Positions 1-64,000 of a stretch of 64,000 bases of DNA are shown here, one piece after another. How positions within the stretch are numbered: position 1 is the stretch's first letter; each line of letters begins with the position of its first letter. The translations under genes were made by a program, and so were the position numbers. The stretch spans positions 186,001-250,000 of the forward strand of contig NZ_WMBA01000001.1 of assembly GCF_009707865.1 (NCBI RefSeq), written 5' to 3'. A model generated the notes under the pieces. The model saw nothing but the letters and a program-made list of their open reading frames with translations. It searched no databases and was not told the DNA's origin. This stretch comes from Amycolatopsis pithecellobii. Its GTDB lineage: Bacteria; Actinomycetota; Actinomycetes; Mycobacteriales; Pseudonocardiaceae.

Positions 1-704
1 TGGACGGCGATGCGTGCGAGATGCGGTCCGGTGACCTGATCTTGACGCCGCCCTGGCAGTTCCACGACCACGCGAACGAGTCCGGCTCACCGATGATCTG
101 GTTCGACGGGCTTGACCTTCCGATCGTCAGCCACCTGGACGCGATCTTCTTCGAGCTGTTCCCGGGTGCCGACATGCAGCCGGTTCGAGGACGGAATATC
201 TCGGAGGGGATCTACGGCGGCCGGGCGACGGTGCCGCGCGTCGAGGGCTCCGCGACCGGGCCCTCATCGCCGCTGCTGGTCTACCGATACGAGGACACCG
301 GGAAGAGCCTCGCCGCGCTGCTTGCCCATTCGGCGGGGCCGATGGTGTCGCTCGAGTACATCAATCCGGTCACCGGGGCAGGCGTACTTCCGACTATCGG
401 GTGCTATGCGCACCGGATCGCCGCGCGGCGCCCTACCGTCCCCCGCCGCGAGGTCGGCAGCTCGGTATTCGTCGTCTACCGCGGTAGCGGAAAGTCGATC
501 ATCGACGGCGTCGAGTTCGCCTGGGGTGAAGGAGACGTTTTCGTGGTGCCTTCATGGGCCTGCGTCGAACACCACGCGAACGTCGAGAGCGACTTGTTCT
601 CGATCACTGACCAGCCGGTGATCAAGGCCCTCGGCCTGTACCGAGAGGACTTCGAGGCTGCGCAAAAGGTCGTCGGCGTGTTCGAAGGCGGGAACGATGT
701 CTAG
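1..704 (+). CDS. gtdA: gentisate 1,2-dioxygenase, C-terminal part (5' truncated by window)
   Basis: Ring-cleaving, non-haem Fe(II) dioxygenase that opens gentisate to maleylpyruvate. The reading frame is already open at position 3, and the first complete residues (DGDACEMRSGDL) fall inside the first cupin domain, so the start lies outside the window. The fragment shows the PPWQFHDH stretch typical of gentisate dioxygenases, then a second cupin near its end (GEGDVFVVPSWACVEHHA). It overlaps the next gene by 8 nt, and that gene is a 3-hydroxybenzoate 6-hydroxylase, the enzyme that makes gentisate. Context and motifs agree; a 1-hydroxy-2-naphthoate dioxygenase of the same family is the main alternative. 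Confidence 0.88.
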   Translation, partial: DGDACEMRSGDLILTPPWQFHDHANESGSPMIWFDGLDLPIVSHLDAIFFELFPGADMQPVRGRNISEGIYGGRATVPRVEGSATGPSSPLLVYRYEDTGKSLAALLAHSAGPMVSLEYINPVTGAGVLPTIGCYAHRIAARRPTVPRREVGSSVFVVYRGSGKSIIDGVEFAWGEGDVFVVPSWACVEHHANVESDLFSITDQPVIKALGLYREDFEAAQKVVGVFEGGNDV

Positions 705-1890
705 TATCGCGCCGACGATCATTGTCGGAGGCGGTATCGGAGGGCTGGCGACCGCGTTGTCGCTGGCCTCTCACGGGCGCCAGGTGCATGTCCTGGAACG
801 GGCTCCCGAGTTCGGTGAGCTCGGCGCCGGAATCCAGCTCGCGCCGAACGCGCTCCATGTGCTGAAGGCGTTGGGAGTACTGGACTCCATCCTCGCCGAG
901 GCCGTACGGCCCGTCCGCGCGATGATGATGGACGCCCGCACCGGCGACCTCTTGGCGGAGATGGATTTCGGTGCGCATTTCCAGGAAACTTTCGGGGCGC
1001 CCTACATCGTCACTCATCGCAGTGACCTGCTGAACTCGCTGGTGAAGGCTTGCCGGGCAAGCGATCTGGTCACGCTGGAGAACTCCCGGCAGGTGATCCG
1101 CCTCGAGCAGCGCGGGGAAAACGTTCTGCTGACGTGTGACGACGGGGCTCGCTATTCGGCCGAGCTCGTGATCGGCGCCGATGGCCTGCGCTCGGTGTGC
1201 CGCGAGTACGTGCTGGGCGATGGCCCGCCGGTGTGCAGCGGTGACGTCGCTTACCGGGGCGCGATACCCATTGCCCGCGCGCGGAACGTGAGCGGCGAAC
1301 CCACCATCAAGTGGTGGATCGGTCCGAACGTGCACCTCATCCAATACCCGGTCCGTGGCGGGCACCTGTTCAACCAGGTCGGCGTATTCACCAGCGACGC
1401 GTACCGGGATGGGGTGGATCCCGGTTCGACGGACTGGGGAACGCCGGAAGAACTCGACGAGCGCTTCAGCGACTTGGACGAGCGCGTGCGATCATCGGCC
1501 GCCCTCCTGAACCGGGATCGACGGTGGGCGCTGTTCGACCGCCGGCCGGCGCCGACCTGGACCAAGGGCCGGGTCAGCCTGATCGGCGACGCCGCGCACC
1601 CGATGCTCCAGTATCTGGCGCAAGGTGGCTGCCAGGCCCTGGAGGATGCGTTCACCCTGGGGGCCTGCTTCGCGGACAGCTCGGTGGAGGTGGCCGTTGC
1701 CTTGTCCCGCTACGAAAGTATTCGCCGGCCCCGAGCCGGCCTCGCCCAAACCTGGGCGCGCCGGGTAGGGGACATCGTGCACGGAGACGGCCTGGTCGCC
1801 ATCCTGCGCGACGGACTGCTTCGCCGGCTCGACGCAAAAGACTTCCGGTACGTCGATTGGCTCTACCGAGCAGGAAAGGCACCACGATGA
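697..1890 (+). CDS. 3-hydroxybenzoate 6-monooxygenase (FAD-dependent)
   Basis: Class A flavoprotein hydroxylase, 397 aa, expected to convert 3-hydroxybenzoate plus NADH and O2 into gentisate. Visible motifs are the Rossmann GGGIGG near residue 12, the IGADGLRS motif near residue 158, and GDAAHPMLQYLAQGG near residue 295. The QYLA form of the last motif and HLIQYPVRGG are typical of Rhodococcus-type 3-hydroxybenzoate 6-hydroxylases rather than of generic salicylate hydroxylases. Its ATG overlaps the 3' end of the gentisate dioxygenase gene by 8 nt, so the two are translationally coupled and act in sequence. A salicylate hydroxylase-like specificity cannot be fully excluded. Confidence 0.85.
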   Translation: MSSIAPTIIVGGGIGGLATALSLASHGRQVHVLERAPEFGELGAGIQLAPNALHVLKALGVLDSILAEAVRPVRAMMMDARTGDLLAEMDFGAHFQETFGAPYIVTHRSDLLNSLVKACRASDLVTLENSRQVIRLEQRGENVLLTCDDGARYSAELVIGADGLRSVCREYVLGDGPPVCSGDVAYRGAIPIARARNVSGEPTIKWWIGPNVHLIQYPVRGGHLFNQVGVFTSDAYRDGVDPGSTDWGTPEELDERFSDLDERVRSSAALLNRDRRWALFDRRPAPTWTKGRVSLIGDAAHPMLQYLAQGGCQALEDAFTLGACFADSSVEVAVALSRYESIRRPRAGLAQTWARRVGDIVHGDGLVAILRDGLLRRLDAKDFRYVDWLYRAGKAPR

Positions 1891-2831
1891 CGATTACCCA
1901 CAACGTGGCCTCCGATATGTCCGAGCTCGTCGACCCCGACGAGAAGATCGAGTGGCTCGGCTCGGGATACGGCGGCCACGACGACAACGGGACGTTCCTG
2001 GGCGTCGCGGAAGGCCCCGTCTGGATCCCCGAGAGCAACCACCTGGTCTTCACGGACAACGGGCGTGGCGTGCGGTACCGATGGTCCGAGTCCGAAGGGG
2101 TCGTCGTTCTCGACACCGATACGAACCAGGCCAACGGGCAGACCCGTGATCCACAGGGCCGGTTGATCTGGTGTGAGCACGCCGGACGCCGGGTGTGCCG
2201 CCGGGAATCGGATGGCAGCACGACCGTCGTCGCCGGCTCTTACCGGGGCCTGCGGCTGAATCGGCCCAACGATGTGGTCACCGATGCCGATGGCGGGATC
2301 TGGTTCACCGACCCGTTCACCTTCGGCGTCCAGTCCGAGGTCGACCTGGCCGGCGTTTACCGGGTGGCCCCGGACCTGAGTTCGATCAACCTGGTTCTGC
2401 GCGATTTCGCGATGCCCAACGGGCTGGTCTTTTCCCTCGACGAAACGGTTCTCTTCGTCAACGACACCGCCCGCATGCACATCCGCGCGTTCGAGATCGA
2501 CCGGTGGGCGGCCGCCGGTGGCCGCCCGGATCTCGCGACGGACCGGGTGGTCGTGACGATGCGGGGCGACGCGCCGGGGGCACCGGACGGCATGAAGGTG
2601 GACGCCGCGGGGCGCCTGTGGTGCACCGGCCCCGGCGGAATCTGGGTGATCGACCCGGAATCGGGCTCGCATCTCGGCACGGTGCTCGTGCCCGGCCATT
2701 CGGTCACGAACTTCACCTTCGGCGGAGCCGATCTGAAGACGTTGTTCTTCACCACCTACACCGACTTCGGCCGCGTCCGGCTCCGGGTCCCGGGCGTCAC
2801 CGTCCCGCGGTCCGTTCGGCGATCGTCATAG
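1887..2831 (+). CDS. SMP-30/gluconolactonase/LRE-family hydrolase
   Basis: Six-bladed beta-propeller, 314 aa, of the SMP-30 family, which uses one divalent metal to hydrolyse lactones and related esters. Visible family motifs are AEGPVW near the N-terminus (metal-ligand Glu), NRPNDVVTDADGGIWFTDP in the middle and PDGMKVDAAGRLW later (metal-ligand Asn and Asp regions). ATG at 1887 is chosen because it overlaps the upstream stop by 4 nt (ATGA); the frame stays open far upstream but that part is antisense noise. It is third in the gentisate operon, so it may act on a ring-cleavage product, but the substrate is unknown. Confidence 0.75.
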   Translation: MTITHNVASDMSELVDPDEKIEWLGSGYGGHDDNGTFLGVAEGPVWIPESNHLVFTDNGRGVRYRWSESEGVVVLDTDTNQANGQTRDPQGRLIWCEHAGRRVCRRESDGSTTVVAGSYRGLRLNRPNDVVTDADGGIWFTDPFTFGVQSEVDLAGVYRVAPDLSSINLVLRDFAMPNGLVFSLDETVLFVNDTARMHIRAFEIDRWAAAGGRPDLATDRVVVTMRGDAPGAPDGMKVDAAGRLWCTGPGGIWVIDPESGSHLGTVLVPGHSVTNFTFGGADLKTLFFTTYTDFGRVRLRVPGVTVPRSVRRSS

Positions 2832-2969
2832 GTCCAGGACGAGACGCGGTCCGCGTCGGGCTCGTCTCCGGCCGCGGAGGAAGGCGCCGCCGGTGGCTGT
2901 CGTGCGTCCGTCGGGGACGGCGACGAAGGACATGTGCTCCACCCCGAGTTCAGGCGGTGTCCTACCCGG

Positions 2970-4529
2970 TCACTCGGTTTGTGCTGCGTTGCTTGCTTCA
3001 CGGACGAGACGGCGCAAGATCTTGCCCGTTGAACTCTTCGGCAGCTCATCGACGAATCGCACCGAACGGGGAACTTTGAAGTCGGCCAGACCCGCTCTGC
3101 TGAACTCGATGAGGTCCTGCGGAGTGACGACTTGCCCAGGTTTGAGGGCCACAACCGCCTGGACGGTCTCGCCCCAATGTTCGTGCGCCAGCCCGATGAC
3201 AGCGGCCTCCGCGACCGCCGGGTGGTCCAGCAGGACGGACTCCACCTCGGTCGGATAGACGTTCTCTCCACCGCTGATGATCATGTCGTGCTTGCGGTCG
3301 GTCAGAAAGAGGTAGCCGTCGCTGTCGAGATATCCCATGTCCCCGACGGCGCACCAGCCTGAGGCGTCGAATGCGGCGCGAGTGGCCTCGGGATTGTTCC
3401 AGTAGTGGTCGAGCAAAACTCCTTCGCCACGCGTCCAGATTTCGCCCGCCGTCCCGACCGGACACTCGCGGCCCTGATCGTCGCGAATGGACACCGCGCG
3501 TCCCATGGTCGGTCTCCCCACCGAGGCCTGCTTCTCGTCGGGATCACCCGGTCTCAGCGATGTGACCACGCCCGTTTCGGTGGCCCCATATCCTTCGTTG
3601 ACCTTGACGTCGAGTACTCGCTCCGCCTCGCGTTTGAGGCTCAACGTGACCGGGGCCGAACCGACGAGAATGGTCGTCAGCGACGAGGTGTCGAGCGACG
3701 CCAGTTCGCCGGGGTCGATGGCGACCATCATGCGCAGCATCGTGGGCACTACGGACGTGTGCGTGATTCGCTCCGCGGCGACCACCCGCATGACCTCTCG
3801 GGGGTCGAATCCGCCCGATGGATGGATCACGTTCAGTGCGCCCGCCATCATCGCGGCGGTGGCGAACCACGTGCCGTTGGAGTGGAACATCGGCATCAGA
3901 CTCAGGAACCGATCTCGCGGCTGACTGGGCGCTCCGTATTCGAGCATCAGAGCAAGAACGTGGCGGATCAGGGCGCGGTGACTGATGACCGCGCCTTTCG
4001 GGGCGCCTGTGGTCCCCGACGTGTAGCCGATGAAATAGGGATGTGCAGGGTCGATCTCGACTCTCAGACCTGCCTTGGGCGCGCCACCGTCGAGCCACTC
4101 TCCATATGGGGTTGCCCACCGTGGCGCCGCCGAGGGTCCGACCATGACGTAGCGGATATCGGGATCGACGATGCCCCGCACCTCGTCCATCGCGTCGGCG
4201 AATTCCTCGCCGAACACCACGACTCGCGATCCGGAATCGTTGACGACGTGGGCCAGTTCCCGGGCGACCGACCGGAAGTTCAGCGGAACCGCGACGACTC
4301 CCGCACGGGACATTCCGGCGTGGAGTTCGAGGATCTCGGGGCAGTTCCTGAGGAGAAACGCCGCACGGTCGCCCAACGCGACTCCGGCCGAGGTCAAGGC
4401 GCCGGCCACGGTGCCGGCGGTGGCGACCAGCTCCGCATAGGTGGCCTGTCGCGAACCGGACTTCCAGGCTGGTTCGGCTCCGTATTTGGTGCCCGACTGG
4501 TCCAGGTAGTCGTTGAGATTGAGCTGCAC
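2970..4529 (-). CDS. class I adenylate-forming enzyme, acyl-CoA ligase
   Basis: AMP-forming acyl- or aryl-CoA ligase, 519 aa. The phosphate-binding YTSGTTGAPKG lies at residues 169-179, YGATETG in the middle, the hinge motif DRKHDMIISGGENVYPTEVE follows, and the catalytic lysine sits in STGKILRR near the C-terminus. All core A-motifs are present, so it should be active. It is transcribed away from the ThDP enzyme gene at 4698, across a spacer holding a dyad. Together with the acyl-CoA dehydrogenase and enoyl-CoA hydratase on the other strand it probably primes a carboxylic acid for CoA-dependent breakdown. The acid itself cannot be read from sequence. Confidence 0.85.
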   Translation of the reverse strand: MQLNLNDYLDQSGTKYGAEPAWKSGSRQATYAELVATAGTVAGALTSAGVALGDRAAFLLRNCPEILELHAGMSRAGVVAVPLNFRSVARELAHVVNDSGSRVVVFGEEFADAMDEVRGIVDPDIRYVMVGPSAAPRWATPYGEWLDGGAPKAGLRVEIDPAHPYFIGYTSGTTGAPKGAVISHRALIRHVLALMLEYGAPSQPRDRFLSLMPMFHSNGTWFATAAMMAGALNVIHPSGGFDPREVMRVVAAERITHTSVVPTMLRMMVAIDPGELASLDTSSLTTILVGSAPVTLSLKREAERVLDVKVNEGYGATETGVVTSLRPGDPDEKQASVGRPTMGRAVSIRDDQGRECPVGTAGEIWTRGEGVLLDHYWNNPEATRAAFDASGWCAVGDMGYLDSDGYLFLTDRKHDMIISGGENVYPTEVESVLLDHPAVAEAAVIGLAHEHWGETVQAVVALKPGQVVTPQDLIEFSRAGLADFKVPRSVRFVDELPKSSTGKILRRLVREASNAAQTE

Positions 4530-4574
4530 CGAGACCCCTTTGGCCCGAAGAACTTACTGACAGTCGCATCATTA

Positions 4575-4608
4575 ATCGATGCCGACTATGCCCAGGCAGG
4601 GCATCGAT
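4575..4608. promoter_or_regulatory. dyad in divergent promoter region
   Basis: Perfect 9-bp inverted repeat, ATCGATGCC at 4575-4583 and GGCATCGAT at 4600-4608, with a 16-bp spacer that holds a nested ATGCCC...GGGCAT pair. It lies in the 168-bp gap between the divergent acyl-CoA ligase (start 4529) and ThDP enzyme (start 4698) genes. Probably the operator for a regulator of both; the TetR at 9217-9882 is the nearest candidate. Confidence 0.55.
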
Positions 4609-4697
4609 GTCAAGAAAGGCCCCGTCCATCCAGGGCTGGACGATTTAGTGATAGTCGTGTCAGTATGTCAGCGCAGAGCGGCGGAAGGACGAAGACC

Positions 4698-6530
4698 ATG
4701 TCGAGAAACCGGTGGCCCGCGGAACTGGTCGTGGAGGCCCTGCGGCGTGAGGGTGTTCGCGCGATGTTCGGGATCTTCGGTGGGCATATCGCGTCCATTC
4801 AGGACTTCGCGTACCGGGCCGGGATCGATGTCTTCCAGGTCCGGCACGAGCAGGCCGCGGTGCATGCGGCCGACGGGTATGCGCGCGTGACACGTGGCCC
4901 TGGGGTGTGTTTCGCGACGGCGGGGCCTGGCATGACGAACACCGTGACGGCGATGCATATGGCCTATGTGAACCGCACGCCCGTGGTGTTGCTGCTGGGT
5001 GGTCACAAGGTTCGGGAGGAGGGCCGGGCCACGATGCAGGAGGCCGACGCGCGTTCCGTGCTCGGTTCGGTCACCAAGTCGTTCCGCCGGGTCACGGTGC
5101 CGGAACAGGCTGATCTTTACGTGCGGATGGCGTTCAGGGAAGCGATGACTTTCCCTTATGGTCCGGTGGCGATCGAGTTCCCGAACGACCTGTTCAATGA
5201 TCATCCGATTCCGCCCGAATCGAGGATCGGCTGGCCAGGTGCCGGTGTGCATTTGGGCCGGCCACCGGCGGTCGCGGGTGATCCGCAAGGAGTGGCGTCG
5301 GCATTCGAGGCACTGTCCGGGGCACAACGTCCACTGATCATCGCGGGGGACGGGGTGCACTGGGACGACGCGGGCGCCAGTTTGCGTGAGTTGATCGAGA
5401 AGCTCTCGGTGCCGCTTTCGATGCGACGGCACGGCCGGGGCGCCGTTCCCGAGGATCATCCGCTGGTGATCCCGGCGCCCGCCCGCAAGCGTGCGCTGGA
5501 AAAAGCGGATGTCGTCATGCTGCTGGGCATGCATCTGAGCTATCTGGAGGGTTTCGGGGACTGGAAAACCTCGGCCGAGTTCATTCAGGTCAGTCGCCAT
5601 CCGTCCGACATCGCGGTGAACCTGCGGACCCTCGTCGAGATCACCGCCGACCAGGACACCTTCCTGCGCCAGCTGAACAGTCTCGCCGCCGGCCTGCCCG
5701 CCGGGCAGCCCCGTCCGTCCCAGGCCTGGTCGGAGGCCTGCCGAGCCGACGTGGCGCAGTGGCGCGCTCGACGTGCTGCCGACGTGGATGACCTCCTCGG
5801 TCGAGAGGTCATCCACCCCATCGCCTTCGCGAGCGAACTGTCCCGGCTGCTCCCCGGCGATGTGCCGGTCATTTTGGACTCGTTCACGGCGTCCGGGTTT
5901 CTCGCCGAGTTCTTGCAGCCCAAGGCATCCGGCCGGGTCATGGATGCCGGTCTGTCGGCGGCCTTCGGACACGGGGTCGGGATGGCGCTGGGCGCCTCGA
6001 TGGCCTCGGACGCCGGCCCGGTCATCTCGGTGCTGGGGGACGGCGGGGTCGGGCTCGGCGGTGGCGATATCGAGACCGCTGTGCGGTACCAGTTGCCCGT
6101 TGTTTTCCTCGTCTCCAACAACAGCGCTTATGGCAGCGGAATGGAGGACTACGCCTATGGGGCCGACTATGCGATTCTCGGGCCCAAGGCGCGTGGAGGT
6201 TTCAACCTGACCGCCGACGTGCGGTACGACCGGATGTTCGCGGCACTGGGATGTCACACGGAGTTCGTGACGAAACTGGACGAGCTTGAGGGAGCTCTTG
6301 AGCGGTCTCTGCGGTCCGGTCTCACCTCGGTGGTCAATGTCGTCGTCGACCGGCATGCGCAGCCGGGTTTGTACGAGACCGTCCACGCGCGGGAGATGTT
6401 CTGGCACCTTCCTGCCGACGAGGTGATGGAGCCGGCCCGGCGCCGGCACCACGAGACGCTGTTTCCCCGCTACCACAACGGATTGACGCTGTCCGAAGCG
6501 CTCGACCCCACGGAGGGCTCCGGCTCATGA
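4698..6530 (+). CDS. thiamine diphosphate-dependent enzyme (acetolactate synthase / 2-hydroxyacyl-CoA lyase type)
   Basis: Three-domain ThDP enzyme, 610 aa. The catalytic glutamate is in RHEQAAVHAADGYAR (Glu51), and the ThDP-binding motif runs from GDGGVGLGGGDIETA near residue 446 to the SNN about 30 residues later. The start at ATG 4698 is where family similarity begins; open frame upstream is spurious. It overlaps the enoyl-CoA hydratase gene by 4 nt. With acyl-CoA ligase, hydratase and dehydrogenase neighbours, a C-C lyase or ligase acting on an acyl-CoA or 2-oxoacid is more likely than branched-chain amino acid synthesis. No ilvN-type regulatory subunit lies nearby. Confidence 0.8.
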   Translation: MSRNRWPAELVVEALRREGVRAMFGIFGGHIASIQDFAYRAGIDVFQVRHEQAAVHAADGYARVTRGPGVCFATAGPGMTNTVTAMHMAYVNRTPVVLLLGGHKVREEGRATMQEADARSVLGSVTKSFRRVTVPEQADLYVRMAFREAMTFPYGPVAIEFPNDLFNDHPIPPESRIGWPGAGVHLGRPPAVAGDPQGVASAFEALSGAQRPLIIAGDGVHWDDAGASLRELIEKLSVPLSMRRHGRGAVPEDHPLVIPAPARKRALEKADVVMLLGMHLSYLEGFGDWKTSAEFIQVSRHPSDIAVNLRTLVEITADQDTFLRQLNSLAAGLPAGQPRPSQAWSEACRADVAQWRARRAADVDDLLGREVIHPIAFASELSRLLPGDVPVILDSFTASGFLAEFLQPKASGRVMDAGLSAAFGHGVGMALGASMASDAGPVISVLGDGGVGLGGGDIETAVRYQLPVVFLVSNNSAYGSGMEDYAYGADYAILGPKARGGFNLTADVRYDRMFAALGCHTEFVTKLDELEGALERSLRSGLTSVVNVVVDRHAQPGLYETVHAREMFWHLPADEVMEPARRRHHETLFPRYHNGLTLSEALDPTEGSGS

Positions 6531-7312
6531 CCGAGGTGAGCTACGAAACCCGATCGAGCGGCGCCTGGATCCGCATCAACCGCCCCGAGGCGATGAACGC
6601 GCTGAGCCGTGAGGTACTCGACGGCATCATGGCGGGTCTGGAGAAAGCACGCGAAGACGAAGCTGTGCGTGCGGTCGTGCTGACCGGTACCGGCAAGGCG
6701 TTCTGCGCCGGCGCCGACCTCAAGGAGGTCCTGTCGTTCCGCGGGGAGGAACTGGTGCGAGGGCATCGGGAGTTCCTGGCCCACGCCAACACGGTGTTCG
6801 ACGCGGTCGAGATGTTCCCCAAGCCGGTCATTTCGGCCGTGAACGGTTTGGCCCTGGCCGGTGGCCTCGAACTCATCCTTTGCGGCGACCTGGTCATCGC
6901 ATCGGAAACCGCCCGACTCGGCGACGCCCACGCCAACTACGGGATCCTCCCCGGCGGGGGAGGGTCGGTGAGGCTGCCACGCACGGTCGGGCCCACGATG
7001 GCCAACTACCTCTTCTTCACCGGCGAGTTCCTTCCCGCGTCCAGGCTCGTCGCGTGCGGGCTCGTCAACGAGGTTGTCCCGCCGGACAAGCTCGAAACCC
7101 GGGTGGCCGAGCTCGTCGAGGTGATCGCGACCAAGAGCCCGCTGGGGCTCGCTCGTCTCAAGCAGCTCGTCCGAGACGGGCTGGCACAGGAAGTACCCAC
7201 CGGGGTGCGTCTGGAACTGCTGACGTCCGAGGCACACGCCCATTCTCATGACTTCGTTGAGGGCCTGACGGCGTTCAGCGAGGGCCGGTCACCGAAGTTT
7301 CTCGGACGCTGA
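6527..7312 (+). CDS. enoyl-CoA hydratase/isomerase family protein
   Basis: Crotonase-fold protein, 261 aa. The oxyanion-hole and CoA-binding segment FCAGADLK is at residues 59-66, and the first catalytic glutamate is Glu115 in ALAGGLEL. The second catalytic glutamate of true hydratases is expected in an F-G-x-P-E motif, but here the aligned stretch is LGDAHANYG, with His135 at that position. It may therefore be an isomerase, hydrolase or decarboxylase rather than a 2-enoyl-CoA hydratase. ATG overlaps the upstream stop (ATGA), and an acyl-CoA dehydrogenase follows after 44 nt, so all belong to one operon. Confidence 0.82.
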   Translation: MTEVSYETRSSGAWIRINRPEAMNALSREVLDGIMAGLEKAREDEAVRAVVLTGTGKAFCAGADLKEVLSFRGEELVRGHREFLAHANTVFDAVEMFPKPVISAVNGLALAGGLELILCGDLVIASETARLGDAHANYGILPGGGGSVRLPRTVGPTMANYLFFTGEFLPASRLVACGLVNEVVPPDKLETRVAELVEVIATKSPLGLARLKQLVRDGLAQEVPTGVRLELLTSEAHAHSHDFVEGLTAFSEGRSPKFLGR

Positions 7313-7356
7313 ACCCAGCACCCCGAACGACACGGCACAAGGAGCTGAAAAAAACC

Positions 7357-8508
7357 GTGGACGACGCCCAGTACGAGGCCTACCGCAAGAACGTTTTCGA
7401 GCGCATGTGGACCGAGCTCGCTCCGTTCGAGGAACGAATCGAGAACGAGGAGCAAATCCCGTACCAGGAAGTCAATCCCATCATCACGGATCTCGGGCTG
7501 TGGGGATTGATGGTTCCCGAGGAGTACGGGGGAGCCGGCCTCACCGTCGGTCAATATCTGCCGATCCTGTCGGAACTGGCCAAGATCCACGGCGGGCTCA
7601 GGGTCGTCGTGCACGTGCACAACTCCAATGCCCACGGTCTGAGCGTTCTGGGTTCCGGGGAACAGCGGCGCGCTGTGCTTCCCGGGGTCGCGGCCGGCAC
7701 GATGTCCGTTGCTTTCGCGTTGACCGAGCCGGACTTCGGTACCGGAGCAGACCTGGGCAGCACCGCCGTCCGTGACGGCGACGAGTATGTCCTCAATGGA
7801 CACAAGCACCTCATCTCCAACTCCGACTTCGCAACCCACTTCATCTATTTCGCCAAGACCGACCCGAACGCCGGCGAGCTGGGTGTCAGTGCGTTCTTGG
7901 TCGAACGCGGCACACCCGGTTTCGCCATCGAGCCGCTGCCCGAGACGATGGGCTGCAAGGGAGGCGAACACGGCCGGATCACCGCTACCGACGTCCGAGT
8001 CCCCGCGCAGAACCTCCTGGGCCAGGAGGGACAAGGAGTAGCGCAGCTGGAGGAGACGCTCGAGCTGAGCCGCGTGCTGGTGGCCGCGTCCTCGCTGGGT
8101 ACTGCCGAGCGAGCCCTCGAACTGGCGGTGCAACACTCCCGCACCCGGGTCACGTTCGGCAAGCCCCTGGCTGAACGTCAAGCGGTCCAGCGCTACATCG
8201 CCGAGATGGCGCAAGATGTGTACGCGCTCAAACTGATGCTTCGTGACTGCGCCGAGAAGTGGGATGCCGGCCGGCGCATACCAGCGGAGGCGTCGATGAC
8301 GAAGAATTTCGGCCTCGAAGCCGTGGGCCGGGTGACCGACCGCGCCCTGCTGACCTTCGGCGGGATCGGCTACACCCGGGCACACAGCATCGAGCGGCTC
8401 TACCGGGACGCACGCCTCAACTGGCTCGAGGAAGGGACGCCGACGATCCAGAACATGGTCGTCGCACGGGCCTTCGTCGACGGACACACGCTCAGCGACG
8501 CCCGATGA
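7357..8508 (+). CDS. acyl-CoA dehydrogenase
   Basis: Flavoprotein of 383 aa with the normal acyl-CoA dehydrogenase layout. The FAD-binding [16 protein letters not shown] is in the middle domain, and the C-terminal helical domain ends in [11 protein letters not shown], where a glutamate near residue 359 matches the usual catalytic base. The start is GTG 7357, preceded by AAGGAGCTG at a suitable distance. The SDR that follows overlaps by 4 nt. It should introduce an alpha,beta double bond into an acyl-CoA, using an electron-transfer flavoprotein encoded elsewhere. Chain length or aryl specificity cannot be read. Confidence 0.88.
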
Positions 8509-9263
8509 CCGGATCGTGCGAGGGAAAGGTCGCCGTCGTTCTCGGTGGCACCAGGGGGATCGGGCTGCACACGGCGCTGGCGCTGGCCGAAGCGGGAGCG
8601 ATCGTCGTGCCGACCGGGCGCACGGAGCGCTCCGTATCCCAGGCCGCGAGGGTGATCGCCGAGGTGGGCGGCGACGTGACGCCATTGGCTTTCGACGTCG
8701 CCGATCCCGCGGCGAGCGAGGATGCGATGGCACGCGTCGAGCGGCAGCACGGTTCGGTGGACGTCCTCGTGGCGAACGCGGGGATCAACACCTATCTCGG
8801 CCGCCCGGAGCACCTGGAAACCGACGTGTGGGACGCGATCAACGCGGTCAACAGCCGCGGCGTGTTCTTCGCGGTGAAGGCCGCTGCGCGCCGCATGTTG
8901 CCGGCGCGCAGCGGCAGCATCGTGATGGTCTCCTCGGTCACGGCGTCGGTGGGGTCGAAGCGCGGGATTCCTTACACCGCAACGAAGGGCGCTTTGGAGG
9001 CGATGACCAGGACACTCGCGATCGAATGGGCCGATCGCGGTGTGCGGGTGAACGCGGTGGCCCCCGGCTATATCGACACCGATCTGACCGAGGGCCTGCG
9101 CAACAACCAGGGCCTGTGGGAGGAATACGTTCGTAAGATCCCGGCCGGACGGTTCGGCAAGCCCGAGGAGGTGGCGCCGCTCATCGCGTTCCTCGCCTCC
9201 GACGCGGCCTCCTACATCACCGGTCAGGTTTTTGCCGTCGACGGCGGTTTGCAGGCCTCGTAG
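8505..9263 (+). CDS. short-chain dehydrogenase/reductase
   Basis: Classical SDR, 252 aa. The cofactor loop reads GGTRGIG, NAG is near residue 88, the catalytic tyrosine and lysine lie in YTATKGA, and the C-terminus VDGGLQAS is the usual FabG-like ending. ATG 8505 overlaps the acyl-CoA dehydrogenase stop by 4 nt. In this operon it most likely oxidises a 3-hydroxyacyl-CoA or a related alcohol after hydration. Its last 47 nt overlap the convergent TetR gene on the other strand, an unusually tight packing. Confidence 0.85.
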
Positions 9264-9882
9264 GCTTCACGCCGTCCTCGGCTGCGGCCGTCACCTCGGT
9301 ATATCCGAGCGTGCGTGACCAGATGGACGAAATCTCGTCCGCCAATTCGCCGGTCGTCCAGCTTTGGCTTTCCTGGTAGGCGGCTCGGGTGCTGTCGGAC
9401 AGCATGGCGGCGAAGACGTGCGCGAGGATTTCCGGGTCAAGACTGGGCAACAGCCCGGGGGCTTCGGTGGACAGCATCGCGCGCACTATGCCGCCGGAGA
9501 GTTGCTCGAACCACTGGTCGCTCATCTTCTTGAAAGCCGGCTCAAGGCTGCTGCGCTGATCAAGGAGCAGCCACAGATCACGATTCTCGCCGAACTCTTC
9601 GACGAAGCGGTGAACGGACTTGCGTACGCTCAACTCGGGTTCGTCCCACCGCCACAGCGTCCTCGAATCGACCGCCAACCCGGCCATCGCGTCCTCGAGC
9701 AAAGCCTGAAGCGCGGCCTCTTTGTTGGTGAAATGCAGGTAGAACGAACCGTGTGCGCGGCCGGCACGTTTGACGATGTCAGCCACGGTGGCGTTGGCGT
9801 AGCCGTTCTCGGCGAACACCTGCCTGGCCGCGGAGAGCAACCGTCGCCGCGTCTCGGCGTTGCGCTCCTTCTGCGTGGCCAC
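9217..9882 (-). CDS. TetR/AcrR-family transcriptional regulator
   Basis: 221 aa with an N-terminal TetR helix-turn-helix ([20 protein letters not shown], then [13 protein letters not shown]) and an all-helical ligand domain. The likely start is GTG 9882 ([13 protein letters not shown]); the frame continues upstream into the end of the next gene without family similarity. It is convergent with the acyl-CoA operon and divides it from the broken acyl-CoA ligase. By position it probably represses acyl-CoA catabolism and responds to an acyl-CoA or free acid; the dyad at 4575-4608 is a candidate target. Confidence 0.8.
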
Positions 9883-9977
9883 GACTGTGATGGTAGCTGC
9901 TGCCGGATACGGACGGGCCGTCGAGCAGTCGATCAGCCGGGATGGCCGTGCGTTCCACGCCCGGACCTTTCGCCGGA

Positions 9978-11573
9978 TCAGTGGACATTGCGCGCCGAGT
10001 CGCCCCAATACGGTGCGCGTAACGCCTTCTTGTCGACCTTTCCGACCACCGTCTGGGGAAGCGAGTCCACGACCACGATGTCCTTGGGCACATACATCGA
10101 GCCCTTGACCTGCTTCACGAAGGACTGGACCGCATGGACGTCGACGTGCTGCCCGGGGCGCGCGACCACGAACGCGGTCACCTTTTCGCCCCATTTCTCG
10201 TCGGGCACACCGATGGCCGCCGCCGAGCCGACCGCAGGGTGCCCGGTCAGTGCGGCCTCGACTTCGCTCGCGTAGATGTTGAAGCCCCCGGAGATGATCA
10301 TGTCCTTTTTGCGGTCCACGATGTACAGGAGGCCTTCGTCGTCCTGACGGGCCAAGTCTTCCGTGTGCAACCAACCGCCTTTGAGCGCTGCTTCGGTCTC
10401 CTCGGGAAGGTTCCGGTAGCCGAGCATGACGCCGCGGTTCCGCATGGCGATCTCGCCCACCTCGCCCACGGGAACGTCATGACCGTCGTCGTCGATCAGC
10501 CTGATGCGGTTCCCCACCACGGGGCGGCCACAGGAGGCAAGCTGCTCCAGGCTCGCGGTCTCGTGTGCGGCCTTGGGCAGGACCGTCCCGATGCCGGTCG
10601 ACTCCGTTTGCCCATATATCTGGGAAAAAACCGGACCTATCCGTTCACGGGCCTCGGCAAGGCGCACCGGGGACATCGGCCCGGTGGCGTACCAGATCAC
10701 CTCGAGACTCGACAGGTCTCTCGTCTCCGGACGCTCATGGTCCAGCACCGTGTAGATCATCGTCGGCAGGCCGCTGATGCAGTTGATGCGCTCCGCTTCG
10801 ATGACGTCGAGGAACCGGCTGGGGTCGAAGCCCTGCTCGATCACGACGGTGCCGCCACGAAGAAGCGCCGGGATGACACCGAGCCCGGTGGCATGGGTCA
10901 GCGGAGCCGAGGCCAGATACCGCGGCAGGTGCGGCAGTTCGAAGTCGGCCATGTGCGCAGAAACCATCTGCACCATCGACCGATGAGGCTGCATCACGCC
11001 CTTGGGTCTCCCGGTCGTCCCGCCGGTGTACTGCAGCCAGGCGACGTCGAGTTCGGTGGCCGGACCGGCATCAAGCGGCCGAACTCCGTGGGACTCGCCC
11101 TCCGGCAGACCACCTGCAGCCGGGATCACCATCAGGTGTCGCAGCGAGCCGACCTCGGCGAGGACCTAGCGGCCGTGCTCCTCCAGGGGCGCGGTCACCA
11201 CCAATACCGAAGCCTGCGCATCCGCACAGACGACGATGTGGTCTTCGACCGAGGCCAGGGCCTGAAGGCCGGTGAAGCGCCCGCCCAAAAGGTACGTCGC
11301 AGCCTGGACAATCCATGACTCGGGCATGTTCGGACTGAGCATCGTGACACCCACGCCGAGCCCCACCCCTCGACGGGCCAGCGCGGTCCGGTACTGCGAG
11401 ACGAGATCCCTGACTTGGGCGTAAGTCAGTCGCCGATCGCCGGCGACGAACGCTTCGGACGCGCTGTGCCGGGTGAGTGCCTGGACGATCAGGTCGCCCA
11501 GCGTCACCCCGGAGGAGGCCGTTGCGGCAGTTGCCGAACCGGAAGCGCTCTGCACGTTGACGGGATGAGACAT
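9978..11573 (-). pseudogene. acyl-CoA ligase gene interrupted by an in-frame TAG
   Basis: One continuous adenylate-forming enzyme frame would run from ATG 11573 to the stop at 9978 (531 codons) but contains TAG at 11168-11166. The N-terminal piece (MSHPVNVQSASGSA to EEHGR) holds the first part of the fold. The C-terminal piece, readable from an internal ATG at 11132, holds YTGGTTGRPKG, YGQTESTG, DRKKDMIISGGFNIYASEVE and the catalytic lysine in VGKVDKKALR. Both pieces are in the same frame and everything else looks intact, so this is a single nonsense change and probably recent. Alternatives are a sequencing error, readthrough, or re-initiation at 11132. It lies downstream of the AraC and HxlR genes on the same strand. 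Confidence 0.8.
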
Positions 11574-11651
11574 CCCTCAACAATCGGTGTTACCCGAAGG
11601 ACGTGCCACCGATGTTCCGCCAAGAATTACGGGTAACCCGCCACGCTGATT

Positions 11652-12422
11652 TCAGTCGTGAGTAGCGCGCGTTGTAGCGCGATAGCGACCCGGTGTCTGG
11701 CCGACGAGCTCGGTGAAGGCTTCGATGAAACTGCTGGGATTCGCCCAGCCCAGTCGCACCGCCGTGTCGGTGACCGAGGCGCCTTCGCAGAGTTCGAGTA
11801 GTGCCCGCTGAATACGCAGCAATGTGCGCCACTGATGAAAGCTCATCGACAGTTCGCTGCTGAACAGACGGCTGAGAGTTCGTTCGCTCGAACCGGTTCT
11901 GCGCCCGAGCTCCGCCAATGTCGCCGGGGTGGCCGGATCGGCGTGCAGCAGGTCGGTCACGGCCTTGAGGCGAGTGTCGCCCGGCTCCGGGAGTCGCAGC
12001 GATTCCTGCGGGGCGCGAGCGAGTTCCGCGATGACGACCTCGAGGAGCAGCCGGCCGCGGGGACTCTCGGCCGGTTCGCCGATCATCGCCAGGTAGGCCT
12101 CGCGGATCAGCGCGCTGGCCACGAACACCGAGGGCTCCGTCGGCAGTTGCCCGGCCAGTTCCGCCGGAACCCCGAGCACCCGGACATCGGTCTCGCCGTA
12201 CGCGCGACTGCTGTGCACGTAAAAGGGCGGCACCCAGGTGATGCGGTTCGCCGGCGCCACCCAGGTGCCGACCCGGGTCGCGGTGACCAGTGCGCCGGAG
12301 GCGGCGTATCTGAGCTGGCCGAAGTCATGGAAGTGCGCGGCGATGTCCTCGCCGTGCGCCAGGGGCTCGCAGACCGGCGAATCGTCGGTCCAGAACACCG
12401 GCTCGCGGATGAGTTCGGTCAT
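11652..12422 (-). CDS. AraC-family transcriptional regulator
   Basis: 256 aa. The N-terminal half looks like an AraC cupin sensor (AHFHDFGQLRYAASG, then WVPPFYVHSSRAYG). The C-terminal half carries two helix-turn-helix motifs, TLAELGRRTGSSERTLSRLF and DTAVRLGWANPSSFIEAF, ending in GQTPGRYRAT as usual for AraC proteins. It follows the HxlR gene by 6 nt on the same strand, so the two regulators are probably co-transcribed. Targets are unknown; the broken ligase downstream and the quinone oxidoreductase upstream are candidates. Confidence 0.87.
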   Translation of the reverse strand: MTELIREPVFWTDDSPVCEPLAHGEDIAAHFHDFGQLRYAASGALVTATRVGTWVAPANRITWVPPFYVHSSRAYGETDVRVLGVPAELAGQLPTEPSVFVASALIREAYLAMIGEPAESPRGRLLLEVVIAELARAPQESLRLPEPGDTRLKAVTDLLHADPATPATLAELGRRTGSSERTLSRLFSSELSMSFHQWRTLLRIQRALLELCEGASVTDTAVRLGWANPSSFIEAFTELVGQTPGRYRATTRATHD

Positions 12423-12428
12423 CGGCAG

Positions 12429-12800
12429 TCACTCTCGCCCGCGTTCGCTGGGGGCCGAGGCATCGAGGACCGCTTCGCCGTTCTCCCTTGCCCATTCCGT
12501 CAGCACGTGGATCGGATCGATCAGCGAGGCCCCGAGCGGGGTGAGTTCGTACTCGACGCGGGGCGGCGCCTCGGCGTAGGCGTGCCGGCGGACAAGCCCG
12601 TGCGACTCGAGCCGCCGGAGTGTCTGGGTGAGCACCTTGCGGGAGATATCGCCGATCAACTCGGCCAGTTCGCCATGGCGTACCGGGCCCTTGCTCAAGC
12701 CGGAGAGCACGACCGCCGTCCACTTATCGGCGATCAGTTCGACCGTCAGACGGCCCGGGCAGTCGGCGAGAAAGAAGTCGCCGGAACCGAACTCGCTCAT
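12429..12800 (-). CDS. HxlR-family winged-helix regulator
   Basis: 123 aa with the HxlR signature: an N-terminal Cys in FFLADCPGRLTVELIADKW, then ISRKVLTQTLRRLESHGLV and YELTPLGASLIDPI. The HxlR cysteine (residue 14) often senses quinones or electrophiles. It is divergent from an NADPH:quinone oxidoreductase-type gene 72 bp away, the classic arrangement for HxlR control of quinone detoxification. A GGTTCC-TATC-GGAAACC dyad lies between the two genes. Confidence 0.88.
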   Translation of the reverse strand: MSEFGSGDFFLADCPGRLTVELIADKWTAVVLSGLSKGPVRHGELAELIGDISRKVLTQTLRRLESHGLVRRHAYAEAPPRVEYELTPLGASLIDPIHVLTEWARENGEAVLDASAPSERGRE

Positions 12801-12820
12801 GGCACCAAAGGGTACCTGCT

Positions 12821-12837
12821 GGTTCCTATCGGAAACC
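12821..12837. promoter_or_regulatory. putative HxlR operator
   Basis: GGTTCC at 12821-12826 and GGAAACC at 12831-12837 form an imperfect inverted repeat with one extra A, in the 72-bp divergent gap between the HxlR gene and the quinone oxidoreductase gene. A GGTACC lies just upstream. Position and symmetry fit an autoregulated divergent promoter. Confidence 0.42.
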
Positions 12838-12872
12838 TAGCCTCGTTCTCACAACCCGAAATCAGGAGAGTC

Positions 12873-13799
12873 ATGCGAGCCATCACCCAGCACAGTTTCG
12901 GGGGCCCGGAGGTCCTCACCATCGTGGACGCGCCGGAGCCCCGGCCCCTGCCGACCGAGGTCGTCGTCCGCGTCAAGGCGATCGGGCTGAACCCACTGGA
13001 ACCACGCCTGCGCGAGGGCGAATTCCCGCTGCTCGGCCAGCCGCCGTTCATCCTGGGCTGGGACATCAGCGGCGTGATCGAAGAGGCGTTTACCTGGCGG
13101 TTCCGGCCCGGCGACGAAGTGTTCGGAATGCCCCTGTTCCCCCGGGTGGCCAATGGGTATGCCGAGTTGGTGGCAGCGCCGGCATTGCATCTGGCACGCA
13201 AACCGGCGTCGCTTTCCCATGTCGAGGCGTCGGCGTTGCCGGTGGTCGGGCTGACGGCGTGGCAGGGCCTGGTCGACCTCGCCGGCGTGACCGAGGGCGA
13301 CCGTGTCCTGGTGCATGGCGGTGGCGGTGGGGTCGGCCACGTCGCGATCCAGATCGCGAAAGCGCTCGGCGCGCACGTGGTCACCACTGCCAGCGGGAGC
13401 AAGCGGGAGTTCGTCGAGAAGCTCGGCGCCGACGAGGTGATCGACTACACGGCGGTCGACTTCACCGAGGCGGTCGGCGATATCGACGTCGTGCTCGACA
13501 CGCTCGGCGGCGACACCGTCGAACGTTCGCTCGGTGTGCTGCGCCCAGGGGGGCACCTCGTGACGGCGGTCGCCGAGGACGACAAGGAACTCATCGCGAA
13601 GTTCGAGGCGGCAGGCCGGCAATTCAGCGGCATCGCGGTCGACCCCGATCCGGTCGGCCTGCACCGCCTCGTCGAGCTCGTCGAACAGGGCAAGCTTCGC
13701 GTCCATGTGCAGGAAACGTTCCCGTTCGAGCGCATCGCCGACGCACACCGGCTGATGGAGCGCGGTCACCTCCAGGGCAAGCTCGTCCTCACAGTCTGA
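12873..13799 (+). CDS. NADP-dependent alcohol dehydrogenase / quinone oxidoreductase-type MDR protein
   Basis: 308-aa member of the zinc-free medium-chain reductase superfamily. Visible motifs are MRAITQHSFGGPEVL at the start, GLTAWQGL mid-protein, and the NADPH loop GGGGGVGHVAIQIAKALG near residues 149-166. The start at ATG 12873 follows AGGAGAG. It probably reduces quinones or alpha,beta-unsaturated carbonyls with NADPH. HxlR control from the divergent gene supports quinone or aldehyde detoxification. It ends at a strong hairpin facing the aldehyde dehydrogenase gene. Confidence 0.83.
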   Translation: MRAITQHSFGGPEVLTIVDAPEPRPLPTEVVVRVKAIGLNPLEPRLREGEFPLLGQPPFILGWDISGVIEEAFTWRFRPGDEVFGMPLFPRVANGYAELVAAPALHLARKPASLSHVEASALPVVGLTAWQGLVDLAGVTEGDRVLVHGGGGGVGHVAIQIAKALGAHVVTTASGSKREFVEKLGADEVIDYTAVDFTEAVGDIDVVLDTLGGDTVERSLGVLRPGGHLVTAVAEDDKELIAKFEAAGRQFSGIAVDPDPVGLHRLVELVEQGKLRVHVQETFPFERIADAHRLMERGHLQGKLVLTV

Positions 13800-13811
13800 T
13801 GTTTGCGGCGC

Positions 13812-13837
13812 GCCGGGGGATCAGGTGATCCCCCGGC
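13812..13837. terminator. bidirectional hairpin terminator
   Basis: GCCGGGGGATCA and TGATCCCCCGGC form a perfect 12-bp inverted repeat around a GG centre. It sits between the convergent quinone oxidoreductase (ends 13799) and aldehyde dehydrogenase (ends 13856) genes. There is no clear T-tract, which is common in high-GC actinomycetes. Confidence 0.72.
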
Positions 13838-13855
13838 TCCTCTGTGGGGCCGCCG

Positions 13856-15337
13856 CTATTCGGCGATGGGGTAGTGCGGAGCCTGGGGGCCTTCGATGGT
13901 GACCCATTGGATCTCGGTGAACTCGGCGAGTCCGGCGTGGCCTCCGGAGCGGCCGTAGCCGCTGTTCTTCAGGCCGCCGAACGGCGCTTGGGGCTCGTCG
14001 TCGAGGGTTACGCCGTTGATGTGGCACATCCCGGCGTGGACGCGTTTGGCCACATCGAGAGCGAGGGCGACATCGCGGCTGAAGACTGCCGAGCTGAGGC
14101 CGTAGTCGTTGTCGTTGGCCACGCGCAGAGCCTCCTCCGGCCCGTCCACGGGCACGATGGTGACCATGGGGCCGAACGATTCCTCGCGGTAGACACGCAT
14201 ATGTGAGGTGACGTCGGCGAGCACGGTCGGGACGAAGCACGGACCGTCGGCCTTGCCGCCGGCCAGAACCCGCGCTCCGTGCGTGCGGGCGTCCTCGGTC
14301 AGCTCGGTGAGCCGCCGCAGCGACGCGGCGTTGACCACCGGGCCCAATACGGTGCCGGGGTCGCGCGGGTCACCGTAGGCGATGCCGGCGGCGACCTTCG
14401 CGAGGCGCTGCGCGAACTCCTCGGCGACCGCCCTGTCCACCACCACTCGCTCCGTCGACAGGCAGCCCTGGCCGGAGTTGGCGAAGGCCCCGAAGGCCAC
14501 CGCGCTGACCGCGTGCTCGAGCTCGGCGTCGGCCAGGATGATCACGGGTGCCTTGCCGCCGAGTTCCAGGACGGCCTGCTTCATGTGCGAGGCGGATTTC
14601 TCCCCGATGATCCGTCCGATCCGGGTCGATCCGGTGAAGTGCACCCGCCGCACCGCGGGGTGGGCGATCAGCGTGTCCACGACCTCGGGCGCGTTCTCCG
14701 GCGCGTTGGTCACCAGGTTGAGCACCCCTTCAGGCAACCCGGCCTCGGCGAAGCACGCGGCCACGAGGCCATGGGTGCGGGGCGTCTGCTCGGAGGCTTT
14801 CATCACGACCGTGTTCCCAAGGGCAAGGGCGGCCGGGACCGAGCTACCGACCAGAAGTGCGGGAGCGTTCCAGGGGACGATGCTCGCGACCACGCCGACC
14901 GGCCGGCGGATTGTCAACGAGGTCCGGCCGGGGTTGTCGGACGGGATTACCTCGCCGGTGAGTCCCTCGTAGATCGCGGTGGCGGCATAGCGCAGCTTCC
15001 GTGCGAGCAGGCGCGCGTTGTGCGCACCCCAAGCCGCGGGGCCGCCCATCTCGGCCGTGGTCCACTCCGCCAGCTCCCCGATCCTGCCCTCCACGGCGTC
15101 CGCCGCGGCGAGCAGGTACCGGCCGCGTTCGGCGGGCAGGAGCGCCGACCACATCGGGAAAGCGGCGCCGGCGGCATCCACCGCGCGCACGACATCGGCC
15201 GGCGTGGCGGCGGCCGCCCGTGAGGCGACCGCGCCGGTGAAGGGATCCCGGGTTTCGTAGGTTGCGCCGTCCTCGGCGTCTTGCCACGCGCCGGCGATCA
15301 GCAGGCGCTGTTCGGTGGTGTGGGTCGGGGTGCTCAT
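13856..15337 (-). CDS. aldehyde dehydrogenase family protein
   Basis: 493 aa, a full-length NAD(P)-dependent aldehyde dehydrogenase. Visible are VPWNAPALL, the Rossmann-side FTGSTRIGRII, the general base Glu in LELGGKAP, and the catalytic Cys in NSGQGCLSTER. C-terminal GYGRSGGHAGLAEFTEIQW is the usual oligomerisation end. The start ATG 15337 is chosen by family length; the open frame upstream carries no similarity. A WrbA-like flavoprotein gene lies 44 nt upstream on the same strand, and both are probably driven from the operator region near 16000. Likely role: oxidation of a vanillin- or benzaldehyde-like aldehyde. Confidence 0.87.
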   Translation of the reverse strand: MSTPTHTTEQRLLIAGAWQDAEDGATYETRDPFTGAVASRAAAATPADVVRAVDAAGAAFPMWSALLPAERGRYLLAAADAVEGRIGELAEWTTAEMGGPAAWGAHNARLLARKLRYAATAIYEGLTGEVIPSDNPGRTSLTIRRPVGVVASIVPWNAPALLVGSSVPAALALGNTVVMKASEQTPRTHGLVAACFAEAGLPEGVLNLVTNAPENAPEVVDTLIAHPAVRRVHFTGSTRIGRIIGEKSASHMKQAVLELGGKAPVIILADAELEHAVSAVAFGAFANSGQGCLSTERVVVDRAVAEEFAQRLAKVAAGIAYGDPRDPGTVLGPVVNAASLRRLTELTEDARTHGARVLAGGKADGPCFVPTVLADVTSHMRVYREESFGPMVTIVPVDGPEEALRVANDNDYGLSSAVFSRDVALALDVAKRVHAGMCHINGVTLDDEPQAPFGGLKNSGYGRSGGHAGLAEFTEIQWVTIEGPQAPHYPIAE

Positions 15338-15381
15338 TCGGTATCTCCAGGCTGGTGATGGTGTGTGGTCTTCGACGTTGG

Positions 15382-15978
15382 TCAAGCCACGATGGCGGCG
15401 CGGCCCGCCTGGTGGATGTGGGTGAGTTCCGCGACGCGACCGCCGAGGTGGCGCGCGGTGCTCAGGTCGGCGTCGTGCACCGCGGGAATGTCGTTGAAGC
15501 TCTGCGCTCCGGCGCCCAGGTAGAAGCCGAGCCGGTTGTCGTCGTCGATGCTCGCGGTGGTGGTGTTCCAGCCGGGCATGAGGCCGAGGCTGACCCACAG
15601 CATTCCGTGCTGGGCGGCGAGCAATGACAGGTACTGCAAGGTGTGCATCTTGTCGCCGCTCATGGAGCCCGAGTTGGTGAACCCGGCCGCGAGCTTGTCA
15701 CGCCAGGTCTGGTCCATCCAGCGTTTGCTGGTGGCCTGGGCGAACACGTGGAAGGCGCCGGCCGCGGTGCCCATGTAGGTGGGCGAGCCGAAGATGATCG
15801 CGTCGGCCCGGTCGAGCAGGTCCCACTCGGCGTCGGCCATGGCCTCGACGTCGACGCTGGCGACCCTGGTTCCCGCGACGGAGCGCGCGCCCTTGGCGAC
15901 GGCGTCGGCGAGCTGGCTCGTATGGCCGTATCCGGAGAAGTAAGCGATGACGATCGAGACGGAAGGCGCGGTGGTCAT
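15382..15978 (-). CDS. flavodoxin-fold NAD(P)H:quinone oxidoreductase (WrbA-like)
   Basis: 198 aa. The FMN phosphate loop lies at the N-terminus (AYFSGYGHTSQLA), followed by FGSPTYMGTAAGAFHVF and GFTNSGSMSGDK, both typical of WrbA-type quinone reductases. It should reduce quinones by two electrons and avoid semiquinones. It is the first gene of a two-gene operon with the aldehyde dehydrogenase and is divergent from a TetR gene 101 bp away, whose operator cluster overlaps this promoter. Confidence 0.85.
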   Translation of the reverse strand: MTTAPSVSIVIAYFSGYGHTSQLADAVAKGARSVAGTRVASVDVEAMADAEWDLLDRADAIIFGSPTYMGTAAGAFHVFAQATSKRWMDQTWRDKLAAGFTNSGSMSGDKMHTLQYLSLLAAQHGMLWVSLGLMPGWNTTTASIDDDNRLGFYLGAGAQSFNDIPAVHDADLSTARHLGGRVAELTHIHQAGRAAIVA

Positions 15979-15994
15979 AGGGACTCCTTGGCGA

Positions 15995-16040
15995 GTATCG
16001 ATGATACGAGAATTACAGTATCACTGTATTATCGCTGATA
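15995..16040. promoter_or_regulatory. operator cluster between WrbA-like and TetR genes
   Basis: Three short perfect dyads with 3-nt centres lie side by side: GTATC-GAT-GATAC (15995-16007), ACAGT-ATC-ACTGT (16015-16027) and TATC-GCT-GATA (16030-16040). The first and third share the TATC-N3-GATA core. They lie in the divergent spacer just upstream of the TetR gene at 16080, so they are likely its binding sites. Confidence 0.68.
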
Positions 16041-16079
16041 CCACCAGCTTGATAGCGCGTGTGCTCTATCATCGCGGGC

Positions 16080-16781
16080 ATGGGCGATGACAAGGCCGGG
16101 GTGAAGCAGCGGATCCTTCGAGCGGCAGCACAACTGCTGGAGTCCGGGGGAACTGAAGCGGTGTCCACCAGGGCGGTTGCCGCCGCGGCCGGCGTACAGG
16201 CACCTGCGCTGTACCGGTTCTTCGGCGACAAGGACGGTCTACTCGCCGGGCTCGCCGCCTTCGGGTTCGAGAAGTACCTGGGGGAGAAACACGGGCTCCG
16301 CCTCACGGACGACCCGGTGGACGACCTTCACCGCGGCTGGGACCTCCATGTCGACTTCGGCTTACGGCATCCGGCCTTTTACGTGCTGATGTACGGGACG
16401 GCACACCCGGGGCGACGTCCGCCCGCGGCGGAGCAAGCGGCTGCGGTGCTGGTGAAACTACTGGGACGCGCGGCCGAGGCGGGACGATTGTGCGTGGCTC
16501 CGGAGGTGGCGGCACTGACCGTGCACGCCGCCACGACCGGGGCGACGCTCGCGCTGATCGGTGAGGACGAGACGACCCGGGACATCTCGGTGTCGCACCG
16601 CCTGCGCGACACCGTCATCGGCTCCATCGTCACCGACTCGCCGGCCTCTCCGGTGTCCGATCTTCCGTCCTTGGCGCTGGCGCTCGACGCCGCACTGGGC
16701 ACCATGGATGCCGCCGGATCACCGTTGCGAGCAGCCGAAATCGTGCTGCTGCGGGATTGGCTGCACCGCCTCGCCGGATGA
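16080..16781 (+). CDS. TetR-family transcriptional regulator
   Basis: 233 aa. The TetR DNA-binding domain runs KQRILRAAAQLLESGGTEAV, then ALYRFFGDKDGLLAGL; the C-terminal domain is helical and diverged. ATG 16080 is preferred to an in-frame GTG at 16059 because the TetR domain begins directly after it. It is divergent from the WrbA-like/aldehyde dehydrogenase operon across the three-dyad operator region, and is therefore the likely repressor of that operon and of itself. Confidence 0.83.
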   Translation: MGDDKAGVKQRILRAAAQLLESGGTEAVSTRAVAAAAGVQAPALYRFFGDKDGLLAGLAAFGFEKYLGEKHGLRLTDDPVDDLHRGWDLHVDFGLRHPAFYVLMYGTAHPGRRPPAAEQAAAVLVKLLGRAAEAGRLCVAPEVAALTVHAATTGATLALIGEDETTRDISVSHRLRDTVIGSIVTDSPASPVSDLPSLALALDAALGTMDAAGSPLRAAEIVLLRDWLHRLAG

Positions 16782-16849
16782 GCTTCCTGCGGGCCGCGGC
16801 GCGCATACACTCCATTGTGGACATTCCTGGTAGTGCTCACCGGCGGCCC

Positions 16850-16863
16850 GTAACTCACGTCAC
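16850..16863. promoter_or_regulatory. putative Crp/Fnr-type site, cupin/M24 operon
   Basis: GTAACTCACGTCAC, which on the other strand reads GTGACGTGAGTTAC (GTGAC-N4-GTTAC). It matches 13 of 14 bases with the site at 19457-19470 next to the Crp-family gene. It lies 66 nt upstream of the cupin start. A perfect CGTCACGGTGACG palindrome overlaps it at 16858-16870. Confidence 0.58.
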
Positions 16864-16928
16864 GGTGACGCGGTAGCAGCGCGGTTAGCGTGACGTCGCC
16901 CAATGTCGGGAAGCAAAAGGAGATCGGC

Positions 16929-17282
16929 ATGACCGATTCACCGAAACACGTCATCTGGCGGGACGTCGAGCCGGCGCCGCTGTTCGATCTCGGGGAGCGA
17001 GCCACCTACAAGGCTCTCACCGGGAAGACCGCGCAGATCATGCGCGTCGAGATGAAGGCAGGGGTGCATTTTCCCAACCCGGACGACCCCGCCGAGCTGG
17101 AGACGCACCCCAACGAGCAGATCTCGACCGTCCTTTCCGGACGGATGAGGATCGTCATCGACGGTGTCGAGCGGGTGGTCGGCCCAGGGGAGACGATCGC
17201 GATCCCGCCCGGTGCGCCACATGTGGCCGAGTTCCTGGAGGACACGGAAATGCTTGAGGTATTCGTTCCGCCGATCATGTAG
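16929..17282 (+). CDS. single-domain cupin protein
   Basis: 117 aa, one cupin barrel. Histidine and glutamate residues in THPNEQISTVLSGRMRIVIDG and PPGAPHVAEF look like the two halves of a cupin metal site. The start at ATG 16929 has a strong AAGGAGA Shine-Dalgarno 7 nt upstream, better than the upstream in-frame start. It is followed by the M24-like gene after 48 nt. The substrate is unknown; such proteins often work with aromatic or sugar catabolic enzymes, as isomerases, lyases or dioxygenases. Confidence 0.72.
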   Translation: MTDSPKHVIWRDVEPAPLFDLGERATYKALTGKTAQIMRVEMKAGVHFPNPDDPAELETHPNEQISTVLSGRMRIVIDGVERVVGPGETIAIPPGAPHVAEFLEDTEMLEVFVPPIM

Positions 17283-17330
17283 GCCCCCGCGTCCCGGTGG
17301 ACCGACAGACCCGAAAGCGAGAGATCCGAA

Positions 17331-18647
17331 ATGAAGAACCCGGCGTGGTACGCCGAGCGGGAGCAGCTGTTCTCCAAGAAGGAACTGCTGCCGCTGACAG
17401 TCCCGATCCAGAGCCTCGAGGAGCGCGACCGGCGCTGGGCGGCGTTGCGGGAGAAGATGCACTTGCACGCGCTCGACGCCCTTGTGCTGGCCGGCACCGA
17501 TTTCAACGCGAGCATGGGGATGGCCAACATCCGCTACGTGACGCAGATCGGGACCATGCTCGGTGCGTACGTCGTTTTCCCGCGCGTCGGCGACCCCACC
17601 GTCTTCTACGGTGCGCCGCATATGCACCTGCCCGGTCCCTGGCAGCAGGTGCCCGGTCACTGGGTGGAGGACGTGCGCCCGATGAACGGTGTCCAGGGTG
17701 TCCTCGACGTGCTCGCGCAGCACGGTCTTGGCGAAGGTCGGCTGGGTTACGTCGGCTACCGGGACATGCTGGTGCCCGAGACGCAGATTCCCGCCTTCTT
17801 CCTGGACCAGTTGCGACGTGACCTGCCTCGCGCCACGCTGACCGACGCGACGCCGTTGCTGGACGAGATGCGATCGGTCAAGAGCGACGAGGAGATCCGG
17901 TTCCTGCGCCGGGCCGGTGAGATCGCCCGCAAGCGCATCCAGCGGCTGGCGGTCACGGCGCGGGAAGGAGCGACCGAGGCGGACGTCTGGGCGGCGATGG
18001 AGCACGAAATGATCGTGAACGGAGGCGAGCCCAGTTCGTTCACCATGCTCTCGTCGGGACCGGTGACGGGCCCGGATGGCGAGCGGTATGTGGCCGGTCT
18101 CCTGCACGGCGCCGAGGTCCCGTTCACCGCCACGATGCGCCGGCTCACTGAGGGCGACTTGATCGTGTGCGAGTTCCATACCTCCTACGGTGGTTACCTC
18201 GCGGCGACGGAGTTCTCGGTCTTCCTCGGCGAGGCACCACCCGAGCTGCACCGGCTCCACCAGGCGGGGGTGCACGTGATCCGGATGGCCCGGGACTTGT
18301 TCGTGCCCGGCCGCCCGCTGCGGGAGATCTACACGGCTTTCCACGATTACGCGGCGGGGGAGGGGATCGACTTCGTCGAACTCGGGTTCCACGGGCACGG
18401 CCTGTCCTCGCCGGAGTTCCCGGCGGTCGTCTACCGCGAAACCGAGGGGCAGCTGCTCAACCGGCGTGGTCTCGGCGATGTCCGCTTGCGCGAGAACATG
18501 GTGTTCGGGCTCAACGTCGACCTGCACGACCCGTTGTGGCGCAAGGACGTCGGGCTGATGATCGGCGACATGGTGCGCGTCACCCCGGACGGCGCCGAGT
18601 ATCTGTGTGACATCCCGCTCGACCTGTTCGAGGTGCCCGCGCGGTAG
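17331..18647 (+). CDS. M24-family creatinase/aminopeptidase-like protein lacking the usual metal ligands
   Basis: 438 aa with the creatinase-type N-terminal domain and a C-terminal pita-bread fold. In metal-dependent M24 enzymes five ligands (Asp, Asp, His, Glu, Glu) are expected. Here the first two positions read CEFHTSYGGYLAATEFS without the Asp pair, the histidine is kept in FHGHGLSSPEF, and the two glutamate positions read FGLNVDL and LMIGDMVRVT. This resembles creatinase, which needs no metal and uses a histidine, more than Xaa-Pro aminopeptidase. It probably hydrolyses a small C-N substrate. It is co-transcribed with the cupin and ends at a convergent terminator before the Crp-type gene. 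Confidence 0.75.
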   Translation: MKNPAWYAEREQLFSKKELLPLTVPIQSLEERDRRWAALREKMHLHALDALVLAGTDFNASMGMANIRYVTQIGTMLGAYVVFPRVGDPTVFYGAPHMHLPGPWQQVPGHWVEDVRPMNGVQGVLDVLAQHGLGEGRLGYVGYRDMLVPETQIPAFFLDQLRRDLPRATLTDATPLLDEMRSVKSDEEIRFLRRAGEIARKRIQRLAVTAREGATEADVWAAMEHEMIVNGGEPSSFTMLSSGPVTGPDGERYVAGLLHGAEVPFTATMRRLTEGDLIVCEFHTSYGGYLAATEFSVFLGEAPPELHRLHQAGVHVIRMARDLFVPGRPLREIYTAFHDYAAGEGIDFVELGFHGHGLSSPEFPAVVYRETEGQLLNRRGLGDVRLRENMVFGLNVDLHDPLWRKDVGLMIGDMVRVTPDGAEYLCDIPLDLFEVPAR

Positions 18648-18659
18648 CGGCACGGCGAC

Positions 18660-18688
18660 GGCGGGACGGCGACGACCGCCGTCCCGCC
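18660..18688. terminator. convergent hairpin terminator
   Basis: GGCGGGACGGCG (18660-18671) and CGCCGTCCCGCC (18677-18688) form a perfect 12-bp stem with a 5-nt loop, between the convergent M24-like and Crp-type genes. Confidence 0.75.
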
Positions 18689-18698
18689 ACCCATCCGG

Positions 18699-19400
18699 TC
18701 ACGACAACGGCGGCGACGCGACCCGATGCAGGCCCGCCGGGTCGAGGAGACGGATCGCGCGAGGCCCGCGTTCGATGAGTGCGGCTTCCGCGAACTCCCT
18801 GAGGGTCCTGGCGACGACTTCGCGGACCGAGCCCACGGCGCGGGCGACCTCGTCCTGTGTGGCGTGCACGACGAGCCCATCGCCATCGCGGCTGCACAGC
18901 TCGAGCAGGTGATACGCCACGCGCGGCGGCATCTGCTGGAACACGTTGTTGCTCCACAGCTGCTCGGAACGGTGCAGAGTCTCCGCGACATAGCGCGCGA
19001 TCGGCCACGCCACCCCGGCGTCATGGGCCGCGAGACGCAAGAGACCGCTCGCCGGCAACGAAACACACTCGGTGTCGATCATGACCTTGATCGCGACACC
19101 CGGGTTGCTCCGGCCGGCCGCCAGCGCGGGCAGCCCGACCAGCTCGCCGCGCGCTGCATAACGGACCGTCATCTCCCGGCCGGACTCCGATCTGACATAG
19201 ACGCGCGCCAGCCCGTCGACGATGAGGAACACCAGGCTCGGGGTGCCGCCGGCGCCGTGCTGGATGGCCTCGCCACTGGCGAAATGCCGCGGCATGGCGC
19301 GGTCAGCCAGAAGCCCGGCCGCGTGCTCGGGAAACTGGGCGAGCAGGCTGTCGTTCCATGCGCTTTGTGCTGCTGTGCTCAGCGATGCCAAGGCTTTCAT
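18699..19400 (-). CDS. Crp/Fnr-family transcriptional regulator
   Basis: 233 aa. The N-terminal cyclic-nucleotide-binding-like beta barrel includes the segment VFLIVDGLARVYVRSESGRE, followed by a dimer helix and a C-terminal winged helix (TQDEVARAVGSVREVVARTL). The Arg-Ser of a true cAMP pocket is not evident, and there is no N-terminal Fe-S cysteine cluster, so the effector is probably different. It is divergent from the AKR-LigAB operon, and a GTGAC-N4-GTTAC site lies between them; the same site precedes the cupin/M24 operon. Likely master regulator of both. Confidence 0.86.
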   Translation of the reverse strand: MKALASLSTAAQSAWNDSLLAQFPEHAAGLLADRAMPRHFASGEAIQHGAGGTPSLVFLIVDGLARVYVRSESGREMTVRYAARGELVGLPALAAGRSNPGVAIKVMIDTECVSLPASGLLRLAAHDAGVAWPIARYVAETLHRSEQLWSNNVFQQMPPRVAYHLLELCSRDGDGLVVHATQDEVARAVGSVREVVARTLREFAEAALIERGPRAIRLLDPAGLHRVASPPLS

Positions 19401-19456
19401 CCGACGTGATCATTCTCGTCTCGGGCGAACTTCATTCTCGCACACCGCCGGACCGC

Positions 19457-19470
19457 GTGACCTGAGTTAC
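19457..19470. promoter_or_regulatory. putative Crp/Fnr-type site, AKR-LigAB operon
   Basis: GTGACCTGAGTTAC, 51 nt upstream of the aldo/keto reductase start and 57 bp from the start of the divergent Crp-type gene. It is nearly identical, in reverse orientation, to 16850-16863. Confidence 0.6.
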
Positions 19471-19520
19471 TGAGCCGGTCCGGCCTGCGCCCTAGCGTCG
19501 GGCCGGTCAAGGAGGACGAG

Positions 19521-20501
<981 letters not shown>

Positions 20502-20510
20502 GGAAGGGCA

Positions 20511-20855
20511 ATGGGTAAGGCGCTGGACGACTATGTCCTCGACTTGGCACAGAACCGGCGAGGATACGCACTCAACCGGATGTGCGGATCGTTGAAGCAC
20601 GCCGAAAACCGGACCCGGTTCACCACCGACGAAGCCGCATACTGCGACGAATACGGACTTTCGCCGGAACAGAAGAAAGCTGTTCTCGAACGGGACTGGA
20701 TCGCGATGTCCGATCTCGGCGCGTCGATTTTCTACACCTTCAAACTCGCCACGCTGGACCAGAAGTCGATGCAGTACCTCGGCGGCGTGTTCACCGGGAT
20801 GACCGCCGAGCAGTTTGCGGCGAAGCTGCGCTCGCGAGGGCGGAAACGTGGCTGA
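20511..20855 (+). CDS. ligA: extradiol dioxygenase alpha subunit (LigA-like)
   Basis: 114-aa small subunit of a protocatechuate 4,5-dioxygenase-type enzyme. The helical LigA fold is recognisable from YALNRMCGSLKHAENRTRF, LSPEQKKAVLERDW and the aromatic-rich FYTFKLATLDQ. It covers the active site of LigB and is needed for stability. It starts 9 nt after the aldo/keto reductase and overlaps ligB by 8 nt, the normal alpha-beta order. Confidence 0.88.
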   Translation: MGKALDDYVLDLAQNRRGYALNRMCGSLKHAENRTRFTTDEAAYCDEYGLSPEQKKAVLERDWIAMSDLGASIFYTFKLATLDQKSMQYLGGVFTGMTAEQFAAKLRSRGRKRG

Positions 20856-21708
20856 GGTGATCTGGGGTCTGGCGACCTCCCACGTCCCGGCCATCGGAGC
20901 GGCCATGGACAGCGGCAAGACGCGGGAAGCGCACTGGAAACCGCTGTTCGACGGATACACCCCGGCACGAGAGTGGATGGCGCGGCACACCCCGGAGGTG
21001 GTGATCGTCGTGTACAACGACCACGCGAACTCCGTCGATCTCGATCTCGTGCCGACGTTCGGAGTCGGTACAGCCGGGTCCTACGCCGTGGCGGACGAGG
21101 GGTGGGGAGCTCGGCCGGTACCGCCGGTGAGCGGCGCTCCGGAGCTGAGTGAACATCTGGTGGGAGAATTGATCGACGACTCGTTCGACGTCGCGACCTT
21201 CCACCGGCTCGATGTGGACCACGGGCTGACCGTGCCGCTGTCGGTGTGCTGGCCCGATCCGGGCGAAACGTGGCCATGTGCGGTGATCCCGGTGCTCGTC
21301 AATGTGATCCAGTACCCGCAACCCACTGCGGCGCGTTGCTACGCGCTGGGCCGGGCACTCGGCCGGGCCGTCCGGTCGTTTCCGGAAGACAAGACGGTCG
21401 CCGTGCTCGGCACCGGTGGTATGTCCCACCAGCTTGCCGGGGCGCGCGCGGGACTGATCAACGAAGAATTCGATCGCATGTTCCTGCAAGCCATCGAGAC
21501 GGAGCCGGAGAAGCTGGCGGCGCTCAGCCGCGAGGAATACATCCGTGCGGCCGGCACCGAGGGGATCGAACTGATCATGTGGTTGGTCATGCGGGGGGCG
21601 TTGAGCGAGAACATCCGGCGGGTCCACGACACCTACCACGTTCCCGCCTCCAGCACCGCCGCGGCACTCGCGCTGTTCGAGGACCTCGGCGCGAAGGGCA
21701 CCGCGTGA
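20848..21708 (+). CDS. ligB: extradiol dioxygenase beta subunit (LigB-like, class III)
   Basis: 286-aa catalytic subunit of a class III extradiol dioxygenase. Fe(II) ligands can be placed at His12 (TSHVPAIG) and His59 (YNDHANS), with a glutamate near residue 236 in TEGIELIMW. The GTG 20848 start overlaps ligA by 8 nt, where family similarity starts. It should cleave a catecholic ring next to one hydroxyl, for example protocatechuate, gallate or a methylated relative. No ligC, ligI or ligJ homologue is next to it, so the product is handled by unusual partners. Confidence 0.86.
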   Translation: MAEVIWGLATSHVPAIGAAMDSGKTREAHWKPLFDGYTPAREWMARHTPEVVIVVYNDHANSVDLDLVPTFGVGTAGSYAVADEGWGARPVPPVSGAPELSEHLVGELIDDSFDVATFHRLDVDHGLTVPLSVCWPDPGETWPCAVIPVLVNVIQYPQPTAARCYALGRALGRAVRSFPEDKTVAVLGTGGMSHQLAGARAGLINEEFDRMFLQAIETEPEKLAALSREEYIRAAGTEGIELIMWLVMRGALSENIRRVHDTYHVPASSTAAALALFEDLGAKGTA

Positions 21709-22406
21709 GCACCTTCGTGCTGCTGCATGGGGCATGGCACGGCGGCTGGGTTTGGGCACGCGTGGCGCCCCGGCTGCGGGCCGCGGGACACGAGGTGCAC
21801 ACCCCGACGCTGACGGGTGTCAGTGACCGTGCACATCTGCTGACCCCGTCAGTCGGGCTGGCCACCCATATCGAGGATGTGACGGCGCTGCTGGAGGCCT
21901 ACGACGCGCGCGACGTCGTTCTGGTCGGGCACAGCTACGCCGGCCAGGTGGTGACCGGCGTGGCCGACCGTGTCCCGGACCGGCTGACCAGGCGGATCTA
22001 CCTCGACGCGTTCGTCGGCGACGACGGCGAGGCGGCGATCGACCTGCAGCCGCGGCCGGTGGCCGGGCACTATCGCGAGTCCGTGGCCGGACCCGGGTTC
22101 GGTTGGTTGATCCCGGTACGGTCGCTTCAGGTGCTCGGCGTCACGCGGCAGACCGATGTGGACTGGCTGAGCGCGCGGCTCACTCCGCACCCGTGGCGCA
22201 CCTACACCGAACCGCTGCGGCTGACCGGAGCGGCCGATGAAGTCCCGGCCGCGTTCATCGAGTGCACCGACTGGATGCGTGTATTCCGGGCTCACGCCGA
22301 ACGGGCAGCCGCGCGGCGCTGGCCGGTGTTCCCGCTCGCCACCGGGCATGAAGCCATGGTGACCGCACCGACCGAGCTCGCCGACTTGTTGCTGACCCTG
22401 ACTTGA
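21705..22406 (+). CDS. alpha/beta hydrolase
   Basis: 233 aa. The N-terminal LLHGAWHGGWVW is an oxyanion-hole motif, the nucleophile serine lies in VGHSYAGQV near residue 78, and the catalytic histidine in ATGHEAMV near the C-terminus. Overall it resembles the salicylate methylesterase/hydroxynitrile lyase group. GTG 21705 overlaps the ligB stop (GTGA). Likely role: hydrolysis of an ester, lactone or C-C bond in the ring-cleavage product. Confidence 0.82.
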   Translation: MSTFVLLHGAWHGGWVWARVAPRLRAAGHEVHTPTLTGVSDRAHLLTPSVGLATHIEDVTALLEAYDARDVVLVGHSYAGQVVTGVADRVPDRLTRRIYLDAFVGDDGEAAIDLQPRPVAGHYRESVAGPGFGWLIPVRSLQVLGVTRQTDVDWLSARLTPHPWRTYTEPLRLTGAADEVPAAFIECTDWMRVFRAHAERAAARRWPVFPLATGHEAMVTAPTELADLLLTLT

Positions 22407-22420
22407 TCGCGGAGGTCTAC

Positions 22421-22711
22421 GTGGAATTCCTGGTCCGCACCGAGAACCTGCTGCCGGCCGGCACTCCGGACGACGTCCGGGAACAACTGCGCCGAGGCGA
22501 GCGGGAGCGCGCGACTCGGCTACGGGAAGCCGGCGTCCTCAAACGTCTGTGGCGGGTGCCCGGACGCAACGCCACCATTGGCCTGTACGAGGCCGAGGAC
22601 CCCGCCGCCCTCCACGACGCCCTGACCTCGCTGCCCATGTGGAAGTGGCTGGACGTCACCGTCGAGGCGCTCGCCCTCCACCCGCAGGAACGGGAGCCGG
22701 GGCCTCACTGA
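22421..22711 (+). CDS. muconolactone delta-isomerase-like protein
   Basis: 96 aa from GTG 22421, which has GGAGG 5 nt upstream; an in-frame TTG at 22403 overlapping the hydrolase stop is the alternative start. The sequence EFLVRTENLLP, LREAGVLKRLWRVPGRNAT and LPMWKWLDVTVEALALHP is the MIase family pattern (small ferredoxin-like decamer). In the classical ortho pathway it isomerises muconolactone, but here it is tied to an extradiol dioxygenase operon and no muconate cycloisomerase lies nearby. Its true substrate is therefore open. A paralogue is at 56240-56536. Confidence 0.82.
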   Translation: MEFLVRTENLLPAGTPDDVREQLRRGERERATRLREAGVLKRLWRVPGRNATIGLYEAEDPAALHDALTSLPMWKWLDVTVEALALHPQEREPGPH

Positions 22712-22741
22712 CGCGCGTCGCGGCACCGGAAGCTCGTTGGT

Positions 22742-23437
22742 TCACGGGTGGGCGCGGAGTTCGACGCAGCACTCACCGGCGCGCGGGTCGAGGACGGCTT
22801 GTACGGAGGTGGCGCCGAGTCCGTCGAGGAGACCCGCGAAGAAGGCGTGGTTGACCCCGCACACCATCTCCGGTGCCTTGGCAGCGAGGGGATGGAACGG
22901 GCAGGTCCGCAGCCGCAGGCAAGTTGGTGAGATGCGGTCGGGCTCGAACCCGTGCCGGTGCAGCATCGTGGTGGCCACGGTGAGGGCGCGTTCGGCACCC
23001 AGCCGCCCCGGTCGGGCCTGCCGGCGTTCGGTGGCGCCGATGGCGTGGCCGCGTTCGCGGGCGGCCCGCAGCGCCGCCTGCTTGCCATCGTGGTCGTGGT
23101 GGCCGTCGGGGAGGAGCGCGTCGAGCAGGATGTCGGCCAGTAGTTCGTGCTGGCGCGGCGGAAGGCTGACGCGGATATCGGCGTCGACCGGTTGGTACAC
23201 CTTCGGCGTTCGGCCGGCTTTGCGGACGCCGCTGACCTGCTGGTAGTCCGCGCGGAGTACTCCCGCGTCGACGAGCTTGTCCAGGTGGAACGCCGCGAGT
23301 TTGCGGGAGATCCCGACGGCCGCCGCGGCCTCGTCGCGGGTGACCGGGCGCCGGGCGTCCCGGATGAAGGTGTACATGCCGCGCCGCAACTCGTCGTCCA
23401 GCACAGCGATCGCCCTGATTGCCGGGTCGCCCGTCAC
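22742..23437 (-). CDS. COG2345-type winged-helix regulator with cysteine cluster
   Basis: 231 aa. The N-terminal winged helix (RRPVTRDEAAAAVGISRKLA, then HLDKLVDAGVL) is ArsR-like. The C-terminal half carries cysteines at about 173, 179, 193, 223 and 224 (RTCPFHPLA, MVCGVNHAF, GECCVEL), a pattern like that of SufR-type regulators that bind an iron-sulfur cluster. It is divergent from the DUF2231 membrane protein gene and probably controls the DUF2231-FolE-HAD genes. The signal could be iron, redox state or nitric oxide. Confidence 0.78.
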   Translation of the reverse strand: MTGDPAIRAIAVLDDELRRGMYTFIRDARRPVTRDEAAAAVGISRKLAAFHLDKLVDAGVLRADYQQVSGVRKAGRTPKVYQPVDADIRVSLPPRQHELLADILLDALLPDGHHDHDGKQAALRAARERGHAIGATERRQARPGRLGAERALTVATTMLHRHGFEPDRISPTCLRLRTCPFHPLAAKAPEMVCGVNHAFFAGLLDGLGATSVQAVLDPRAGECCVELRAHP

Positions 23438-23490
23438 CCGGCCACGATAACACCAACAAATATGTCCAAGACGCTGGGAAGCGGCTCCAC

Positions 23491-23524
23491 TTGACCCAGC
23501 ACGCGAATAAGACCAAACTTTATT
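23491..23524 (+). promoter_or_regulatory. putative promoter and dyad upstream of DUF2231 gene
   Basis: A TTGACC -35-like hexamer at 23491 lies 17 nt before CAAACT (23514-23519). Over it lies an AT-rich inverted repeat, AATAA at 23506-23510 and TTATT at 23520-23524, in an unusually AT-rich spacer next to the COG2345 regulator gene. Confidence 0.42.
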
Positions 23525-23553
23525 TGCGATTTAGCAGAGAGGTGGCGGTCGTC

Positions 23554-24090
23554 GTGACGAGGGAGATCCAGCAGGCGAAGCGGCCGGTGAGCGCGGCGCT
23601 GGCCGGCCCGTACGGGCACCCGTTCCACCCGATCCTGGTGACCGTGCCCATCGGGGCGTGGGTGGCGAGTCTGGTGTTCGACATCGCGTCCCACATCGTC
23701 GGCAACCCGGGGTTCCTCACGCAGGGCTCGGTATGGCTGATCGCGATCGGCGTGATCGGCGCGCTCCTGGCGGCGGTGGCCGGGTTCCTGGACCTGCTGG
23801 CCATCCCCACCGGCACTCGCGCGTTCCGCACCGGGTTGATCCACATGAGTCTCAACCTGGTGATCGTCGGCGCCTACATCGGCAACTTCTTCTGGCGGTA
23901 CGCCGGCTACGGCCACCCCGGCTCAGTGGCCATCGGGCAACTGGTGCTGTCCGCGGTCAGCCTGGCCGCGCTGGCCGTGTCCGGATACCTCGGCGGGAAG
24001 CTGGCCTACCGCTACGGGGTCCGGGTCGCCGAGGAGACCACGCAGACCGAGGGCTACCGGCCCCGGCACCGGCCATCCCTGTCGTCCTAG
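23554..24090 (+). CDS. DUF2231-family membrane protein
   Basis: 178 aa from GTG 23554, with GAGAGG upstream; GTG 23542 is an alternative. Four hydrophobic segments are visible: PILVTVPIGAWVASLVFDI, WLIAIGVIGALLAAVAGFLD, MSLNLVIVGAYIGNFFW and LVLSAVSLAALAVSGYLGG. GHPFHPILV is the conserved DUF2231 entry motif (His-Pro), and an arginine-rich tail is cytosolic. The function of the family is unknown, but some members accompany haem or electron-transfer proteins. It is divergent from the cysteine-cluster regulator. Confidence 0.8.
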   Translation: MTREIQQAKRPVSAALAGPYGHPFHPILVTVPIGAWVASLVFDIASHIVGNPGFLTQGSVWLIAIGVIGALLAAVAGFLDLLAIPTGTRAFRTGLIHMSLNLVIVGAYIGNFFWRYAGYGHPGSVAIGQLVLSAVSLAALAVSGYLGGKLAYRYGVRVAEETTQTEGYRPRHRPSLSS

Positions 24091-24105
24091 CGAAAGGCTC
24101 CTGTC

Positions 24106-24705
24106 ATGCCTCCCGCGACCCCGCTGCGAGTGGTACACGAACAAGATCCCGGTGTCGCTCTGGGCGCGGCCGAGACCGCCGCCGCCCAGTTCCTCCAGGC
24201 ACTTGGCGTCGAATTGGACTCCGAAAGCCTGCGCGGCACCCCGGGACGGATGGCGCGCGCCTACGCGGAACTGTTCAGCCCGCGCCCGTTCGACCTGACC
24301 ACGTTTCCGAACGATGAGTGCTACGACGAACTGGTATTGGCCCGCGCCATTCCGGTCCGATCGGTCTGCGAACACCACCTGTTGCCCTTCGTCGGCGTCG
24401 CGCATGTCGGTTACCTGCCAGGGGAACGCATCCTCGGTCTGTCCAAACTGGCCCGGATCGTGGAGCATTTCGCCCGCCGCCCGCAAGTGCAGGAGCGGCT
24501 GACCAAACAGGTCGCCGACTGGCTGTGCGAGCACCTGCACCCGAAGGGAGTGGGCGTGGTGATCGAGGCCGAGCACACCTGCATGACCCTGCGCGGCGTG
24601 CAGGCCGTCGGCTCCACCACCGTCACCTCCACGCTGCTGGGCACCCTGCGCGAGGACGCCCGCTCCCGGCAGGAGTTCTTTGCCCTCACGGGGGTCGGCG
24701 CCTGA
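24106..24705 (+). CDS. folE: GTP cyclohydrolase I
   Basis: 199 aa. Zinc ligands are visible: Cys88 and His91 in VCEHHLLPF and a second Cys near residue 159 in HTCMTLRGV. The core GERILGLSKLARIVEHFARR is typical. It converts GTP to dihydroneopterin triphosphate, the entry to folate and other pterins. The N-terminus is short, as in many secondary actinobacterial FolE copies. It sits between a DUF2231 gene and a HAD gene rather than in a folate operon, so it may be a conditionally expressed paralogue. Confidence 0.93.
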   Translation: MPPATPLRVVHEQDPGVALGAAETAAAQFLQALGVELDSESLRGTPGRMARAYAELFSPRPFDLTTFPNDECYDELVLARAIPVRSVCEHHLLPFVGVAHVGYLPGERILGLSKLARIVEHFARRPQVQERLTKQVADWLCEHLHPKGVGVVIEAEHTCMTLRGVQAVGSTTVTSTLLGTLREDARSRQEFFALTGVGA

Positions 24706-24772
24706 CCTCGCCGGAGCGCCGGGTATGCCACCCTCGATGGGAGGCTTTGCGACGCTGGAAGGAGATCGTGCC

Positions 24773-25438
24773 ATGGCCCGACGCCCACTGGTCATCGCGT
24801 TCGACGTGATCGAGACGTTGTTCCCGCTCGAACCGCTGCGCGCCCGGATCCTCGCGGCGGGCGCGCCAGGTCATGTGCTGGAGCTGTGGTTCACCCGGCT
24901 GCTGCGCGACGCCTTCGCACTGACCGCTGCCGGCGGCTACCGGCCGTTCGGCGAAATCGCCGCAGGCGCTTTGGAGTCGATCACCAGCCTGTCCGAGGAC
25001 GCTGTGCGCGGGATCGTGGCCGGGTTCGCCGAGCTGGACCCGCACCCGGACGTGGCACCCGCACTTCGCCGCGTCCGGGAAGCGGGGGTATCGGTCATCA
25101 CGCTCACCAACGGCTCTGCGCACACCACCCGTACCTTGCTGCGGCGTGCCGGGGTGCTCGACGATGTGCAGCAGGTGCTGACCGTGGACGACATCCAGCG
25201 GTGGAAGCCCGCACCGGAGATCTACCAGTACGCGGCCCACGCCTGCCAGGTCGAACCCGGGCAGGTGGCACTGGTGGCCGCACACGGCTGGGACCTCCAC
25301 GGCGCGCACCAGGCCGGACTCGTCACCGGATGGGTCAGCCGCCTGGAAGGCCGGTTCCCGCCGGTGTTCGCACCCCCGGACGTGACCGGCGACGGCCTGG
25401 TCGAGGTGGTCGAGGCGCTGCTGGCGCTGACCGAATGA
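24773..25438 (+). CDS. HAD-superfamily hydrolase, haloacid dehalogenase type II-like
   Basis: 221 aa. Motif I reads AFDVIETLF with the nucleophile Asp, motif II TLTNGS, and motif III lysine lies in RWKPAPEIYQ. Motif IV (VAAHGWDLHGAHQAGL) has the form seen in 2-haloacid dehalogenases rather than phosphatases. ATG 24773 follows AAGGAGA, so open frame upstream of it is not used. It is the last gene before a convergent terminator. The physiological substrate may be a phosphate ester or a halogenated acid. Confidence 0.8.
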   Translation: MARRPLVIAFDVIETLFPLEPLRARILAAGAPGHVLELWFTRLLRDAFALTAAGGYRPFGEIAAGALESITSLSEDAVRGIVAGFAELDPHPDVAPALRRVREAGVSVITLTNGSAHTTRTLLRRAGVLDDVQQVLTVDDIQRWKPAPEIYQYAAHACQVEPGQVALVAAHGWDLHGAHQAGLVTGWVSRLEGRFPPVFAPPDVTGDGLVEVVEALLALTE

Positions 25439-25458
25439 GGTGGGCAGCCCGAGCGCCT

Positions 25459-25500
25459 CGCCGGGAGATCGGTGAACCCCTCAGCTCCGATCTCCCGGCG
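25459..25500. terminator. bidirectional hairpin terminator
   Basis: CGCCGGGAGATCGG (25459-25472) and CCGATCTCCCGGCG (25487-25500) are a perfect 14-bp inverted repeat with a 14-nt loop. The right arm overlaps the last codons of the convergent dehydratase gene, so the hairpin serves both directions. Confidence 0.75.
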
Positions 25501-26506
25501 CTGACGAGGGCCCCGCCGGGCGGTCGTCGTAGTCGGCGAGTACCGATTGCACCAGCCCGTGCTCCACATTGCCACCACTGAGCAGGACCCCGATATCCCG
25601 CACCTTCCCCGCGGAGTCTTCCACCACCCGGAGCGCCGCCGCGAGTGCGGTGGCGGCGGCGGGTTCCACCAGCAGCCGGGATCGGTACAGCACAGCGCAC
25701 ATCGCGCTGGTGATAGCCGCTTCGTCCACGGTCACCACGGTGTGCACCCGATCGCGGATGATGCTGAACGGCAGCAGGCCGATCCGGTCCGGCCGTAGTC
25801 CATCCGCGACAGTCGCTTGTGGAGTCACCGTCACCGGCCGGCCGGCGTGCAGCGCCGAGCTGAGCGACGGCACGGCAACGGGTTCCGCTGCCACCACGGC
25901 AAGGTCACTACCTTCGGCGGCAAGGGATGCTCCGGCTATCGCACTGCCGCCGCCCACCGGAAGGACGACTGCGTCCAGGGCGCTTCCCGCCGATTCGACC
26001 TGGCTGATCAGCTCGGCCGTCGCCGTTCCCTGCCCCGCCACGACGACCGGGTTTTCGTAGGGGTCCACCACATCGTAGCCGCGCCGGTTCCGAATTCTGT
26101 CTACTTCGGACATTCGATCGGCCAGCACTGTCCCTGTCTGCACGACAACGGCCCCGGCCTGCTCGATGCGCCGGATCTTCGCCGGAACGGCGTCGGTAGG
26201 CAGGACAAGCACCGCGGGCAGCCCGCACTCACGTGCGGCGAGCGCAACCGCGATGGCGTGGTTGCCCGTGCTTTGCGCGACGACGCCACGACTTCCCGCC
26301 GCGGCCAGCTCCCGGACGGCGAGCAACGCACCTCTGATCTTGAACGACCCGCCACGTTGCAGGCATTCGGCTTTCAGCCATACCCGTGCGTGTGCCAGTC
26401 GATCGAGTTCGTCGTTGCGGATGACCGGCGTGCGCACCACGTGTCCGGCGAGTTGTCTCTGCGCGCGGTCGATATCAGCCCTGGCGAGTGCGGCGGGTTC
26501 AGTCAC
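25481..26506 (-). CDS. PLP-dependent threonine/serine dehydratase family protein
   Basis: 341 aa, fold type II PLP enzyme without a C-terminal ACT domain. The Schiff-base lysine is Lys56 in RGGSFKIRGA, and the phosphate-binding glycine loop is PVGGGSAIAG. It deaminates a beta-hydroxy or diamino acid to a 2-oxoacid. GTG 26506 overlaps the hydroxylase stop by 4 nt, so it belongs to the molybdenum hydroxylase operon. In E. coli the ygf/yge purine region has a PLP ammonia-lyase (YgeX) in a similar place, though YgeX is not the same subfamily. Substrate unproven. Confidence 0.8.
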   Translation of the reverse strand: MTEPAALARADIDRAQRQLAGHVVRTPVIRNDELDRLAHARVWLKAECLQRGGSFKIRGALLAVRELAAAGSRGVVAQSTGNHAIAVALAARECGLPAVLVLPTDAVPAKIRRIEQAGAVVVQTGTVLADRMSEVDRIRNRRGYDVVDPYENPVVVAGQGTATAELISQVESAGSALDAVVLPVGGGSAIAGASLAAEGSDLAVVAAEPVAVPSLSSALHAGRPVTVTPQATVADGLRPDRIGLLPFSIIRDRVHTVVTVDEAAITSAMCAVLYRSRLLVEPAAATALAAALRVVEDSAGKVRDIGVLLSGGNVEHGLVQSVLADYDDRPAGPSSAPGDRS

Positions 26507-29220
26507 GGCGTGCTCCCGGCTTCCCGCAATGCCTGCCAAACCACATCAGGGGTCAGCGGGAGCCGGGTGAAACGAATGCCGGTGGCGTCACGCACCGCGT
26601 TGGCCAGTGCGGGCGCGACCGGATTGACCGGGCTTTCGCTCATCGACTTCGCGCCGAGTGGGCCGATGGAGTCGTAGGTGTCCGCGAAAACGACCTCGGT
26701 CCGGGGCGCGTCGGCATACGTGGGCATACCGTAGGAGCGGAAATCGGTTGTGGTGACGGCACCCTGGGTGTCGATACGGACCACTTCGGACACAGCCGTG
26801 CCGAGGGCCTGTGCCACCCCGCCTTCCACCTGCCCGCGGCATTGCGCCGGGTTGAGCACCCGGCCCGCGTCCGCGGCGTGCACACTACGCAGGATCTTGA
26901 TCTCGCCAGTGTCCGGATCCACCGCCACGTGAAACCACTGGGCGTTGAAGGCGACCGATCGCCGTGCACCGTCGAATCGGCCCTCAGCCTGGGGCTCGCG
27001 CCCAGCGGCGTGCATCGCCGCCCACACTTCCTTGAGAGACAAGGCATCCGGACCACACCGCAACACGCCGGCCGTCAGCGTACAGTTTCGGGGCGCCTGT
27101 CCGGTGTGGCTCGCGGCGAATTCGATCAGCCGCGATCGCAATCCTTCGGCCGCGCGCACCACGGCCTTGCCCGCCACGACAATGCCGGTGGACCCGAATG
27201 CGCCGGTGTCATGTGCGACGAGGTCCGTGTCGGATTGCGCCACGGTGATGTCCTGGACCCGGCACCCCAGCACGGATGCGGCAAGCTGGCGGTGAACCGT
27301 GGTCGTGCCGTTACCGAATTCCGCGGTACCAACGGAAAGCAGGTAACTCCCATCCTCGAGAAGGGCCATCCTGGCGTCGGCGAAATGCCCGTTCGGTGGT
27401 CCGGCCGCGCTCATGGTCAACGCCATCCCCTGACCCGTCAGCCACCCGTCCGGCGCCTGGGCAAGGCTGCCCGATGCGCCGGCCCCGCGCATGACGTCAA
27501 GGCATTGACCGGCGCCGTGACTGCCGATTTCGAGTCCGTCGTCGGGACCGCCCGGGGTGAGCAGCGGTTCGTCCGGCCCGATCACGTTACGCCCGCGAAA
27601 GTCGATCGGGTCGATGCCGAGCCGCCGCGCAAGCTCGTCGAGTGCGGAGTCCACCGCGAACATCACCTCGCCGATCCCGTAGCCGCGGAAAGCTCCCGAA
27701 GGGACAGTGTTGGTATAGACCGAAAAGCCGTCGACCTGCTTGTGCGGGCAGCGATACAGGGCGAGGGACTCACCGCAGCTGTGAAAGAGCACGGCCGGAC
27801 CATGGTTGCCATAGGCGCCCGTGTCGGTGATGATCCGCAGGCGCAGTGCGGTCAAGCGGCCGTCGCGGCGACCGCCCACGGTGACGCCGACTGTGAACGG
27901 ATGTCTTGTGGTGGCCGAGGTGAACTGTTCGGCGCGGGTGTATTCCAGCTTGACCGGGCCACCGGTGCGCAGCGCAGCAAGCGCGACGATATCCTCCACC
28001 AGCATTTCCTGTTTACCGCCGAAGCCGCCGCCGACTCGCCCGGTCAGCACCCGGACCCGTTCCGGTGGCAGTCCGAACACCGCGCAAAGCGCCCGCCGGG
28101 TGAGGAATGGTGTCTGCGTGCTCGAGCGCACGGTCAGCCGGCCCTCGCTGTCGAACCAGGCAGCCGCGCTGTGCGGCTCCAGCTGCCCGTGCTGCGCGCG
28201 TGGTGTCCGGAAAGTCTCGGTGTACACGAGATCCGCCTCGGCCAAGCCCGCTTCGACGTCACCGAGCTGACCGTGCACCTCCGCGACTACGTTGCCGGGG
28301 ACGCTGGCTATCCGCGACTCGGGTCCCTTTCCATTGTGGACGATCGGCGCGCCGGTCCGCATCGCCGATTCCGGATCGGTGACCGACGGCAGTATCTCGT
28401 ACCGGACAACGATTTTCCGGCAAGCTTCGTCGGCGGCAGCCTCGGTGTCCGCGACCACGGCCGCGACGCGCTGGCCGATATGCCGGACCACATCGTCCAG
28501 CACACGGGTATCCGCCGGATCTTCCTCCGCGCGCTCGTGGCGGGCGGTGGAGAACAGCGCCGGTGGCGCGTCGCGATGGGTCAGCACGGCGACCACCCCG
28601 GGCACGGCCAGCGCCCAGGTGGTGTCGATGGCGACGATCCGCGCGTGTGCATGCGGAGAGCGCAGCACCTTCAAGTGCCGTATTCCCGGTATCTCCAGGT
28701 CGAGCGTGTAACGAGCGGCGCCGGTCACCACATCCTGCCCGTCCGGCGCGGGCAGGCCGCTGCCAAGCGCCTGGCCGGCTGCCTCATCGACACGGCGAAC
28801 GCCGCGGACGGCATCCTCGATGGCCCGGTAGCCGGTGCATCGGCACAGGTTTCCCTTGAACGACTGAGGCAGGTCGCGCAGCTGGTCGCTGTCCAGCGCG
28901 GCGGTGGTCATGATGAAACCCGGAGTGCAGAATCCACATTGGAATCCTTGTGCGTCAAGGAAGTTTTGCTGCACAGGATGCAGGCCGACGTCATCGGCCA
29001 GCCCTTCGATGGTGGTCACCTGCCTGTCATGGGCGCGGAAAGCGGGGTAGAGGCAGCTGTGCACCGCCACTCCGTCCACAGTGACGGTGCAGGCGCCACA
29101 GTCACCCGCGTCGCACCCTCGTTTCACTCCGAACCAGCCATGCTCACGCAGATAACCGAGCAGGCACTGGCCCGGTCTCGACGAGTCCTCAAAGGACTGC
29201 CCATTGACCACCACTGTCAT
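26503..29220 (-). CDS. xanthine dehydrogenase-family protein, fused 2Fe-2S and molybdopterin subunits (XdhD-like)
   Basis: 905 aa. The N-terminal 150 residues hold two 2Fe-2S clusters: Cys36, 41, 44 and 56, and Cys95, 98, 126 and 128 (QCGFCTPG, NLCRCTGY). The molybdopterin domains follow, with VGGGFGGK near residue 403, the substrate arginine in SGAFRGYG near 510, and the catalytic glutamate in AKSMSES near 859. The Fe-S/Mo fusion with a separate FAD subunit is the YgfM-XdhD arrangement of E. coli. It should hydroxylate a heteroaromatic such as a purine. ATG 29220 overlaps the FAD-subunit stop (ATGA); the dehydratase overlaps its end. Confidence 0.9.
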   Translation of the reverse strand: MTVVVNGQSFEDSSRPGQCLLGYLREHGWFGVKRGCDAGDCGACTVTVDGVAVHSCLYPAFRAHDRQVTTIEGLADDVGLHPVQQNFLDAQGFQCGFCTPGFIMTTAALDSDQLRDLPQSFKGNLCRCTGYRAIEDAVRGVRRVDEAAGQALGSGLPAPDGQDVVTGAARYTLDLEIPGIRHLKVLRSPHAHARIVAIDTTWALAVPGVVAVLTHRDAPPALFSTARHERAEEDPADTRVLDDVVRHIGQRVAAVVADTEAAADEACRKIVVRYEILPSVTDPESAMRTGAPIVHNGKGPESRIASVPGNVVAEVHGQLGDVEAGLAEADLVYTETFRTPRAQHGQLEPHSAAAWFDSEGRLTVRSSTQTPFLTRRALCAVFGLPPERVRVLTGRVGGGFGGKQEMLVEDIVALAALRTGGPVKLEYTRAEQFTSATTRHPFTVGVTVGGRRDGRLTALRLRIITDTGAYGNHGPAVLFHSCGESLALYRCPHKQVDGFSVYTNTVPSGAFRGYGIGEVMFAVDSALDELARRLGIDPIDFRGRNVIGPDEPLLTPGGPDDGLEIGSHGAGQCLDVMRGAGASGSLAQAPDGWLTGQGMALTMSAAGPPNGHFADARMALLEDGSYLLSVGTAEFGNGTTTVHRQLAASVLGCRVQDITVAQSDTDLVAHDTGAFGSTGIVVAGKAVVRAAEGLRSRLIEFAASHTGQAPRNCTLTAGVLRCGPDALSLKEVWAAMHAAGREPQAEGRFDGARRSVAFNAQWFHVAVDPDTGEIKILRSVHAADAGRVLNPAQCRGQVEGGVAQALGTAVSEVVRIDTQGAVTTTDFRSYGMPTYADAPRTEVVFADTYDSIGPLGAKSMSESPVNPVAPALANAVRDATGIRFTRLPLTPDVVWQALREAGSTP

Positions 29221-30020
29221 CGGTCGCTCAATTCCCGGCGGACTTCTTCGGCCAGCCGCAGCGTCAGCTGGCGGCGCCATTCGGGGAGTCCGTACGCGTC
29301 ACGGAGCCATAAGTCCTCCGGGATCGCCGTCGACACCTCGTCGGCCACTTCATCGCCGGTGGGCATCCGGTCGAAGCGCAGGACGAGCGGACGCGTCGTC
29401 GACGCGGTCACGGTCAGCGTCACCGCGTCGATCGCCGGACTTCGCCGGCCGATGACCATGACGGACGGCCGTCCATACCGGCGCAGCGAGCAACCGCGAA
29501 AGGCAACGGGATCCTCCAGCGCAGCCGCGGGCACCCGCACGGATCGCAGCATCTCGCCATCAGCCAGGGCCGTTCGCCCGTTTCCGATCACGAAATCGGT
29601 CACGGCCACCGATCTTCGGCGACCGTCGGTGCCGATCAGGACACAGACGCCGGCCAGCGCGGCCGTCAACGCGATCATCGGCCCGGCAGGAAGCGCCAGG
29701 CATAAATTGCCCCCGACCGTGGCCACGTTCCATACCTTGAACGAGGAGCTGAAAGACCGGCAGCACCATTGAAACAATGCGCGCGACGACGGTGGGGCAA
29801 GCCTGGCCAGTTCGGTGATCGTGCACGTCGCGGCGATCTGCAGACCGTCGCTTGTGGACTCGATCGGCGGCCAGCCCGTCGTGCCGAGATCGAGCAACCG
29901 GTTCAGCCCCGGTTGTGGCTGCGAGAAAAGGAAGGTGCCACCGGCGAGCCAGGCATCACCCGGGCGCCACGCGTCCAGTTCATGGGCGCCACGGATCTCC
30001 GTGAGAGTGGTGAGATCCAT
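29217..30020 (-). CDS. FAD-binding subunit of molybdenum hydroxylase (CoxM/YgfM-like)
   Basis: 267 aa. The FAD motif WLAGGTFLFS stands near residue 24 and NVATVGGNLCLALPAG near residue 100, in the order expected for CoxM-type subunits. It passes electrons from the Fe-S clusters of the XdhD-like partner to NAD or another acceptor. Start ATG 30020 lies 2 nt after the acetyltransferase stop. Translational overlaps link it to the fused hydroxylase gene, giving a clear two-subunit enzyme. Confidence 0.87.
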   Translation of the reverse strand: MDLTTLTEIRGAHELDAWRPGDAWLAGGTFLFSQPQPGLNRLLDLGTTGWPPIESTSDGLQIAATCTITELARLAPPSSRALFQWCCRSFSSSFKVWNVATVGGNLCLALPAGPMIALTAALAGVCVLIGTDGRRRSVAVTDFVIGNGRTALADGEMLRSVRVPAAALEDPVAFRGCSLRRYGRPSVMVIGRRSPAIDAVTLTVTASTTRPLVLRFDRMPTGDEVADEVSTAIPEDLWLRDAYGLPEWRRQLTLRLAEEVRRELSDR

Positions 30021-30022
30021 CG

Positions 30023-30514
30023 TTACCCCCTCGTTGAGCGGACCAGAACCAGGTCCAGCTCGTCGTGCAGCGGTATCCCGTCGACACCGGCTACCGGTAT
30101 CTGCGGTTTGATCTCGCGCGCGGCGTCCACCGCGCCGGGACGTACCATGGTGATGCGGAAACCGCGCTTTTGCAGTAGCCGCAACGCGATCAGCTGGTCG
30201 TTGGTGACCGTGCCCGATACGCGCCGGCAATCGGGCGAAAGAGCCTCGCACATAAAGGTATCGACCAATGAGCCGCCAATGCCCTGCCGGGACGGCACCG
30301 CGTCGAGGGTGATCAACTCGACCTCGGCACCCCGGTCTTCCCATAACAAAAGGCCGGTAATGGTGCCGTCCCGCAACGCGATCAAACCGGGTAGTGCCCC
30401 GAGATCGAACCTTTTCCCATGCTTTATGACGAAAAACGCCCCCCAGTGCTTTGTGACAAACGAACGCACAATGTCCCGATGCTCGCGGGAAACACGAGTG
30501 ATAACCGTGTCCAC
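30023..30514 (-). CDS. GNAT-family N-acetyltransferase
   Basis: 163 aa from GTG 30514; an in-frame TTG at 30538 is possible and neither has a strong ribosome site. The acetyl-CoA loop VPSRQGIGGSLVDTF, followed by VSGTVTNDQLIALRLLQKRGF, is the GNAT core. It is the first gene of the minus-strand operon, 2 nt before the FAD-subunit gene, so it is probably co-regulated with the molybdenum hydroxylase. Substrate unknown; an amine or amino-acid intermediate of the locus is the simplest guess. Confidence 0.75.
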   Translation of the reverse strand: MDTVITRVSREHRDIVRSFVTKHWGAFFVIKHGKRFDLGALPGLIALRDGTITGLLLWEDRGAEVELITLDAVPSRQGIGGSLVDTFMCEALSPDCRRVSGTVTNDQLIALRLLQKRGFRITMVRPGAVDAAREIKPQIPVAGVDGIPLHDELDLVLVRSTRG

Positions 30515-30708
30515 CGCCAGGAAACTACCAACGCACAATCATCGGTGATACCGCCAAGCGGCGCATGGGTGCCCGTACGCCGGGGACTGGGCCGGTGGAG
30601 TTAACCTGATTGCGGCACAGCGGGAGATGCGGTTTCCTGGCCACGGATCACCAGCTTCGCGATCGTGATCACTGGGGTTTCAACGCAGCTTCTCTGGTGG
30701 GGGTTGAA
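30515..30708. promoter_or_regulatory. divergent promoter region of the ureide island
   Basis: The only intergenic space between the two operons of the 25.5-39.1 kb island, about 190 bp. It separates GNAT (minus) from the LOG gene (plus). I see no long perfect dyad and no regulator gene adjoining it, so control must come from elsewhere. Promoter position is inferred from gene orientation only. Confidence 0.4.
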
Positions 30709-31275
30709 TTGTCGACGGAAGCGGTAAGCCTGGCTATCTGTGTGTTCTGCGGTGCCTCGCAGGGTGATTCACCGGTCTACACCGAAGCCGGATACCAGCT
30801 GGGAAAACAATTGGGATCCCGGTTTCATCGACTGATTTACGGTGCGGGCGGCGTCGGCGTCATGGGTGCGGTGGCGAGAGGAGCGGCCGAATACGGCGCG
30901 AAGATCGTCGGCGTCATTCCCTCATTTCTCCGGGAACGCGAGATGGGTGACGATATCCCACCTCAGGAGATCATCATCACCACCAATCTCGCCCATCGGA
31001 AAACGACCATGATGAACCTCGCCGACGGTTTCATCGGACTACCCGGCGGGTACGGCACCATGGACGAGATGTTCGAGGTCATCTCGATGAGCGCGCTCGG
31101 CGTGGAACGGCGGCCCGTCGTCCTGGTCAACACCAACGGTTTCTGGGATCTCTTCCTCGAACTCGTCGACGAACTGGGCAAACGCCGGTTCCTGCCCGAA
31201 GACAAGTATTTCATCGTGGTCGACGATCCAGCTGAGGCCATCGACCGCATCGAATTCGCCCGCGACGCCCGGTGA
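30709..31275 (+). CDS. LOG-family nucleotide 5'-monophosphate phosphoribohydrolase
   Basis: 188 aa from TTG 30709, with GGGGG 5 nt upstream; GTG 30697 is an alternative. The LOG signature PGGYGTMDE lies at about residues 112-120, with IYGAGGVGVMGAVARG before it and AHRKTTMMNLADGFIGL just upstream. LOG proteins cleave AMP or cytokinin nucleotides into free base and ribose 5-phosphate. As first gene of an operon facing a molybdenum hydroxylase, it could release purine bases for oxidation. Annotations of this family as lysine decarboxylase are historical errors. Confidence 0.85.
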   Translation: MSTEAVSLAICVFCGASQGDSPVYTEAGYQLGKQLGSRFHRLIYGAGGVGVMGAVARGAAEYGAKIVGVIPSFLREREMGDDIPPQEIIITTNLAHRKTTMMNLADGFIGLPGGYGTMDEMFEVISMSALGVERRPVVLVNTNGFWDLFLELVDELGKRRFLPEDKYFIVVDDPAEAIDRIEFARDAR

Positions 31276-31282
31276 TGCGCTC

Positions 31283-32428
31283 ATGAAGGCCGTCATCATC
31301 GGAGGCGGAATCGGCGGACTCGCCTTGGCTGCCACGCTCGAACGCAACAATATCGAATGCGTGGTCCATGAGCGCCGCGCCGACCTCGTGTCAGTGGGCT
31401 CCGCGCTCGTTCTGCATCCCAATGGCCTTGCCGCGGTGAAACGTATCGATTCGCGGCTGCATGCCGAGATCGCCGCCGCAGGCTATTCCCTGCCGGACGG
31501 CACTCCCACCTTCATCCTCGACGGTGACGGCCAAGTGATCAGCCGGCGGGTCCTGCCGCCGCCGTTGCGACCGGTCACCATTCGCAGAGCCGAATTACAC
31601 CGGTTGTTGCGTTCTCATTCCACCACGGCAACCATGGTATATGGCAGTACGTTTCTGCGTTACGAAACCGATCGGAACCGGGTACGCGTGCACCTCACCC
31701 GAGACGACCTGCGGGGCCGGTCCGGCGATTTCGAGCCGGTGACCGAGACGATGACGGGTGATGTCCTGATCGGGGCGGATGGGCTGCATTCCCGAGTACG
31801 CAGGCAGTTGCTGAACGACGGCGATGCGAGACCGATGGGCCTGACGTCCATAAAATGCATCGCCAAAATGCGCCACGACGATCCGTACCTTCGCGGTGGA
31901 TTCATCCTGTTCGGCCGGAACCAGCAGGCCTTCTGCGCCCCGCTCGGCCCCGATGTCGTCTATTGGGACGTGACGATCCGGGCCGGCGCGGGAACCTGGC
32001 CACACGAGCTGGAGCAGATCCAGCGCGAGTTGCTGAAGCCGCAGTGGGGCTGGCCTGCCCTCGTCCAGAACATGATCGCGGCAGCGGACCTCACCGAAAT
32101 GATCGTCACGGACCTACGTGATCGAAAAGGCGCCCGCCGCTGGTCGCGCGGAGCCGTGACCCTCCTCGGCGATGCGGCCCACCCGATGTCGCCCTTCCTC
32201 GGCCAGGGCACCAACCAGGCCTTACTCGACGCCGACGTGCTCGCCAAGATGCTGTCGAGCCATCGCGACGACCCGGCCGAAGCGTTCCGGCACTACGAAA
32301 TGGCGCGCCGCGATAGTGCCAACCAGGCGATGCGTGACTCGCGGCGAGTCGGGTTCGAGGGGCAGACCGGGAACCCCTTCGTCCGTTGGAAACGCAACCG
32401 TTCGCTCCGCCGCGCAGTCACGCCGTGA
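31283..32428 (+). CDS. FAD-dependent monooxygenase (possibly urate hydroxylase-like)
   Basis: 381-aa class A flavoprotein hydroxylase. GGGIGGLALA is at the N-terminus, RAELHRLLRS and LIGADGLHSRVRR are mid-protein, and GDAAHPMSPFLGQGTNQAL holds the second FAD contact. It starts 7 nt after the LOG stop. In Klebsiella, HpxO of this superfamily hydroxylates urate. The allantoinase, racemase and Mo-hydroxylase neighbours make urate or another oxidised purine an attractive substrate, but residues specific to HpxO cannot be confirmed by eye. A general aromatic hydroxylase is the alternative. Confidence 0.8.
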   Translation: MKAVIIGGGIGGLALAATLERNNIECVVHERRADLVSVGSALVLHPNGLAAVKRIDSRLHAEIAAAGYSLPDGTPTFILDGDGQVISRRVLPPPLRPVTIRRAELHRLLRSHSTTATMVYGSTFLRYETDRNRVRVHLTRDDLRGRSGDFEPVTETMTGDVLIGADGLHSRVRRQLLNDGDARPMGLTSIKCIAKMRHDDPYLRGGFILFGRNQQAFCAPLGPDVVYWDVTIRAGAGTWPHELEQIQRELLKPQWGWPALVQNMIAAADLTEMIVTDLRDRKGARRWSRGAVTLLGDAAHPMSPFLGQGTNQALLDADVLAKMLSSHRDDPAEAFRHYEMARRDSANQAMRDSRRVGFEGQTGNPFVRWKRNRSLRRAVTP

Positions 32429-32451
32429 CCGAAGGAAAGGCAGGACCGATC

Positions 32452-33411
32452 ATGCCGGGGAAGCGGCATGGCACCGTCGCGGTACTCGGCGCGGGCCAAT
32501 GCGGCAGGATGACGGCCCAGCGGCTGGCGGAATCCGATGTCTACCAACGGATCGTGCTCACTGACATCATTCCGGGACTTGCCGAAGGCATCGCGCTCGA
32601 CCTCAACCAGTCCCGCGCGATCACCGGATTCGAGACCACTGTGGAGGGTCACCGGATGCGGACGGGCGGCGACTGTGCCTGCATCAGCGATGCGCAGATC
32701 GTGGTCATCGCGGCCGGCGTCGTGTCCAGTGCGCAAGAGCCCGGCCGCACCAGCCGCATGGTCGGCGAACTCTGTGCGCAGATCGCATTGCATTCTCCGG
32801 AGGCGGTGATCGTCGTCCTGAGCAATCCCGTGGACGCCCTGACCGCGTTGGCCCGGGCCGTAACCGGGTTCCCGGCGCATCGTGTGCTGGGCCAATCCGT
32901 GCTGCTGGACTCCGCGCGGTTCGCCGACTTCACGGCCACGCTGCTCGGGGTGCCGAGATCCGCTGTCCAGCTGACCATGGTGGGTTCGCACGCGCATGAC
33001 AGCACGATGATTCCGTTGTTGTCCGGTGCCACCGTCTACGGCGTTCCGCTGACTTCGTTGCTCAGCGAGGAAGATCAGGCCACCTTGACGGCCGCGGTCC
33101 GCCGTGGCGGGGCCGATGTGATGAAACTGCTCGGCACCGGCTCGTCGTTCTACGCCGCGTCGGCGGCCACCGCACGGATGGTGCGGGCCATCCATGATGA
33201 CGACGGCACGGTGCTTCCCGTGTGCGCCTATGTGGACGGTGAATACGGGGTGCACGACGTCTTTCTGGGCGTACCGGCACTACTCGGTCGCAGCGGCGTG
33301 CGACGAGTCGTGCAACTGCCACTGAGTCCTGGTGAACAGGCCGCGCTTGCCACCGCGGCCGAGGTGATGCGGGCCCGGCAACGACAGTGCATCGAGCAAT
33401 GGAAGGAATGA
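32452..33411 (+). CDS. lactate/malate dehydrogenase-family 2-hydroxyacid dehydrogenase
   Basis: 319 aa, Rossmann LDH/MDH family (GAGQCG at 13-18). Visible active-site features are Asn125 in LSNPVDALT, Asp153 and Arg156 in LDSARFADF, and His180 in GSHAHDS, although the usual G-x-H-G-D motif is altered. The substrate-loop residue that separates LDH (Gln) from MDH (Arg) aligns by eye with Gln95 in SAQEPGRTSR, suggesting a lactate- or other 2-oxoacid-type substrate. ATG 32452 has an AGGAAAGGCAGGA site; GTG 32425 overlapping the upstream stop is an alternative. It is immediately followed by an ATP-grasp ligase. Confidence 0.8.
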   Translation: MPGKRHGTVAVLGAGQCGRMTAQRLAESDVYQRIVLTDIIPGLAEGIALDLNQSRAITGFETTVEGHRMRTGGDCACISDAQIVVIAAGVVSSAQEPGRTSRMVGELCAQIALHSPEAVIVVLSNPVDALTALARAVTGFPAHRVLGQSVLLDSARFADFTATLLGVPRSAVQLTMVGSHAHDSTMIPLLSGATVYGVPLTSLLSEEDQATLTAAVRRGGADVMKLLGTGSSFYAASAATARMVRAIHDDDGTVLPVCAYVDGEYGVHDVFLGVPALLGRSGVRRVVQLPLSPGEQAALATAAEVMRARQRQCIEQWKE

Positions 33412-33421
33412 AGGTGATCGC

Positions 33422-34456
33422 ATGACAGCCACGGGCAAGCTGCGAGTCGCGATATTCGTCGGCGGCCGGACCGCGGAGCACTCGAACTCCATCGACAGCG
33501 GCGATTTCGTGCGGTCGTCATTGCGCGAAGCAGGGTACGAGGTTTCGGTGATCGGGATCAGCCGCAGCGGAAAATGGCTGCGCCAGGCCGACGACGTCCC
33601 GCTTGAGTTCGATGAGGGCCGCAGTGAGATCGTGACCGGTACGCCCATGTCGGTCGACGAACTCGACGCGGACGTGGCGTTCCCGGTATTGCACGGCCCG
33701 TATGGCGAAGACGGGACCGTGCAGGGCCTGCTGGAAATGATCGACATGCCCTATGTCGGTTGCGGAGTCTTCGCATCGGCTGCCGCCAAGGACAAGGTGT
33801 GGGCCAACCGGTTGCTGGAGGCAGCCGGGCTGCCGGTCGCGCCATGGCGGGTGCTGGCGCCCGGCCGCACCCCGAAACCGATCGAGGAGTTCACCCCACC
33901 GGTATTCGTGAAACCCGCGCGCTGCGGAGGAAGTCTCGGCGTCTGCATCGCACACACCTGGGACGAGCTCGAAAGCGCCGTCGCGGAAGCACGCCGGTTC
34001 GATCCGAAGGTCATCATCGAGCAGGGAATGTCCATCAGGGATGTCGAATGTGGCGTGCTCGAGTTCGCCGGCAAGGACGCGCCGGTGGCGAGCGTGGCCG
34101 GCGAGACGATCGCCGGAACGGAACACGAATTCCTCAGCTATGAAGCCAAGTTCTTCGACAGTTCCGTCCAGTTGCTCGCGCCGGCGCCATTGGACGACGC
34201 GCTCACCGAGAAGGTCCGCACCATGGCGGTCGATGCGTTCCTCGCACTGGGCTGTACCGGACTGTCGCGTGTGGACATGTTCGTTACCGGCGAGAACTCG
34301 GTGCTGGTGAACGAGGTGACCACGATGCCCGGCTTCTCCCGCGTCTCGAACTTCGCGAAGATGTGGCGTGCCTCCGGTCTCGAAGCACCGGACCTCGTCG
34401 ACGGTCTTGTCCGGCTGGCACTCGCCCGCAAGGCCGAATCCGACCTGCCTCTTTGA
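33422..34456 (+). CDS. D-alanine--D-alanine ligase homologue with altered active site
   Basis: 344-aa ATP-grasp ligase collinear with actinobacterial Ddl (GGRTAEH, FPVLHGPYGEDGTVQG, VFVKPARCGGSLG, SRVDMF, NEVTTMPGF). Measured against E. coli DdlB numbering by eye, Glu15, Lys144, Lys215, Arg255, Asp257, Glu270 and Ser281 are kept. However, Ser150 is Gly170, Tyr216 is Phe244 and the Mg-ligand Asn272 is Thr300. The Tyr-to-Phe change is the one known from Leuconostoc-type D-Ala-D-lactate ligases. It lies 10 nt after a lactate/malate-type dehydrogenase and 26 nt before an M20 hydrolase. It probably joins an amino acid to something other than D-Ala; housekeeping Ddl is unlikely. Confidence 0.84.
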   Translation: MTATGKLRVAIFVGGRTAEHSNSIDSGDFVRSSLREAGYEVSVIGISRSGKWLRQADDVPLEFDEGRSEIVTGTPMSVDELDADVAFPVLHGPYGEDGTVQGLLEMIDMPYVGCGVFASAAAKDKVWANRLLEAAGLPVAPWRVLAPGRTPKPIEEFTPPVFVKPARCGGSLGVCIAHTWDELESAVAEARRFDPKVIIEQGMSIRDVECGVLEFAGKDAPVASVAGETIAGTEHEFLSYEAKFFDSSVQLLAPAPLDDALTEKVRTMAVDAFLALGCTGLSRVDMFVTGENSVLVNEVTTMPGFSRVSNFAKMWRASGLEAPDLVDGLVRLALARKAESDLPL

Positions 34457-34482
34457 CCCTCGATACGCCAGGAGAGGAAAGC

Positions 34483-35697
34483 ATGACCACGACCGGCAAT
34501 CCGCTCGCCGACTCGAACGACGCCCGGGTCGATGATGCGGCACTGATCGAACTCGCCCGCGGGCTGGCCGCGACGCCCAGCCAGTCGGGCAACGAACGGC
34601 GCGCGATCGAACTCGTCACGGACGCCATGCGCACCCTCGGTTTCGAGGTCACCGTCGATCGCAGCGGCAACGCCATCGGCACGATCGGCCAGGGACGCGC
34701 CGGCGCGTCCCGGTTGCTCATCGACGGCCACATCGACTCGATTCCGCTGCATTCGGAGGACAGCTGGCGGGTCGACCCATTCGGCGGCGTGCTCGAGGAC
34801 GACCGCCTGTTCGGACTGGGCATCTGTGATCAGAAAGCCTCGATCGCCGCAGCCATTCACGGCGTCGCCGCCCGGCGAGCACGACTCGCGGACGGTCCGG
34901 GCCTCGTCGCGGTGGTGGCGAGCGTCTGCGAGGAACACATGGAAGGCGCGGCGCTGGCCGAAGCGGTCGAATTGGTTCAGCCGACGGCGGTGATCACCAC
35001 CGAGCCGAACGACACGCGACTGGCCGTCGGGCAGCGCGGCCGGGCGAAGGTGGAGGTCGAGGTACTCGGCCGGGCCTGCCACGCAGGTCATGCCGGCGAA
35101 GGGGTCAACGCCGCCGAGGGCGTCGCCGCGTTGATCGACGCCGTGCGGCGAGTGGCGCGGCCGCATCACCCGCAACTCGGTTACCGTGACATCACCTGCA
35201 TCGACGTGACGTCGTGGCCCTACCCTTCGGTGTCGACCGTGCCGGGCCGAGCCCTCGCCCGCTTCGACGCGCGGTTCCTGCCGGGGGAGACCGAGGAGTC
35301 GCTGCACGAGCTTCTCCGGTCGGCGGCGGCCGGGGCATGGGCAGAGTGGGCCGAACCGCCGAGCGCACAGGTGCGGACGGTGGCAGCGGATTTCACCACT
35401 TACACCGGGGCGCGATACGTCGTGGGGGAGTTCGCGCATGCCTGGTGGACGGACGGGCCCATCGTGGAGTCGGCTCAGCGGGCGCTGGCCACCGCCGGCC
35501 TCGATCCGACTCCCATGTCGTACTCCTTCTGCACCAACGGCTCGTACACGGCGGGCAAACTGTCGATCCCCACGATCGGGTTCGGGGTCGGTGAGGAACA
35601 CATCGCGCACCAGGCCAACGAATACGTGACGTTGTCCTCGCTTCGCCGTGGCGCCAAAGGCTTGTCGGCCCTGAGTGTCGAATTGACCGGCGCCTGA
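34483..35697 (+). CDS. M20-family metallohydrolase, YgeY-like
   Basis: 404-aa dinuclear zinc amidohydrolase. Metal ligands can be placed at His83 and Asp85 (DGHIDSIP), Asp116 (GICDQKAS), Glu150/Glu151 (CEEHMEG) and a histidine near the C-terminus (EEHIAHQANEY). The DVTSWPYPSVSTVP stretch and the end match the YgeY group of putative peptidases and carbamoyl-hydrolases found in purine-degradation clusters. ATG 34483 has GGAGAGGAAAG upstream. It may hydrolyse allantoate or a ureido acid, or cleave the product of the preceding ligase. Confidence 0.84.
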   Translation: MTTTGNPLADSNDARVDDAALIELARGLAATPSQSGNERRAIELVTDAMRTLGFEVTVDRSGNAIGTIGQGRAGASRLLIDGHIDSIPLHSEDSWRVDPFGGVLEDDRLFGLGICDQKASIAAAIHGVAARRARLADGPGLVAVVASVCEEHMEGAALAEAVELVQPTAVITTEPNDTRLAVGQRGRAKVEVEVLGRACHAGHAGEGVNAAEGVAALIDAVRRVARPHHPQLGYRDITCIDVTSWPYPSVSTVPGRALARFDARFLPGETEESLHELLRSAAAGAWAEWAEPPSAQVRTVAADFTTYTGARYVVGEFAHAWWTDGPIVESAQRALATAGLDPTPMSYSFCTNGSYTAGKLSIPTIGFGVGEEHIAHQANEYVTLSSLRRGAKGLSALSVELTGA

Positions 35698-35812
35698 CCG
35701 CGCACACCGCTACACTGGGTATCCCTTTGTTTCCGGAAAGGACGAACAAATAGCTACTGGCTCGCCGAATTCCCCTGACCTCACGCACGACGTATCGGAT
35801 TCCGCCGGCCTG

Positions 35813-37024
35813 TTGGCACCATTTCGCTATCGGCCTTTCCGCCGGCTGGTGGCGGCCCGGTGCGCGAGCTCCTTCGACAAGACCATGGCACCGGTCGTGC
35901 TCGCGTTCGCGGTACTGGACCTCAACGGATCACCACTCGATCTCGGACTCGTGATCGGCGCGAGATCGTTGGCACTGGTCGCCTTCGTGATGGTAGGCGG
36001 TGTCGTCGCCGACCGGTTGCCCCGGATGCTGGTCTTGCAGGGATCGGGTGTCGGCGCCGGGGCGGCACTCGCGTTGGCCGCCGCAAGCATGTACGGCGGT
36101 TTCGCCTCGGTCTCCCTTCTTTTGTGGCTGAGCCTGATCAGTGGCGCGTTCGCCGGTATCTCGCTTCCCGCGATTATGGCGCTCACCCCGGAAACGGTGC
36201 CGGGCGGGCTGATCCGGCAGGCCAATACGGCCTCCCGGCTCGGCGCCAACGCGGCCCTGCTGATCGGCGCGTCCAGTGCGGGGATCGTGGTCGCAACACT
36301 GTCCTCCGCTACGGGAATCGTCCTCGACGCGGCGATGTGCGCGCTGATGGCGATCTCGTTCACCGGGCTCGGGCAAACCAGTGCCGTGCCTGCCCGTGCG
36401 GGCGCGCATCCGATCAGGGATTTGCGCGAGGGCTGGCAGGAGTTCACCGGCCGACAGTGGTTATGGGTGGTGACGGTGGCTTTCGCACTGGTCAACGCCG
36501 CTGCGGCCGGTGGCCTCCAGGTGCTGGGGCCAGTGGTCGCCGATGACTCGTTCGGCCGTTCCGTCTGGGGTTTCGCATTGGCCGCGCAGACGGGCGGCAT
36601 GCTGTTCGGCGGCCTGACCGCGATGTACTGGAAACCGGCTCGAGCGCTGGGCGCCACGGTGGCACTGTCCATTTTGGAGACCTGCCCGCTGCTGGTGCTC
36701 GCGTTCCACCCACAGCCGGTGCTGCTGATGCTCGCGATGACCGCCGCCGGGATCGCCATGGAACTGTTCGGTATCGCCTGGGATGTGTCCTTACAGGACA
36801 ACGTCCCGGCCGACCGCCTCGCACGTATCTATGCGTATGACGCGCTGGGGTCGTACGTGACGATCCCGATCGGGCAAGCAATCGCCGGTCCGCTGGCGGG
36901 TCGCGTCGGTACTGACGTCACGTTGCTGCTGTGCGCGGGCCTGGTCGTGGTCGCCATCGCCGGGGCATTGTGCAGCCGCAGCCTCCGGGAACTCACCAGG
37001 AATCCCGGCCATGACAAGCGTTGA
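35813..37024 (+). CDS. MFS transporter
   Basis: Major facilitator, at least 403 aa with about 10-12 hydrophobic helices and the inter-helix motif GGVVADRLPRM after helix 2. Closest in style to 12-helix drug or metabolite exporters. TTG 35813 is the first conventional start in frame but has no ribosome site. The frame continues upstream to an ATA codon at 35750, preceded by GGAAAGGA at good spacing, which may be the real start and would add 21 residues. It overlaps the allantoinase gene by 14 nt. Likely exports or imports a ureide or the product of the island. Confidence 0.82.
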   Translation: MAPFRYRPFRRLVAARCASSFDKTMAPVVLAFAVLDLNGSPLDLGLVIGARSLALVAFVMVGGVVADRLPRMLVLQGSGVGAGAALALAAASMYGGFASVSLLLWLSLISGAFAGISLPAIMALTPETVPGGLIRQANTASRLGANAALLIGASSAGIVVATLSSATGIVLDAAMCALMAISFTGLGQTSAVPARAGAHPIRDLREGWQEFTGRQWLWVVTVAFALVNAAAAGGLQVLGPVVADDSFGRSVWGFALAAQTGGMLFGGLTAMYWKPARALGATVALSILETCPLLVLAFHPQPVLLMLAMTAAGIAMELFGIAWDVSLQDNVPADRLARIYAYDALGSYVTIPIGQAIAGPLAGRVGTDVTLLLCAGLVVVAIAGALCSRSLRELTRNPGHDKR

Positions 37025-38324
37025 CCTCGTCATCCGCGCGGCACGCGCCGTCACGGCGGCCGGGGAAACGCCCGCGACGATCGCGGTCTCGGACGGACGG
37101 ATTGCCGGGGTCGAGCCCTTCGCAGCGGATATTCCCGCGCACACCGAGGTGCGGCTGGATGCGGACGTGGTGCTGCTACCCGGCTTGGTGGACACGCATG
37201 TCCATCTACAGGATCCCGGCCGGGACGCCTGGGAAGGTTTCGAGTCCGGCACCCGGGCGGCCGCGGCCGGTGGCATCACGACCGTGGTGGACATGCCACT
37301 GGACAGCTTGCCCGTCACCGTGACGCCGCAAGCGCTGGCCGCGAAACGCGCGGCTGCCGCGAACCGGTCCCATGTGGACGTCGGCTTCTGGGGTGGTGTC
37401 ACACCGGGCAACCTGCACCGGCTACCAGCACTGCGTGCGGCCGGGGTGCTCGGCTTCAAGTGTTTTCTCGCCGATTCCGGAACTCCCGAGTTCCCGCCGA
37501 TCACCCCGGCGCAACTCGGCGCGGCGCTCACGGAACTCGCCGGCACGGTGGTGCTGGTCCACGCCGAGTGGCCGGAACCTGGCCGCCCCACGGGCGGCAC
37601 GACTTATCGCGATTTTCTGGATCAGTACCCGGTGGACATCGAAACGCGGGCCGTGGCGTGCGTTCTCGAAGTCGCGCGGCGCACGCGAGGCCGGGTGCAC
37701 CTCGTCCATGTGGCGAGTGGCCACGCCGCGTCGATGATCGCGAAGGCGCGTCGCGACGGGATCGCTGTCACCGCGGAGACCTGCCCGCACTATCTGACTT
37801 TCAGTGCGCCGGATATCCCGGACGAGGGCACCGAATTCAAGGTGTGCCCGCCGATCCGCGAACCCGCCGACCGCGACCAGTTGTGGCGTGCACTCGAAAG
37901 TGGCGCACTGGACATGATCGTATCCGACCATTCCCCGTCACCGGCAGCCGGAAGAAGCCGTGACTTCGCCTCCGCGACGGCGGGTATCAGCTCACTTCAG
38001 CTCAGTCTGCCGGTGACGTGGACCGCGGCGAAACAGCGCGGCATTCCGTTGGCCAGGCTCGCCGACTGGATGTCGGCCGGACCGGCCCACCTCGCCGGGC
38101 TCGCCACAAAAGGCCGGATCGCCGCGGGCAAGGACGCCGATTTCTGCGTTCTGGCACCGGATGAACGGTTCGTCGTCGACCCTGCCGCGCTTGCGCATCG
38201 CCAGCGGGTCACGCCGTACGCGGGAAAGGAACTGTTCGGAGTGGTACGGGAAACCTGGTTGCGTGGCGAACGCGTCAGTTTTTCCCGGCCACGAGGCCGG
38301 TTACTGGTCAGGGGGAATGCATGA
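37011..38324 (+). CDS. allB: allantoinase
   Basis: 437-aa cyclic amidohydrolase. Binuclear metal-site residues are all visible: His63 and His65 (DTHVHLQDPG), carboxylated Lys150 (GFKCFL), His184 (VLVHAEWP), His233 (RVHLVHVASG) and Asp306 (IVSDHSPSP). The segments DPGRDAWEGFESGT, ETCPHYLTF and ISSLQLSLPVTWT match AllB more closely than dihydropyrimidinase. It opens allantoin to allantoate. It overlaps the MFS gene by 14 nt and the racemase gene by 4 nt, so transport, racemisation and ring opening are coupled. A hydantoinase role is the alternative. Confidence 0.88.
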   Translation: MTSVDLVIRAARAVTAAGETPATIAVSDGRIAGVEPFAADIPAHTEVRLDADVVLLPGLVDTHVHLQDPGRDAWEGFESGTRAAAAGGITTVVDMPLDSLPVTVTPQALAAKRAAAANRSHVDVGFWGGVTPGNLHRLPALRAAGVLGFKCFLADSGTPEFPPITPAQLGAALTELAGTVVLVHAEWPEPGRPTGGTTYRDFLDQYPVDIETRAVACVLEVARRTRGRVHLVHVASGHAASMIAKARRDGIAVTAETCPHYLTFSAPDIPDEGTEFKVCPPIREPADRDQLWRALESGALDMIVSDHSPSPAAGRSRDFASATAGISSLQLSLPVTWTAAKQRGIPLARLADWMSAGPAHLAGLATKGRIAAGKDADFCVLAPDERFVVDPAALAHRQRVTPYAGKELFGVVRETWLRGERVSFSRPRGRLLVRGNA

Positions 38325-39070
38325 GAATTCTGGTCGTCAACCCGAACACCACCGAGGAGATGACAGAGGCCATCGGCGCGGCCGCCCGCCACTATGCCTC
38401 GCCGGGCACCGAGATCATTCCATTGACCGCTCGTTTCGGGGCGGCCGGCATCGACAGCAATTTCGAGAGTTTGCTTTCCGCGGTGGCCGTCATGGATCTC
38501 GTCTCCGGATACCAGGGTCCCTTCGACGCGGTCGTGCTCGCCGGTTTCGGTGAGCACGGTCGCGAGGGAATGCAGGAGATCGTGGACGTTCCGGTATTCG
38601 ACATCGCCGAATGCTCCGCCCACGTGGCGCAGCTCATCGGCCGCTCATACTCGGTCGTCACCACGCTGCACCGGTCGATCGCCGCCATCGAGGACCGGCT
38701 GACGGTGGCCGGGTTGTCCGCCCGCTGTGCCTCCGTCCGTGCCGCGGGACTGTCCACTCTGGACATCGAACGATACCCGGAACGGGCTGCCGAAAGGATT
38801 CTCGAGCAGGCGAGGCTGGCCGTGCACCAGGACCGGGCCGAAGTACTGTGCCTCGGATGCGCGGGGATGACCGGCCTCGACGAGAAGATCACCACCGAAC
38901 TCGGCGTACCGGTGGTCGACGGTATCGGTGCCGCTGTCGGCCTCGCCGAAGCCGTGGTGGGCATGGGTTTGCGCACCAGCAAGGTGTGCACCTACGCCCG
39001 CCCCGAACCCAACCAGCTCACCGGCTGGCCGATCACAGCGCGAGTTGAACGTTCCGGTCGCGCGAGTTGA
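38321..39070 (+). CDS. allantoin/hydantoin racemase family protein (Asp/Glu racemase superfamily)
   Basis: 249 aa. NPNTT at residues 7-11 is the family entry motif, and the second catalytic cysteine is Cys180 in CLGCAGMTG. The first catalytic cysteine, normally in an A-C-F-G-D-P-G-type motif, is replaced: the stretch reads LAGFGEHGREG with Gly75 at that position. One-sided or altered catalysis is possible. Overlap with allantoinase (ATGA) suggests it supplies the correct allantoin enantiomer. The last residues are encoded by the first copies of a 22-bp tandem repeat, so the C-terminus may have been altered by the repeat. Confidence 0.83.
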   Translation: MRILVVNPNTTEEMTEAIGAAARHYASPGTEIIPLTARFGAAGIDSNFESLLSAVAVMDLVSGYQGPFDAVVLAGFGEHGREGMQEIVDVPVFDIAECSAHVAQLIGRSYSVVTTLHRSIAAIEDRLTVAGLSARCASVRAAGLSTLDIERYPERAAERILEQARLAVHQDRAEVLCLGCAGMTGLDEKITTELGVPVVDGIGAAVGLAEAVVGMGLRTSKVCTYARPEPNQLTGWPITARVERSGRAS

Positions 39071-39143
39071 GCGTTCCGGTGGCGCGAGTTGAGCGTTCCG
39101 GTGGCGCGAGTTGAGCGTTGCGGTGGCGCGAGTTGAGCCGTTA
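39038..39143. repeat. 22-bp tandem repeat array
   Basis: Four copies of a 22-bp unit at 39038, 39060, 39082 and 39104 (consensus begins GCGCGAGTTGAGCGTTCC) plus a partial fifth at 39126. Copies 2 and 3 are identical; copies 1 and 4 differ by single bases. There are no spacers between units. The racemase stop codon lies inside the second copy. Looks like a replication-slippage minisatellite. Confidence 0.9.
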
Positions 39144-39225
39144 GCGGGCTCGCCGGGCTCGGGGTTCTGGCGCCAGGAGCAGGACGGACTTGCCGTCCAA
39201 CCGGAGCCAGCCTCGGTGGGCGAAC

Positions 39226-39321
39226 GTCGAAGAACAGGTCCTCGGCTTGGAGCATCGCGTCGATCATGCGTGCGATCTCCCAGCCTGCTCCGGCGAACGT
39301 GCCGGCTACGCGCCGGAGCAT
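39226..39321 (-). pseudogene. remnant of an FAD-dependent monooxygenase gene
   Basis: About 32 codons (from MLRRVAGTFAGAGWE to AEDLFFD) resemble the FAGxGWE...xDFYFD segment just before the second FAD motif of actinobacterial FAD monooxygenases. After FFD similarity is lost and the expected QxxMxRWSxGRVALVGDA motif is missing, so only a fragment survives. It lies in the 308-bp stretch between the racemase and peroxiredoxin genes, next to the tandem repeat; the rest of that stretch shows no gene. Confidence 0.48.
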
Positions 39322-39378
39322 GGCGTGGGAGTGGAGTTCCCGCAGCGGCGGATCAGTGCGGTCGCAGAGGGTTGCGCT

Positions 39379-39831
39379 TCACGCGAATGCGCGCAGTGCT
39401 TCGTCCGCGTGCAGATTCATGTTCGTTTCGCTGTGAATGATCTTGACGACGCGCCGGTCCGTGCCGATCGCGAAGGTCCACCGCTTCACCGGCGTGAGCC
39501 GGCCCAGCAGGCCACCACGGGCGACCCCGAAGATGCCGGCCACGGTGCCGTCTTCGTCCGACAGCAACGGATAGTCGAACGAATGCTTGTCGGAGAACTC
39601 TTTCTGTCTGTCCACATTGTCCCGGCTGATGCCGACCCGCTGCACCCCGGCGGTCGCGAAATCGGCCGCCACGTCACGGAAGTGACAGGCCTCCTTCGTG
39701 CACCCTGCGGTCATCGCCGCCGGGTAGAAGAACAACACCACCGGACCGTCGGCCAGCAGCCCGCTCAGTGAGCGTTTCGTGCCGTGCTGGTCCGGCAGTT
39801 CGAAGTCGGGGACGAGGTCACCTTCTTTCAT
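39379..39831 (-). CDS. peroxiredoxin (AhpC/TSA, BCP/PrxQ type)
   Basis: 150 aa, thioredoxin fold. The peroxidatic cysteine is in PAAMTAGCTKEACHF, with a second cysteine 5 residues later as in PrxQ-type proteins that form an intramolecular disulfide. PDFELPDQHG and GISRDNVDRQKEF are family motifs. It reduces hydroperoxides, using thioredoxin. ATG 39831 lies 4 nt after the upstream quinone oxidoreductase stop, so it is co-transcribed with it and controlled by the TACCGTCTAGACGGTA site. Confidence 0.9.
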   Translation of the reverse strand: MKEGDLVPDFELPDQHGTKRSLSGLLADGPVVLFFYPAAMTAGCTKEACHFRDVAADFATAGVQRVGISRDNVDRQKEFSDKHSFDYPLLSDEDGTVAGIFGVARGGLLGRLTPVKRWTFAIGTDRRVVKIIHSETNMNLHADEALRAFA

Positions 39832-39835
39832 GCCG

Positions 39836-40801
39836 TCACCTTGCCACTTCCAGCACGATCTTGCCGAAGACCCCGCCGGCCTCGAGCTTGCTGTGCGCAT
39901 CCGCAGCACGTTCGAGATCCAGCACCTCGTGGATGATCGGGGTCAGCTCACCGCGAGCAACCAGCGCGAAGATCTCGCGCAGCGCGGACAGCCTCTCGGG
40001 CAGGTCGACGGCGTCGAGGCTGACCAGCGAGAACGACAGCGAGCGGCGGTCGAGCAACGCGGTCGCCAGCTCGGCAGGCGGCAGTCCGCCGGCGACACCG
40101 GCGAGGACGACGCGGCCGTTGTTGTTCAACTTGCCGGAGAAGGTCAGCAAATCGGGACCGGCGACCGTGTCGAGGATGACGTCGTATCTCTCCGGCGCGG
40201 CACCGCTCAGCGGCGCACCGGCGCGATCGACCGCGTGGGATGCGCCCAGCTTGAGCAGGCGCTCGGCACGCTCGGGCGACGACGTCGACGCCGTGACGAT
40301 CGCCCCGCGCCTGGCGGCGAGCTGGACCAGCATGACCCCGATACCGCCGCCGGCGCCACGCACGAGCACCTGCTCGCCCAGCCTGATCTGCGCGCGCCGG
40401 ATCACGAATTCCGCGGCTAGCACGTTGACGCCGAGGGACACCGCCTCGGCCGACGAGATCGTTGGCGGCAGCGGAACAAGCTGGTCGACGTCGACGGCGA
40501 CGAACTCGGCGTAGCAGCCCGACTTGATGCCCTCGGCCACCATGGCGAAAACCCGGCTGTTCAGCCACGCCTCGTCGACACCCTCGCCGACCTCGGCGAC
40601 TTTTCCGGCCATTTCGAGCCCCGGGGTGAATCCCGGTGCGACGTCGGGCAGGAAACCCTGACGCAGCAAGGCGTCCGCGAGACCGACGCCGGCGGATTCC
40701 ACGGCGACCAGCACCTGTCCGGGGCCGGGAGCCGGTTTCGGATGTTCGATCGGCTCGAGGTTCTCCGGGCCGCCGAACGACTTGACCACGATGGCTTTCA
40801 A
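39836..40801 (-). CDS. zinc-free NADPH:quinone oxidoreductase family protein
   Basis: 321 aa. MKAIVVKSFGGPENL is the typical start of quinone reductase-like MDR proteins, and the NADPH loop is GAGGGIGVMLVQLAARRG. Start TTG 40801 is preceded by GGAGGAGAG at 6-7 nt; no ATG fits. The promoter contains the 16-bp palindrome shared with the acetamidase/cupin operon. It probably reduces quinones or enones and works with the peroxiredoxin against electrophile stress. Confidence 0.84.
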   Translation of the reverse strand: MKAIVVKSFGGPENLEPIEHPKPAPGPGQVLVAVESAGVGLADALLRQGFLPDVAPGFTPGLEMAGKVAEVGEGVDEAWLNSRVFAMVAEGIKSGCYAEFVAVDVDQLVPLPPTISSAEAVSLGVNVLAAEFVIRRAQIRLGEQVLVRGAGGGIGVMLVQLAARRGAIVTASTSSPERAERLLKLGASHAVDRAGAPLSGAAPERYDVILDTVAGPDLLTFSGKLNNNGRVVLAGVAGGLPPAELATALLDRRSLSFSLVSLDAVDLPERLSALREIFALVARGELTPIIHEVLDLERAADAHSKLEAGGVFGKIVLEVAR

Positions 40802-40821
40802 CGCACTCTCCTCCAACTATT

Positions 40822-40837
40822 TACCGTCTAGACGGTA
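40822..40837. promoter_or_regulatory. 16-bp palindromic operator, copy 1
   Basis: TACCGTCTAGACGGTA, a perfect palindrome 21 bp upstream of the quinone oxidoreductase start and 97 bp upstream of the divergent TetR start. The flanks (TTACC..., ...GTATGTTA) are also the same as in copy 2 at 43433-43448, so the match extends over 22 bp. Confidence 0.82.
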
Positions 40838-40934
40838 TGTTAGTAAGGTGGTGTGCGATCGGTCAAGGAGACGTCGCGGCCTACGATGCGACGGTGGTCC
40901 TGCACGGTCCGACAAGCAGAGGTGACGTTCGGCG

Positions 40935-41606
40935 ATGAGCCAGAGAAATACGGAGGCGCCGGCCAAGCCCCGGCGTCGCACGCAGGCGGAGCGTTCGGCC
41001 GCGACCCAGGAACGGCTGCTCACCGCCACCGTCGAGTGCCTTTACGAGCTCGGCTATCACAAGACGACCACGTACACCGTCGAGCAGCGGGCCGGTGTCA
41101 CGCGAGGCGCTCTGCTGCATCATTTCGCTTCGAAGCACGCGCTGCTCGTCGGCGCGGTCGCGTACATGGTGGAGACCGCCGAGCGGCAGCTGGTCGCCGA
41201 TACGGCCACGGTTGCGGGCAAGAACGTCGGCGAGGAACTGACCGACTTGCTGTGGCGGCAGTTCACCAGCCCGACCTTCGTCGCGTTCATGGAAATCACC
41301 ATGGCCGCCCGCACCGATCCGGCCCTGCGTGAAGCGCTTGCCGAATCGCAAAACCGCTTGGACGCGCTGTGCCGGACGGCCGCCCGCAACGTGGCCGGCC
41401 ACATCGACGGCGGAGCGATCGACGACACCACCTTCGGCATGGGCATCGAGCTGACCATCCGGTACATGCGTGGTGCCGCCGGCATGCTGTTGCTGGACGA
41501 CAACGCGGGGGGCCACGATGAGATCTACCGGGAGTGGCAGCGTCTCGTGGCCCCGTACTTCACCGGCTCCGTAAGGAAGACGCGAAGGACCGCACCTCGC
41601 GATTGA
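40935..41606 (+). CDS. TetR-family transcriptional regulator
   Basis: 223 aa. The DNA-binding domain is RTQAERSAATQERLLTATVE followed by VEQRAGVTRGALLHHFASKH, close to the actinobacterial TetR group with that ALLHHF pattern. It is divergent from the quinone oxidoreductase/peroxiredoxin operon and lies just before the convergent acetamidase gene. The identical palindrome at both promoters makes this the likely regulator of a two-operon local regulon. Confidence 0.85.
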   Translation: MSQRNTEAPAKPRRRTQAERSAATQERLLTATVECLYELGYHKTTTYTVEQRAGVTRGALLHHFASKHALLVGAVAYMVETAERQLVADTATVAGKNVGEELTDLLWRQFTSPTFVAFMEITMAARTDPALREALAESQNRLDALCRTAARNVAGHIDGGAIDDTTFGMGIELTIRYMRGAAGMLLLDDNAGGHDEIYREWQRLVAPYFTGSVRKTRRTAPRD

Positions 41607-41677
41607 AGCGCCCGGACTCCTCGATGCAGGGCGGATGTCCGGACCCAATTGCCGGCCGGCGGGATATGGACCCGGGG

Positions 41678-42784
41678 TCAGTCTTCGAAGATGTCGAGCG
41701 GAATGCTCATCGACACCTGGGCGTGTGGCACGTTGACGATCGAGCTGATCTTCAGATCACCGGCGACACTGGCGATCAGATAGGCCTGCTCGCGGGTGTA
41801 GCCTCGATCGACGCACAGCGCGTCCACCATCGCGCGCAGTGCGTTGCGGGCTGCGACGCTCGCGTCGAGCGGAAAAACCTCTCCATCGGAGACCGATAGC
41901 GCCGTGGTGGAGAACCAGCCCCTGGTGGCCGGAATGGTGCGCGCCGGCAGTGCCGGTTCGGCGAACGTGGGATTGTCCTGACGGCGGCGAGTCGCTTCGC
42001 CTTTGAGTAGTTCGAACCTGGCGGTGAACGTGCTGCTCATTTCGATGGCCGTGCCGCAGGTTTCGCCGTCGCCCTGCGCGAAATGGGCATCGCCCGCGGA
42101 GAACAGTGCACCCGGCACATCGACGGGGAAGTACACCGTTGTCCCCGCGACGAGCTGCCGGATATCCATGTTCCCACCGACTTCGTGGGCCGCCGTCGTG
42201 CGCCACGCTTCCCGCGCGATTTCCGGTTTTTCCGGACGGGCAAACGCTTCCATCGGCTTCATCACGAGCGCGCCACGGTCGGCGGCGATCTGTTCGCGGG
42301 CATTGGCGCGGCGCAGCCGTTCCAGGCTGGGGGCGACGCCGATGGTGCCGAGGAACGGCGCCCCGGGCACGGCGATACCGGGCAGCTGCGCGCTGCGGGC
42401 CTTGCCGCCCTCCAGGTGCCAGTGAGCGAGGATGGGGCCGCGGAACTCGTCCGGCATGAACCCCCGGCCTGGCGCGGTCAGGGTGAACGCCCGGCCGCCG
42501 GGGATGATCTCCAGCAGGTGCACGGCCAGCAGATCCCCGGGCTCGGCATCGTTGACGTACACCGGGCCGGTCAGCGGATGCACTCGCCCCGGGGAGAATC
42601 CAGCCGGGAGATCGTCGGTCGTCATGGGCTCGTGGAGCTGCCCGTCGGCGGCGTCGATCGTCGTCATCTCGACGGTGTCGCCCGAGTCGATGTGCAGTTC
42701 GGGCGGGATATGCGGATGCCACCGGTTGTGCCCGTTCCGCACCCCTTCGCCTTCCCGGATGGCCTGAATCCGGTGATGCCCCAT
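41678..42784 (-). CDS. acetamidase/formamidase family protein
   Basis: 368 aa of the FmdA/AmdA family. Family features are HNRWHPHIPPELHIDSGDTV near the N-terminus, NDAEPGDLLAVHLLEI, and GDAHFAQGDGE near residue 235, which includes metal-binding acidic residues. It hydrolyses formamide, acetamide or a related small amide to ammonia and acid. It follows the cupin gene by 65 nt on the same strand, and both are under the TACCGTCTAGACGGTA promoter. The cupin partner suggests the amide comes from an aromatic or heterocyclic compound. Confidence 0.85.
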   Translation of the reverse strand: MGHHRIQAIREGEGVRNGHNRWHPHIPPELHIDSGDTVEMTTIDAADGQLHEPMTTDDLPAGFSPGRVHPLTGPVYVNDAEPGDLLAVHLLEIIPGGRAFTLTAPGRGFMPDEFRGPILAHWHLEGGKARSAQLPGIAVPGAPFLGTIGVAPSLERLRRANAREQIAADRGALVMKPMEAFARPEKPEIAREAWRTTAAHEVGGNMDIRQLVAGTTVYFPVDVPGALFSAGDAHFAQGDGETCGTAIEMSSTFTARFELLKGEATRRRQDNPTFAEPALPARTIPATRGWFSTTALSVSDGEVFPLDASVAARNALRAMVDALCVDRGYTREQAYLIASVAGDLKISSIVNVPHAQVSMSIPLDIFED

Positions 42785-42849
42785 GCCGCGCCTCTTTCGG
42801 TATTTCCGGCCAGGTGGCCGGCGGCCGGATCGCCGCCGGCCATGGCTGT

Positions 42850-43395
42850 TCAGGACTTTTCGACGGCCAGCGACTTGCCGAACTCCTCGTCGTCGGCGAC
42901 GGCCGCGCTGTAGTGCTCGCGGTAGAGTCCGGCTTCCTCGTCGTAGAGGAATACCGTGGTGCCGAACACCTTCGGCGCGTGGAACACGACGCCCTCGAAG
43001 TCCTCGGACGCCTCACCCTCGCGGTGGCGGTTCATCGCGGGCTGGTGCATGACGGTGCCCGCGCCGAGCCGGACCGCGCCGATGCCTTCGAACTCGAAAT
43101 CCGCCCAGCCCTTGATGATGTAGGTGACGGAGTATCCGAAGTGGTGCATGTGCCAGGGGCTGCCCACCCATTTGTAGCCGGGCTTCGAGCGCATGATCGT
43201 GACCCTGGCGTCCCCGGCGGCCAGCGCCCCGAGATCGGACTCGCGGATCTCGCTGGCGTCGAAGCCGGGCAGCGTGCGGAAGCTGCCGGGCAGTTCGGCG
43301 CGGAACATGTCAGGGGTCGCCATGACCATGTCCGAGGTGGGCGGCGGAAGCGGGGGCGCGGCAGGGAAATTCGCGGTGGCGATTGCTGCTGACAT
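42850..43395 (-). CDS. cupin domain-containing protein
   Basis: 181 aa. One cupin barrel: SPWHMHHFGYSVTYIIKGWA carries the first metal histidines, and HQPAMNRHREGEASEDFEG the second half. The start ATG 43395 lies 37 bp downstream of the shared palindrome. It may be a dioxygenase or a sensor-like small-molecule binder; the family alone does not decide. It probably supplies or processes the substrate of the acetamidase encoded downstream. Confidence 0.74.
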   Translation of the reverse strand: MSAAIATANFPAAPPLPPPTSDMVMATPDMFRAELPGSFRTLPGFDASEIRESDLGALAAGDARVTIMRSKPGYKWVGSPWHMHHFGYSVTYIIKGWADFEFEGIGAVRLGAGTVMHQPAMNRHREGEASEDFEGVVFHAPKVFGTTVFLYDEEAGLYREHYSAAVADDEEFGKSLAVEKS

Positions 43396-43432
43396 GGGAC
43401 AGACCTCACCTGGATTCGACTCAAACGGAAGT

Positions 43433-43448
43433 TACCGTCTAGACGGTA
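43433..43448. promoter_or_regulatory. 16-bp palindromic operator, copy 2
   Basis: TACCGTCTAGACGGTA, identical to 40822-40837 including flanking bases on both sides. It lies 38 bp upstream of the cupin start on the minus strand, overlapping the probable promoter. Confidence 0.82.
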
Positions 43449-43535
43449 TGTTATTTGGGGCGGTGAGACCTGTCAAGGAACCTGCGGCTGACACAGGGCT
43501 TGTGCTACGTGCGGGTGGATCGGAAACGGGAGGGA

Positions 43536-44132
43536 TCACGGGCGCAGCAGCGGCAGCAGCACCTCGTCCACGATCGCCTCGACTTCGGTGGCCGGCACCG
43601 TCCCGATATCCATATGGGTGGCGATCACCAGCCGTGGACCCACTCCGGCCACGCGCGCGGTCACCGCATCGGCCCGCACCTCACCGCGTTCGGCAGCCGC
43701 GCGCAGCAGATCGGTGAGCAGTCGCTGACGGGGTTGCACCACCAGTTCCCACACTTGCGCATACAACTGGGGATGACGGTCGCGCTGGGTCATCAGCGGC
43801 CGCAACGCCCGTCCGTGCGGCTCGTCCAGCGCACGCGCGAACTTCGTCAGCAGCGCGAGCAGATCGCCGCGCAGCGAACCGGTCGCCGGCGGCGTCGTTT
43901 CCGTGAACCCGACCTCCGGATCGGCCAGCGCGGCCAGCACGAGCTCGGCCGGGCTGCGCCAGCGCCGGTAGAGCGCCGCCTTCCCGGTCCGCGCCCGGAT
44001 CGCGATCTTGTCGAACGTCAGCTGGTCGACGCTGGACTCGGCCAGTTCGGCCAGCGTCGCCTCGAAGATCGCCCGGGTCAGCGCGGCGCCGCGACGCCGC
44101 GCTCGCGGGAGTTCGTCCGGTTCGGTCGCCAC
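43536..44132 (-). CDS. TetR-family transcriptional regulator
   Basis: 198 aa from GTG 44132 (VATEPDELPRARRRG); the open frame further upstream overlaps the divergent promoter and is not used. The helix-turn-helix region reads FDKIAIRARTGKAALYRRWR, a recognisable TetR recognition helix, and the C-terminal domain resembles the TetR_C-type with QPRQRLLTDLLRAA. It is divergent from the amidohydrolase gene at 44205, 72 bp away, and is probably its repressor. Confidence 0.82.
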   Translation of the reverse strand: MATEPDELPRARRRGAALTRAIFEATLAELAESSVDQLTFDKIAIRARTGKAALYRRWRSPAELVLAALADPEVGFTETTPPATGSLRGDLLALLTKFARALDEPHGRALRPLMTQRDRHPQLYAQVWELVVQPRQRLLTDLLRAAAERGEVRADAVTARVAGVGPRLVIATHMDIGTVPATEVEAIVDEVLLPLLRP

Positions 44133-44169
44133 CCCACCATGTATAGCCGGTGGCTCGCGTAGAGTCGTT

Positions 44170-44189
44170 AGTGAACAGTTTCGTTCTCT
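44170..44189. promoter_or_regulatory. putative operator between TetR and amidohydrolase genes
   Basis: AGTGAAC at 44170-44176 and GTTCTCT at 44183-44189 form a 7-bp inverted repeat with one mismatch and a 6-bp centre, in the 72-bp divergent gap. Confidence 0.42.
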
Positions 44190-44204
44190 ATTGGAGCTGA
44201 CGTC

Positions 44205-45269
44205 ATGACCACCGCTATCCGCAACGTCCGTGTCTTCGACGGCCACGGCCTGTCCGAACCGACGACCGTCATCGTCGACGGCGCGATCCTGGGCGGCGAC
44301 ACCACGGGAGCGCGGACCGTGGATGGCCACGGTGCGACTCTGCTGCCCGGCCTGATCGACGCCCACATCCACCTGGACGGTCGCGGCACCCTCGAACAGC
44401 TCGCCCGATGGGGTGTGACGACCGGGCTGGATATGACGACCTGGCCGCCGGCGAAGCTCGCCGGGCTACGCGGCGTCGCGGGGGTGACCGATATCCGCAG
44501 CGCCGGCACCCCGGTGATCGGGCCGGACGGTCCGCATGCGCGCCTGCTCGGAAGGGTTGAGGGCGCCGTACTGCGCGAGGCCGGGCAGGCGCCCCAGTTC
44601 GTCGATACCCGCCTCGCCCAGGGATCGGATTACCTCAAGGTTGTCCTCGAAGCCCCGGGTGAAGGCGGGCCGGATGCCGACGCCGCCCGTGCCCTGGTCC
44701 GTGTCGCCCACGAACGCGGCGCACTCGTCGTCGCCCACGCCGCCTCGCCCGGTGCCTTCACGCTGGCCACCGATATCGGCGTGGACGTGATCACCCACGT
44801 CCCGCTGGGCGCCCCGCTGGACGCGCAGGCTGTCGCCGCCGTCGTCGGGAACCGGGCCGTATCGGTGCCTACGCTCACGATGATGAAGGCCATTGCGGAC
44901 AACGTCGGCAAACCCGAAGCGCTGGCCGGGGCGCTGGCCACTGTCGCTGCGCTGCACGCCGCCGGAGTCCCCGTGCTCGCCGGAACCGACGCCAACACCG
45001 CACCCGGCACCCCGGCGCACGTGAAGCACGGCGAAAGCATCCATCACGAGCTGGAACTGCTCGTCGACGCCGGCCTGAGCCCCGTCGAGGCGCTGCGATC
45101 CGCCACCAGCTTGCCCGCCCGGTACTTCCGGTTGCCCGACCGCGGTGCGATCACCTCGGGCTTACGGGCCGACCTCGTCCTGGTCGAGGGGGACCCGACC
45201 ACCGATATCCGCGCCACCCGCGACATCCTGCGTGTCTGGTGCGGTGGTATCGAGCTGGAACCCTTCTGA
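44205..45269 (+). CDS. metal-dependent amidohydrolase family protein
   Basis: 354 aa of the imidazolonepropionase/prolidase-like amidohydrolase group. Metal-site residues are visible in LIDAHIHLDG (first His pair), a lysine in DYLKVVLEAPG, histidines in VAHAAS and VITHVPLG, and an aspartate in LAGTDANTAPG. The end ITSGLRADLVLVEGDP is typical. It hydrolyses a cyclic or linear amide or ester. Its own TetR is divergent. The substrate is unknown. Confidence 0.84.
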   Translation: MTTAIRNVRVFDGHGLSEPTTVIVDGAILGGDTTGARTVDGHGATLLPGLIDAHIHLDGRGTLEQLARWGVTTGLDMTTWPPAKLAGLRGVAGVTDIRSAGTPVIGPDGPHARLLGRVEGAVLREAGQAPQFVDTRLAQGSDYLKVVLEAPGEGGPDADAARALVRVAHERGALVVAHAASPGAFTLATDIGVDVITHVPLGAPLDAQAVAAVVGNRAVSVPTLTMMKAIADNVGKPEALAGALATVAALHAAGVPVLAGTDANTAPGTPAHVKHGESIHHELELLVDAGLSPVEALRSATSLPARYFRLPDRGAITSGLRADLVLVEGDPTTDIRATRDILRVWCGGIELEPF

Positions 45270-45298
45270 GGCAAGGGAAATCACCTCCGACGTCCGAG

Positions 45299-45892
45299 CT
45301 AAGGTGCCTCGGTCCGCCAGCCGAGAAGGATCGCGCGGAGCGCTTGCTCCGCGAGTCGCCGGGCGCGGTCATTGCCGACGGTGCCGAGGTAGCCGAGTGA
45401 CGCTATGCCGTGCAGCGTGCCCCAGATGATCTCGCAGGCCTCGTCGCGGTCGGCAAGGACTACGTCGTGGGCGTCTGACCAGGTGGTGAGGAGTTCCTTC
45501 ACGACGGCGATGGCCGGTTCCGCGGCGCGCCGGCGCTCGTCCGCGTCGACTGCTGCGCCGTTCATGAGCTCGTAGAGGTGCCGGTGCCGGCCGGCGAACC
45601 GGACGTATTCGGACGCGACTCGCATCATGCGCCGGTCGATGCCGGGCTCCTCGGTGGCCTGCTGGAACTCGGCCAGCATCAGGCGGTGGCCGTGTGCGGC
45701 CAGTTCCAGCACGAGCGCGTCCTTGTTGGCGAAGTGCTGGTAGACGACCGGCGCGGAGTATTCGACGTCGGTCGCGATGCGCCGGATCGTCAGCGCCGCG
45801 GCGCCCTCGGTCTCGAGAACGTGCAGCGCGGCCTCGATGATCCGTTCGCGGGTGCTCGCCCGTTCGCGGGCCCTTCTTGTGCTGGTCGGCAT
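45299..45892 (-). CDS. TetR-family transcriptional regulator
   Basis: 197 aa. The DNA-binding domain reads RERIIEAALHVLETEGAAAL, then SAPVVYQHFANKDALVLEL; the C-terminal domain matches the WHG-type TetR group (YELMNGAAVDADE, WGTLHGIASLGYLG). The gene is divergent from the Dabb/epimerase operon, and a 33-bp nested dyad lies over that promoter, so it is the likely repressor of that operon. Confidence 0.85.
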   Translation of the reverse strand: MPTSTRRARERASTRERIIEAALHVLETEGAAALTIRRIATDVEYSAPVVYQHFANKDALVLELAAHGHRLMLAEFQQATEEPGIDRRMMRVASEYVRFAGRHRHLYELMNGAAVDADERRRAAEPAIAVVKELLTTWSDAHDVVLADRDEACEIIWGTLHGIASLGYLGTVGNDRARRLAEQALRAILLGWRTEAP

Positions 45893-45967
45893 GTCCCGTC
45901 ACTTCGTTCCGATGGTGTCCTCGGACACTAGCCGCCGCCCTTGACGGCAGCGTCGGGGCGTAGCTAG

Positions 45968-46000
45968 ATTAACGACGTTAGAAAATCTAACAATGTTAAT
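45968..46000. promoter_or_regulatory. 33-bp nested dyad operator
   Basis: Perfect two-layer symmetry: an outer ATTAAC/GTTAAT pair (45968-45973 and 45995-46000) around an inner GTTAGA-AAA-TCTAAC (45977-45991). It lies 17 bp before the Dabb protein start, next to the divergent TetR gene. Four half-sites of the form TTAAC or TTAGA suit two TetR dimers. Confidence 0.8.
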
Positions 46001-46016
46001 AGGTGAGGTGCAAGGC

Positions 46017-46421
46017 ATGATCTATCACATCGCCCGGGCCACGATGAAGGCCACCGCGACGCCGGAGCAGATCGAGGCGGCCCTGGAGGGCTGGCGTAAC
46101 CAAGGCCGATCGATTCCCGCGGTCAAGTCCTTCGTCGTGGGCCGCGACCACGGCGGCGACTACGAGTACAGCGCGGTGTTCGCGGTCGAGGACCTTGGTG
46201 GACTCTTCGCATATCTGACGCACCCGACCACGTATCAGACCGACCACCTCGGTCTGGACCTTGTCGAGCGGCTCGAAATCTTCGATATCAGCGACGACGA
46301 CGATCCGGAGCTGAACGCGAAGATCCAGGACCTGCACCGGCGCCGCAACGAGCTCAACCCCGAGGTCGCCGGAATGCTCGCCGATGTGCCCGCCTATAGC
46401 GGCTCCGGCGTGGACGACTGA
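46017..46421 (+). CDS. Dabb-like stress-response alpha/beta-barrel protein
   Basis: 134 aa. The pattern MIYHIARATMKATATPEQIE, then IPAVKSFVVGRDHGGDYEYSAVF and AYLTHPTTYQTDH, matches the dimeric Dabb (stress-responsive A/B barrel) fold, which includes small cyclases and detoxification proteins. ATG 46017 follows AGGTGAGG. It is the first gene of an operon with an epimerase-like protein and is under the nested dyad. The catalytic role is unknown. Confidence 0.75.
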   Translation: MIYHIARATMKATATPEQIEAALEGWRNQGRSIPAVKSFVVGRDHGGDYEYSAVFAVEDLGGLFAYLTHPTTYQTDHLGLDLVERLEIFDISDDDDPELNAKIQDLHRRRNELNPEVAGMLADVPAYSGSGVDD

Positions 46422-46457
46422 CCGAGATCCCAGCCCCAGCAAGGAGAAAACCCTGTC

Positions 46458-47399
46458 ATGGCCGATCATGTCATCATCGGCGCCGGTTCCATCGGCACGA
46501 ATGTCGCCCGCCTGCTCACCGAGCGCGGCGAAAGCGTCCGGATCGTCACGCGCAGCGGCTCCGGCCCCGACCACCCGCTGATCGAGCGGGTCGCCGCTGA
46601 CGCCTCCGATGCGTCCCGCCTGAGCGAGCTGTCCCGCGGCGCGAAAGTGATCTACCACTGCGCGAACCCGCCGTCGTACACGGTGTGGGAACGCTTGTTG
46701 CCGCCCTTGCAAACGGCGGTGATCGCCGCGGCGAAGGCGAACGACGCGGTACTGGCGCTCACCGGCAGCCTCTACGCCTACGGCCGGCAGCCCGGCGGCA
46801 GGATGAACGAGCACACCCCCTTGGCCGCCACCGGGCACAAGGGCCGCCTGCGCAAACGGATGTGGGAACAGGCCCTCGCCGGCGGCATCCGCACCGTCGA
46901 GGTCCGCGGCGCGGACTACATCGGCAAGGACGCGGCCAGCCTCTACTCCATGGTCATCGAGCCGGCGTTGAAGAAGGGCGGCACCGCGTGGATCCCCGGC
47001 CACCTGGACATGCCGCACACCTTCACCTTCAACGGCGACATGGCACGGGCCCTGATCACGCTCGCCCAGGACGAACGCGCGTGGGGCCGGGCCTGGCATG
47101 TGCCGTCCCCGCCGGCCGTCACCATCCGCGAACTGGCGCGGCGTTATGCCGTCGCCGCGGGCCGGCCACCGATCAAACTGATCCAGATGCCGCGCTTCCT
47201 GATGCATGCGGTCGGGCTCGTCGTGCCGATCGCCCGCGAGATGGCCGAGATGGACTACCAGTGGTACGAACCATTTCACATGGACGCGACGGAGACGGCC
47301 GAGACCTTCGGCCTGACCGCCACCGACCTCGACACCGCCATCCGTGACCAGGTCAGCGGGATCAGGCCGGAACATGCCGACGACGGACGGCGGTCATGA
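46458..47399 (+). CDS. NAD-dependent epimerase/dehydratase family protein (extended SDR)
   Basis: 313 aa. IIGAGSIGTNVARLLTERG is the N-terminal nucleotide loop (GxGxxG), then ALTGSLYAYGRQPGG and PHTFTFNGDMARAL. The catalytic YxxxK tyrosine and lysine are not evident, so it may be an atypical SDR that reduces or isomerises without that pair. RBS AAGGAGAAAA lies upstream. Co-transcribed with the Dabb protein and overlapping the convergent aldo/keto reductase gene by 6 nt. Confidence 0.76.
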   Translation: MADHVIIGAGSIGTNVARLLTERGESVRIVTRSGSGPDHPLIERVAADASDASRLSELSRGAKVIYHCANPPSYTVWERLLPPLQTAVIAAAKANDAVLALTGSLYAYGRQPGGRMNEHTPLAATGHKGRLRKRMWEQALAGGIRTVEVRGADYIGKDAASLYSMVIEPALKKGGTAWIPGHLDMPHTFTFNGDMARALITLAQDERAWGRAWHVPSPPAVTIRELARRYAVAAGRPPIKLIQMPRFLMHAVGLVVPIAREMAEMDYQWYEPFHMDATETAETFGLTATDLDTAIRDQVSGIRPEHADDGRRS

Positions 47400-48383
47400 A
47401 GCCCCGTCTTCGGATACGGGGGGAATGAGGCCCGCCGCTGCCAGGTCGGCCCAGAAGTCGCGGGGAACGGGCCGGCCGGCGGCCGTGATATTCCGCCGGA
47501 CCTCGGCCGCCGATCGGTTACCCACGACGACCGCGGCGACGGCCGGGTGACGGACCGGATAGGTCAGCGCCGCGGCGGCGAGGTCCACGTCGTGCACCCG
47601 GCAAAAGTCCACAATGCGGGCGACCCGCTCTTGGACTTCCGGCGGCGGGCTGCCGTAGTCGTAGCTCGAGTTGGGGTCTCCGGTGGCCAGTATCCCCGTG
47701 TTGAACGGTGAGGCGATCACCACCGCGTGGCCGGATTCGAGGCAGTACGGCAACAACTCGTGCGTCGGTTCGTGGTTGAGCAAGGTGTACGAGCCCGCCA
47801 TGATGAATCCGTCGACCGCCGCGTTCCGGGCGATGGTCAGACACACGTCCGATTGCCGCGTGGACACCCCGATCGCCCGGATCTGGCCCTCGTCCCGGAG
47901 CTGAGCGAGCGTAGGCAGGCACTCGTCGAGTACGAGTGCGAGAACGTCGTCGAACTGATCACCGTGCATCGCCCGGTCGATGTCGTGGACATAGACGATG
48001 TCGATCCGGTCCGTTCCCAGGCGTTCGAGGCTGCGAAAGACGGACTCGCGCGTCGCCGAAGCGGAGTAGTCGAACTGGCGAGCGGAGCTCGGATCGGCCA
48101 CACCGGGGCGGTTGGGCAGGCGCCCGACTTTCGTCGAAATGACCAGCTCGTCCCGCTCATGACGGCGGACGAAGCGCCCGAGCCGCCGCTCGCTTTCGCC
48201 GCTCAGGTACAGCGGTGCCGTGTCGAAATCTCGTACTCCCTGCTGCCAGGCCGCTTCGAGCATCTCGTCGAAAGCGCGCTCGCCATCCCGGTTCGACTGG
48301 GTACCGGCCCCGACGCCCAGCCAGCCGAGGGTGACGCCCGTCCGGCCGAAGGGGGTCCGGGTTTGTGTTCCGATCACTGTCAC
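47394..48383 (-). CDS. aldo/keto reductase (aldose dehydrogenase-like)
   Basis: 329 aa. Catalytic residues are visible: Asp and Tyr in FDTAPLYLSGESERRLG, Lys in ISTKVGRL and His in YVHDIDRA. The DFDTAPLYG-like start, YVHDID and SRQSD segments match the D-threo-aldose 1-dehydrogenase/pyridoxal dehydrogenase group (AKR15-like). It is divergent from a xylose isomerase-type TIM barrel gene; the two may handle the same sugar or inositol-like compound. Confidence 0.86.
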   Translation of the reverse strand: MTVIGTQTRTPFGRTGVTLGWLGVGAGTQSNRDGERAFDEMLEAAWQQGVRDFDTAPLYLSGESERRLGRFVRRHERDELVISTKVGRLPNRPGVADPSSARQFDYSASATRESVFRSLERLGTDRIDIVYVHDIDRAMHGDQFDDVLALVLDECLPTLAQLRDEGQIRAIGVSTRQSDVCLTIARNAAVDGFIMAGSYTLLNHEPTHELLPYCLESGHAVVIASPFNTGILATGDPNSSYDYGSPPPEVQERVARIVDFCRVHDVDLAAAALTYPVRHPAVAAVVVGNRSAAEVRRNITAAGRPVPRDFWADLAAAGLIPPVSEDGAS

Positions 48384-48420
48384 CTCGCCAGTATCGGGGG
48401 CCGCGCTCCGGCGGACCCTG

Positions 48421-48464
48421 CCGATACGTCAATCCGGCTCGGAAAGGTCCGACTGGCGTATCGG
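48421..48464. promoter_or_regulatory. inverted repeat in divergent AKR/TIM-barrel promoter
   Basis: CCGATACG at 48421-48428 and CGTATCGG at 48457-48464 form a perfect 8-bp inverted repeat with a 28-bp spacer, between divergent genes at 48383 and 48528. A third GTATCGG copy lies at 48391. No regulator gene adjoins it. Confidence 0.5.
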
Positions 48465-48527
48465 CGCGCCCCGTCGACGAAGCCTCAGCCAAGCTGGGCG
48501 CAGCAATGTCGCACAGGAGGACGCCGA

Positions 48528-49400
48528 ATGCGCTACGGATACGCCACGGTCGGGCTGCCCACGCTCGACCCCGGGGAAGCCATTGCCGAGGCCGCGGAGG
48601 CGGGATATGCGGGCCTGGAATGGAAAGTCGGCGAGGCCCCGCACGCGATGGGCAGCAGCGCCGAGACTTTTCTGGTCGGTAACCGCACCACGCTGTCCCT
48701 CGATCCCGCGGATGGCAGGCGGGTCGCCCGGCTGAGCGCCGCCGCGGGACTCTCGGTCATCGGCCTCAGTCCCTATGTGCGCACCGGTGATCTGTCTACT
48801 TTGGACAAGGTGCTGGCCGTCGCCGAGGCCTCGGGAGCGCCGCAGATCCGGCTGCAGGGCCCTCGGTTCGAGCCGGGCGGCCCGGACTACCACGAGCTTT
48901 CCGCCCGTTTTCACGACTTCTTCACCGACGCCGCCGAACACGCCTCCCGATCCGGCGTGCGGCTCGTCCTCGAGATCCACCAGCACACGCTTTTTCCCAG
49001 CGCATCGCTGGCACAGCGGCTGGTCTCGCATTTCGACCCGGCGAGGGTCGGCGTCATCTACGACGTGGGCAACATGGTGTTCGAGGGCTACGAGGATCAC
49101 CGGATCGGCAGTGCATTGCTCGGGCCGTATCTGCATCACGTCCATTTGAAGAACGCCCTGTTCCGTCCCGGCAACGGCGGGGATCCGGTGCGGGTGCACC
49201 GTCCGATGTGGAGCCCGCTGGACGACGGCGTGGTCGACGTGCCCGGGGTGCTCAGGTATCTGGACGAGATCGGTTACGACGGCTGGGTATCGCTGGAGGA
49301 TCTCAGTACCGAGCGCGACCCGGCGGAGACACTGCGGCACAATGCCCGCGTGCTCGCCGCTTGCGGGGCACCGGGCTGGTCCGTACCGGTGGCCGGCTGA
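48528..49400 (+). CDS. sugar phosphate isomerase/epimerase-type TIM barrel protein
   Basis: 290 aa of the AP endonuclease 2/xylose isomerase-like superfamily. Metal ligands can be placed at a glutamate in LVLEIHQHT, aspartate in GVIYDVGNM, histidine in LHHVHLKN and glutamate in WVSLEDLS. ATG 48528 follows AGGAGG. An alpha/beta hydrolase and an MFS transporter follow on the same strand. Possible roles are ketose epimerase, inosose dehydratase or a C-glycoside-related isomerase. Confidence 0.8.
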   Translation: MRYGYATVGLPTLDPGEAIAEAAEAGYAGLEWKVGEAPHAMGSSAETFLVGNRTTLSLDPADGRRVARLSAAAGLSVIGLSPYVRTGDLSTLDKVLAVAEASGAPQIRLQGPRFEPGGPDYHELSARFHDFFTDAAEHASRSGVRLVLEIHQHTLFPSASLAQRLVSHFDPARVGVIYDVGNMVFEGYEDHRIGSALLGPYLHHVHLKNALFRPGNGGDPVRVHRPMWSPLDDGVVDVPGVLRYLDEIGYDGWVSLEDLSTERDPAETLRHNARVLAACGAPGWSVPVAG

Positions 49401-49415
49401 CGACGAAGGATCACG

Positions 49416-50228
49416 ATGAACGCCCGGTTTGTGACCGTCGACGATGGAGTCGACTTGTTCTGCACCGACAGCGGGGACACCGCCGGGGCGCGTCCCGTCG
49501 TACTCGTGCACGGCTGGCTCTGCGACTCCGACGACTGGGTCCACCTCATTCCCCTGCTCACGGCCCACACCCGCGTCATCACCGTTGACCTGCGCGGCCA
49601 CGGGCGGTCGACGGTAGCCTCCTCGGGTTACGGTCCTGCGGTTTTCGCCGACGACGTCGCCACGGTGATGCGCGCGCTCGGCGTCTCGAACGCCGTGGTC
49701 GCCGGGCATTCGGCGGGCGGCGAGGTGGGACTGCTGGTCGGCGAACGCCATCCGGATCTGGTGGCCGGCCTTGTTGCCATCGATCCCGTCTATGCGCTCC
49801 CGGCTGAGCGCCGCGCGGGGTTCGAGACGCGGGCGGAGGAGCTGTCCGAGCCCGGCGCAGCCGCTCTCGCGTCGGCCCATTTCGCCTCGATCGAAGGCCC
49901 CAATACCCCGGACTACCTGCGGGAATGGCACCGACGGAGACCGTTCGCGATCGCGCCGCACGTCATCGCGGAAACCTCCCGGGGCTTTGCATTGGGACCG
50001 GACAGCATCCGGTTGCGTCCCGATGCCGACGCTGTCCTCCTGCGCCGCAGGGTGCCGGTATTCGCCGTCTACCGGGACGCGGCACAGGCCGCGGTCGACC
50101 GGGCGCTGTGCCCGCATCCGGCCAGCGAAATCCACAGCTGGCCCGACGCCGGGCATTGGCTGCACCAGGAGGATCCGGTGCGTTTCCACCGGATGCTCCG
50201 CAGTTGGCTGGCACGACTCGATCGCTGA
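49416..50228 (+). CDS. alpha/beta hydrolase
   Basis: 270 aa. The catalytic triad is visible: the nucleophile Ser in VAGHSAGGEVG near residue 99, a late Asp, and His in DAGHWLHQEDP. The oxyanion region is LVHGWLCDSDDW, and DLRGHGRST is typical of haloperoxidase/epoxide hydrolase-like members. It begins 15 nt after the TIM-barrel gene and ends before a strong hairpin. Substrate unknown. Confidence 0.86.
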   Translation: MNARFVTVDDGVDLFCTDSGDTAGARPVVLVHGWLCDSDDWVHLIPLLTAHTRVITVDLRGHGRSTVASSGYGPAVFADDVATVMRALGVSNAVVAGHSAGGEVGLLVGERHPDLVAGLVAIDPVYALPAERRAGFETRAEELSEPGAAALASAHFASIEGPNTPDYLREWHRRRPFAIAPHVIAETSRGFALGPDSIRLRPDADAVLLRRRVPVFAVYRDAAQAAVDRALCPHPASEIHSWPDAGHWLHQEDPVRFHRMLRSWLARLDR

Positions 50229-50255
50229 ACGCCGAGAGGATCCAGGTATCGCATC

Positions 50256-50284
50256 GGTCCGACCCGCATATGGCGGGGCGGACC
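50256..50284. terminator. hairpin terminator after hydrolase gene
   Basis: GGTCCGACCCGC and GCGGGGCGGACC form a 12-bp stem with one mismatch and a 5-nt loop (ATATG), 27 nt after the alpha/beta hydrolase stop. Confidence 0.7.
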
Positions 50285-50389
50285 GGGTGATCCGTCGGCC
50301 GATAGTCGGATGACACCGCGACAAACCCGCCCGCGGGCACCGAATTCCCCTCGATCGCACGCCCACCGTCCGGACAAGGAGGTCCCCAC

Positions 50390-51637
50390 GTGGACACTAC
50401 GGAATCGACCACGAGCACCCCGGTGCAGACGACGACATCCAGCCCGTCCCCCTATCGCTGGATGATCCTCTTTCTGTGCTGGCTGGCCTTCACCGTCATC
50501 TACGTCAACCGCACCGCGTGGTCGGTGGTGGCCGTCAGCGCCTCGCACTCGCTCGGGTTGTCCGTCGCCGAACTCGGGATCTTCGCCACGGCGATGTCCA
50601 TCGGCTACGTCGTCACCAACATTCCCGGCGGGATCTTCGCCGATCTGATCGGGGGCCGCACCGCCGTCGGGATCTCGCTGGTCGCCGCCGGCATCCTCAC
50701 GTTCGTGTTCGGCACCGTCACCAACCTCGGCCTCGGCATCGCCGTGCAGGTCCTCATCGGACTCGTCAGCGGCGCCGACGTCGCCTCCTTCACCAAGCTC
50801 CTCAGTCGCTGGTTCCCGCTCTCCGAACGCGGCACGGCCTTCGGCCTCTACATCACCTCGACCGCGGTCGGGGGTGTGCTCGCCAACGCCACGATCCCCG
50901 GCCTGATGGCCAAAGTGAACTGGAACGGCGTCTACTTCGTACTCGGCGGGCTGTCCATCGTGATCGGCGTCGTGTGCTGGACCTTCCTGCGGAACAAGCC
51001 TCCCCGCGAGGTCGCGCCGGAACCGGCCACTTCGCACGGCGACCGGCTGAGCGTGGCCATGATGCTGAAAAACCGCAACCTTCTCTCGCTTTCCGTTGCC
51101 GGCCTTGGCATGCAGTGGGGCACGCTCGGCTTCTTGGCGTGGGGTAACTCGCTGATGGTCAAGGCATTCGGGCTGTCCACCGGGAAGGCCGCCCTCGTCA
51201 TGGTCATCGTCAGCACCACCGCGATCGGGGTGAAACCCCTGGTGGGCTTCCTTTCCGACCGGATCCGCGGCACCCGCAAGATCCATCTGATGGTCCTCAG
51301 CGGCTACTTCGTCGTGATCCTCATCGTGTTCGGGCTTCTGCACAGCTACACGGCCATGCTCGCCCTGGCGCCCTTCCTCGGCCTCGGCGTCTACGGCTAT
51401 ACCGTCCTCACCAACTCGACCGTCCCCCAATACGCCGACCCGCGTTACGTCGGGAGCGCATTCGGCTTCGCCAACACGTCGTGGCAACTCGGCGGCGTGT
51501 TCGCCCCCATCGCCGTCGGCGCGGCATTCGGTGCCACCGGATCACTTCTGCTCGCGGTCAGTGTGCTGGCGGTCGGCCCGCTGCTCGGCGTGCTCCTGCT
51601 GCTGCCGATCCGGGAACAGGCCAAACCGGCGGCTTGA
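50390..51637 (+). CDS. MFS transporter (anion:cation symporter-like)
   Basis: 415 aa, 12 hydrophobic segments. The motif after helix 2 is IPGGIFADLIGGRTAVG, and VNRTAWSVV near helix 1 recalls the ACS subfamily (organic acid/hexuronate importers). GTG 50390 has an ideal AAGGAGGT site 7 nt upstream. It lies between the hydrolase operon and the LysR gene on the same strand, and probably imports the acid or sugar acid used by the preceding enzymes. Confidence 0.87.
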   Translation: MDTTESTTSTPVQTTTSSPSPYRWMILFLCWLAFTVIYVNRTAWSVVAVSASHSLGLSVAELGIFATAMSIGYVVTNIPGGIFADLIGGRTAVGISLVAAGILTFVFGTVTNLGLGIAVQVLIGLVSGADVASFTKLLSRWFPLSERGTAFGLYITSTAVGGVLANATIPGLMAKVNWNGVYFVLGGLSIVIGVVCWTFLRNKPPREVAPEPATSHGDRLSVAMMLKNRNLLSLSVAGLGMQWGTLGFLAWGNSLMVKAFGLSTGKAALVMVIVSTTAIGVKPLVGFLSDRIRGTRKIHLMVLSGYFVVILIVFGLLHSYTAMLALAPFLGLGVYGYTVLTNSTVPQYADPRYVGSAFGFANTSWQLGGVFAPIAVGAAFGATGSLLLAVSVLAVGPLLGVLLLLPIREQAKPAA

Positions 51638-51667
51638 CCGTAGAATGCTCGGGCGGCGGAGTGAGGA

Positions 51668-52642
51668 GTGAAGGTGGAACTACGGCACCTGACCTACTTT
51701 CTCGCGCTGGCCGAGCACCGGCATTTCGGCCGGGCCGCCGCTGCCGTCGGGATCAAGCAGCCGCCGTTCTCCCAGCAGATCAAGCAACTCGAGCAGGAGC
51801 TGGGTGTCGAGCTGGTGGAGCGGCGGCCGGGTGGTTCGGAGCTGACCGAGGCCGGGCGCACCTTCGCCGAGCACGCCCGCGCGGTTCAGGCCGCTGTGGA
51901 GCGTGCTCGTGCGGAAACCCTTCGCGCGGCGCGCGGGGAGCTGGGCCGGATCGAGATCGCCGCCCTGGCTTCCTCATTCACCAAGATCCTGCCCCGCACA
52001 CTGCGTGTGCTGCGCACCCGCAGGCCGGATCTCGTCGTCCACCCGGTCGAGTATTCCCGCACGGCTGACGGTGTGCGGGCGGTGCTGGAGGGCACCGCGG
52101 ACATCGCGTTCGGGCGTCCTCCGCTGTCCAACGGCCGGGAGACCGGCCGGCTGCTGGCGCTGCCACTGGTGACCGAACGGGCGATGCTGGTGCTGCCCCG
52201 GGAACACCCGCTGGCCACCGAGCCGACGGTCCGCATCTCGGCGCTCGTGCATCAGCAGTTCGTCCTGACGCCACTGGAAGAACGCTTCCCGCGCTACCTG
52301 CACCTCGCCTGTGCCGCCGCCGGTTTCGAGCCGGCGATCGCGGGCACGGTACAAGGGATCCACACGGTGGTGGGAATGGTGGCAGCCGGCCTGGGCATCG
52401 CCGTCGCCCCGGAAAGCGCGGTCGTGCCGGGGCGGCTCGACGTCGTCTTCCGGCCGATCGCGCCGACCGTCCCGGCCCCGCCGTTGAGCTTGGTCTGGCG
52501 TGCGGACGACACCCGTGCCTCCACCGCGACCTTCTGGCAGCTCGTGCGGGAAGTGCTGGAAATCGAGGCCACACCGGTTTCCGAGCAGGAATTCGACCGC
52601 CGCTATCTCACCGCTCTCCGTGAACGGCAGGGAGCAGGCTGA
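51668..52642 (+). CDS. LysR-family transcriptional regulator
   Basis: 324 aa. The N-terminal winged helix-turn-helix is standard (ELRHLTYFLALAEHRHFGRA, then KQPPFSQQIKQLEQELGVEL), and the C-terminal periplasmic-binding-like co-inducer domain is complete, with GMVAAGLGIAVAPESA near residue 240. GTG 51668 and GTG 51674 are both possible starts. It is downstream of the MFS gene on the same strand, so it may regulate the transporter/hydrolase genes. Confidence 0.88.
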   Translation: MKVELRHLTYFLALAEHRHFGRAAAAVGIKQPPFSQQIKQLEQELGVELVERRPGGSELTEAGRTFAEHARAVQAAVERARAETLRAARGELGRIEIAALASSFTKILPRTLRVLRTRRPDLVVHPVEYSRTADGVRAVLEGTADIAFGRPPLSNGRETGRLLALPLVTERAMLVLPREHPLATEPTVRISALVHQQFVLTPLEERFPRYLHLACAAAGFEPAIAGTVQGIHTVVGMVAAGLGIAVAPESAVVPGRLDVVFRPIAPTVPAPPLSLVWRADDTRASTATFWQLVREVLEIEATPVSEQEFDRRYLTALRERQGAG

Positions 52643-52651
52643 GCGGCTCAG

Positions 52652-53524
52652 TCAGTTCTGGGTCGTGAGGGGGAACCGGGTGCCGGTGAGTTGTTCGGAC
52701 AGTGCCCACAGACGGGCGGCGAGTTCGGCGTCCTTGGCCTGGGCGGAGCGGTTGATGAGTTCGGGTGCGCCGCGCATGTGTGCGAGGTGGCTCGGTCCGG
52801 CGAAGCTGTCGCCGGGGAGGTCGGCGACGGCCGCGTAGAGGACGGGGAGGGCGCCTTGTTCGGGGCTTTGTGCCAGCAGCCGGACGAGAAGTTTGGCGAA
52901 GGGGCCGCTGTCGGTGTAGATCTCGGAGGCGACGAAGCCGGGATGGGCGGCCTGCTCCAGGACCTTCGAACCGGCGCGGTCCAGGCGGCGCTGGAGTTCG
53001 GCGGTGAACAGCAGGTTGGCCAGCTTCGAGCGGTTGTAGGCCCGTGACTGCTTGTACGGGTGGTGTTCGTCGTGGGGGTCGTCGAAGTCGATGCGGCCGG
53101 CACGTTCGGATTGCGAGGCCACGGTCACCACGCGGCCGGTGATGTGCTCCAGCAGCAGGTTGGTGAGGGCGAACGGGCCGAGGTGGTTGGTACCGAACTG
53201 CAGCTCGAACCCGTCGACGGTGCGTTGCAGTGCCGGTACCGAGATGCCGGCGTTGTTGATCAAGAGGTCGATGGGCCCCTGCCAGCGGGCGGCGAACGCG
53301 CGGACCGAGTTGAGGTCGGCGAGGTCGAGCACACTCACCTCGGTGTCACCAGGTGTGGTGCGCGCTGCTGCCTGGCCCTTGTCGTAATTGCGCACGGCGA
53401 ACACGACACGCGCGCCGGCGCCGGCCAGGGCGCGGGCTGTCGCCAGCCCGACCCCGCTGTTGGCTCCGGTCACGATCGCGGTCTTGCCCGACAGGTCCGG
53501 GATGTCGGCAGTGGTGAACGGCAT
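52652..53524 (-). CDS. short-chain dehydrogenase (retinol dehydrogenase/WW-domain oxidoreductase-like)
   Basis: 290 aa. TGANSGVGLATARALAGAGA is the cofactor loop, LLINNAG follows, and the catalytic YNRSK appears near residue 160 (SRAYNRSKLAN). Probably an NADP-dependent carbonyl reductase. ATG 53524 lies next to a perfect 22-bp inverted repeat shared with the divergent TetR gene, so it is probably repressed by that TetR. The 3' end is convergent with the LysR gene. Confidence 0.85.
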   Translation of the reverse strand: MPFTTADIPDLSGKTAIVTGANSGVGLATARALAGAGARVVFAVRNYDKGQAAARTTPGDTEVSVLDLADLNSVRAFAARWQGPIDLLINNAGISVPALQRTVDGFELQFGTNHLGPFALTNLLLEHITGRVVTVASQSERAGRIDFDDPHDEHHPYKQSRAYNRSKLANLLFTAELQRRLDRAGSKVLEQAAHPGFVASEIYTDSGPFAKLLVRLLAQSPEQGALPVLYAAVADLPGDSFAGPSHLAHMRGAPELINRSAQAKDAELAARLWALSEQLTGTRFPLTTQN

Positions 53525-53541
53525 TACGGGCTCCTTAGATC

Positions 53542-53594
53542 TGATTGCACTCGGTGGCATCACTCTACAAGGGTGATGCCACCGAGTGCAATCA
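53542..53594. promoter_or_regulatory. perfect 22-bp inverted repeat between SDR and TetR
   Basis: The left arm at 53542-53563 begins TGATTGCACTCGG, the right arm is at 53573-53594, and the spacer is 9 bp. All 22 positions pair. Each arm itself contains the TGCACTCGGTGGCA-like semi-palindrome, so each may hold one operator for the TetR whose gene starts 18 bp away. It covers both divergent promoters. Confidence 0.8.
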
Positions 53595-53611
53595 GGAGTA
53601 GGCTGCGGTTC

Positions 53612-54226
53612 ATGGCCAGATGGGAACCGGACGCGTACGGGCGGCTGCGCGATGCGGCGTTGGCGCTGTTCGCGGAACAGGGCTTCGAGAAGACGACGGT
53701 CGCGCAGATCACCGAGCGAGCCGGGCTGCACAGGCGGACCTTCTTCCACCACTTCGCCGACAAACGCGAGGTCGTCTTCACCGCTCAAGGAGACTCCGAA
53801 GAGCTCATCGCCACCGAGATCCGCGCGCAGCCGGACTCCCTCGACCCGCTCCACGCCGCCATAGCCGGGCTCAAAGTCGCGGCCGGCACGATCTACGAGC
53901 AATACCGCGAAGGCGCGATCAACCTCGGCCGCATCATCGCGGCGAGCCCTGAACTCCAGGAACGCGAACTGGCCAAACGAGGCGCCCTTGCCGGCGTCAT
54001 CGCGGACGCGCTCCGTGACCGTGGCACCGCCGATCCGGCCGCCACGGTCAGTGCCTGGACGGCGGTCGCGGTCTTCTTCGCGGCACGAAACCAGTGGAAC
54101 CAGGCCGGAAATCGTCAGCCGCTGGTCCAGCTCATCGAGACCACCCTCGAAGAATTCCTCAGCGCGACAACATATCCGTCAGCCGCCGCCGGGAGACGGC
54201 GGTTGACGGTGCCGGCCGGCGAGTAG
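53612..54226 (+). CDS. TetR-family transcriptional regulator
   Basis: 204 aa. The DNA-binding domain is RLRDAALALFAEQGFEKTTV, then LHRRTFFHHFADKREVVF, typical TetR. Start ATG 53612 lies 18 bp after the inverted repeat; upstream open frame is antisense to the SDR. It overlaps the convergent XRE gene by 48 nt at its 3' end. It likely represses the divergent SDR and itself. Confidence 0.85.
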   Translation: MARWEPDAYGRLRDAALALFAEQGFEKTTVAQITERAGLHRRTFFHHFADKREVVFTAQGDSEELIATEIRAQPDSLDPLHAAIAGLKVAAGTIYEQYREGAINLGRIIAASPELQERELAKRGALAGVIADALRDRGTADPAATVSAWTAVAVFFAARNQWNQAGNRQPLVQLIETTLEEFLSATTYPSAAAGRRRLTVPAGE

Positions 54227-55045
54227 CCGCAGACTGTCCTCTGTGGACGATCCGGGAGTGGCGAGCATGATCGTGATCAGCAGATCGGGATCGCCGGGCA
54301 TGGTGAGGACCTCGTACTGCAGCTCCAAGATGCCCGCCTCGGGATGCTGGATACGCTTGCTGCCGCTGCTCCGGTCGTAGACATCGTGGCGTGCCCACAG
54401 GCGCCGGAACTCCGGGCTGGCGATCGACAGCTCACCGACGAGCGAAGCGAGCTCCGGGTCCTGGGGGTGGCGTCCCGCGTCCAAGTGCAGCCACGCCACG
54501 ATCTCGGCCGCGACCGCGGACCAGTCGGGGTAGAACGCCACCGCATCGGGGTTCGTGAACACGTGGCGAGCCGAATTCCGGTCGTTTTTGGCCTGACCGC
54601 TGAACCCGAATACGACGTCGCCGGGCCGGTTCCAGGCCAGTACATCGGTGCGACGACCGAGGATGAACGCGGGCGCTTCGGTCGCCTCGAGCAGCCGCAG
54701 GAGTTGCTCGCGTACGGCTCCGTCAGCGCTGTCGCCGCGCTCGGTGGGCCGGGCGAGCATTTTCAGGTGCGCGGTTTCGCCGGCGCTGAGCCGCAGTGCA
54801 CGGGCGACCGCCTCCAGGACGACGTCCGATACGTGCGGGCTGCGCCCTTGCTCGAGCCGGACGTAGTAGTCGACGCTGACCCCGGCGAGCTCGGCCAGTT
54901 CCTCCCGTCGTAGACCGGCGACCCGCCGCCGGCCCGCCGTCGGCAACCCGATGCTTTCGGGCGCGATGCGGGCACGCCGTGCCTTCAAAAACGCCGTGAG
55001 CGCGGATCGTGCGTATTCGGGGCCGGAACGGGACGGATCACTCAT
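54179..55045 (-). CDS. XRE-family regulator with MmyB-like ligand domain
   Basis: 288 aa. The N-terminal HTH_31 domain (LRREELAELAGVSVDYYVRL, then EQGRSPHVSDVVLEAVARAL) is followed by the MmyB-like PAS-type domain (LGRRTDVLAWNRPGDVVFG, then HVFTNPDAVAFYPDW). Such actinobacterial regulators often sit next to the dehydrogenase they control. A CCGATC-GAT-GATCGG dyad is 36 bp upstream. The next gene in the same direction upstream is the MDR oxidoreductase at 55187-56122. Confidence 0.87.
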   Translation of the reverse strand: MSDPSRSGPEYARSALTAFLKARRARIAPESIGLPTAGRRRVAGLRREELAELAGVSVDYYVRLEQGRSPHVSDVVLEAVARALRLSAGETAHLKMLARPTERGDSADGAVREQLLRLLEATEAPAFILGRRTDVLAWNRPGDVVFGFSGQAKNDRNSARHVFTNPDAVAFYPDWSAVAAEIVAWLHLDAGRHPQDPELASLVGELSIASPEFRRLWARHDVYDRSSGSKRIQHPEAGILELQYEVLTMPGDPDLLITIMLATPGSSTEDSLRLLAGRHRQPPSPGGG

Positions 55046-55080
55046 GTCGCGGCCTCTGGAGCCTCATCGAACGACACTAA

Positions 55081-55095
55081 CCGATCGATGATCGG
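55081..55095. promoter_or_regulatory. palindromic site upstream of the XRE/MmyB gene
   Basis: CCGATC-GAT-GATCGG, a perfect 15-bp dyad with a 3-nt centre, 36 bp upstream of the XRE-family start. A likely autoregulatory operator. Confidence 0.5.
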
Positions 55096-55186
55096 CTCAA
55101 TCGCGTACTCGTCGATGGATCCGGTTCGATGCCGGACGCGTGGCCGCCGGGCAGTACCCATTGGGCCATCCCAGTAGGTCCGGAGT

Positions 55187-56122
55187 TCACGGGGTCAGGA
55201 CGAGCAGGCCGCGCCTAGCGCCGCCGGCGGCGTTGCGCTCGTGCGCACTGCGGGCGTCGTCCAGGGGAATGGTCTCGGCGACGGCCACCGACAGCGCGCC
55301 CGAGGCCGACAGCGCCGAAACCAGCCCGAGCTGGGCGCGATCGGTGCGGTAGGCCCAGTTGATGCTGGTGATGCCGCGGCGCTGCTGCGGGGCACTGTTG
55401 AGCAAGGACACGTAACTCCCGCCGTGCGCCACCGCATCCATGGCCGCGACCCCCATCGTGGCGGCGTCCAGTACGCCGTCGACACCGCCCGGAACCAGGG
55501 CACGCACCGCCGGGCCGAGGGACTCTTCACGGGACACGAACTCGACCGCACCGAGCTCGCGTAGTGCGTTCTCGTCGCTTTCCCTTGCCTGGGCGAGGAC
55601 CCGGCGGCCCCGCAGCGTGGCGAGTTGGACAGCCAGCCGGCCGACCGCGCCGGCCGCACCCGTGATCAGGACCCAGCCGGTGGGCGGAACGGCGAGGGCG
55701 TCGAGTGCCTGCCAGGCGGTGACCCCGTTCAGCGGCAGACCGGCCGCTTCGCTCCATGGCACGTCTTTCGGCGCGGGAGCCACCGCCCACTCTTCGAGGA
55801 CGACGTACTCGGCCTGGCAGGCGGTGCGCTGATCGAGGCGTTCCTGCAGGCCGATGACGGGCTGGCCGACGGCCACGGTCGACACGTCGGCTCCGACGGC
55901 TTCCACGATGCCGGCGACGTCGATACCGACCCCGTACTGATCAGCTTCGGCCGCGGCACCGAACTGCACGTACATGCCGCTGGTGGACTGGAAATCGGCC
56001 GGGTGCAGCGGTGCCGCGACCACCCGGACGAGGACCTCGTGCGGGTCAGGAACAGGCGTCGGCGTCTCGATGACTTCGATCTTGCCCGGCCCGCCGAGAC
56101 TTCTGACCACGACTGCACGCAT
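55187..56122 (-). CDS. NADP-dependent MDR oxidoreductase
   Basis: 311 aa, zinc-free medium-chain reductase. MRAVVVRSLGGPGKIEVIE at the start, GVTAWQALDAL mid-protein, and the NADPH loop TGAAGAVGRLAVQLATLRG near residue 150. ATG 56122 is preferred to an upstream in-frame start because it matches the usual family N-terminus. A quinone or enone reductase role is likely. It is 117 bp downstream of the muconolactone isomerase-like gene on the same strand. Confidence 0.84.
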   Translation of the reverse strand: MRAVVVRSLGGPGKIEVIETPTPVPDPHEVLVRVVAAPLHPADFQSTSGMYVQFGAAAEADQYGVGIDVAGIVEAVGADVSTVAVGQPVIGLQERLDQRTACQAEYVVLEEWAVAPAPKDVPWSEAAGLPLNGVTAWQALDALAVPPTGWVLITGAAGAVGRLAVQLATLRGRRVLAQARESDENALRELGAVEFVSREESLGPAVRALVPGGVDGVLDAATMGVAAMDAVAHGGSYVSLLNSAPQQRRGITSINWAYRTDRAQLGLVSALSASGALSVAVAETIPLDDARSAHERNAAGGARRGLLVLTP

Positions 56123-56239
56123 GAACGACAACCTTCCCAAGATCCGTTACCCGGTGACCTCCTCACGGTCGGGTATGCGCGGGACGGCAGGAAGGGCGGC
56201 CTGAACCAGGGGTCTGCCGGAACCACCTTGGGCGCGCCA

Positions 56240-56536
56240 TCACTGGCCGGTCGCGAGTGGATCGGAGGGATGCGGTCCAGTCGGGTGGACGGTGATCCGC
56301 ATGAAGGGCCGCAGCGGCAGAGTCGACAGAAGGGCCTCCAGCTCCGTCTCGTTCTCCGCGCGCCACAGGCCCCAGTTCGCCCATTCGCCGGGGACACGCC
56401 ATAACCGCACGAGGTGGCCGGTGGCAGCGAGGTGCTGCGCCGTGTCGCGCTCCCGCCGTCGGAGTTCGTCCAGCTCCGACGGCGGCAGGGACGCAGGGAC
56501 CTGGATATGGATGTTGACGAGATACTCGTGCGGCAT
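56240..56536 (-). CDS. muconolactone delta-isomerase-like protein (paralogue)
   Basis: 98 aa. EYLVNIHIQVPASLPPSE, TGHLVRLWRVPGEWANWGLW and LPLRPFMRITVHPTGPHP give the full MIase family pattern, clearly related to the protein at 22421-22711. It starts 13 nt after the fused E1 stop. With no catechol dioxygenase or cycloisomerase nearby, its job is probably not the beta-ketoadipate pathway. Confidence 0.84.
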   Translation of the reverse strand: MPHEYLVNIHIQVPASLPPSELDELRRRERDTAQHLAATGHLVRLWRVPGEWANWGLWRAENETELEALLSTLPLRPFMRITVHPTGPHPSDPLATGQ

Positions 56537-56549
56537 GGCCTTCCCGCTC

Positions 56550-58520
56550 CTAGCCTTTCGCGAGGCGGCGTGCGGCATCGGTGATCGTGGACGCGGTGGG
56601 CACCAGTGCTTGCTGCAGGGCGCCGGCGGCGGGCAGCCGCGTGTCACGGGCCCCGAGCCGTTCGATGGGGGCGGTGAGCTGATCGAAACGTGCGCTCTGG
56701 ATGCGGCTGGCGATTTCGGCGCCGAACCCGCCGGTGAGGTTGGCCTCGTGGACGATGAGGACCCGCCCGTTCCCGGCGTCGACGGCGTCGAAGATCGCCT
56801 CGTCGTCGAGCGGGTTCAGCCAGCGCAGGTCGAGGACGGTCGCCTCGATTCCCTCTTCGCTGAGCTGCCCGGCCGCGTCCAGCACACGGTGGAGCACCGC
56901 ACCCCAGGTGATGATCGTGAGGTCACCGCCCTCCCGGCGGCGAACCGCACCGCCGAGAGACTCGGTGGGGGAGTCGGCGTAGACCTCGCCCTTGAGCTGG
57001 TAGAGCTCGCGGGCTTCGATCAGCACGACCGGGTCGTTTGAGGCGACGGCGGCGCGTGTCATCGCGTAAGCGTCTCCCGGAGTCGCGGGCAGTCCGACGC
57101 GCAAGCCGGGGATGTGCGCGAGCAGCGCCTCCAGCGACTGGTCATGCTGAGCACACGAACCCGGAGTCGCGCCCTGCTGGGTGCGCACGACCAGTGGTGC
57201 CGACAGCCGGGACTGCGTCAGATAGCGCACGTTGGCGGCCTGGTTCACGAGCTGGTCGAGTGCGACGAGCATGAAGTCCGCCCACATGATCTCCACGACC
57301 GGGCGCATGCCCTCCATCGACGCCCCGACCGCGGAGCCGAGAATCGCGCTTTCGGAGATCGGGGTGTCGAAGACCCGCGCCGCCCCATGCTTTTTCTGCA
57401 GGCTGCGCGTGACGCCGAAAATACCTCCCGCGAAGCCGACGTCCTCGCCGTAGACGAGGACCTCGGGACGTTCCCCGAGTTCACGATCCAGCGCGAGGTT
57501 CACAGCACGCTGATAGGTCAGCTCCGTGCTCTCTCCGGCAGGCGAAGCTGGGCGACGAAGTTCGGCCGGTTCATAGAGGTGGGCGGCGGCGTCCGCGGTG
57601 CCGGGTTCGGGCATCTCGCGTACCTCCCGCACCACGGAGGCGATCAGCTCGGCGACTTCCGCATCGACGGCGTCAAGCTCGTCACCGGTGACACCGGCCG
57701 ATTGGAGGCGCTCTCGCAGACGCACCAACGGCTCACTGGTGCGGGCGAGCTCGACGTCGTCCTTCGGGCGATAGTGCTCGATATCCCGGTTGTAGTGGCC
57801 GCGCAGCCGCGTCGTCCGGCAGACGAGCACGGAAGGTCCCTCGCCGGATCGCGCAGCCGCGATCGCGGCCCGTGCGGCTTCCGCGACGGCCGCGGGATCA
57901 TTGCCGTCCACCACGCTGCCGGCGATTCCATAAGCGGCTCCGCGGTCGGCCAGTTCTTTCCGGAGCAGGCTCGAGGTGCGGGTCATCTCGGACCAGCCGT
58001 TGTCCTCCACGACGAAGACCACGGGCAGCTGGTACGCCGCGGCGAAGATCATGCCCTCGTGGACCGATCCCTGGTTTATCGCCCCGTCGCCGATCGACAC
58101 GACCGCGACGCGGGAGGTGCCCTGATGCGTCGCCGCGAGCGCGACGCCGGCACCGATTGGAACTCCTGCGCCGACGATCGAGTTCTCGCCGAAAAAGCCG
58201 TGCTCGGGGGAGCTGAGGTAGGCGGAACCACCGCGACCCCCGTTGACGCCGCCGGCCCGCTGGGCGATTTCCGCGAACAGCGGAACCAGGGGGATGCCCG
58301 CCGCGATCGCCCAGCCATGCCCCCGATATGTGGGCAGGACACGGTCGCCCGCATCCAGTGCGGCGCGAACGCCCACGGCGACCGCCTCCTGTCCGGTGCT
58401 GGTGTGCACCGAGCCGGGGTAGAAGCCTTCCGCGCTCAACGCGAGGGCGGCTTCCTCGAACTGCCGGATGATCTGCATGTCCTTGTACATCGCACGCAGT
58501 GTGGGGATATCGGTGTACAT
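56550..58520 (-). CDS. 2-oxoacid/acetoin-type dehydrogenase E1, fused alpha and beta subunits
   Basis: 656 aa. Residues 1-320 are the E1 alpha part with the ThDP motif GDGAINQGSVHEG through EDN at about 144-173. Residues 330-656 are the beta part (VYGEDVGFAGGIFGVT, FDTPISESAILGSAVGAS, VLDLRWLNPLDDEAI). It decarboxylates a branched 2-oxoacid, acetoin or pyruvate. No E2 or E3 gene is adjacent, so it borrows partners or works as a stand-alone decarboxylase or C-C-forming enzyme. Flanked by VOC and MIase-like genes on the same strand. Confidence 0.88.
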   Translation of the reverse strand: MYTDIPTLRAMYKDMQIIRQFEEAALALSAEGFYPGSVHTSTGQEAVAVGVRAALDAGDRVLPTYRGHGWAIAAGIPLVPLFAEIAQRAGGVNGGRGGSAYLSSPEHGFFGENSIVGAGVPIGAGVALAATHQGTSRVAVVSIGDGAINQGSVHEGMIFAAAYQLPVVFVVEDNGWSEMTRTSSLLRKELADRGAAYGIAGSVVDGNDPAAVAEAARAAIAAARSGEGPSVLVCRTTRLRGHYNRDIEHYRPKDDVELARTSEPLVRLRERLQSAGVTGDELDAVDAEVAELIASVVREVREMPEPGTADAAAHLYEPAELRRPASPAGESTELTYQRAVNLALDRELGERPEVLVYGEDVGFAGGIFGVTRSLQKKHGAARVFDTPISESAILGSAVGASMEGMRPVVEIMWADFMLVALDQLVNQAANVRYLTQSRLSAPLVVRTQQGATPGSCAQHDQSLEALLAHIPGLRVGLPATPGDAYAMTRAAVASNDPVVLIEARELYQLKGEVYADSPTESLGGAVRRREGGDLTIITWGAVLHRVLDAAGQLSEEGIEATVLDLRWLNPLDDEAIFDAVDAGNGRVLIVHEANLTGGFGAEIASRIQSARFDQLTAPIERLGARDTRLPAAGALQQALVPTASTITDAARRLAKG

Positions 58521-58541
58521 ATCGTCCTTCTCGGTTCGGGA

Positions 58542-59009
58542 TCAGGCGGCCGGAGCGGGGCGCTGAAGAAGTTCAAGGGTGATGCCGTCGGGGCCCTTCA
58601 GATAGCAGGCGCGACCTCCGGCATTGATGCCTTCCGTGATCGCGACCGGCTCCGAGAGGGGGATGGCGCCGCGCTCGGTGACCCTGGCGAAGACGGGATC
58701 GATGTCGGGCACCAGGAACGCGAGATGCATCGCGCCCGGCTGCGGGTTTCTGAGTGAGAGCTCCTCGAGTTCGGGCGCGTCGTAACAAATGAGCTCGATG
58801 ATGTGACCGCTCAGCGGCCGCGGCCCGTCCGTGAAACGCAGCTGTGCGATGCGAAAGCGCGCCTCGGGTTCGCCGACGAGACGCCGGGAGTACGGGTTGT
58901 CCTGCACCTGGATGTGCACGACCTCCATCCCGAAGCCGTAGGTGAAGAAGTCGATCGCGCGCTCAAGATCGCGCACGGTCATCCCGACGTGGAACACGGA
59001 GACAGCCAT
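58542..59009 (-). CDS. VOC-superfamily (glyoxalase/dioxygenase-like) protein
   Basis: 155 aa. Paired beta-alpha-beta-beta-beta modules: FHVGMTVRDLERAIDFFTYG and MHLAFLVPDIDPVFARVTER, with the C-terminal YLKGPDGITLELLQ metal-side glutamate. It binds a divalent metal and may be an isomerase, lyase or dioxygenase. First gene of the VOC-E1-MIase operon; another VOC protein is encoded at 62960-63550 in the opposite operon. Confidence 0.8.
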   Translation of the reverse strand: MAVSVFHVGMTVRDLERAIDFFTYGFGMEVVHIQVQDNPYSRRLVGEPEARFRIAQLRFTDGPRPLSGHIIELICYDAPELEELSLRNPQPGAMHLAFLVPDIDPVFARVTERGAIPLSEPVAITEGINAGGRACYLKGPDGITLELLQRPAPAA

Positions 59010-59056
59010 GTCTCTCCTCTCGCGTGGCCTCCCTGGTTGCGGAAGACATGGGTCAT

Positions 59057-59102
59057 AATATACAAAAAACGAGAGATGACGACTGACGCCACATTAGTAT
59101 AC
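59057..59102. promoter_or_regulatory. AT-rich divergent promoter region with GTATAC
   Basis: The 150-bp gap between the divergent VOC (start 59009) and permease (start 59160) genes contains AATATAC near 59058 and the palindrome GTATAC at 59097-59102 in a local AT-rich patch. This suits a divergent promoter. No regulator gene adjoins it. Confidence 0.42.
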
Positions 59103-59159
59103 GATCCACGGCGAGCTGTACCGCTCGTAACGACGGAGATACGAGATACGAGGCCAGAG

Positions 59160-60206
59160 ATGGACCAGACTCGAGGCAGCACCGCGGAACTGAGTGAAGC
59201 TCCTCAGACCACGCCCACGCAGACGACCGCCCTCGGAGGCCGCAACCGGACGCTCTTGGGCCGGATCTTCTCGGTCGACGAGCTCGGCCCGCTGCTGGCA
59301 CTGGTGGTGCTCGTGGTCGTGATCGGCAGCTTCCACTCCCGATTCCTCGACGGGGACGTCGTCGTCAACACCATCCGCTCGGCCTGCTTCGTCGGCATCG
59401 TCGCCTACGCGATGGTGTATCTGCTGGCGATGACCGAGATCGACCTGTCGGTCGGTGGTACCTATGCGATCGCGATCATCCTTGCGGCGGAGTGGATGTC
59501 GGCCATCGGACCGTGGCTGGCGGCGTTGCTGGCGATTGTCGTCGCGGTGGCATTGGGAGCGCTCAACGGCGTTCTCGCCAACGTCTTCCGGATCCCCGTC
59601 ATCCTCATCACCCTGGGGACGTTCTCGGCGTATCGGGGGCTCGTCCAGGTGATCACCGGCGGGCGGCCGGCGTCCGGACTCCCGCTCGACTCGAGCTTCT
59701 TCTCCGTGCTGGGCGAGAACTGGCTGGGCGTGCCGGTCGCCGCATGGGCCGCGCTGACCCTCGGCGTGATTCTCACCTTCGTCTTCAAGAAAACGCGTTT
59801 CGGCGCCATGGTCCGGGCGACCGGATCCAACCATCAGGCGGCGGAGTTCTCCGGTATCCCGGTTCGCCGGATCCGGCTGTACGGGCTGATGCTGACGGGC
59901 GGTCTTGCCGGCGTGGCGGGCATCCTGAGCCTCGCGTACTACCAGGGTGCCGACCCCGCGGTCGGGGTCGGCTTCGAAATGCAGGTCATCGCGGCGGCGA
60001 TCATCGGCGGGACAGCCATCAGCGGTGGCACCGGCACCGTTCCCGGTGCACTGATCGGTGCCTTGATCGTCGCCGTGATCAACAGCGGATTGGTCTTCTT
60101 CTCGGTCGACCCCAACTGGACGTTGTTCGTGACAGGCGCAGTGGTCGTCGTCGCCGTCTGCTCCGACGCCGTCCTGCGCCGCCGCCGGGAGCGGCGCGCC
60201 AAGTGA
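59160..60206 (+). CDS. sugar-type ABC transporter permease (RbsC-like)
   Basis: 348 aa with about 9 hydrophobic segments. The signature GTAISGGTGTVPGALIGAL near residue 290 is the EAA-like loop of RbsC/CUT2 permeases, with YLLAMTEIDLSVGGTYAIA near residue 90. ATG 59160 is chosen; in-frame ATG 59076 is possible. It works with the substrate-binding protein and fused ATPase that follow. Only one permease gene is visible, so it should homodimerise. Confidence 0.85.
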   Translation: MDQTRGSTAELSEAPQTTPTQTTALGGRNRTLLGRIFSVDELGPLLALVVLVVVIGSFHSRFLDGDVVVNTIRSACFVGIVAYAMVYLLAMTEIDLSVGGTYAIAIILAAEWMSAIGPWLAALLAIVVAVALGALNGVLANVFRIPVILITLGTFSAYRGLVQVITGGRPASGLPLDSSFFSVLGENWLGVPVAAWAALTLGVILTFVFKKTRFGAMVRATGSNHQAAEFSGIPVRRIRLYGLMLTGGLAGVAGILSLAYYQGADPAVGVGFEMQVIAAAIIGGTAISGGTGTVPGALIGALIVAVINSGLVFFSVDPNWTLFVTGAVVVVAVCSDAVLRRRRERRAK

Positions 60207-60266
60207 CCGTGAACCCCGCTTGAGACTTCCGACATTCCAGTAAATACAGGAGAGGAATCCACTCCC

Positions 60267-61370
60267 ATGAGCACCAAGAGCTCAAGGATGCGCTCGCTCG
60301 CGCTCGTTGCACTGGGGGCCGTGACATTGCCCCTCGGCTTGGCCGCGTGCGGCGATGCCGGGTCGGCGCAGTCCGGAGGCCCCGGGCACAAGCCCACTGT
60401 CGTGGTGGCGGCGCTTCAGGCAGCCGCGAAGTACTACCAGGAGGAAATGGACGGCGCCAAGGCCTTCGGCGTCGAGGACGGAAACGTCAACCTCACGGTC
60501 ACCGCCCCGCCGAGCTACGACTCCGGGGTGGCCCAGAAGCAGATCAGGGATCTGCTGGCCACCGGCCCCGACGCCATCGGCATCACCCCGCAGCCGCCGG
60601 ACCTCTGGGGACGGACGATGAAGGACGCCGTCTCGCGACTGGATGGGAAGGTCATCTCGTTCAGCGAACGCACGGCGTCCACCGAGAACGGCGCCAAGGA
60701 CGCGGCGGTCAAGACGACGGTCGGTTACAACGACCGGGGCCAGGCCCGGACCCTGCTGGAGCAGACCATCAAGGTCGGCAACATCCCGGCCTCCAGCACC
60801 GGCAAGGTGCTCCTCGCCGGGTGCACGGCGGACCAGACGGGCACGGTTGCGCTCCGGCTGCAGGGCTTCCAGGATGCGGTGAAGGAGCTGCTGCCCCAAG
60901 CGCAGGTGGTGACGCTCGTTTCCGCACCCGACGTGAAGGAGAACCAGGATCGCTGGTCGTCCGCGCTGACAGCTCATCCCGACGCGGTGCTGGCCGCGGG
61001 CACCTGTGAGCCGGACGGGCAGAGCCTTTACCGGTTGAAGAAGGAGCGCGGCTACAACTTCGCGCTCGGCGCCATGGAGCTCACGCCCGAGTCGATTTCC
61101 GGCCTCAGGGACGGGCTGACCACCGCCGTGCAGTCGGCGAATACCTGGTTGATGGGCTACACCACCGCTCGCATGCTGACCATGGCCGCCCGTGGTGAAA
61201 AGCTCCCCGCCGGGTTCGTGGCGACGGGAGGAACCCTGTTCACCAAGGACAACGTCAATGACACTGAGGTGCGCGAGACCGACCCGGCCAAGTTCTACAA
61301 GCCGCTTGTGGACAAGCTTTTCGCGAACGGAATGCCCAAGGCGGCGCCGGTCGCGGATGCGTGGAACTAG
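60267..61370 (+). CDS. sugar-type ABC transporter substrate-binding lipoprotein
   Basis: 367 aa. The signal peptide ends in lipobox LAAC with Cys28 (GLAACGDAGS), so it is anchored outside the membrane. The mature protein has the periplasmic binding protein type I fold (TVVVAALQAAAKYYQEEMDG, then LLATGPDAIGITPQPP). AGGAGAGGAA precedes the ATG. It captures the ligand for the CUT2-type importer encoded around it. The ligand may be a sugar, autoinducer-2-like compound or glycoside. Confidence 0.87.
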   Translation: MSTKSSRMRSLALVALGAVTLPLGLAACGDAGSAQSGGPGHKPTVVVAALQAAAKYYQEEMDGAKAFGVEDGNVNLTVTAPPSYDSGVAQKQIRDLLATGPDAIGITPQPPDLWGRTMKDAVSRLDGKVISFSERTASTENGAKDAAVKTTVGYNDRGQARTLLEQTIKVGNIPASSTGKVLLAGCTADQTGTVALRLQGFQDAVKELLPQAQVVTLVSAPDVKENQDRWSSALTAHPDAVLAAGTCEPDGQSLYRLKKERGYNFALGAMELTPESISGLRDGLTTAVQSANTWLMGYTTARMLTMAARGEKLPAGFVATGGTLFTKDNVNDTEVRETDPAKFYKPLVDKLFANGMPKAAPVADAWN

Positions 61371-61406
61371 CCGGAAAACCCCGAACGAGACGCCAGCGAG
61401 GACCCC

Positions 61407-62945
61407 ATGTACACGGTCAAAGATCTGCACAAGACCTACGGTGGCGTGACGGCCCTCGCCGGCGTCGACTTCGAGATCCTTCCCGGCGAGGTGCACGCGC
61501 TGCTGGGCGCCAACGGCGCGGGCAAGTCGACCCTGATCAAGATCCTCGTCGGCGCCGCCCAGCCGGACGCGGGTCGGCTCGAGCTCGACGGCGCGCCGGT
61601 CAGCTTCACCAACACCCGCGATGCGGCCGACCGTGGTGTCGCGATCGTGTCGCAGGAGCTGACGCTCTTCCCACACCTCGACGTGCTCCAGAACCTGTTC
61701 CTCGGCCGGGAACCGCTCGCCGCCGGGATCGCCCTCGACCGGCGCGCGATGCGGCGTATCGCCGCCCCGGTACTCGCGGCGATCGGCCTGGATGTCGACG
61801 TCAGCCGGCCACTCGGTTCCTTGCGGCTCGGCGAGCAGCAGCTGGTCGAGATCGCCCGTGCGCTGCTCGAGGATCCGAAGATCCTGATCCTCGACGAGCC
61901 GACGTCGGCTCTCCAGGCGACCGAGACCGAACGGCTGCTCGGCGTGGTGCGCAATCTGCGTGACCGTGGCGTCGCCGTCGTTTATGTGTCCCACTTCCTC
62001 GAGGATGTCTTCGCCGTCGCGGACCGGATCACGGTGCTGCGGTCGGGCAAGGTCGCCGTCTCCCGTCGCCCGCGTGCGGAGATGACAATCCAGGGCACGG
62101 TTCGCGCGATGCTCGGCGAGGCCGTCGCCCACGATCGCCGGACGTCCGAAACCGTGGCGTTCGATGACGCGTCCGGCTCGGCCGGGTCGCTCGTCCTCAC
62201 GGGCGTCGCCGTCACGGGCATCCTCGAGCCGTTCGACCTCACCGCAAGGCCGGGCGAGGTCGTCGGGCTCGCGGGCCTGGAAGGCTCCGGCGCTCGTGCC
62301 GTGCTCGACGTGGTTTTCGGTCGCCTGCGGCCGAGCCGGGGCCGGATCACCTTGCCGGAAGGCGGCGGCTGGCCGATGACGATGAACCGTGCGGTGAAGG
62401 CGGGGATCGCTTATATCCCGGCGGACCGCAAGCGGCTCGGGCTGATGCTGGACGTGTCGATCGCGGAGAACATCAGTACGGTCAAAGGCGGACCGTTGAA
62501 GCGGATGGGCATGGTGCTCGGCCGCCGGACGATGCAGCGCCGAGCCGAGCACTGGCGCGAAACCCTGAACATCGCGATGTCCAGCTCGGCTCAGCCGGTC
62601 GGCTCGCTCTCGGGTGGGAACCAGCAGAAGGTCGTCTTCGCGAAGTGGCTGGAAGCGGATCCTTCGGTGATCCTCCTCGACGACCCGTCGCGGGGCGTCG
62701 ATGTGGGCGCGAAGGATGACATGCATGCGATCATCGCGCAGATGGCGGCCGGCCAGAAGGTGGTGCTCTACACGTCCAGCGACCTCGAGGAGATGGCGAA
62801 GATCTGCGACCGGGTCGTTGTCTTCTTCGGTGGCCGTGCCGTGGGCGAGGTGGGCGGCGAGCAGCTCTCCGAGAGTGTCCTGATGGAGGCGATCAACGTC
62901 GGCGGGGTCGATGAGGGTCGCACCGAACGTCTGCGTCAACTGTGA
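61407..62945 (+). CDS. sugar-type ABC transporter ATPase, duplicated (RbsA-like)
   Basis: 512 aa with two ATPase halves. The N-terminal half has Walker A GANGAGKST at 34-42, the signature LRLGEQQLVEIARAL and Walker B LILDEPTSAL. The C-terminal half is degenerate: its Walker A position reads GLEGSGAR, but it keeps LSGGNQQKVVFAKWL and ILLDDPSRGVDVG. Asymmetric halves are usual for CUT2 ATPases. It energises the permease encoded at 59160. Confidence 0.9.
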   Translation: MYTVKDLHKTYGGVTALAGVDFEILPGEVHALLGANGAGKSTLIKILVGAAQPDAGRLELDGAPVSFTNTRDAADRGVAIVSQELTLFPHLDVLQNLFLGREPLAAGIALDRRAMRRIAAPVLAAIGLDVDVSRPLGSLRLGEQQLVEIARALLEDPKILILDEPTSALQATETERLLGVVRNLRDRGVAVVYVSHFLEDVFAVADRITVLRSGKVAVSRRPRAEMTIQGTVRAMLGEAVAHDRRTSETVAFDDASGSAGSLVLTGVAVTGILEPFDLTARPGEVVGLAGLEGSGARAVLDVVFGRLRPSRGRITLPEGGGWPMTMNRAVKAGIAYIPADRKRLGLMLDVSIAENISTVKGGPLKRMGMVLGRRTMQRRAEHWRETLNIAMSSSAQPVGSLSGGNQQKVVFAKWLEADPSVILLDDPSRGVDVGAKDDMHAIIAQMAAGQKVVLYTSSDLEEMAKICDRVVVFFGGRAVGEVGGEQLSESVLMEAINVGGVDEGRTERLRQL

Positions 62946-62959
62946 AGGGGAGTTCAGCC

Positions 62960-63550
62960 GTGACATCAGCCAGCAGTTTCGGTAGCACCGGCGCGCCGAC
63001 CATCTTCGGCAGGCCGATCGTCCACATCGGATACACGGTCGAGAGCATTCCGGATGCTGTCGACTTCCTTGCCGGCACCTTGGGTGCGGGCCCGTTCTTC
63101 CTGATGAAGGACATCCGCATCCCGGTGCTCCGCAACGCCAACGGCCCGATCATCTGGGACCACTCGGCCGCCTTCGGCCAATGGGGTAACGTCGGCATCG
63201 AGCTTCAGCAGATCGACAAGCTGGAGCCCGCCGACGCGTTCGGGCCCACCTACCAGCGGACCAGTGGGGTCAACCACGTCGCTTACCTCGCGGACGACCT
63301 CGCCCAGGAACGCGCACGGCTGGAGGAAATGGGGCTGCCGCTGCTGTTCGAAGCGTCGAACGGGCCGCACGAGTCACTCCTGTTCGACGCGCCGCTGCTG
63401 GGCCACACGATCGAAGTCCACCAGGACTTCGCGCTGTTCCAGCAACTCCGGGCGGTGATGGTGGCCTCGGCCGAAGGGTGGGACGGCAGCGACCCGCTCC
63501 GTCCCGTGCCCCGCGCGCTGCAGGAAACGCTGGCGAGCGCGGACGTCTGA
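62960..63550 (+). CDS. VOC-superfamily protein
   Basis: 196 aa from GTG 62960, with GAAGGGGAG upstream; GTG 62942 is an alternative. Two VOC modules are seen (IVHIGYTVESIPDAVDFLAG, then VNHVAYLADDLAQERARLEE) and a C-terminal glutamate in HTIEVHQDF. The pattern resembles 4-hydroxyphenylpyruvate dioxygenase- or methylmalonyl-CoA epimerase-like VOC proteins. It follows the ABC ATPase gene and precedes the glycoside-hydrolase-like gene, so it may act on the imported compound. Confidence 0.78.
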   Translation: MTSASSFGSTGAPTIFGRPIVHIGYTVESIPDAVDFLAGTLGAGPFFLMKDIRIPVLRNANGPIIWDHSAAFGQWGNVGIELQQIDKLEPADAFGPTYQRTSGVNHVAYLADDLAQERARLEEMGLPLLFEASNGPHESLLFDAPLLGHTIEVHQDFALFQQLRAVMVASAEGWDGSDPLRPVPRALQETLASADV

Positions 63551-63556
63551 TCGGTC

Positions 63557-64000
63557 ATGGGATTCGAGAGCACGAAGCTGCGCAAGGTCGCGGGATTCTT
63601 CGGTGTGGCACGCAATGGCGCGAGATGGTCGTTCATGGACCCGCGGGGTGCCCCGTTCTTCAGCCTCGGGGTCAATCACGCCGACGAGAGCAATTTGAAG
63701 TACCCCAGCAACATTGAGATCTGGCGCCGACGGTACGGCTCACGCGCGGCGTGGATCACCAACGGTGTGGTGCGTGACCTCGATGCCTGGGGCTTCAACA
63801 CCATCGGGTGGACCTCGGAGTGCGTGGCCTTGGGTGAGGTAACGGTCAACGACTATGAGGCTCCCTACGACGCCAAGCACTCCAAGCCGTGGGAGATCAC
63901 CGATTTCGCGATCGCCGGGAGGCCGTACTGCATCGCGTTGCCGGTCGCACCGATCGAGGGGTGGAACCTCAACCCGGTGTTCCCGGATGTGTTCTCGCGC
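63557..64000 (+). CDS. glycoside hydrolase-like protein (3' end outside window)
   Basis: Open frame from ATG 63557 to the window edge, 148 codons with no stop. The sequence WSFMDPRGAPFFSLGVNHAD, then IWRRRYGSRAAWITNGVV and DLDAWGFNTIGWTSE, is the pattern of beta-agarase/TIM-barrel glycoside hydrolases. It starts 6 nt after the VOC stop, in the same operon as the ABC importer. Cytoplasmic, as no signal peptide is visible. Likely cleaves an imported glycoside. Family assignment is by pattern only. Confidence 0.72.
   Translation, partial: MGFESTKLRKVAGFFGVARNGARWSFMDPRGAPFFSLGVNHADESNLKYPSNIEIWRRRYGSRAAWITNGVVRDLDAWGFNTIGWTSECVALGEVTVNDYEAPYDAKHSKPWEITDFAIAGRPYCIALPVAPIEGWNLNPVFPDVFSR

Follow-up and report, generated by a model that had tools for sequence, protein, structure and literature searches.

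Why should a bacterium that already has a complete purine-degradation locus carry a second set of purine and ureide enzymes? The question arises in Amycolatopsis pithecellobii, where a single locus on one contig (C57) encodes uricase, hydroxyisourate (HIU) hydrolase, OHCU decarboxylase, allantoinase, allantoicase and a xanthine dehydrogenase (XDH) with its FAD subunit. The stretch analysed here, of 64,000 nucleotides and called the window below, contains an island of 12 genes in two tightly packed divergent operons (13.6 kb; window positions 25481-39070). As the genome carries the full set on C57, the purine/ureide families are used a second time in the island, and a second route through purines calls for a different purpose. 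Every gene family named by the first-pass annotation is present, on the strands and over the span that it gave. It noted the absence of HIU hydrolase and OHCU decarboxylase, which holds for the 12 island genes but not for the cell, as both are encoded on C57. The genes are listed below in their order within each operon, left operon (minus strand) before right (plus strand), with the repeat array at the right end of the island.

30023-30538, minus: GNAT-family N-acetyltransferase-like protein (Pfam Acetyltransf_1 1.7e-4, 22.3 bits, cut-off 20.7; start codon uncertain)
29217..30020, minus: FAD subunit of Mo hydroxylase (Pfam FAD_binding_5 1.9e-15; start corrected)
26503..29220, minus: molybdenum hydroxylase (XdhD), fused 2Fe-2S and Mo domains (Pfam; alignment to bovine XDH)
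25481..26506, minus: fold-type II PLP enzyme, Ser/Thr dehydratase / hydroxyaspartate ammonia-lyase-like (Pfam PALP 1.4e-66)
30709..31275, plus: LOG-type nucleotide phosphoribohydrolase (TIGR00730 143.8 bits, cut-off 96.35)
31283..32428, plus: FAD-dependent monooxygenase, distant HpxO relative (Pfam FAD_binding_3 1.3e-26; closest PDB chains HpxO)
32452..33411, plus: lactate/malate-type (Ldh_1-type) dehydrogenase (Pfam Ldh_1_N/C; alignment)
33422..34456, plus: second Ddl homologue, ATP-grasp (Pfam Dala_Dala_lig_C 1.6e-52)
34483..35697, plus: M20 metallohydrolase closest to YgeY (NF009555 273.6 bits, below the cut-off of 321)
35813..37024, plus: efflux-like MFS transporter (TIGR00900 2.4e-37, Tet(V) 2.2e-33, EntS 8.1e-21, all under cut-offs)
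37011..38324, plus: allantoinase AllB (TIGR03178 502.4 bits, equivalog cut-off 357.85)
38321..39070, plus: allantoin racemase, Gly...Glu / single-Cys type (PDB 5lfd 2.7e-87; relatives)
39038..39138, no strand: tandem array, 4.6 copies of a dispersed 22-base repeat

Neighbouring genes share 4 to 14 bases at four junctions (the GTG start of the PLP enzyme overlaps the XdhD stop by 4 bases), the remaining gaps within operons are 2 to 26 bases apart from 115 bases ahead of the MFS gene, and 170 bases separate the divergent operon heads. Because of these overlaps and short gaps, both arms look like operons rather than chance open reading frames. The starts of the FAD subunit (most likely 30020, not 30344) and of LOG (near 30709) were judged by eye. 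The GNAT-like gene that heads the left operon, whose product has no NCBIfam match, was missing from the first-pass list. A promoter scan confined to the sigma-70 type found none, and no regulator gene occurs among the 12. Third-codon GC (GC3) is 0.783 in the island genes, against 0.846 for 31 hand-picked other genes (p = 1.1e-5) and 0.825 for all 48 other called genes, doubtful calls included (p = 0.0016). The difference is real, but modest against the full control and smaller than the hand-picked set suggested. GTP cyclohydrolase I (24106-24705) and a HAD gene were considered as island members and rejected, on the weak argument that they are convergent to the island and, with a GC3 of 0.83 each, resemble its surroundings.

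The purine and ureide theme proposed at first pass is supported by the allantoinase, the racemase and the relatives of the Mo hydroxylase. AllB lies well over its TIGR03178 cut-off, with a hydantoinase model at 183 bits against 502 for allantoinase; it stays below the cut-offs of two further allantoinase models (391.3 of 631 and 298 of 688 bits). The racemase has no NCBIfam match, and its closest solved structure is the allantoin racemase of Pseudomonas fluorescens (5lfd, E = 2.7e-87). Its motifs AGFGEHG and LGCAGM follow a pattern that 5lfd also has and that is present in all five readable relatives (three of eight rows, on the wrong strand, left out). Cendron is said to have described, in 2016, a P. 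fluorescens AllR-type mechanism in which the first catalytic Cys is replaced by Gly, a Glu lies three residues on and the second Cys is kept. An arylmalonate-type decarboxylase, considered on account of the Gly at the first Cys, was rejected because Gly and Glu occupy these positions in the solved racemase too. By curated model and closest solved structure, respectively, allantoinase and racemase fit purine/allantoin chemistry.

The Mo hydroxylase has Gln, His, Tyr and Glu aligned to the pocket residues E802, R880, F914 and E1261 of bovine XDH, and this pattern is common to all 20 fetched relatives. Seven of the 20 lie near uricase, HIU hydrolase, allantoinase or xanthine/uracil permease (uricase in six of the seven), and these neighbourhoods suggest that the enzyme fits the same chemistry. 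None of the eight closest XdhD relatives, however, is in a purine locus, and the enzyme scores 550.1 bits on the curated XDH model (cut-off 780), no NCBIfam XDH model being passed. The C57 locus likewise has an XDH-family large chain with an FAD subunit, and an allantoinase 53% identical to that of the island. It differs in its uricase, HIU hydrolase, OHCU decarboxylase and allantoicase, and in an XDH large chain 33% identical to the island enzyme, with Glu, not Gln, at bovine E802.

Two members of the right operon have altered active sites. Malate dehydrogenases carry two substrate arginines in a mobile loop. This loop (RKPGM(S/N)RMDL in all five readable relatives, one of six rows, on the wrong strand, being left out) has been lost from the island dehydrogenase through an 8-residue deletion accompanied by a 3-residue insertion in the alignment. 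The protein scores 257.6 bits on PRK06223 (cut-off 283); its matches, up to about 50% identical and found in 178 of 396 other genomes, are taken for ordinary malate dehydrogenases, and eight loci in a scan of named genomes are 30-34% identical. The Ddl homologue is 44% identical to a native Ddl elsewhere in the genome and passes two general subfamily cut-offs (NF002528, 352.7 vs 262 bits; TIGR01205, 282.9 vs 245.65 bits). It has Gly, Phe and Thr where the native Ddl and all five solved Ddl shown have Ser, Tyr and Asn, residues that presumably correspond to the functional Ser150, Tyr216 and Asn272 of E. coli DdlB. A supposed loss of Glu15 was rejected, the Glu being kept in the alignment. As three usually conserved residues are changed, the possibility that this is a self-resistance copy is kept low. 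The changes in both proteins could equally be compatible with decay.

The first-pass annotation had likened the island to two enterobacterial loci. With the Klebsiella hpx genes of oxidative uricolysis it shares an HpxO-like monooxygenase family, allantoin racemase and allantoinase. It differs in having no HIU hydrolase or OHCU decarboxylase and in its additional Mo enzyme, LOG, Ddl, dehydrogenase and MFS protein. The parallel stands at the level of families and is weak for the monooxygenase, which scores 136.6 bits on the curated HpxO model against a required 500 and has Gln aligned to Arg204 of HpxO (3rp6), a residue with a presumed role in that urate hydroxylase. The E. coli ygf/yge cluster of reductive uric acid metabolism (PMC12507026) includes, like the island, a Mo hydroxylase with a separate FAD subunit, a cyclic amidohydrolase, a YgeY-like M20 enzyme and a PALP-fold enzyme. 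No YgfK-, SsnA- or YgeW-type gene was recognised among the 12, so that the E. coli-type combination of these three with XdhD, HyuA, YgeY and YgeX is not found. The "XdhD/YgfM-like" label stands for the presence of a Mo hydroxylase and its FAD subunit and is doubtful for the reductive type: the enzyme groups with those of uricase-bearing loci, though no NCBIfam XDH model reaches its cut-off. The PLP enzyme scores best, below cut-off in each case, on PRK08246 and PRK07048, and reaches 50.5 bits on the diaminopropionate ammonia-lyase model (cut-off 276).

Clusters from other contexts also offer comparisons. In Pseudomonas sp. CBB1 the cluster for C-8 oxidation of caffeine unites, as the island does, an HpxO-like monooxygenase with a Mo dehydrogenase and a homologue of allantoinase; according to the review it lacks a racemase homologue, and the part of the review that describes it does not mention LOG, Ddl or a malate-type dehydrogenase (PMC4408171). 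In the Streptomyces angustmycin (agm) biosynthetic cluster the LOG-type enzyme AgmA forms adenine from AMP, a recruitment of a phosphoribohydrolase for purine base supply to biosynthesis; there sugar-building enzymes follow, the text makes no mention of allantoin, and the passages concerned show no Mo hydroxylase (PMC8599513). Members of the allantoin/hydantoin-racemase family also occur in biosynthetic clusters, as NozR (nocardioazine) and OpaE (oxepinamide), but with peptide substrates and, in the passages concerned, no mention of purine enzymes (PMC12661438). No description of a cluster like the island was found in the literature.

The explanation we tentatively prefer, while giving it somewhat less than an even chance, is that of a biosynthetic island, rare and probably acquired laterally, in which purine is diverted to allantoate and a ureide-derived product is exported. 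LOG would free a purine base from a nucleotide and the Mo hydroxylase would oxidise it towards urate. Ring opening to allantoin could then proceed in either of two ways: through the island monooxygenase, with hydroxyisourate decaying spontaneously to the racemic product, or through the uricase, HIU hydrolase and OHCU decarboxylase of the housekeeping locus on C57. Racemase and allantoinase together would convert both allantoin enantiomers to allantoate, from which the YgeY-like enzyme may trim a ureido group. The remodelled dehydrogenase, the PLP lyase, the GNAT-like protein and the remodelled ATP-grasp enzyme would modify the resulting ureido acid, and the MFS pump would export the final product, although, with every MFS model below its cut-off, which way it transports can only be guessed. 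A more specific version, rather unlikely as it stands, is an undescribed route in which purine breakdown to allantoate provides a ureido-acid building block. A neofunctionalised ATP-grasp enzyme of the Ddl type would activate this block or link it to an amino or hydroxy acid, and the route would have an exporter of its own.

Biosynthesis is suggested by members that are odd for catabolism (an extra Ddl beside the native one, a GNAT, an efflux-like MFS and, among the 12 genes, no nucleobase permease), by the altered Ddl and dehydrogenase sites, the coupled divergent operons, the lower GC3 and the rarity described below, together with the AllB, racemase and Mo-group evidence; for a LOG enzyme serving a biosynthetic cluster, AgmA is a direct precedent (PMC8599513). 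Against it count the want of a regulator, of a known product, of a published cluster of this kind and, among the 12 genes, of any enzyme of a known scaffold-building class. The Ddl homologue is still over two Ddl cut-offs, the nearest XdhD relatives are outside purine loci, the GC3 difference is modest, and LOG, XDH, AllB, racemase and M20 could equally serve plain nitrogen scavenging. In a strong rival reading, itself doubtful, the island is an auxiliary catabolic route that obtains nitrogen from nucleotides and free purines. Degradation would run by way of allantoate and ureidoglycolate and end in oxalurate or C4 acids, with ureidoglycolate- and hydroxyaspartate-like acids as substrates of the dehydrogenase and the PLP lyase. 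AllB, racemase, the XDH group and the YgeY-like M20 enzyme are catabolic families. Moreover, E. coli YgeY coupled to YgeX converts the ureido amino acid albizziin to pyruvate (PMC12507026), chemistry close to allantoate, and a racemase is described as useful where hydroxyisourate decays spontaneously (PMC4408171). Such a route would nevertheless duplicate a full purine set in a genome whose island offers no purine or allantoin permease, and would leave the Ddl and GNAT homologues without evident role.

That the island breaks down a hydantoin or a substituted purine, for instance a methylxanthine or a cytokinin, by means of LOG, Mo hydroxylase and monooxygenase appears improbable. The CBB1 pairing of Mo dehydrogenase, HpxO-like monooxygenase and allantoinase homologue (PMC4408171) and the lack of the HpxO arginine speak for it, as does the naming of the closest solved LOG relatives as cytokinin phosphoribohydrolases, the nearest PDB chain being a putative cytokinin riboside monophosphate phosphoribohydrolase; the cytokinin-specific LOG model, however, gives 110.9 bits against 300. 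The four Mo-pocket residues are those of relatives in ordinary purine loci, the hydantoinase score is far below that of allantoinase, and the 12 genes include no uptake system and no HIU-hydrolase- or OHCU-decarboxylase-family gene. Accretion of unrelated genes in a variable region, with no single pathway, is quite improbable. It would account for the flanking HAD and quinone-oxidoreductase-like genes, whose only matches are 42-50% identical (in 3 and 7 of 18 other same-genus genomes), for the dispersed repeat abutting the island end, and for a gene order that was seen whole in no fetched or searched relative. The overlapping junctions and short gaps, the coherent purine-allantoin theme and a GC3 fairly uniform within the island, unlike its surroundings, argue against it.

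The first-pass annotation had staked its pathway on gene order being conserved in relatives, and in the samples searched the order of the whole island was not. Only pairs recur: XdhD and the FAD subunit are adjacent in 20 of 20 loci, and 6 of 15 fetched relatives of the racemase have an allantoinase no more than 4 kb away. XdhD had no match at 1e-100 in 18 same-genus genomes; no close match was found for the monooxygenase in 396 other genomes sampled or for the Ddl homologue in 295, and the M20 enzyme had one distant match in 347. Among plasmids, the highest identities were 33.8% for the monooxygenase (best 8 of 580 records) and 37.5% for the M20 enzyme (best 8 of 99).

Should the biosynthetic reading be right, exported metabolites would be recognised as drawing building blocks from ureides, and such pathways would be escaping gene finders that class XDH, allantoinase and racemase as housekeeping catabolism. 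Even a catabolic island would provide a compact natural test of how a purine route, by using a racemase, can manage with neither an HIU hydrolase nor an OHCU decarboxylase of its own, and of the activity that a Ddl fold takes on once its usual active-site residues have changed. At the right end of the island, the last codons of the racemase gene lie inside the dispersed 22-base repeat.

Twelve genes arranged as two divergent operons fill window positions 25481–39070. They and their surroundings, together with a second purine locus on C57, another contig of the same genome, are as follows.

Genes of the island, its flanks and the second locus
Left of the island: TetR, M24 peptidase, aldo/keto reductase, LigB-type dioxygenase, muconolactone isomerase, DUF2231, GTP cyclohydrolase I, HAD
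25481–39070, left arm, minus strand, in transcription order (Pfam and NCBIfam): GNAT-like protein, FAD subunit, fused 2Fe-2S/Mo hydroxylase (XdhD), PLP lyase
25481–39070, right arm, plus strand (Pfam and NCBIfam): LOG phosphoribohydrolase, FAD monooxygenase, Ldh_1-type dehydrogenase, Ddl homologue, M20, MFS, allantoinase, racemase
Right of the island: peroxiredoxin-like and quinone-oxidoreductase-like proteins, both named by eye
Also right of the island: TetR, FmdA, amidohydrolase
C57, about 17150–29000: OHCU decarboxylase, HIU hydrolase, uricase, allantoicase, allantoinase, XDH-family large chain, FAD subunit

Four gene junctions in the island are overlaps of 4 to 14 bases, and the remaining gaps inside the arms measure 2 to 26 bases, the exception being 115 bases ahead of the MFS gene. 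The gene list of the first-pass annotation was correct as far as given, with the GNAT gene left out and the FAD subunit made too long. Mean GC3 is 0.783 in the island against 0.825 for all 48 other called genes (p = 0.0016); a hand-picked 31 of those 48 give 0.846. The GTP cyclohydrolase I gene adjoins that of the HAD-type hydrolase (24106–25438), convergent with the island and with no sign of belonging to it.

HIU hydrolase and OHCU decarboxylase, earlier reported as missing, are both present in the organism, in the complete housekeeping purine locus on C57. The uricase there is 60% identical across 290 residues to that beside an XdhD relative (L042, identified by Pfam), and its allantoinase is 53% identical to that of the island. 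As C57 already carries the ‘missing’ enzymes, the island must add something.

The allantoinase, racemase, Mo hydroxylase and LOG fit purine/allantoin chemistry. The allantoinase exceeds the TIGR03178 cut-off and falls below two narrower allantoinase models. LOG passes the general TIGR00730 cut-off and fails the cytokinin-specific model. The nearest solved structure to the racemase is the Pseudomonas fluorescens allantoin racemase (2.7e-87), the Klebsiella enzyme being a far weaker match (1.3e-44), and its Gly/Glu/single-Cys pattern is common to all five readable relatives (three further rows, wrong-strand reads, were excluded). Matches to the racemase occur in 24 of 354 other genomes searched; an allantoinase lies within 4 kb of the racemase in 6 of 15 neighbourhoods fetched from these, two of the 15 ending early at a contig boundary.

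XdhD has matches at 1e-100 in 24 of 149 other genomes and none at that threshold among 18 of the same genus. Twenty neighbourhoods were fetched, leaving out the four weakest, and the FAD subunit gene adjoins XdhD in every one. Seven hold uricase (six cases), HIU hydrolase, an allantoinase or xanthine/uracil permease; the other 13 gave no match to any of them, or to allantoicase or OHCU decarboxylase, at the search thresholds. The eight most similar relatives (62–65% identical) are all among the 13, so context there gives a purine role no support, whereas that of more distant relatives does. At the positions of bovine E802, R880, F914 and E1261, XdhD and all 20 relatives (L026–L045) carry Gln, His, Tyr and Glu, an XDH-like type with Gln/His for Glu802/Arg880; seven of the 20 lie in purine loci. 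At L011 (G041), the match to XdhD carries one in-frame TGA.

The Ddl homologue, dehydrogenase, monooxygenase and M20 have departed from their families. The Ddl homologue shares 44% identity with the native Ddl on C57 and scores above the cut-offs for two general Ddl subfamilies. Three residues have nevertheless changed: Ser, Tyr and Asn of the native enzyme and of all five solved Ddl compared, which we take to be Ser150, Tyr216 and Asn272 of DdlB, are replaced by Gly, Phe and Thr. The dehydrogenase retains the core Asp, Arg and His but lacks eight residues from the loop that bears two arginines in all five readable relatives (one wrong-strand row excluded), with small insertions ahead of this loop and close to the catalytic His; a named-genome scan with it gave distant matches only. 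M20 is closest to YgeY, yet under the YgeY cut-off. The monooxygenase finds its nearest solved relative in HpxO at low similarity (1.3e-25), scores far under the HpxO cut-off and has Gln at the Arg204 position; an HpxO R204Q structure, 3RP8, is named in a docking paper.

At strict thresholds, with scoring limited to the 4 to 7 leading first-look candidates of each genome and genomes drawn from larger groups, the monooxygenase has no match in 396 other genomes (1e-65), the Ddl homologue none in 295 (1e-85) and M20 one in 347 (1e-70; 40% identical), whose fetched surroundings (L131) hold no further island gene. The rarity therefore holds for the sample.

One coherent reading of the enzymes missing from the island is that hydroxyisourate decays spontaneously to (R)- and (S)-allantoin, both of which the racemase and allantoinase would recover; PMC4408171 describes the Klebsiella racemase as acting in this way. 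The M20 enzyme may act on allantoate, reasonably so because E. coli YgeY coupled to YgeX is described as converting albizziin, a ureido amino acid, to pyruvate (PMC12507026), and the dehydrogenase, its malate-binding arginines lost, could use ureidoglycolate. FmdA (41678–42784) and the LigB dioxygenase close to the muconolactone isomerase homologue (20815–22711) suggest degradative genes in the wider region.

Catabolism offers no evident role for the Ddl homologue, the GNAT-like protein or the efflux-like pump. For this reason, and for the biosynthetic precedents of LOG and the racemase family, we lean towards a biosynthetic island, with somewhat less than even confidence, and give auxiliary catabolism about one chance in three. 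AgmA, a LOG homologue described as freeing adenine from AMP for angustmycin (PMC8599513), is a direct precedent, and NozR and OpaE, of the same family as the racemase, are placed in biosynthetic pathways by PMC12661438. AgmA speaks for biosynthesis; the smaller GC3 difference from the full control set and the surroundings of the most similar XdhD relatives speak against it, and our estimate is unchanged. No such purine/allantoin biosynthetic combination was found, by titles and abstract openings, among the matches listed for allantoinase/hydantoin with biosynthetic gene clusters, LOG with clusters for nucleoside antibiotics, and natural products derived from purines or allantoin; as two of the lists covered 12 of 210 and 15 of 2,806 matches, and the papers were open-licence only, this is no proof of absence.

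At the right end of the island, a 22-base unit (consensus GCGCGAGTTGAGCGTTCCGGTG) is present in 4.6 tandem copies at 39038–39138. Its 21-base core occurs at 52 genome sites with up to two mismatches (33 forward, 19 reverse; none for the backward-read control), several of them lying in short tandem arrays, and the racemase gene takes its final codons and its stop from this repeat.
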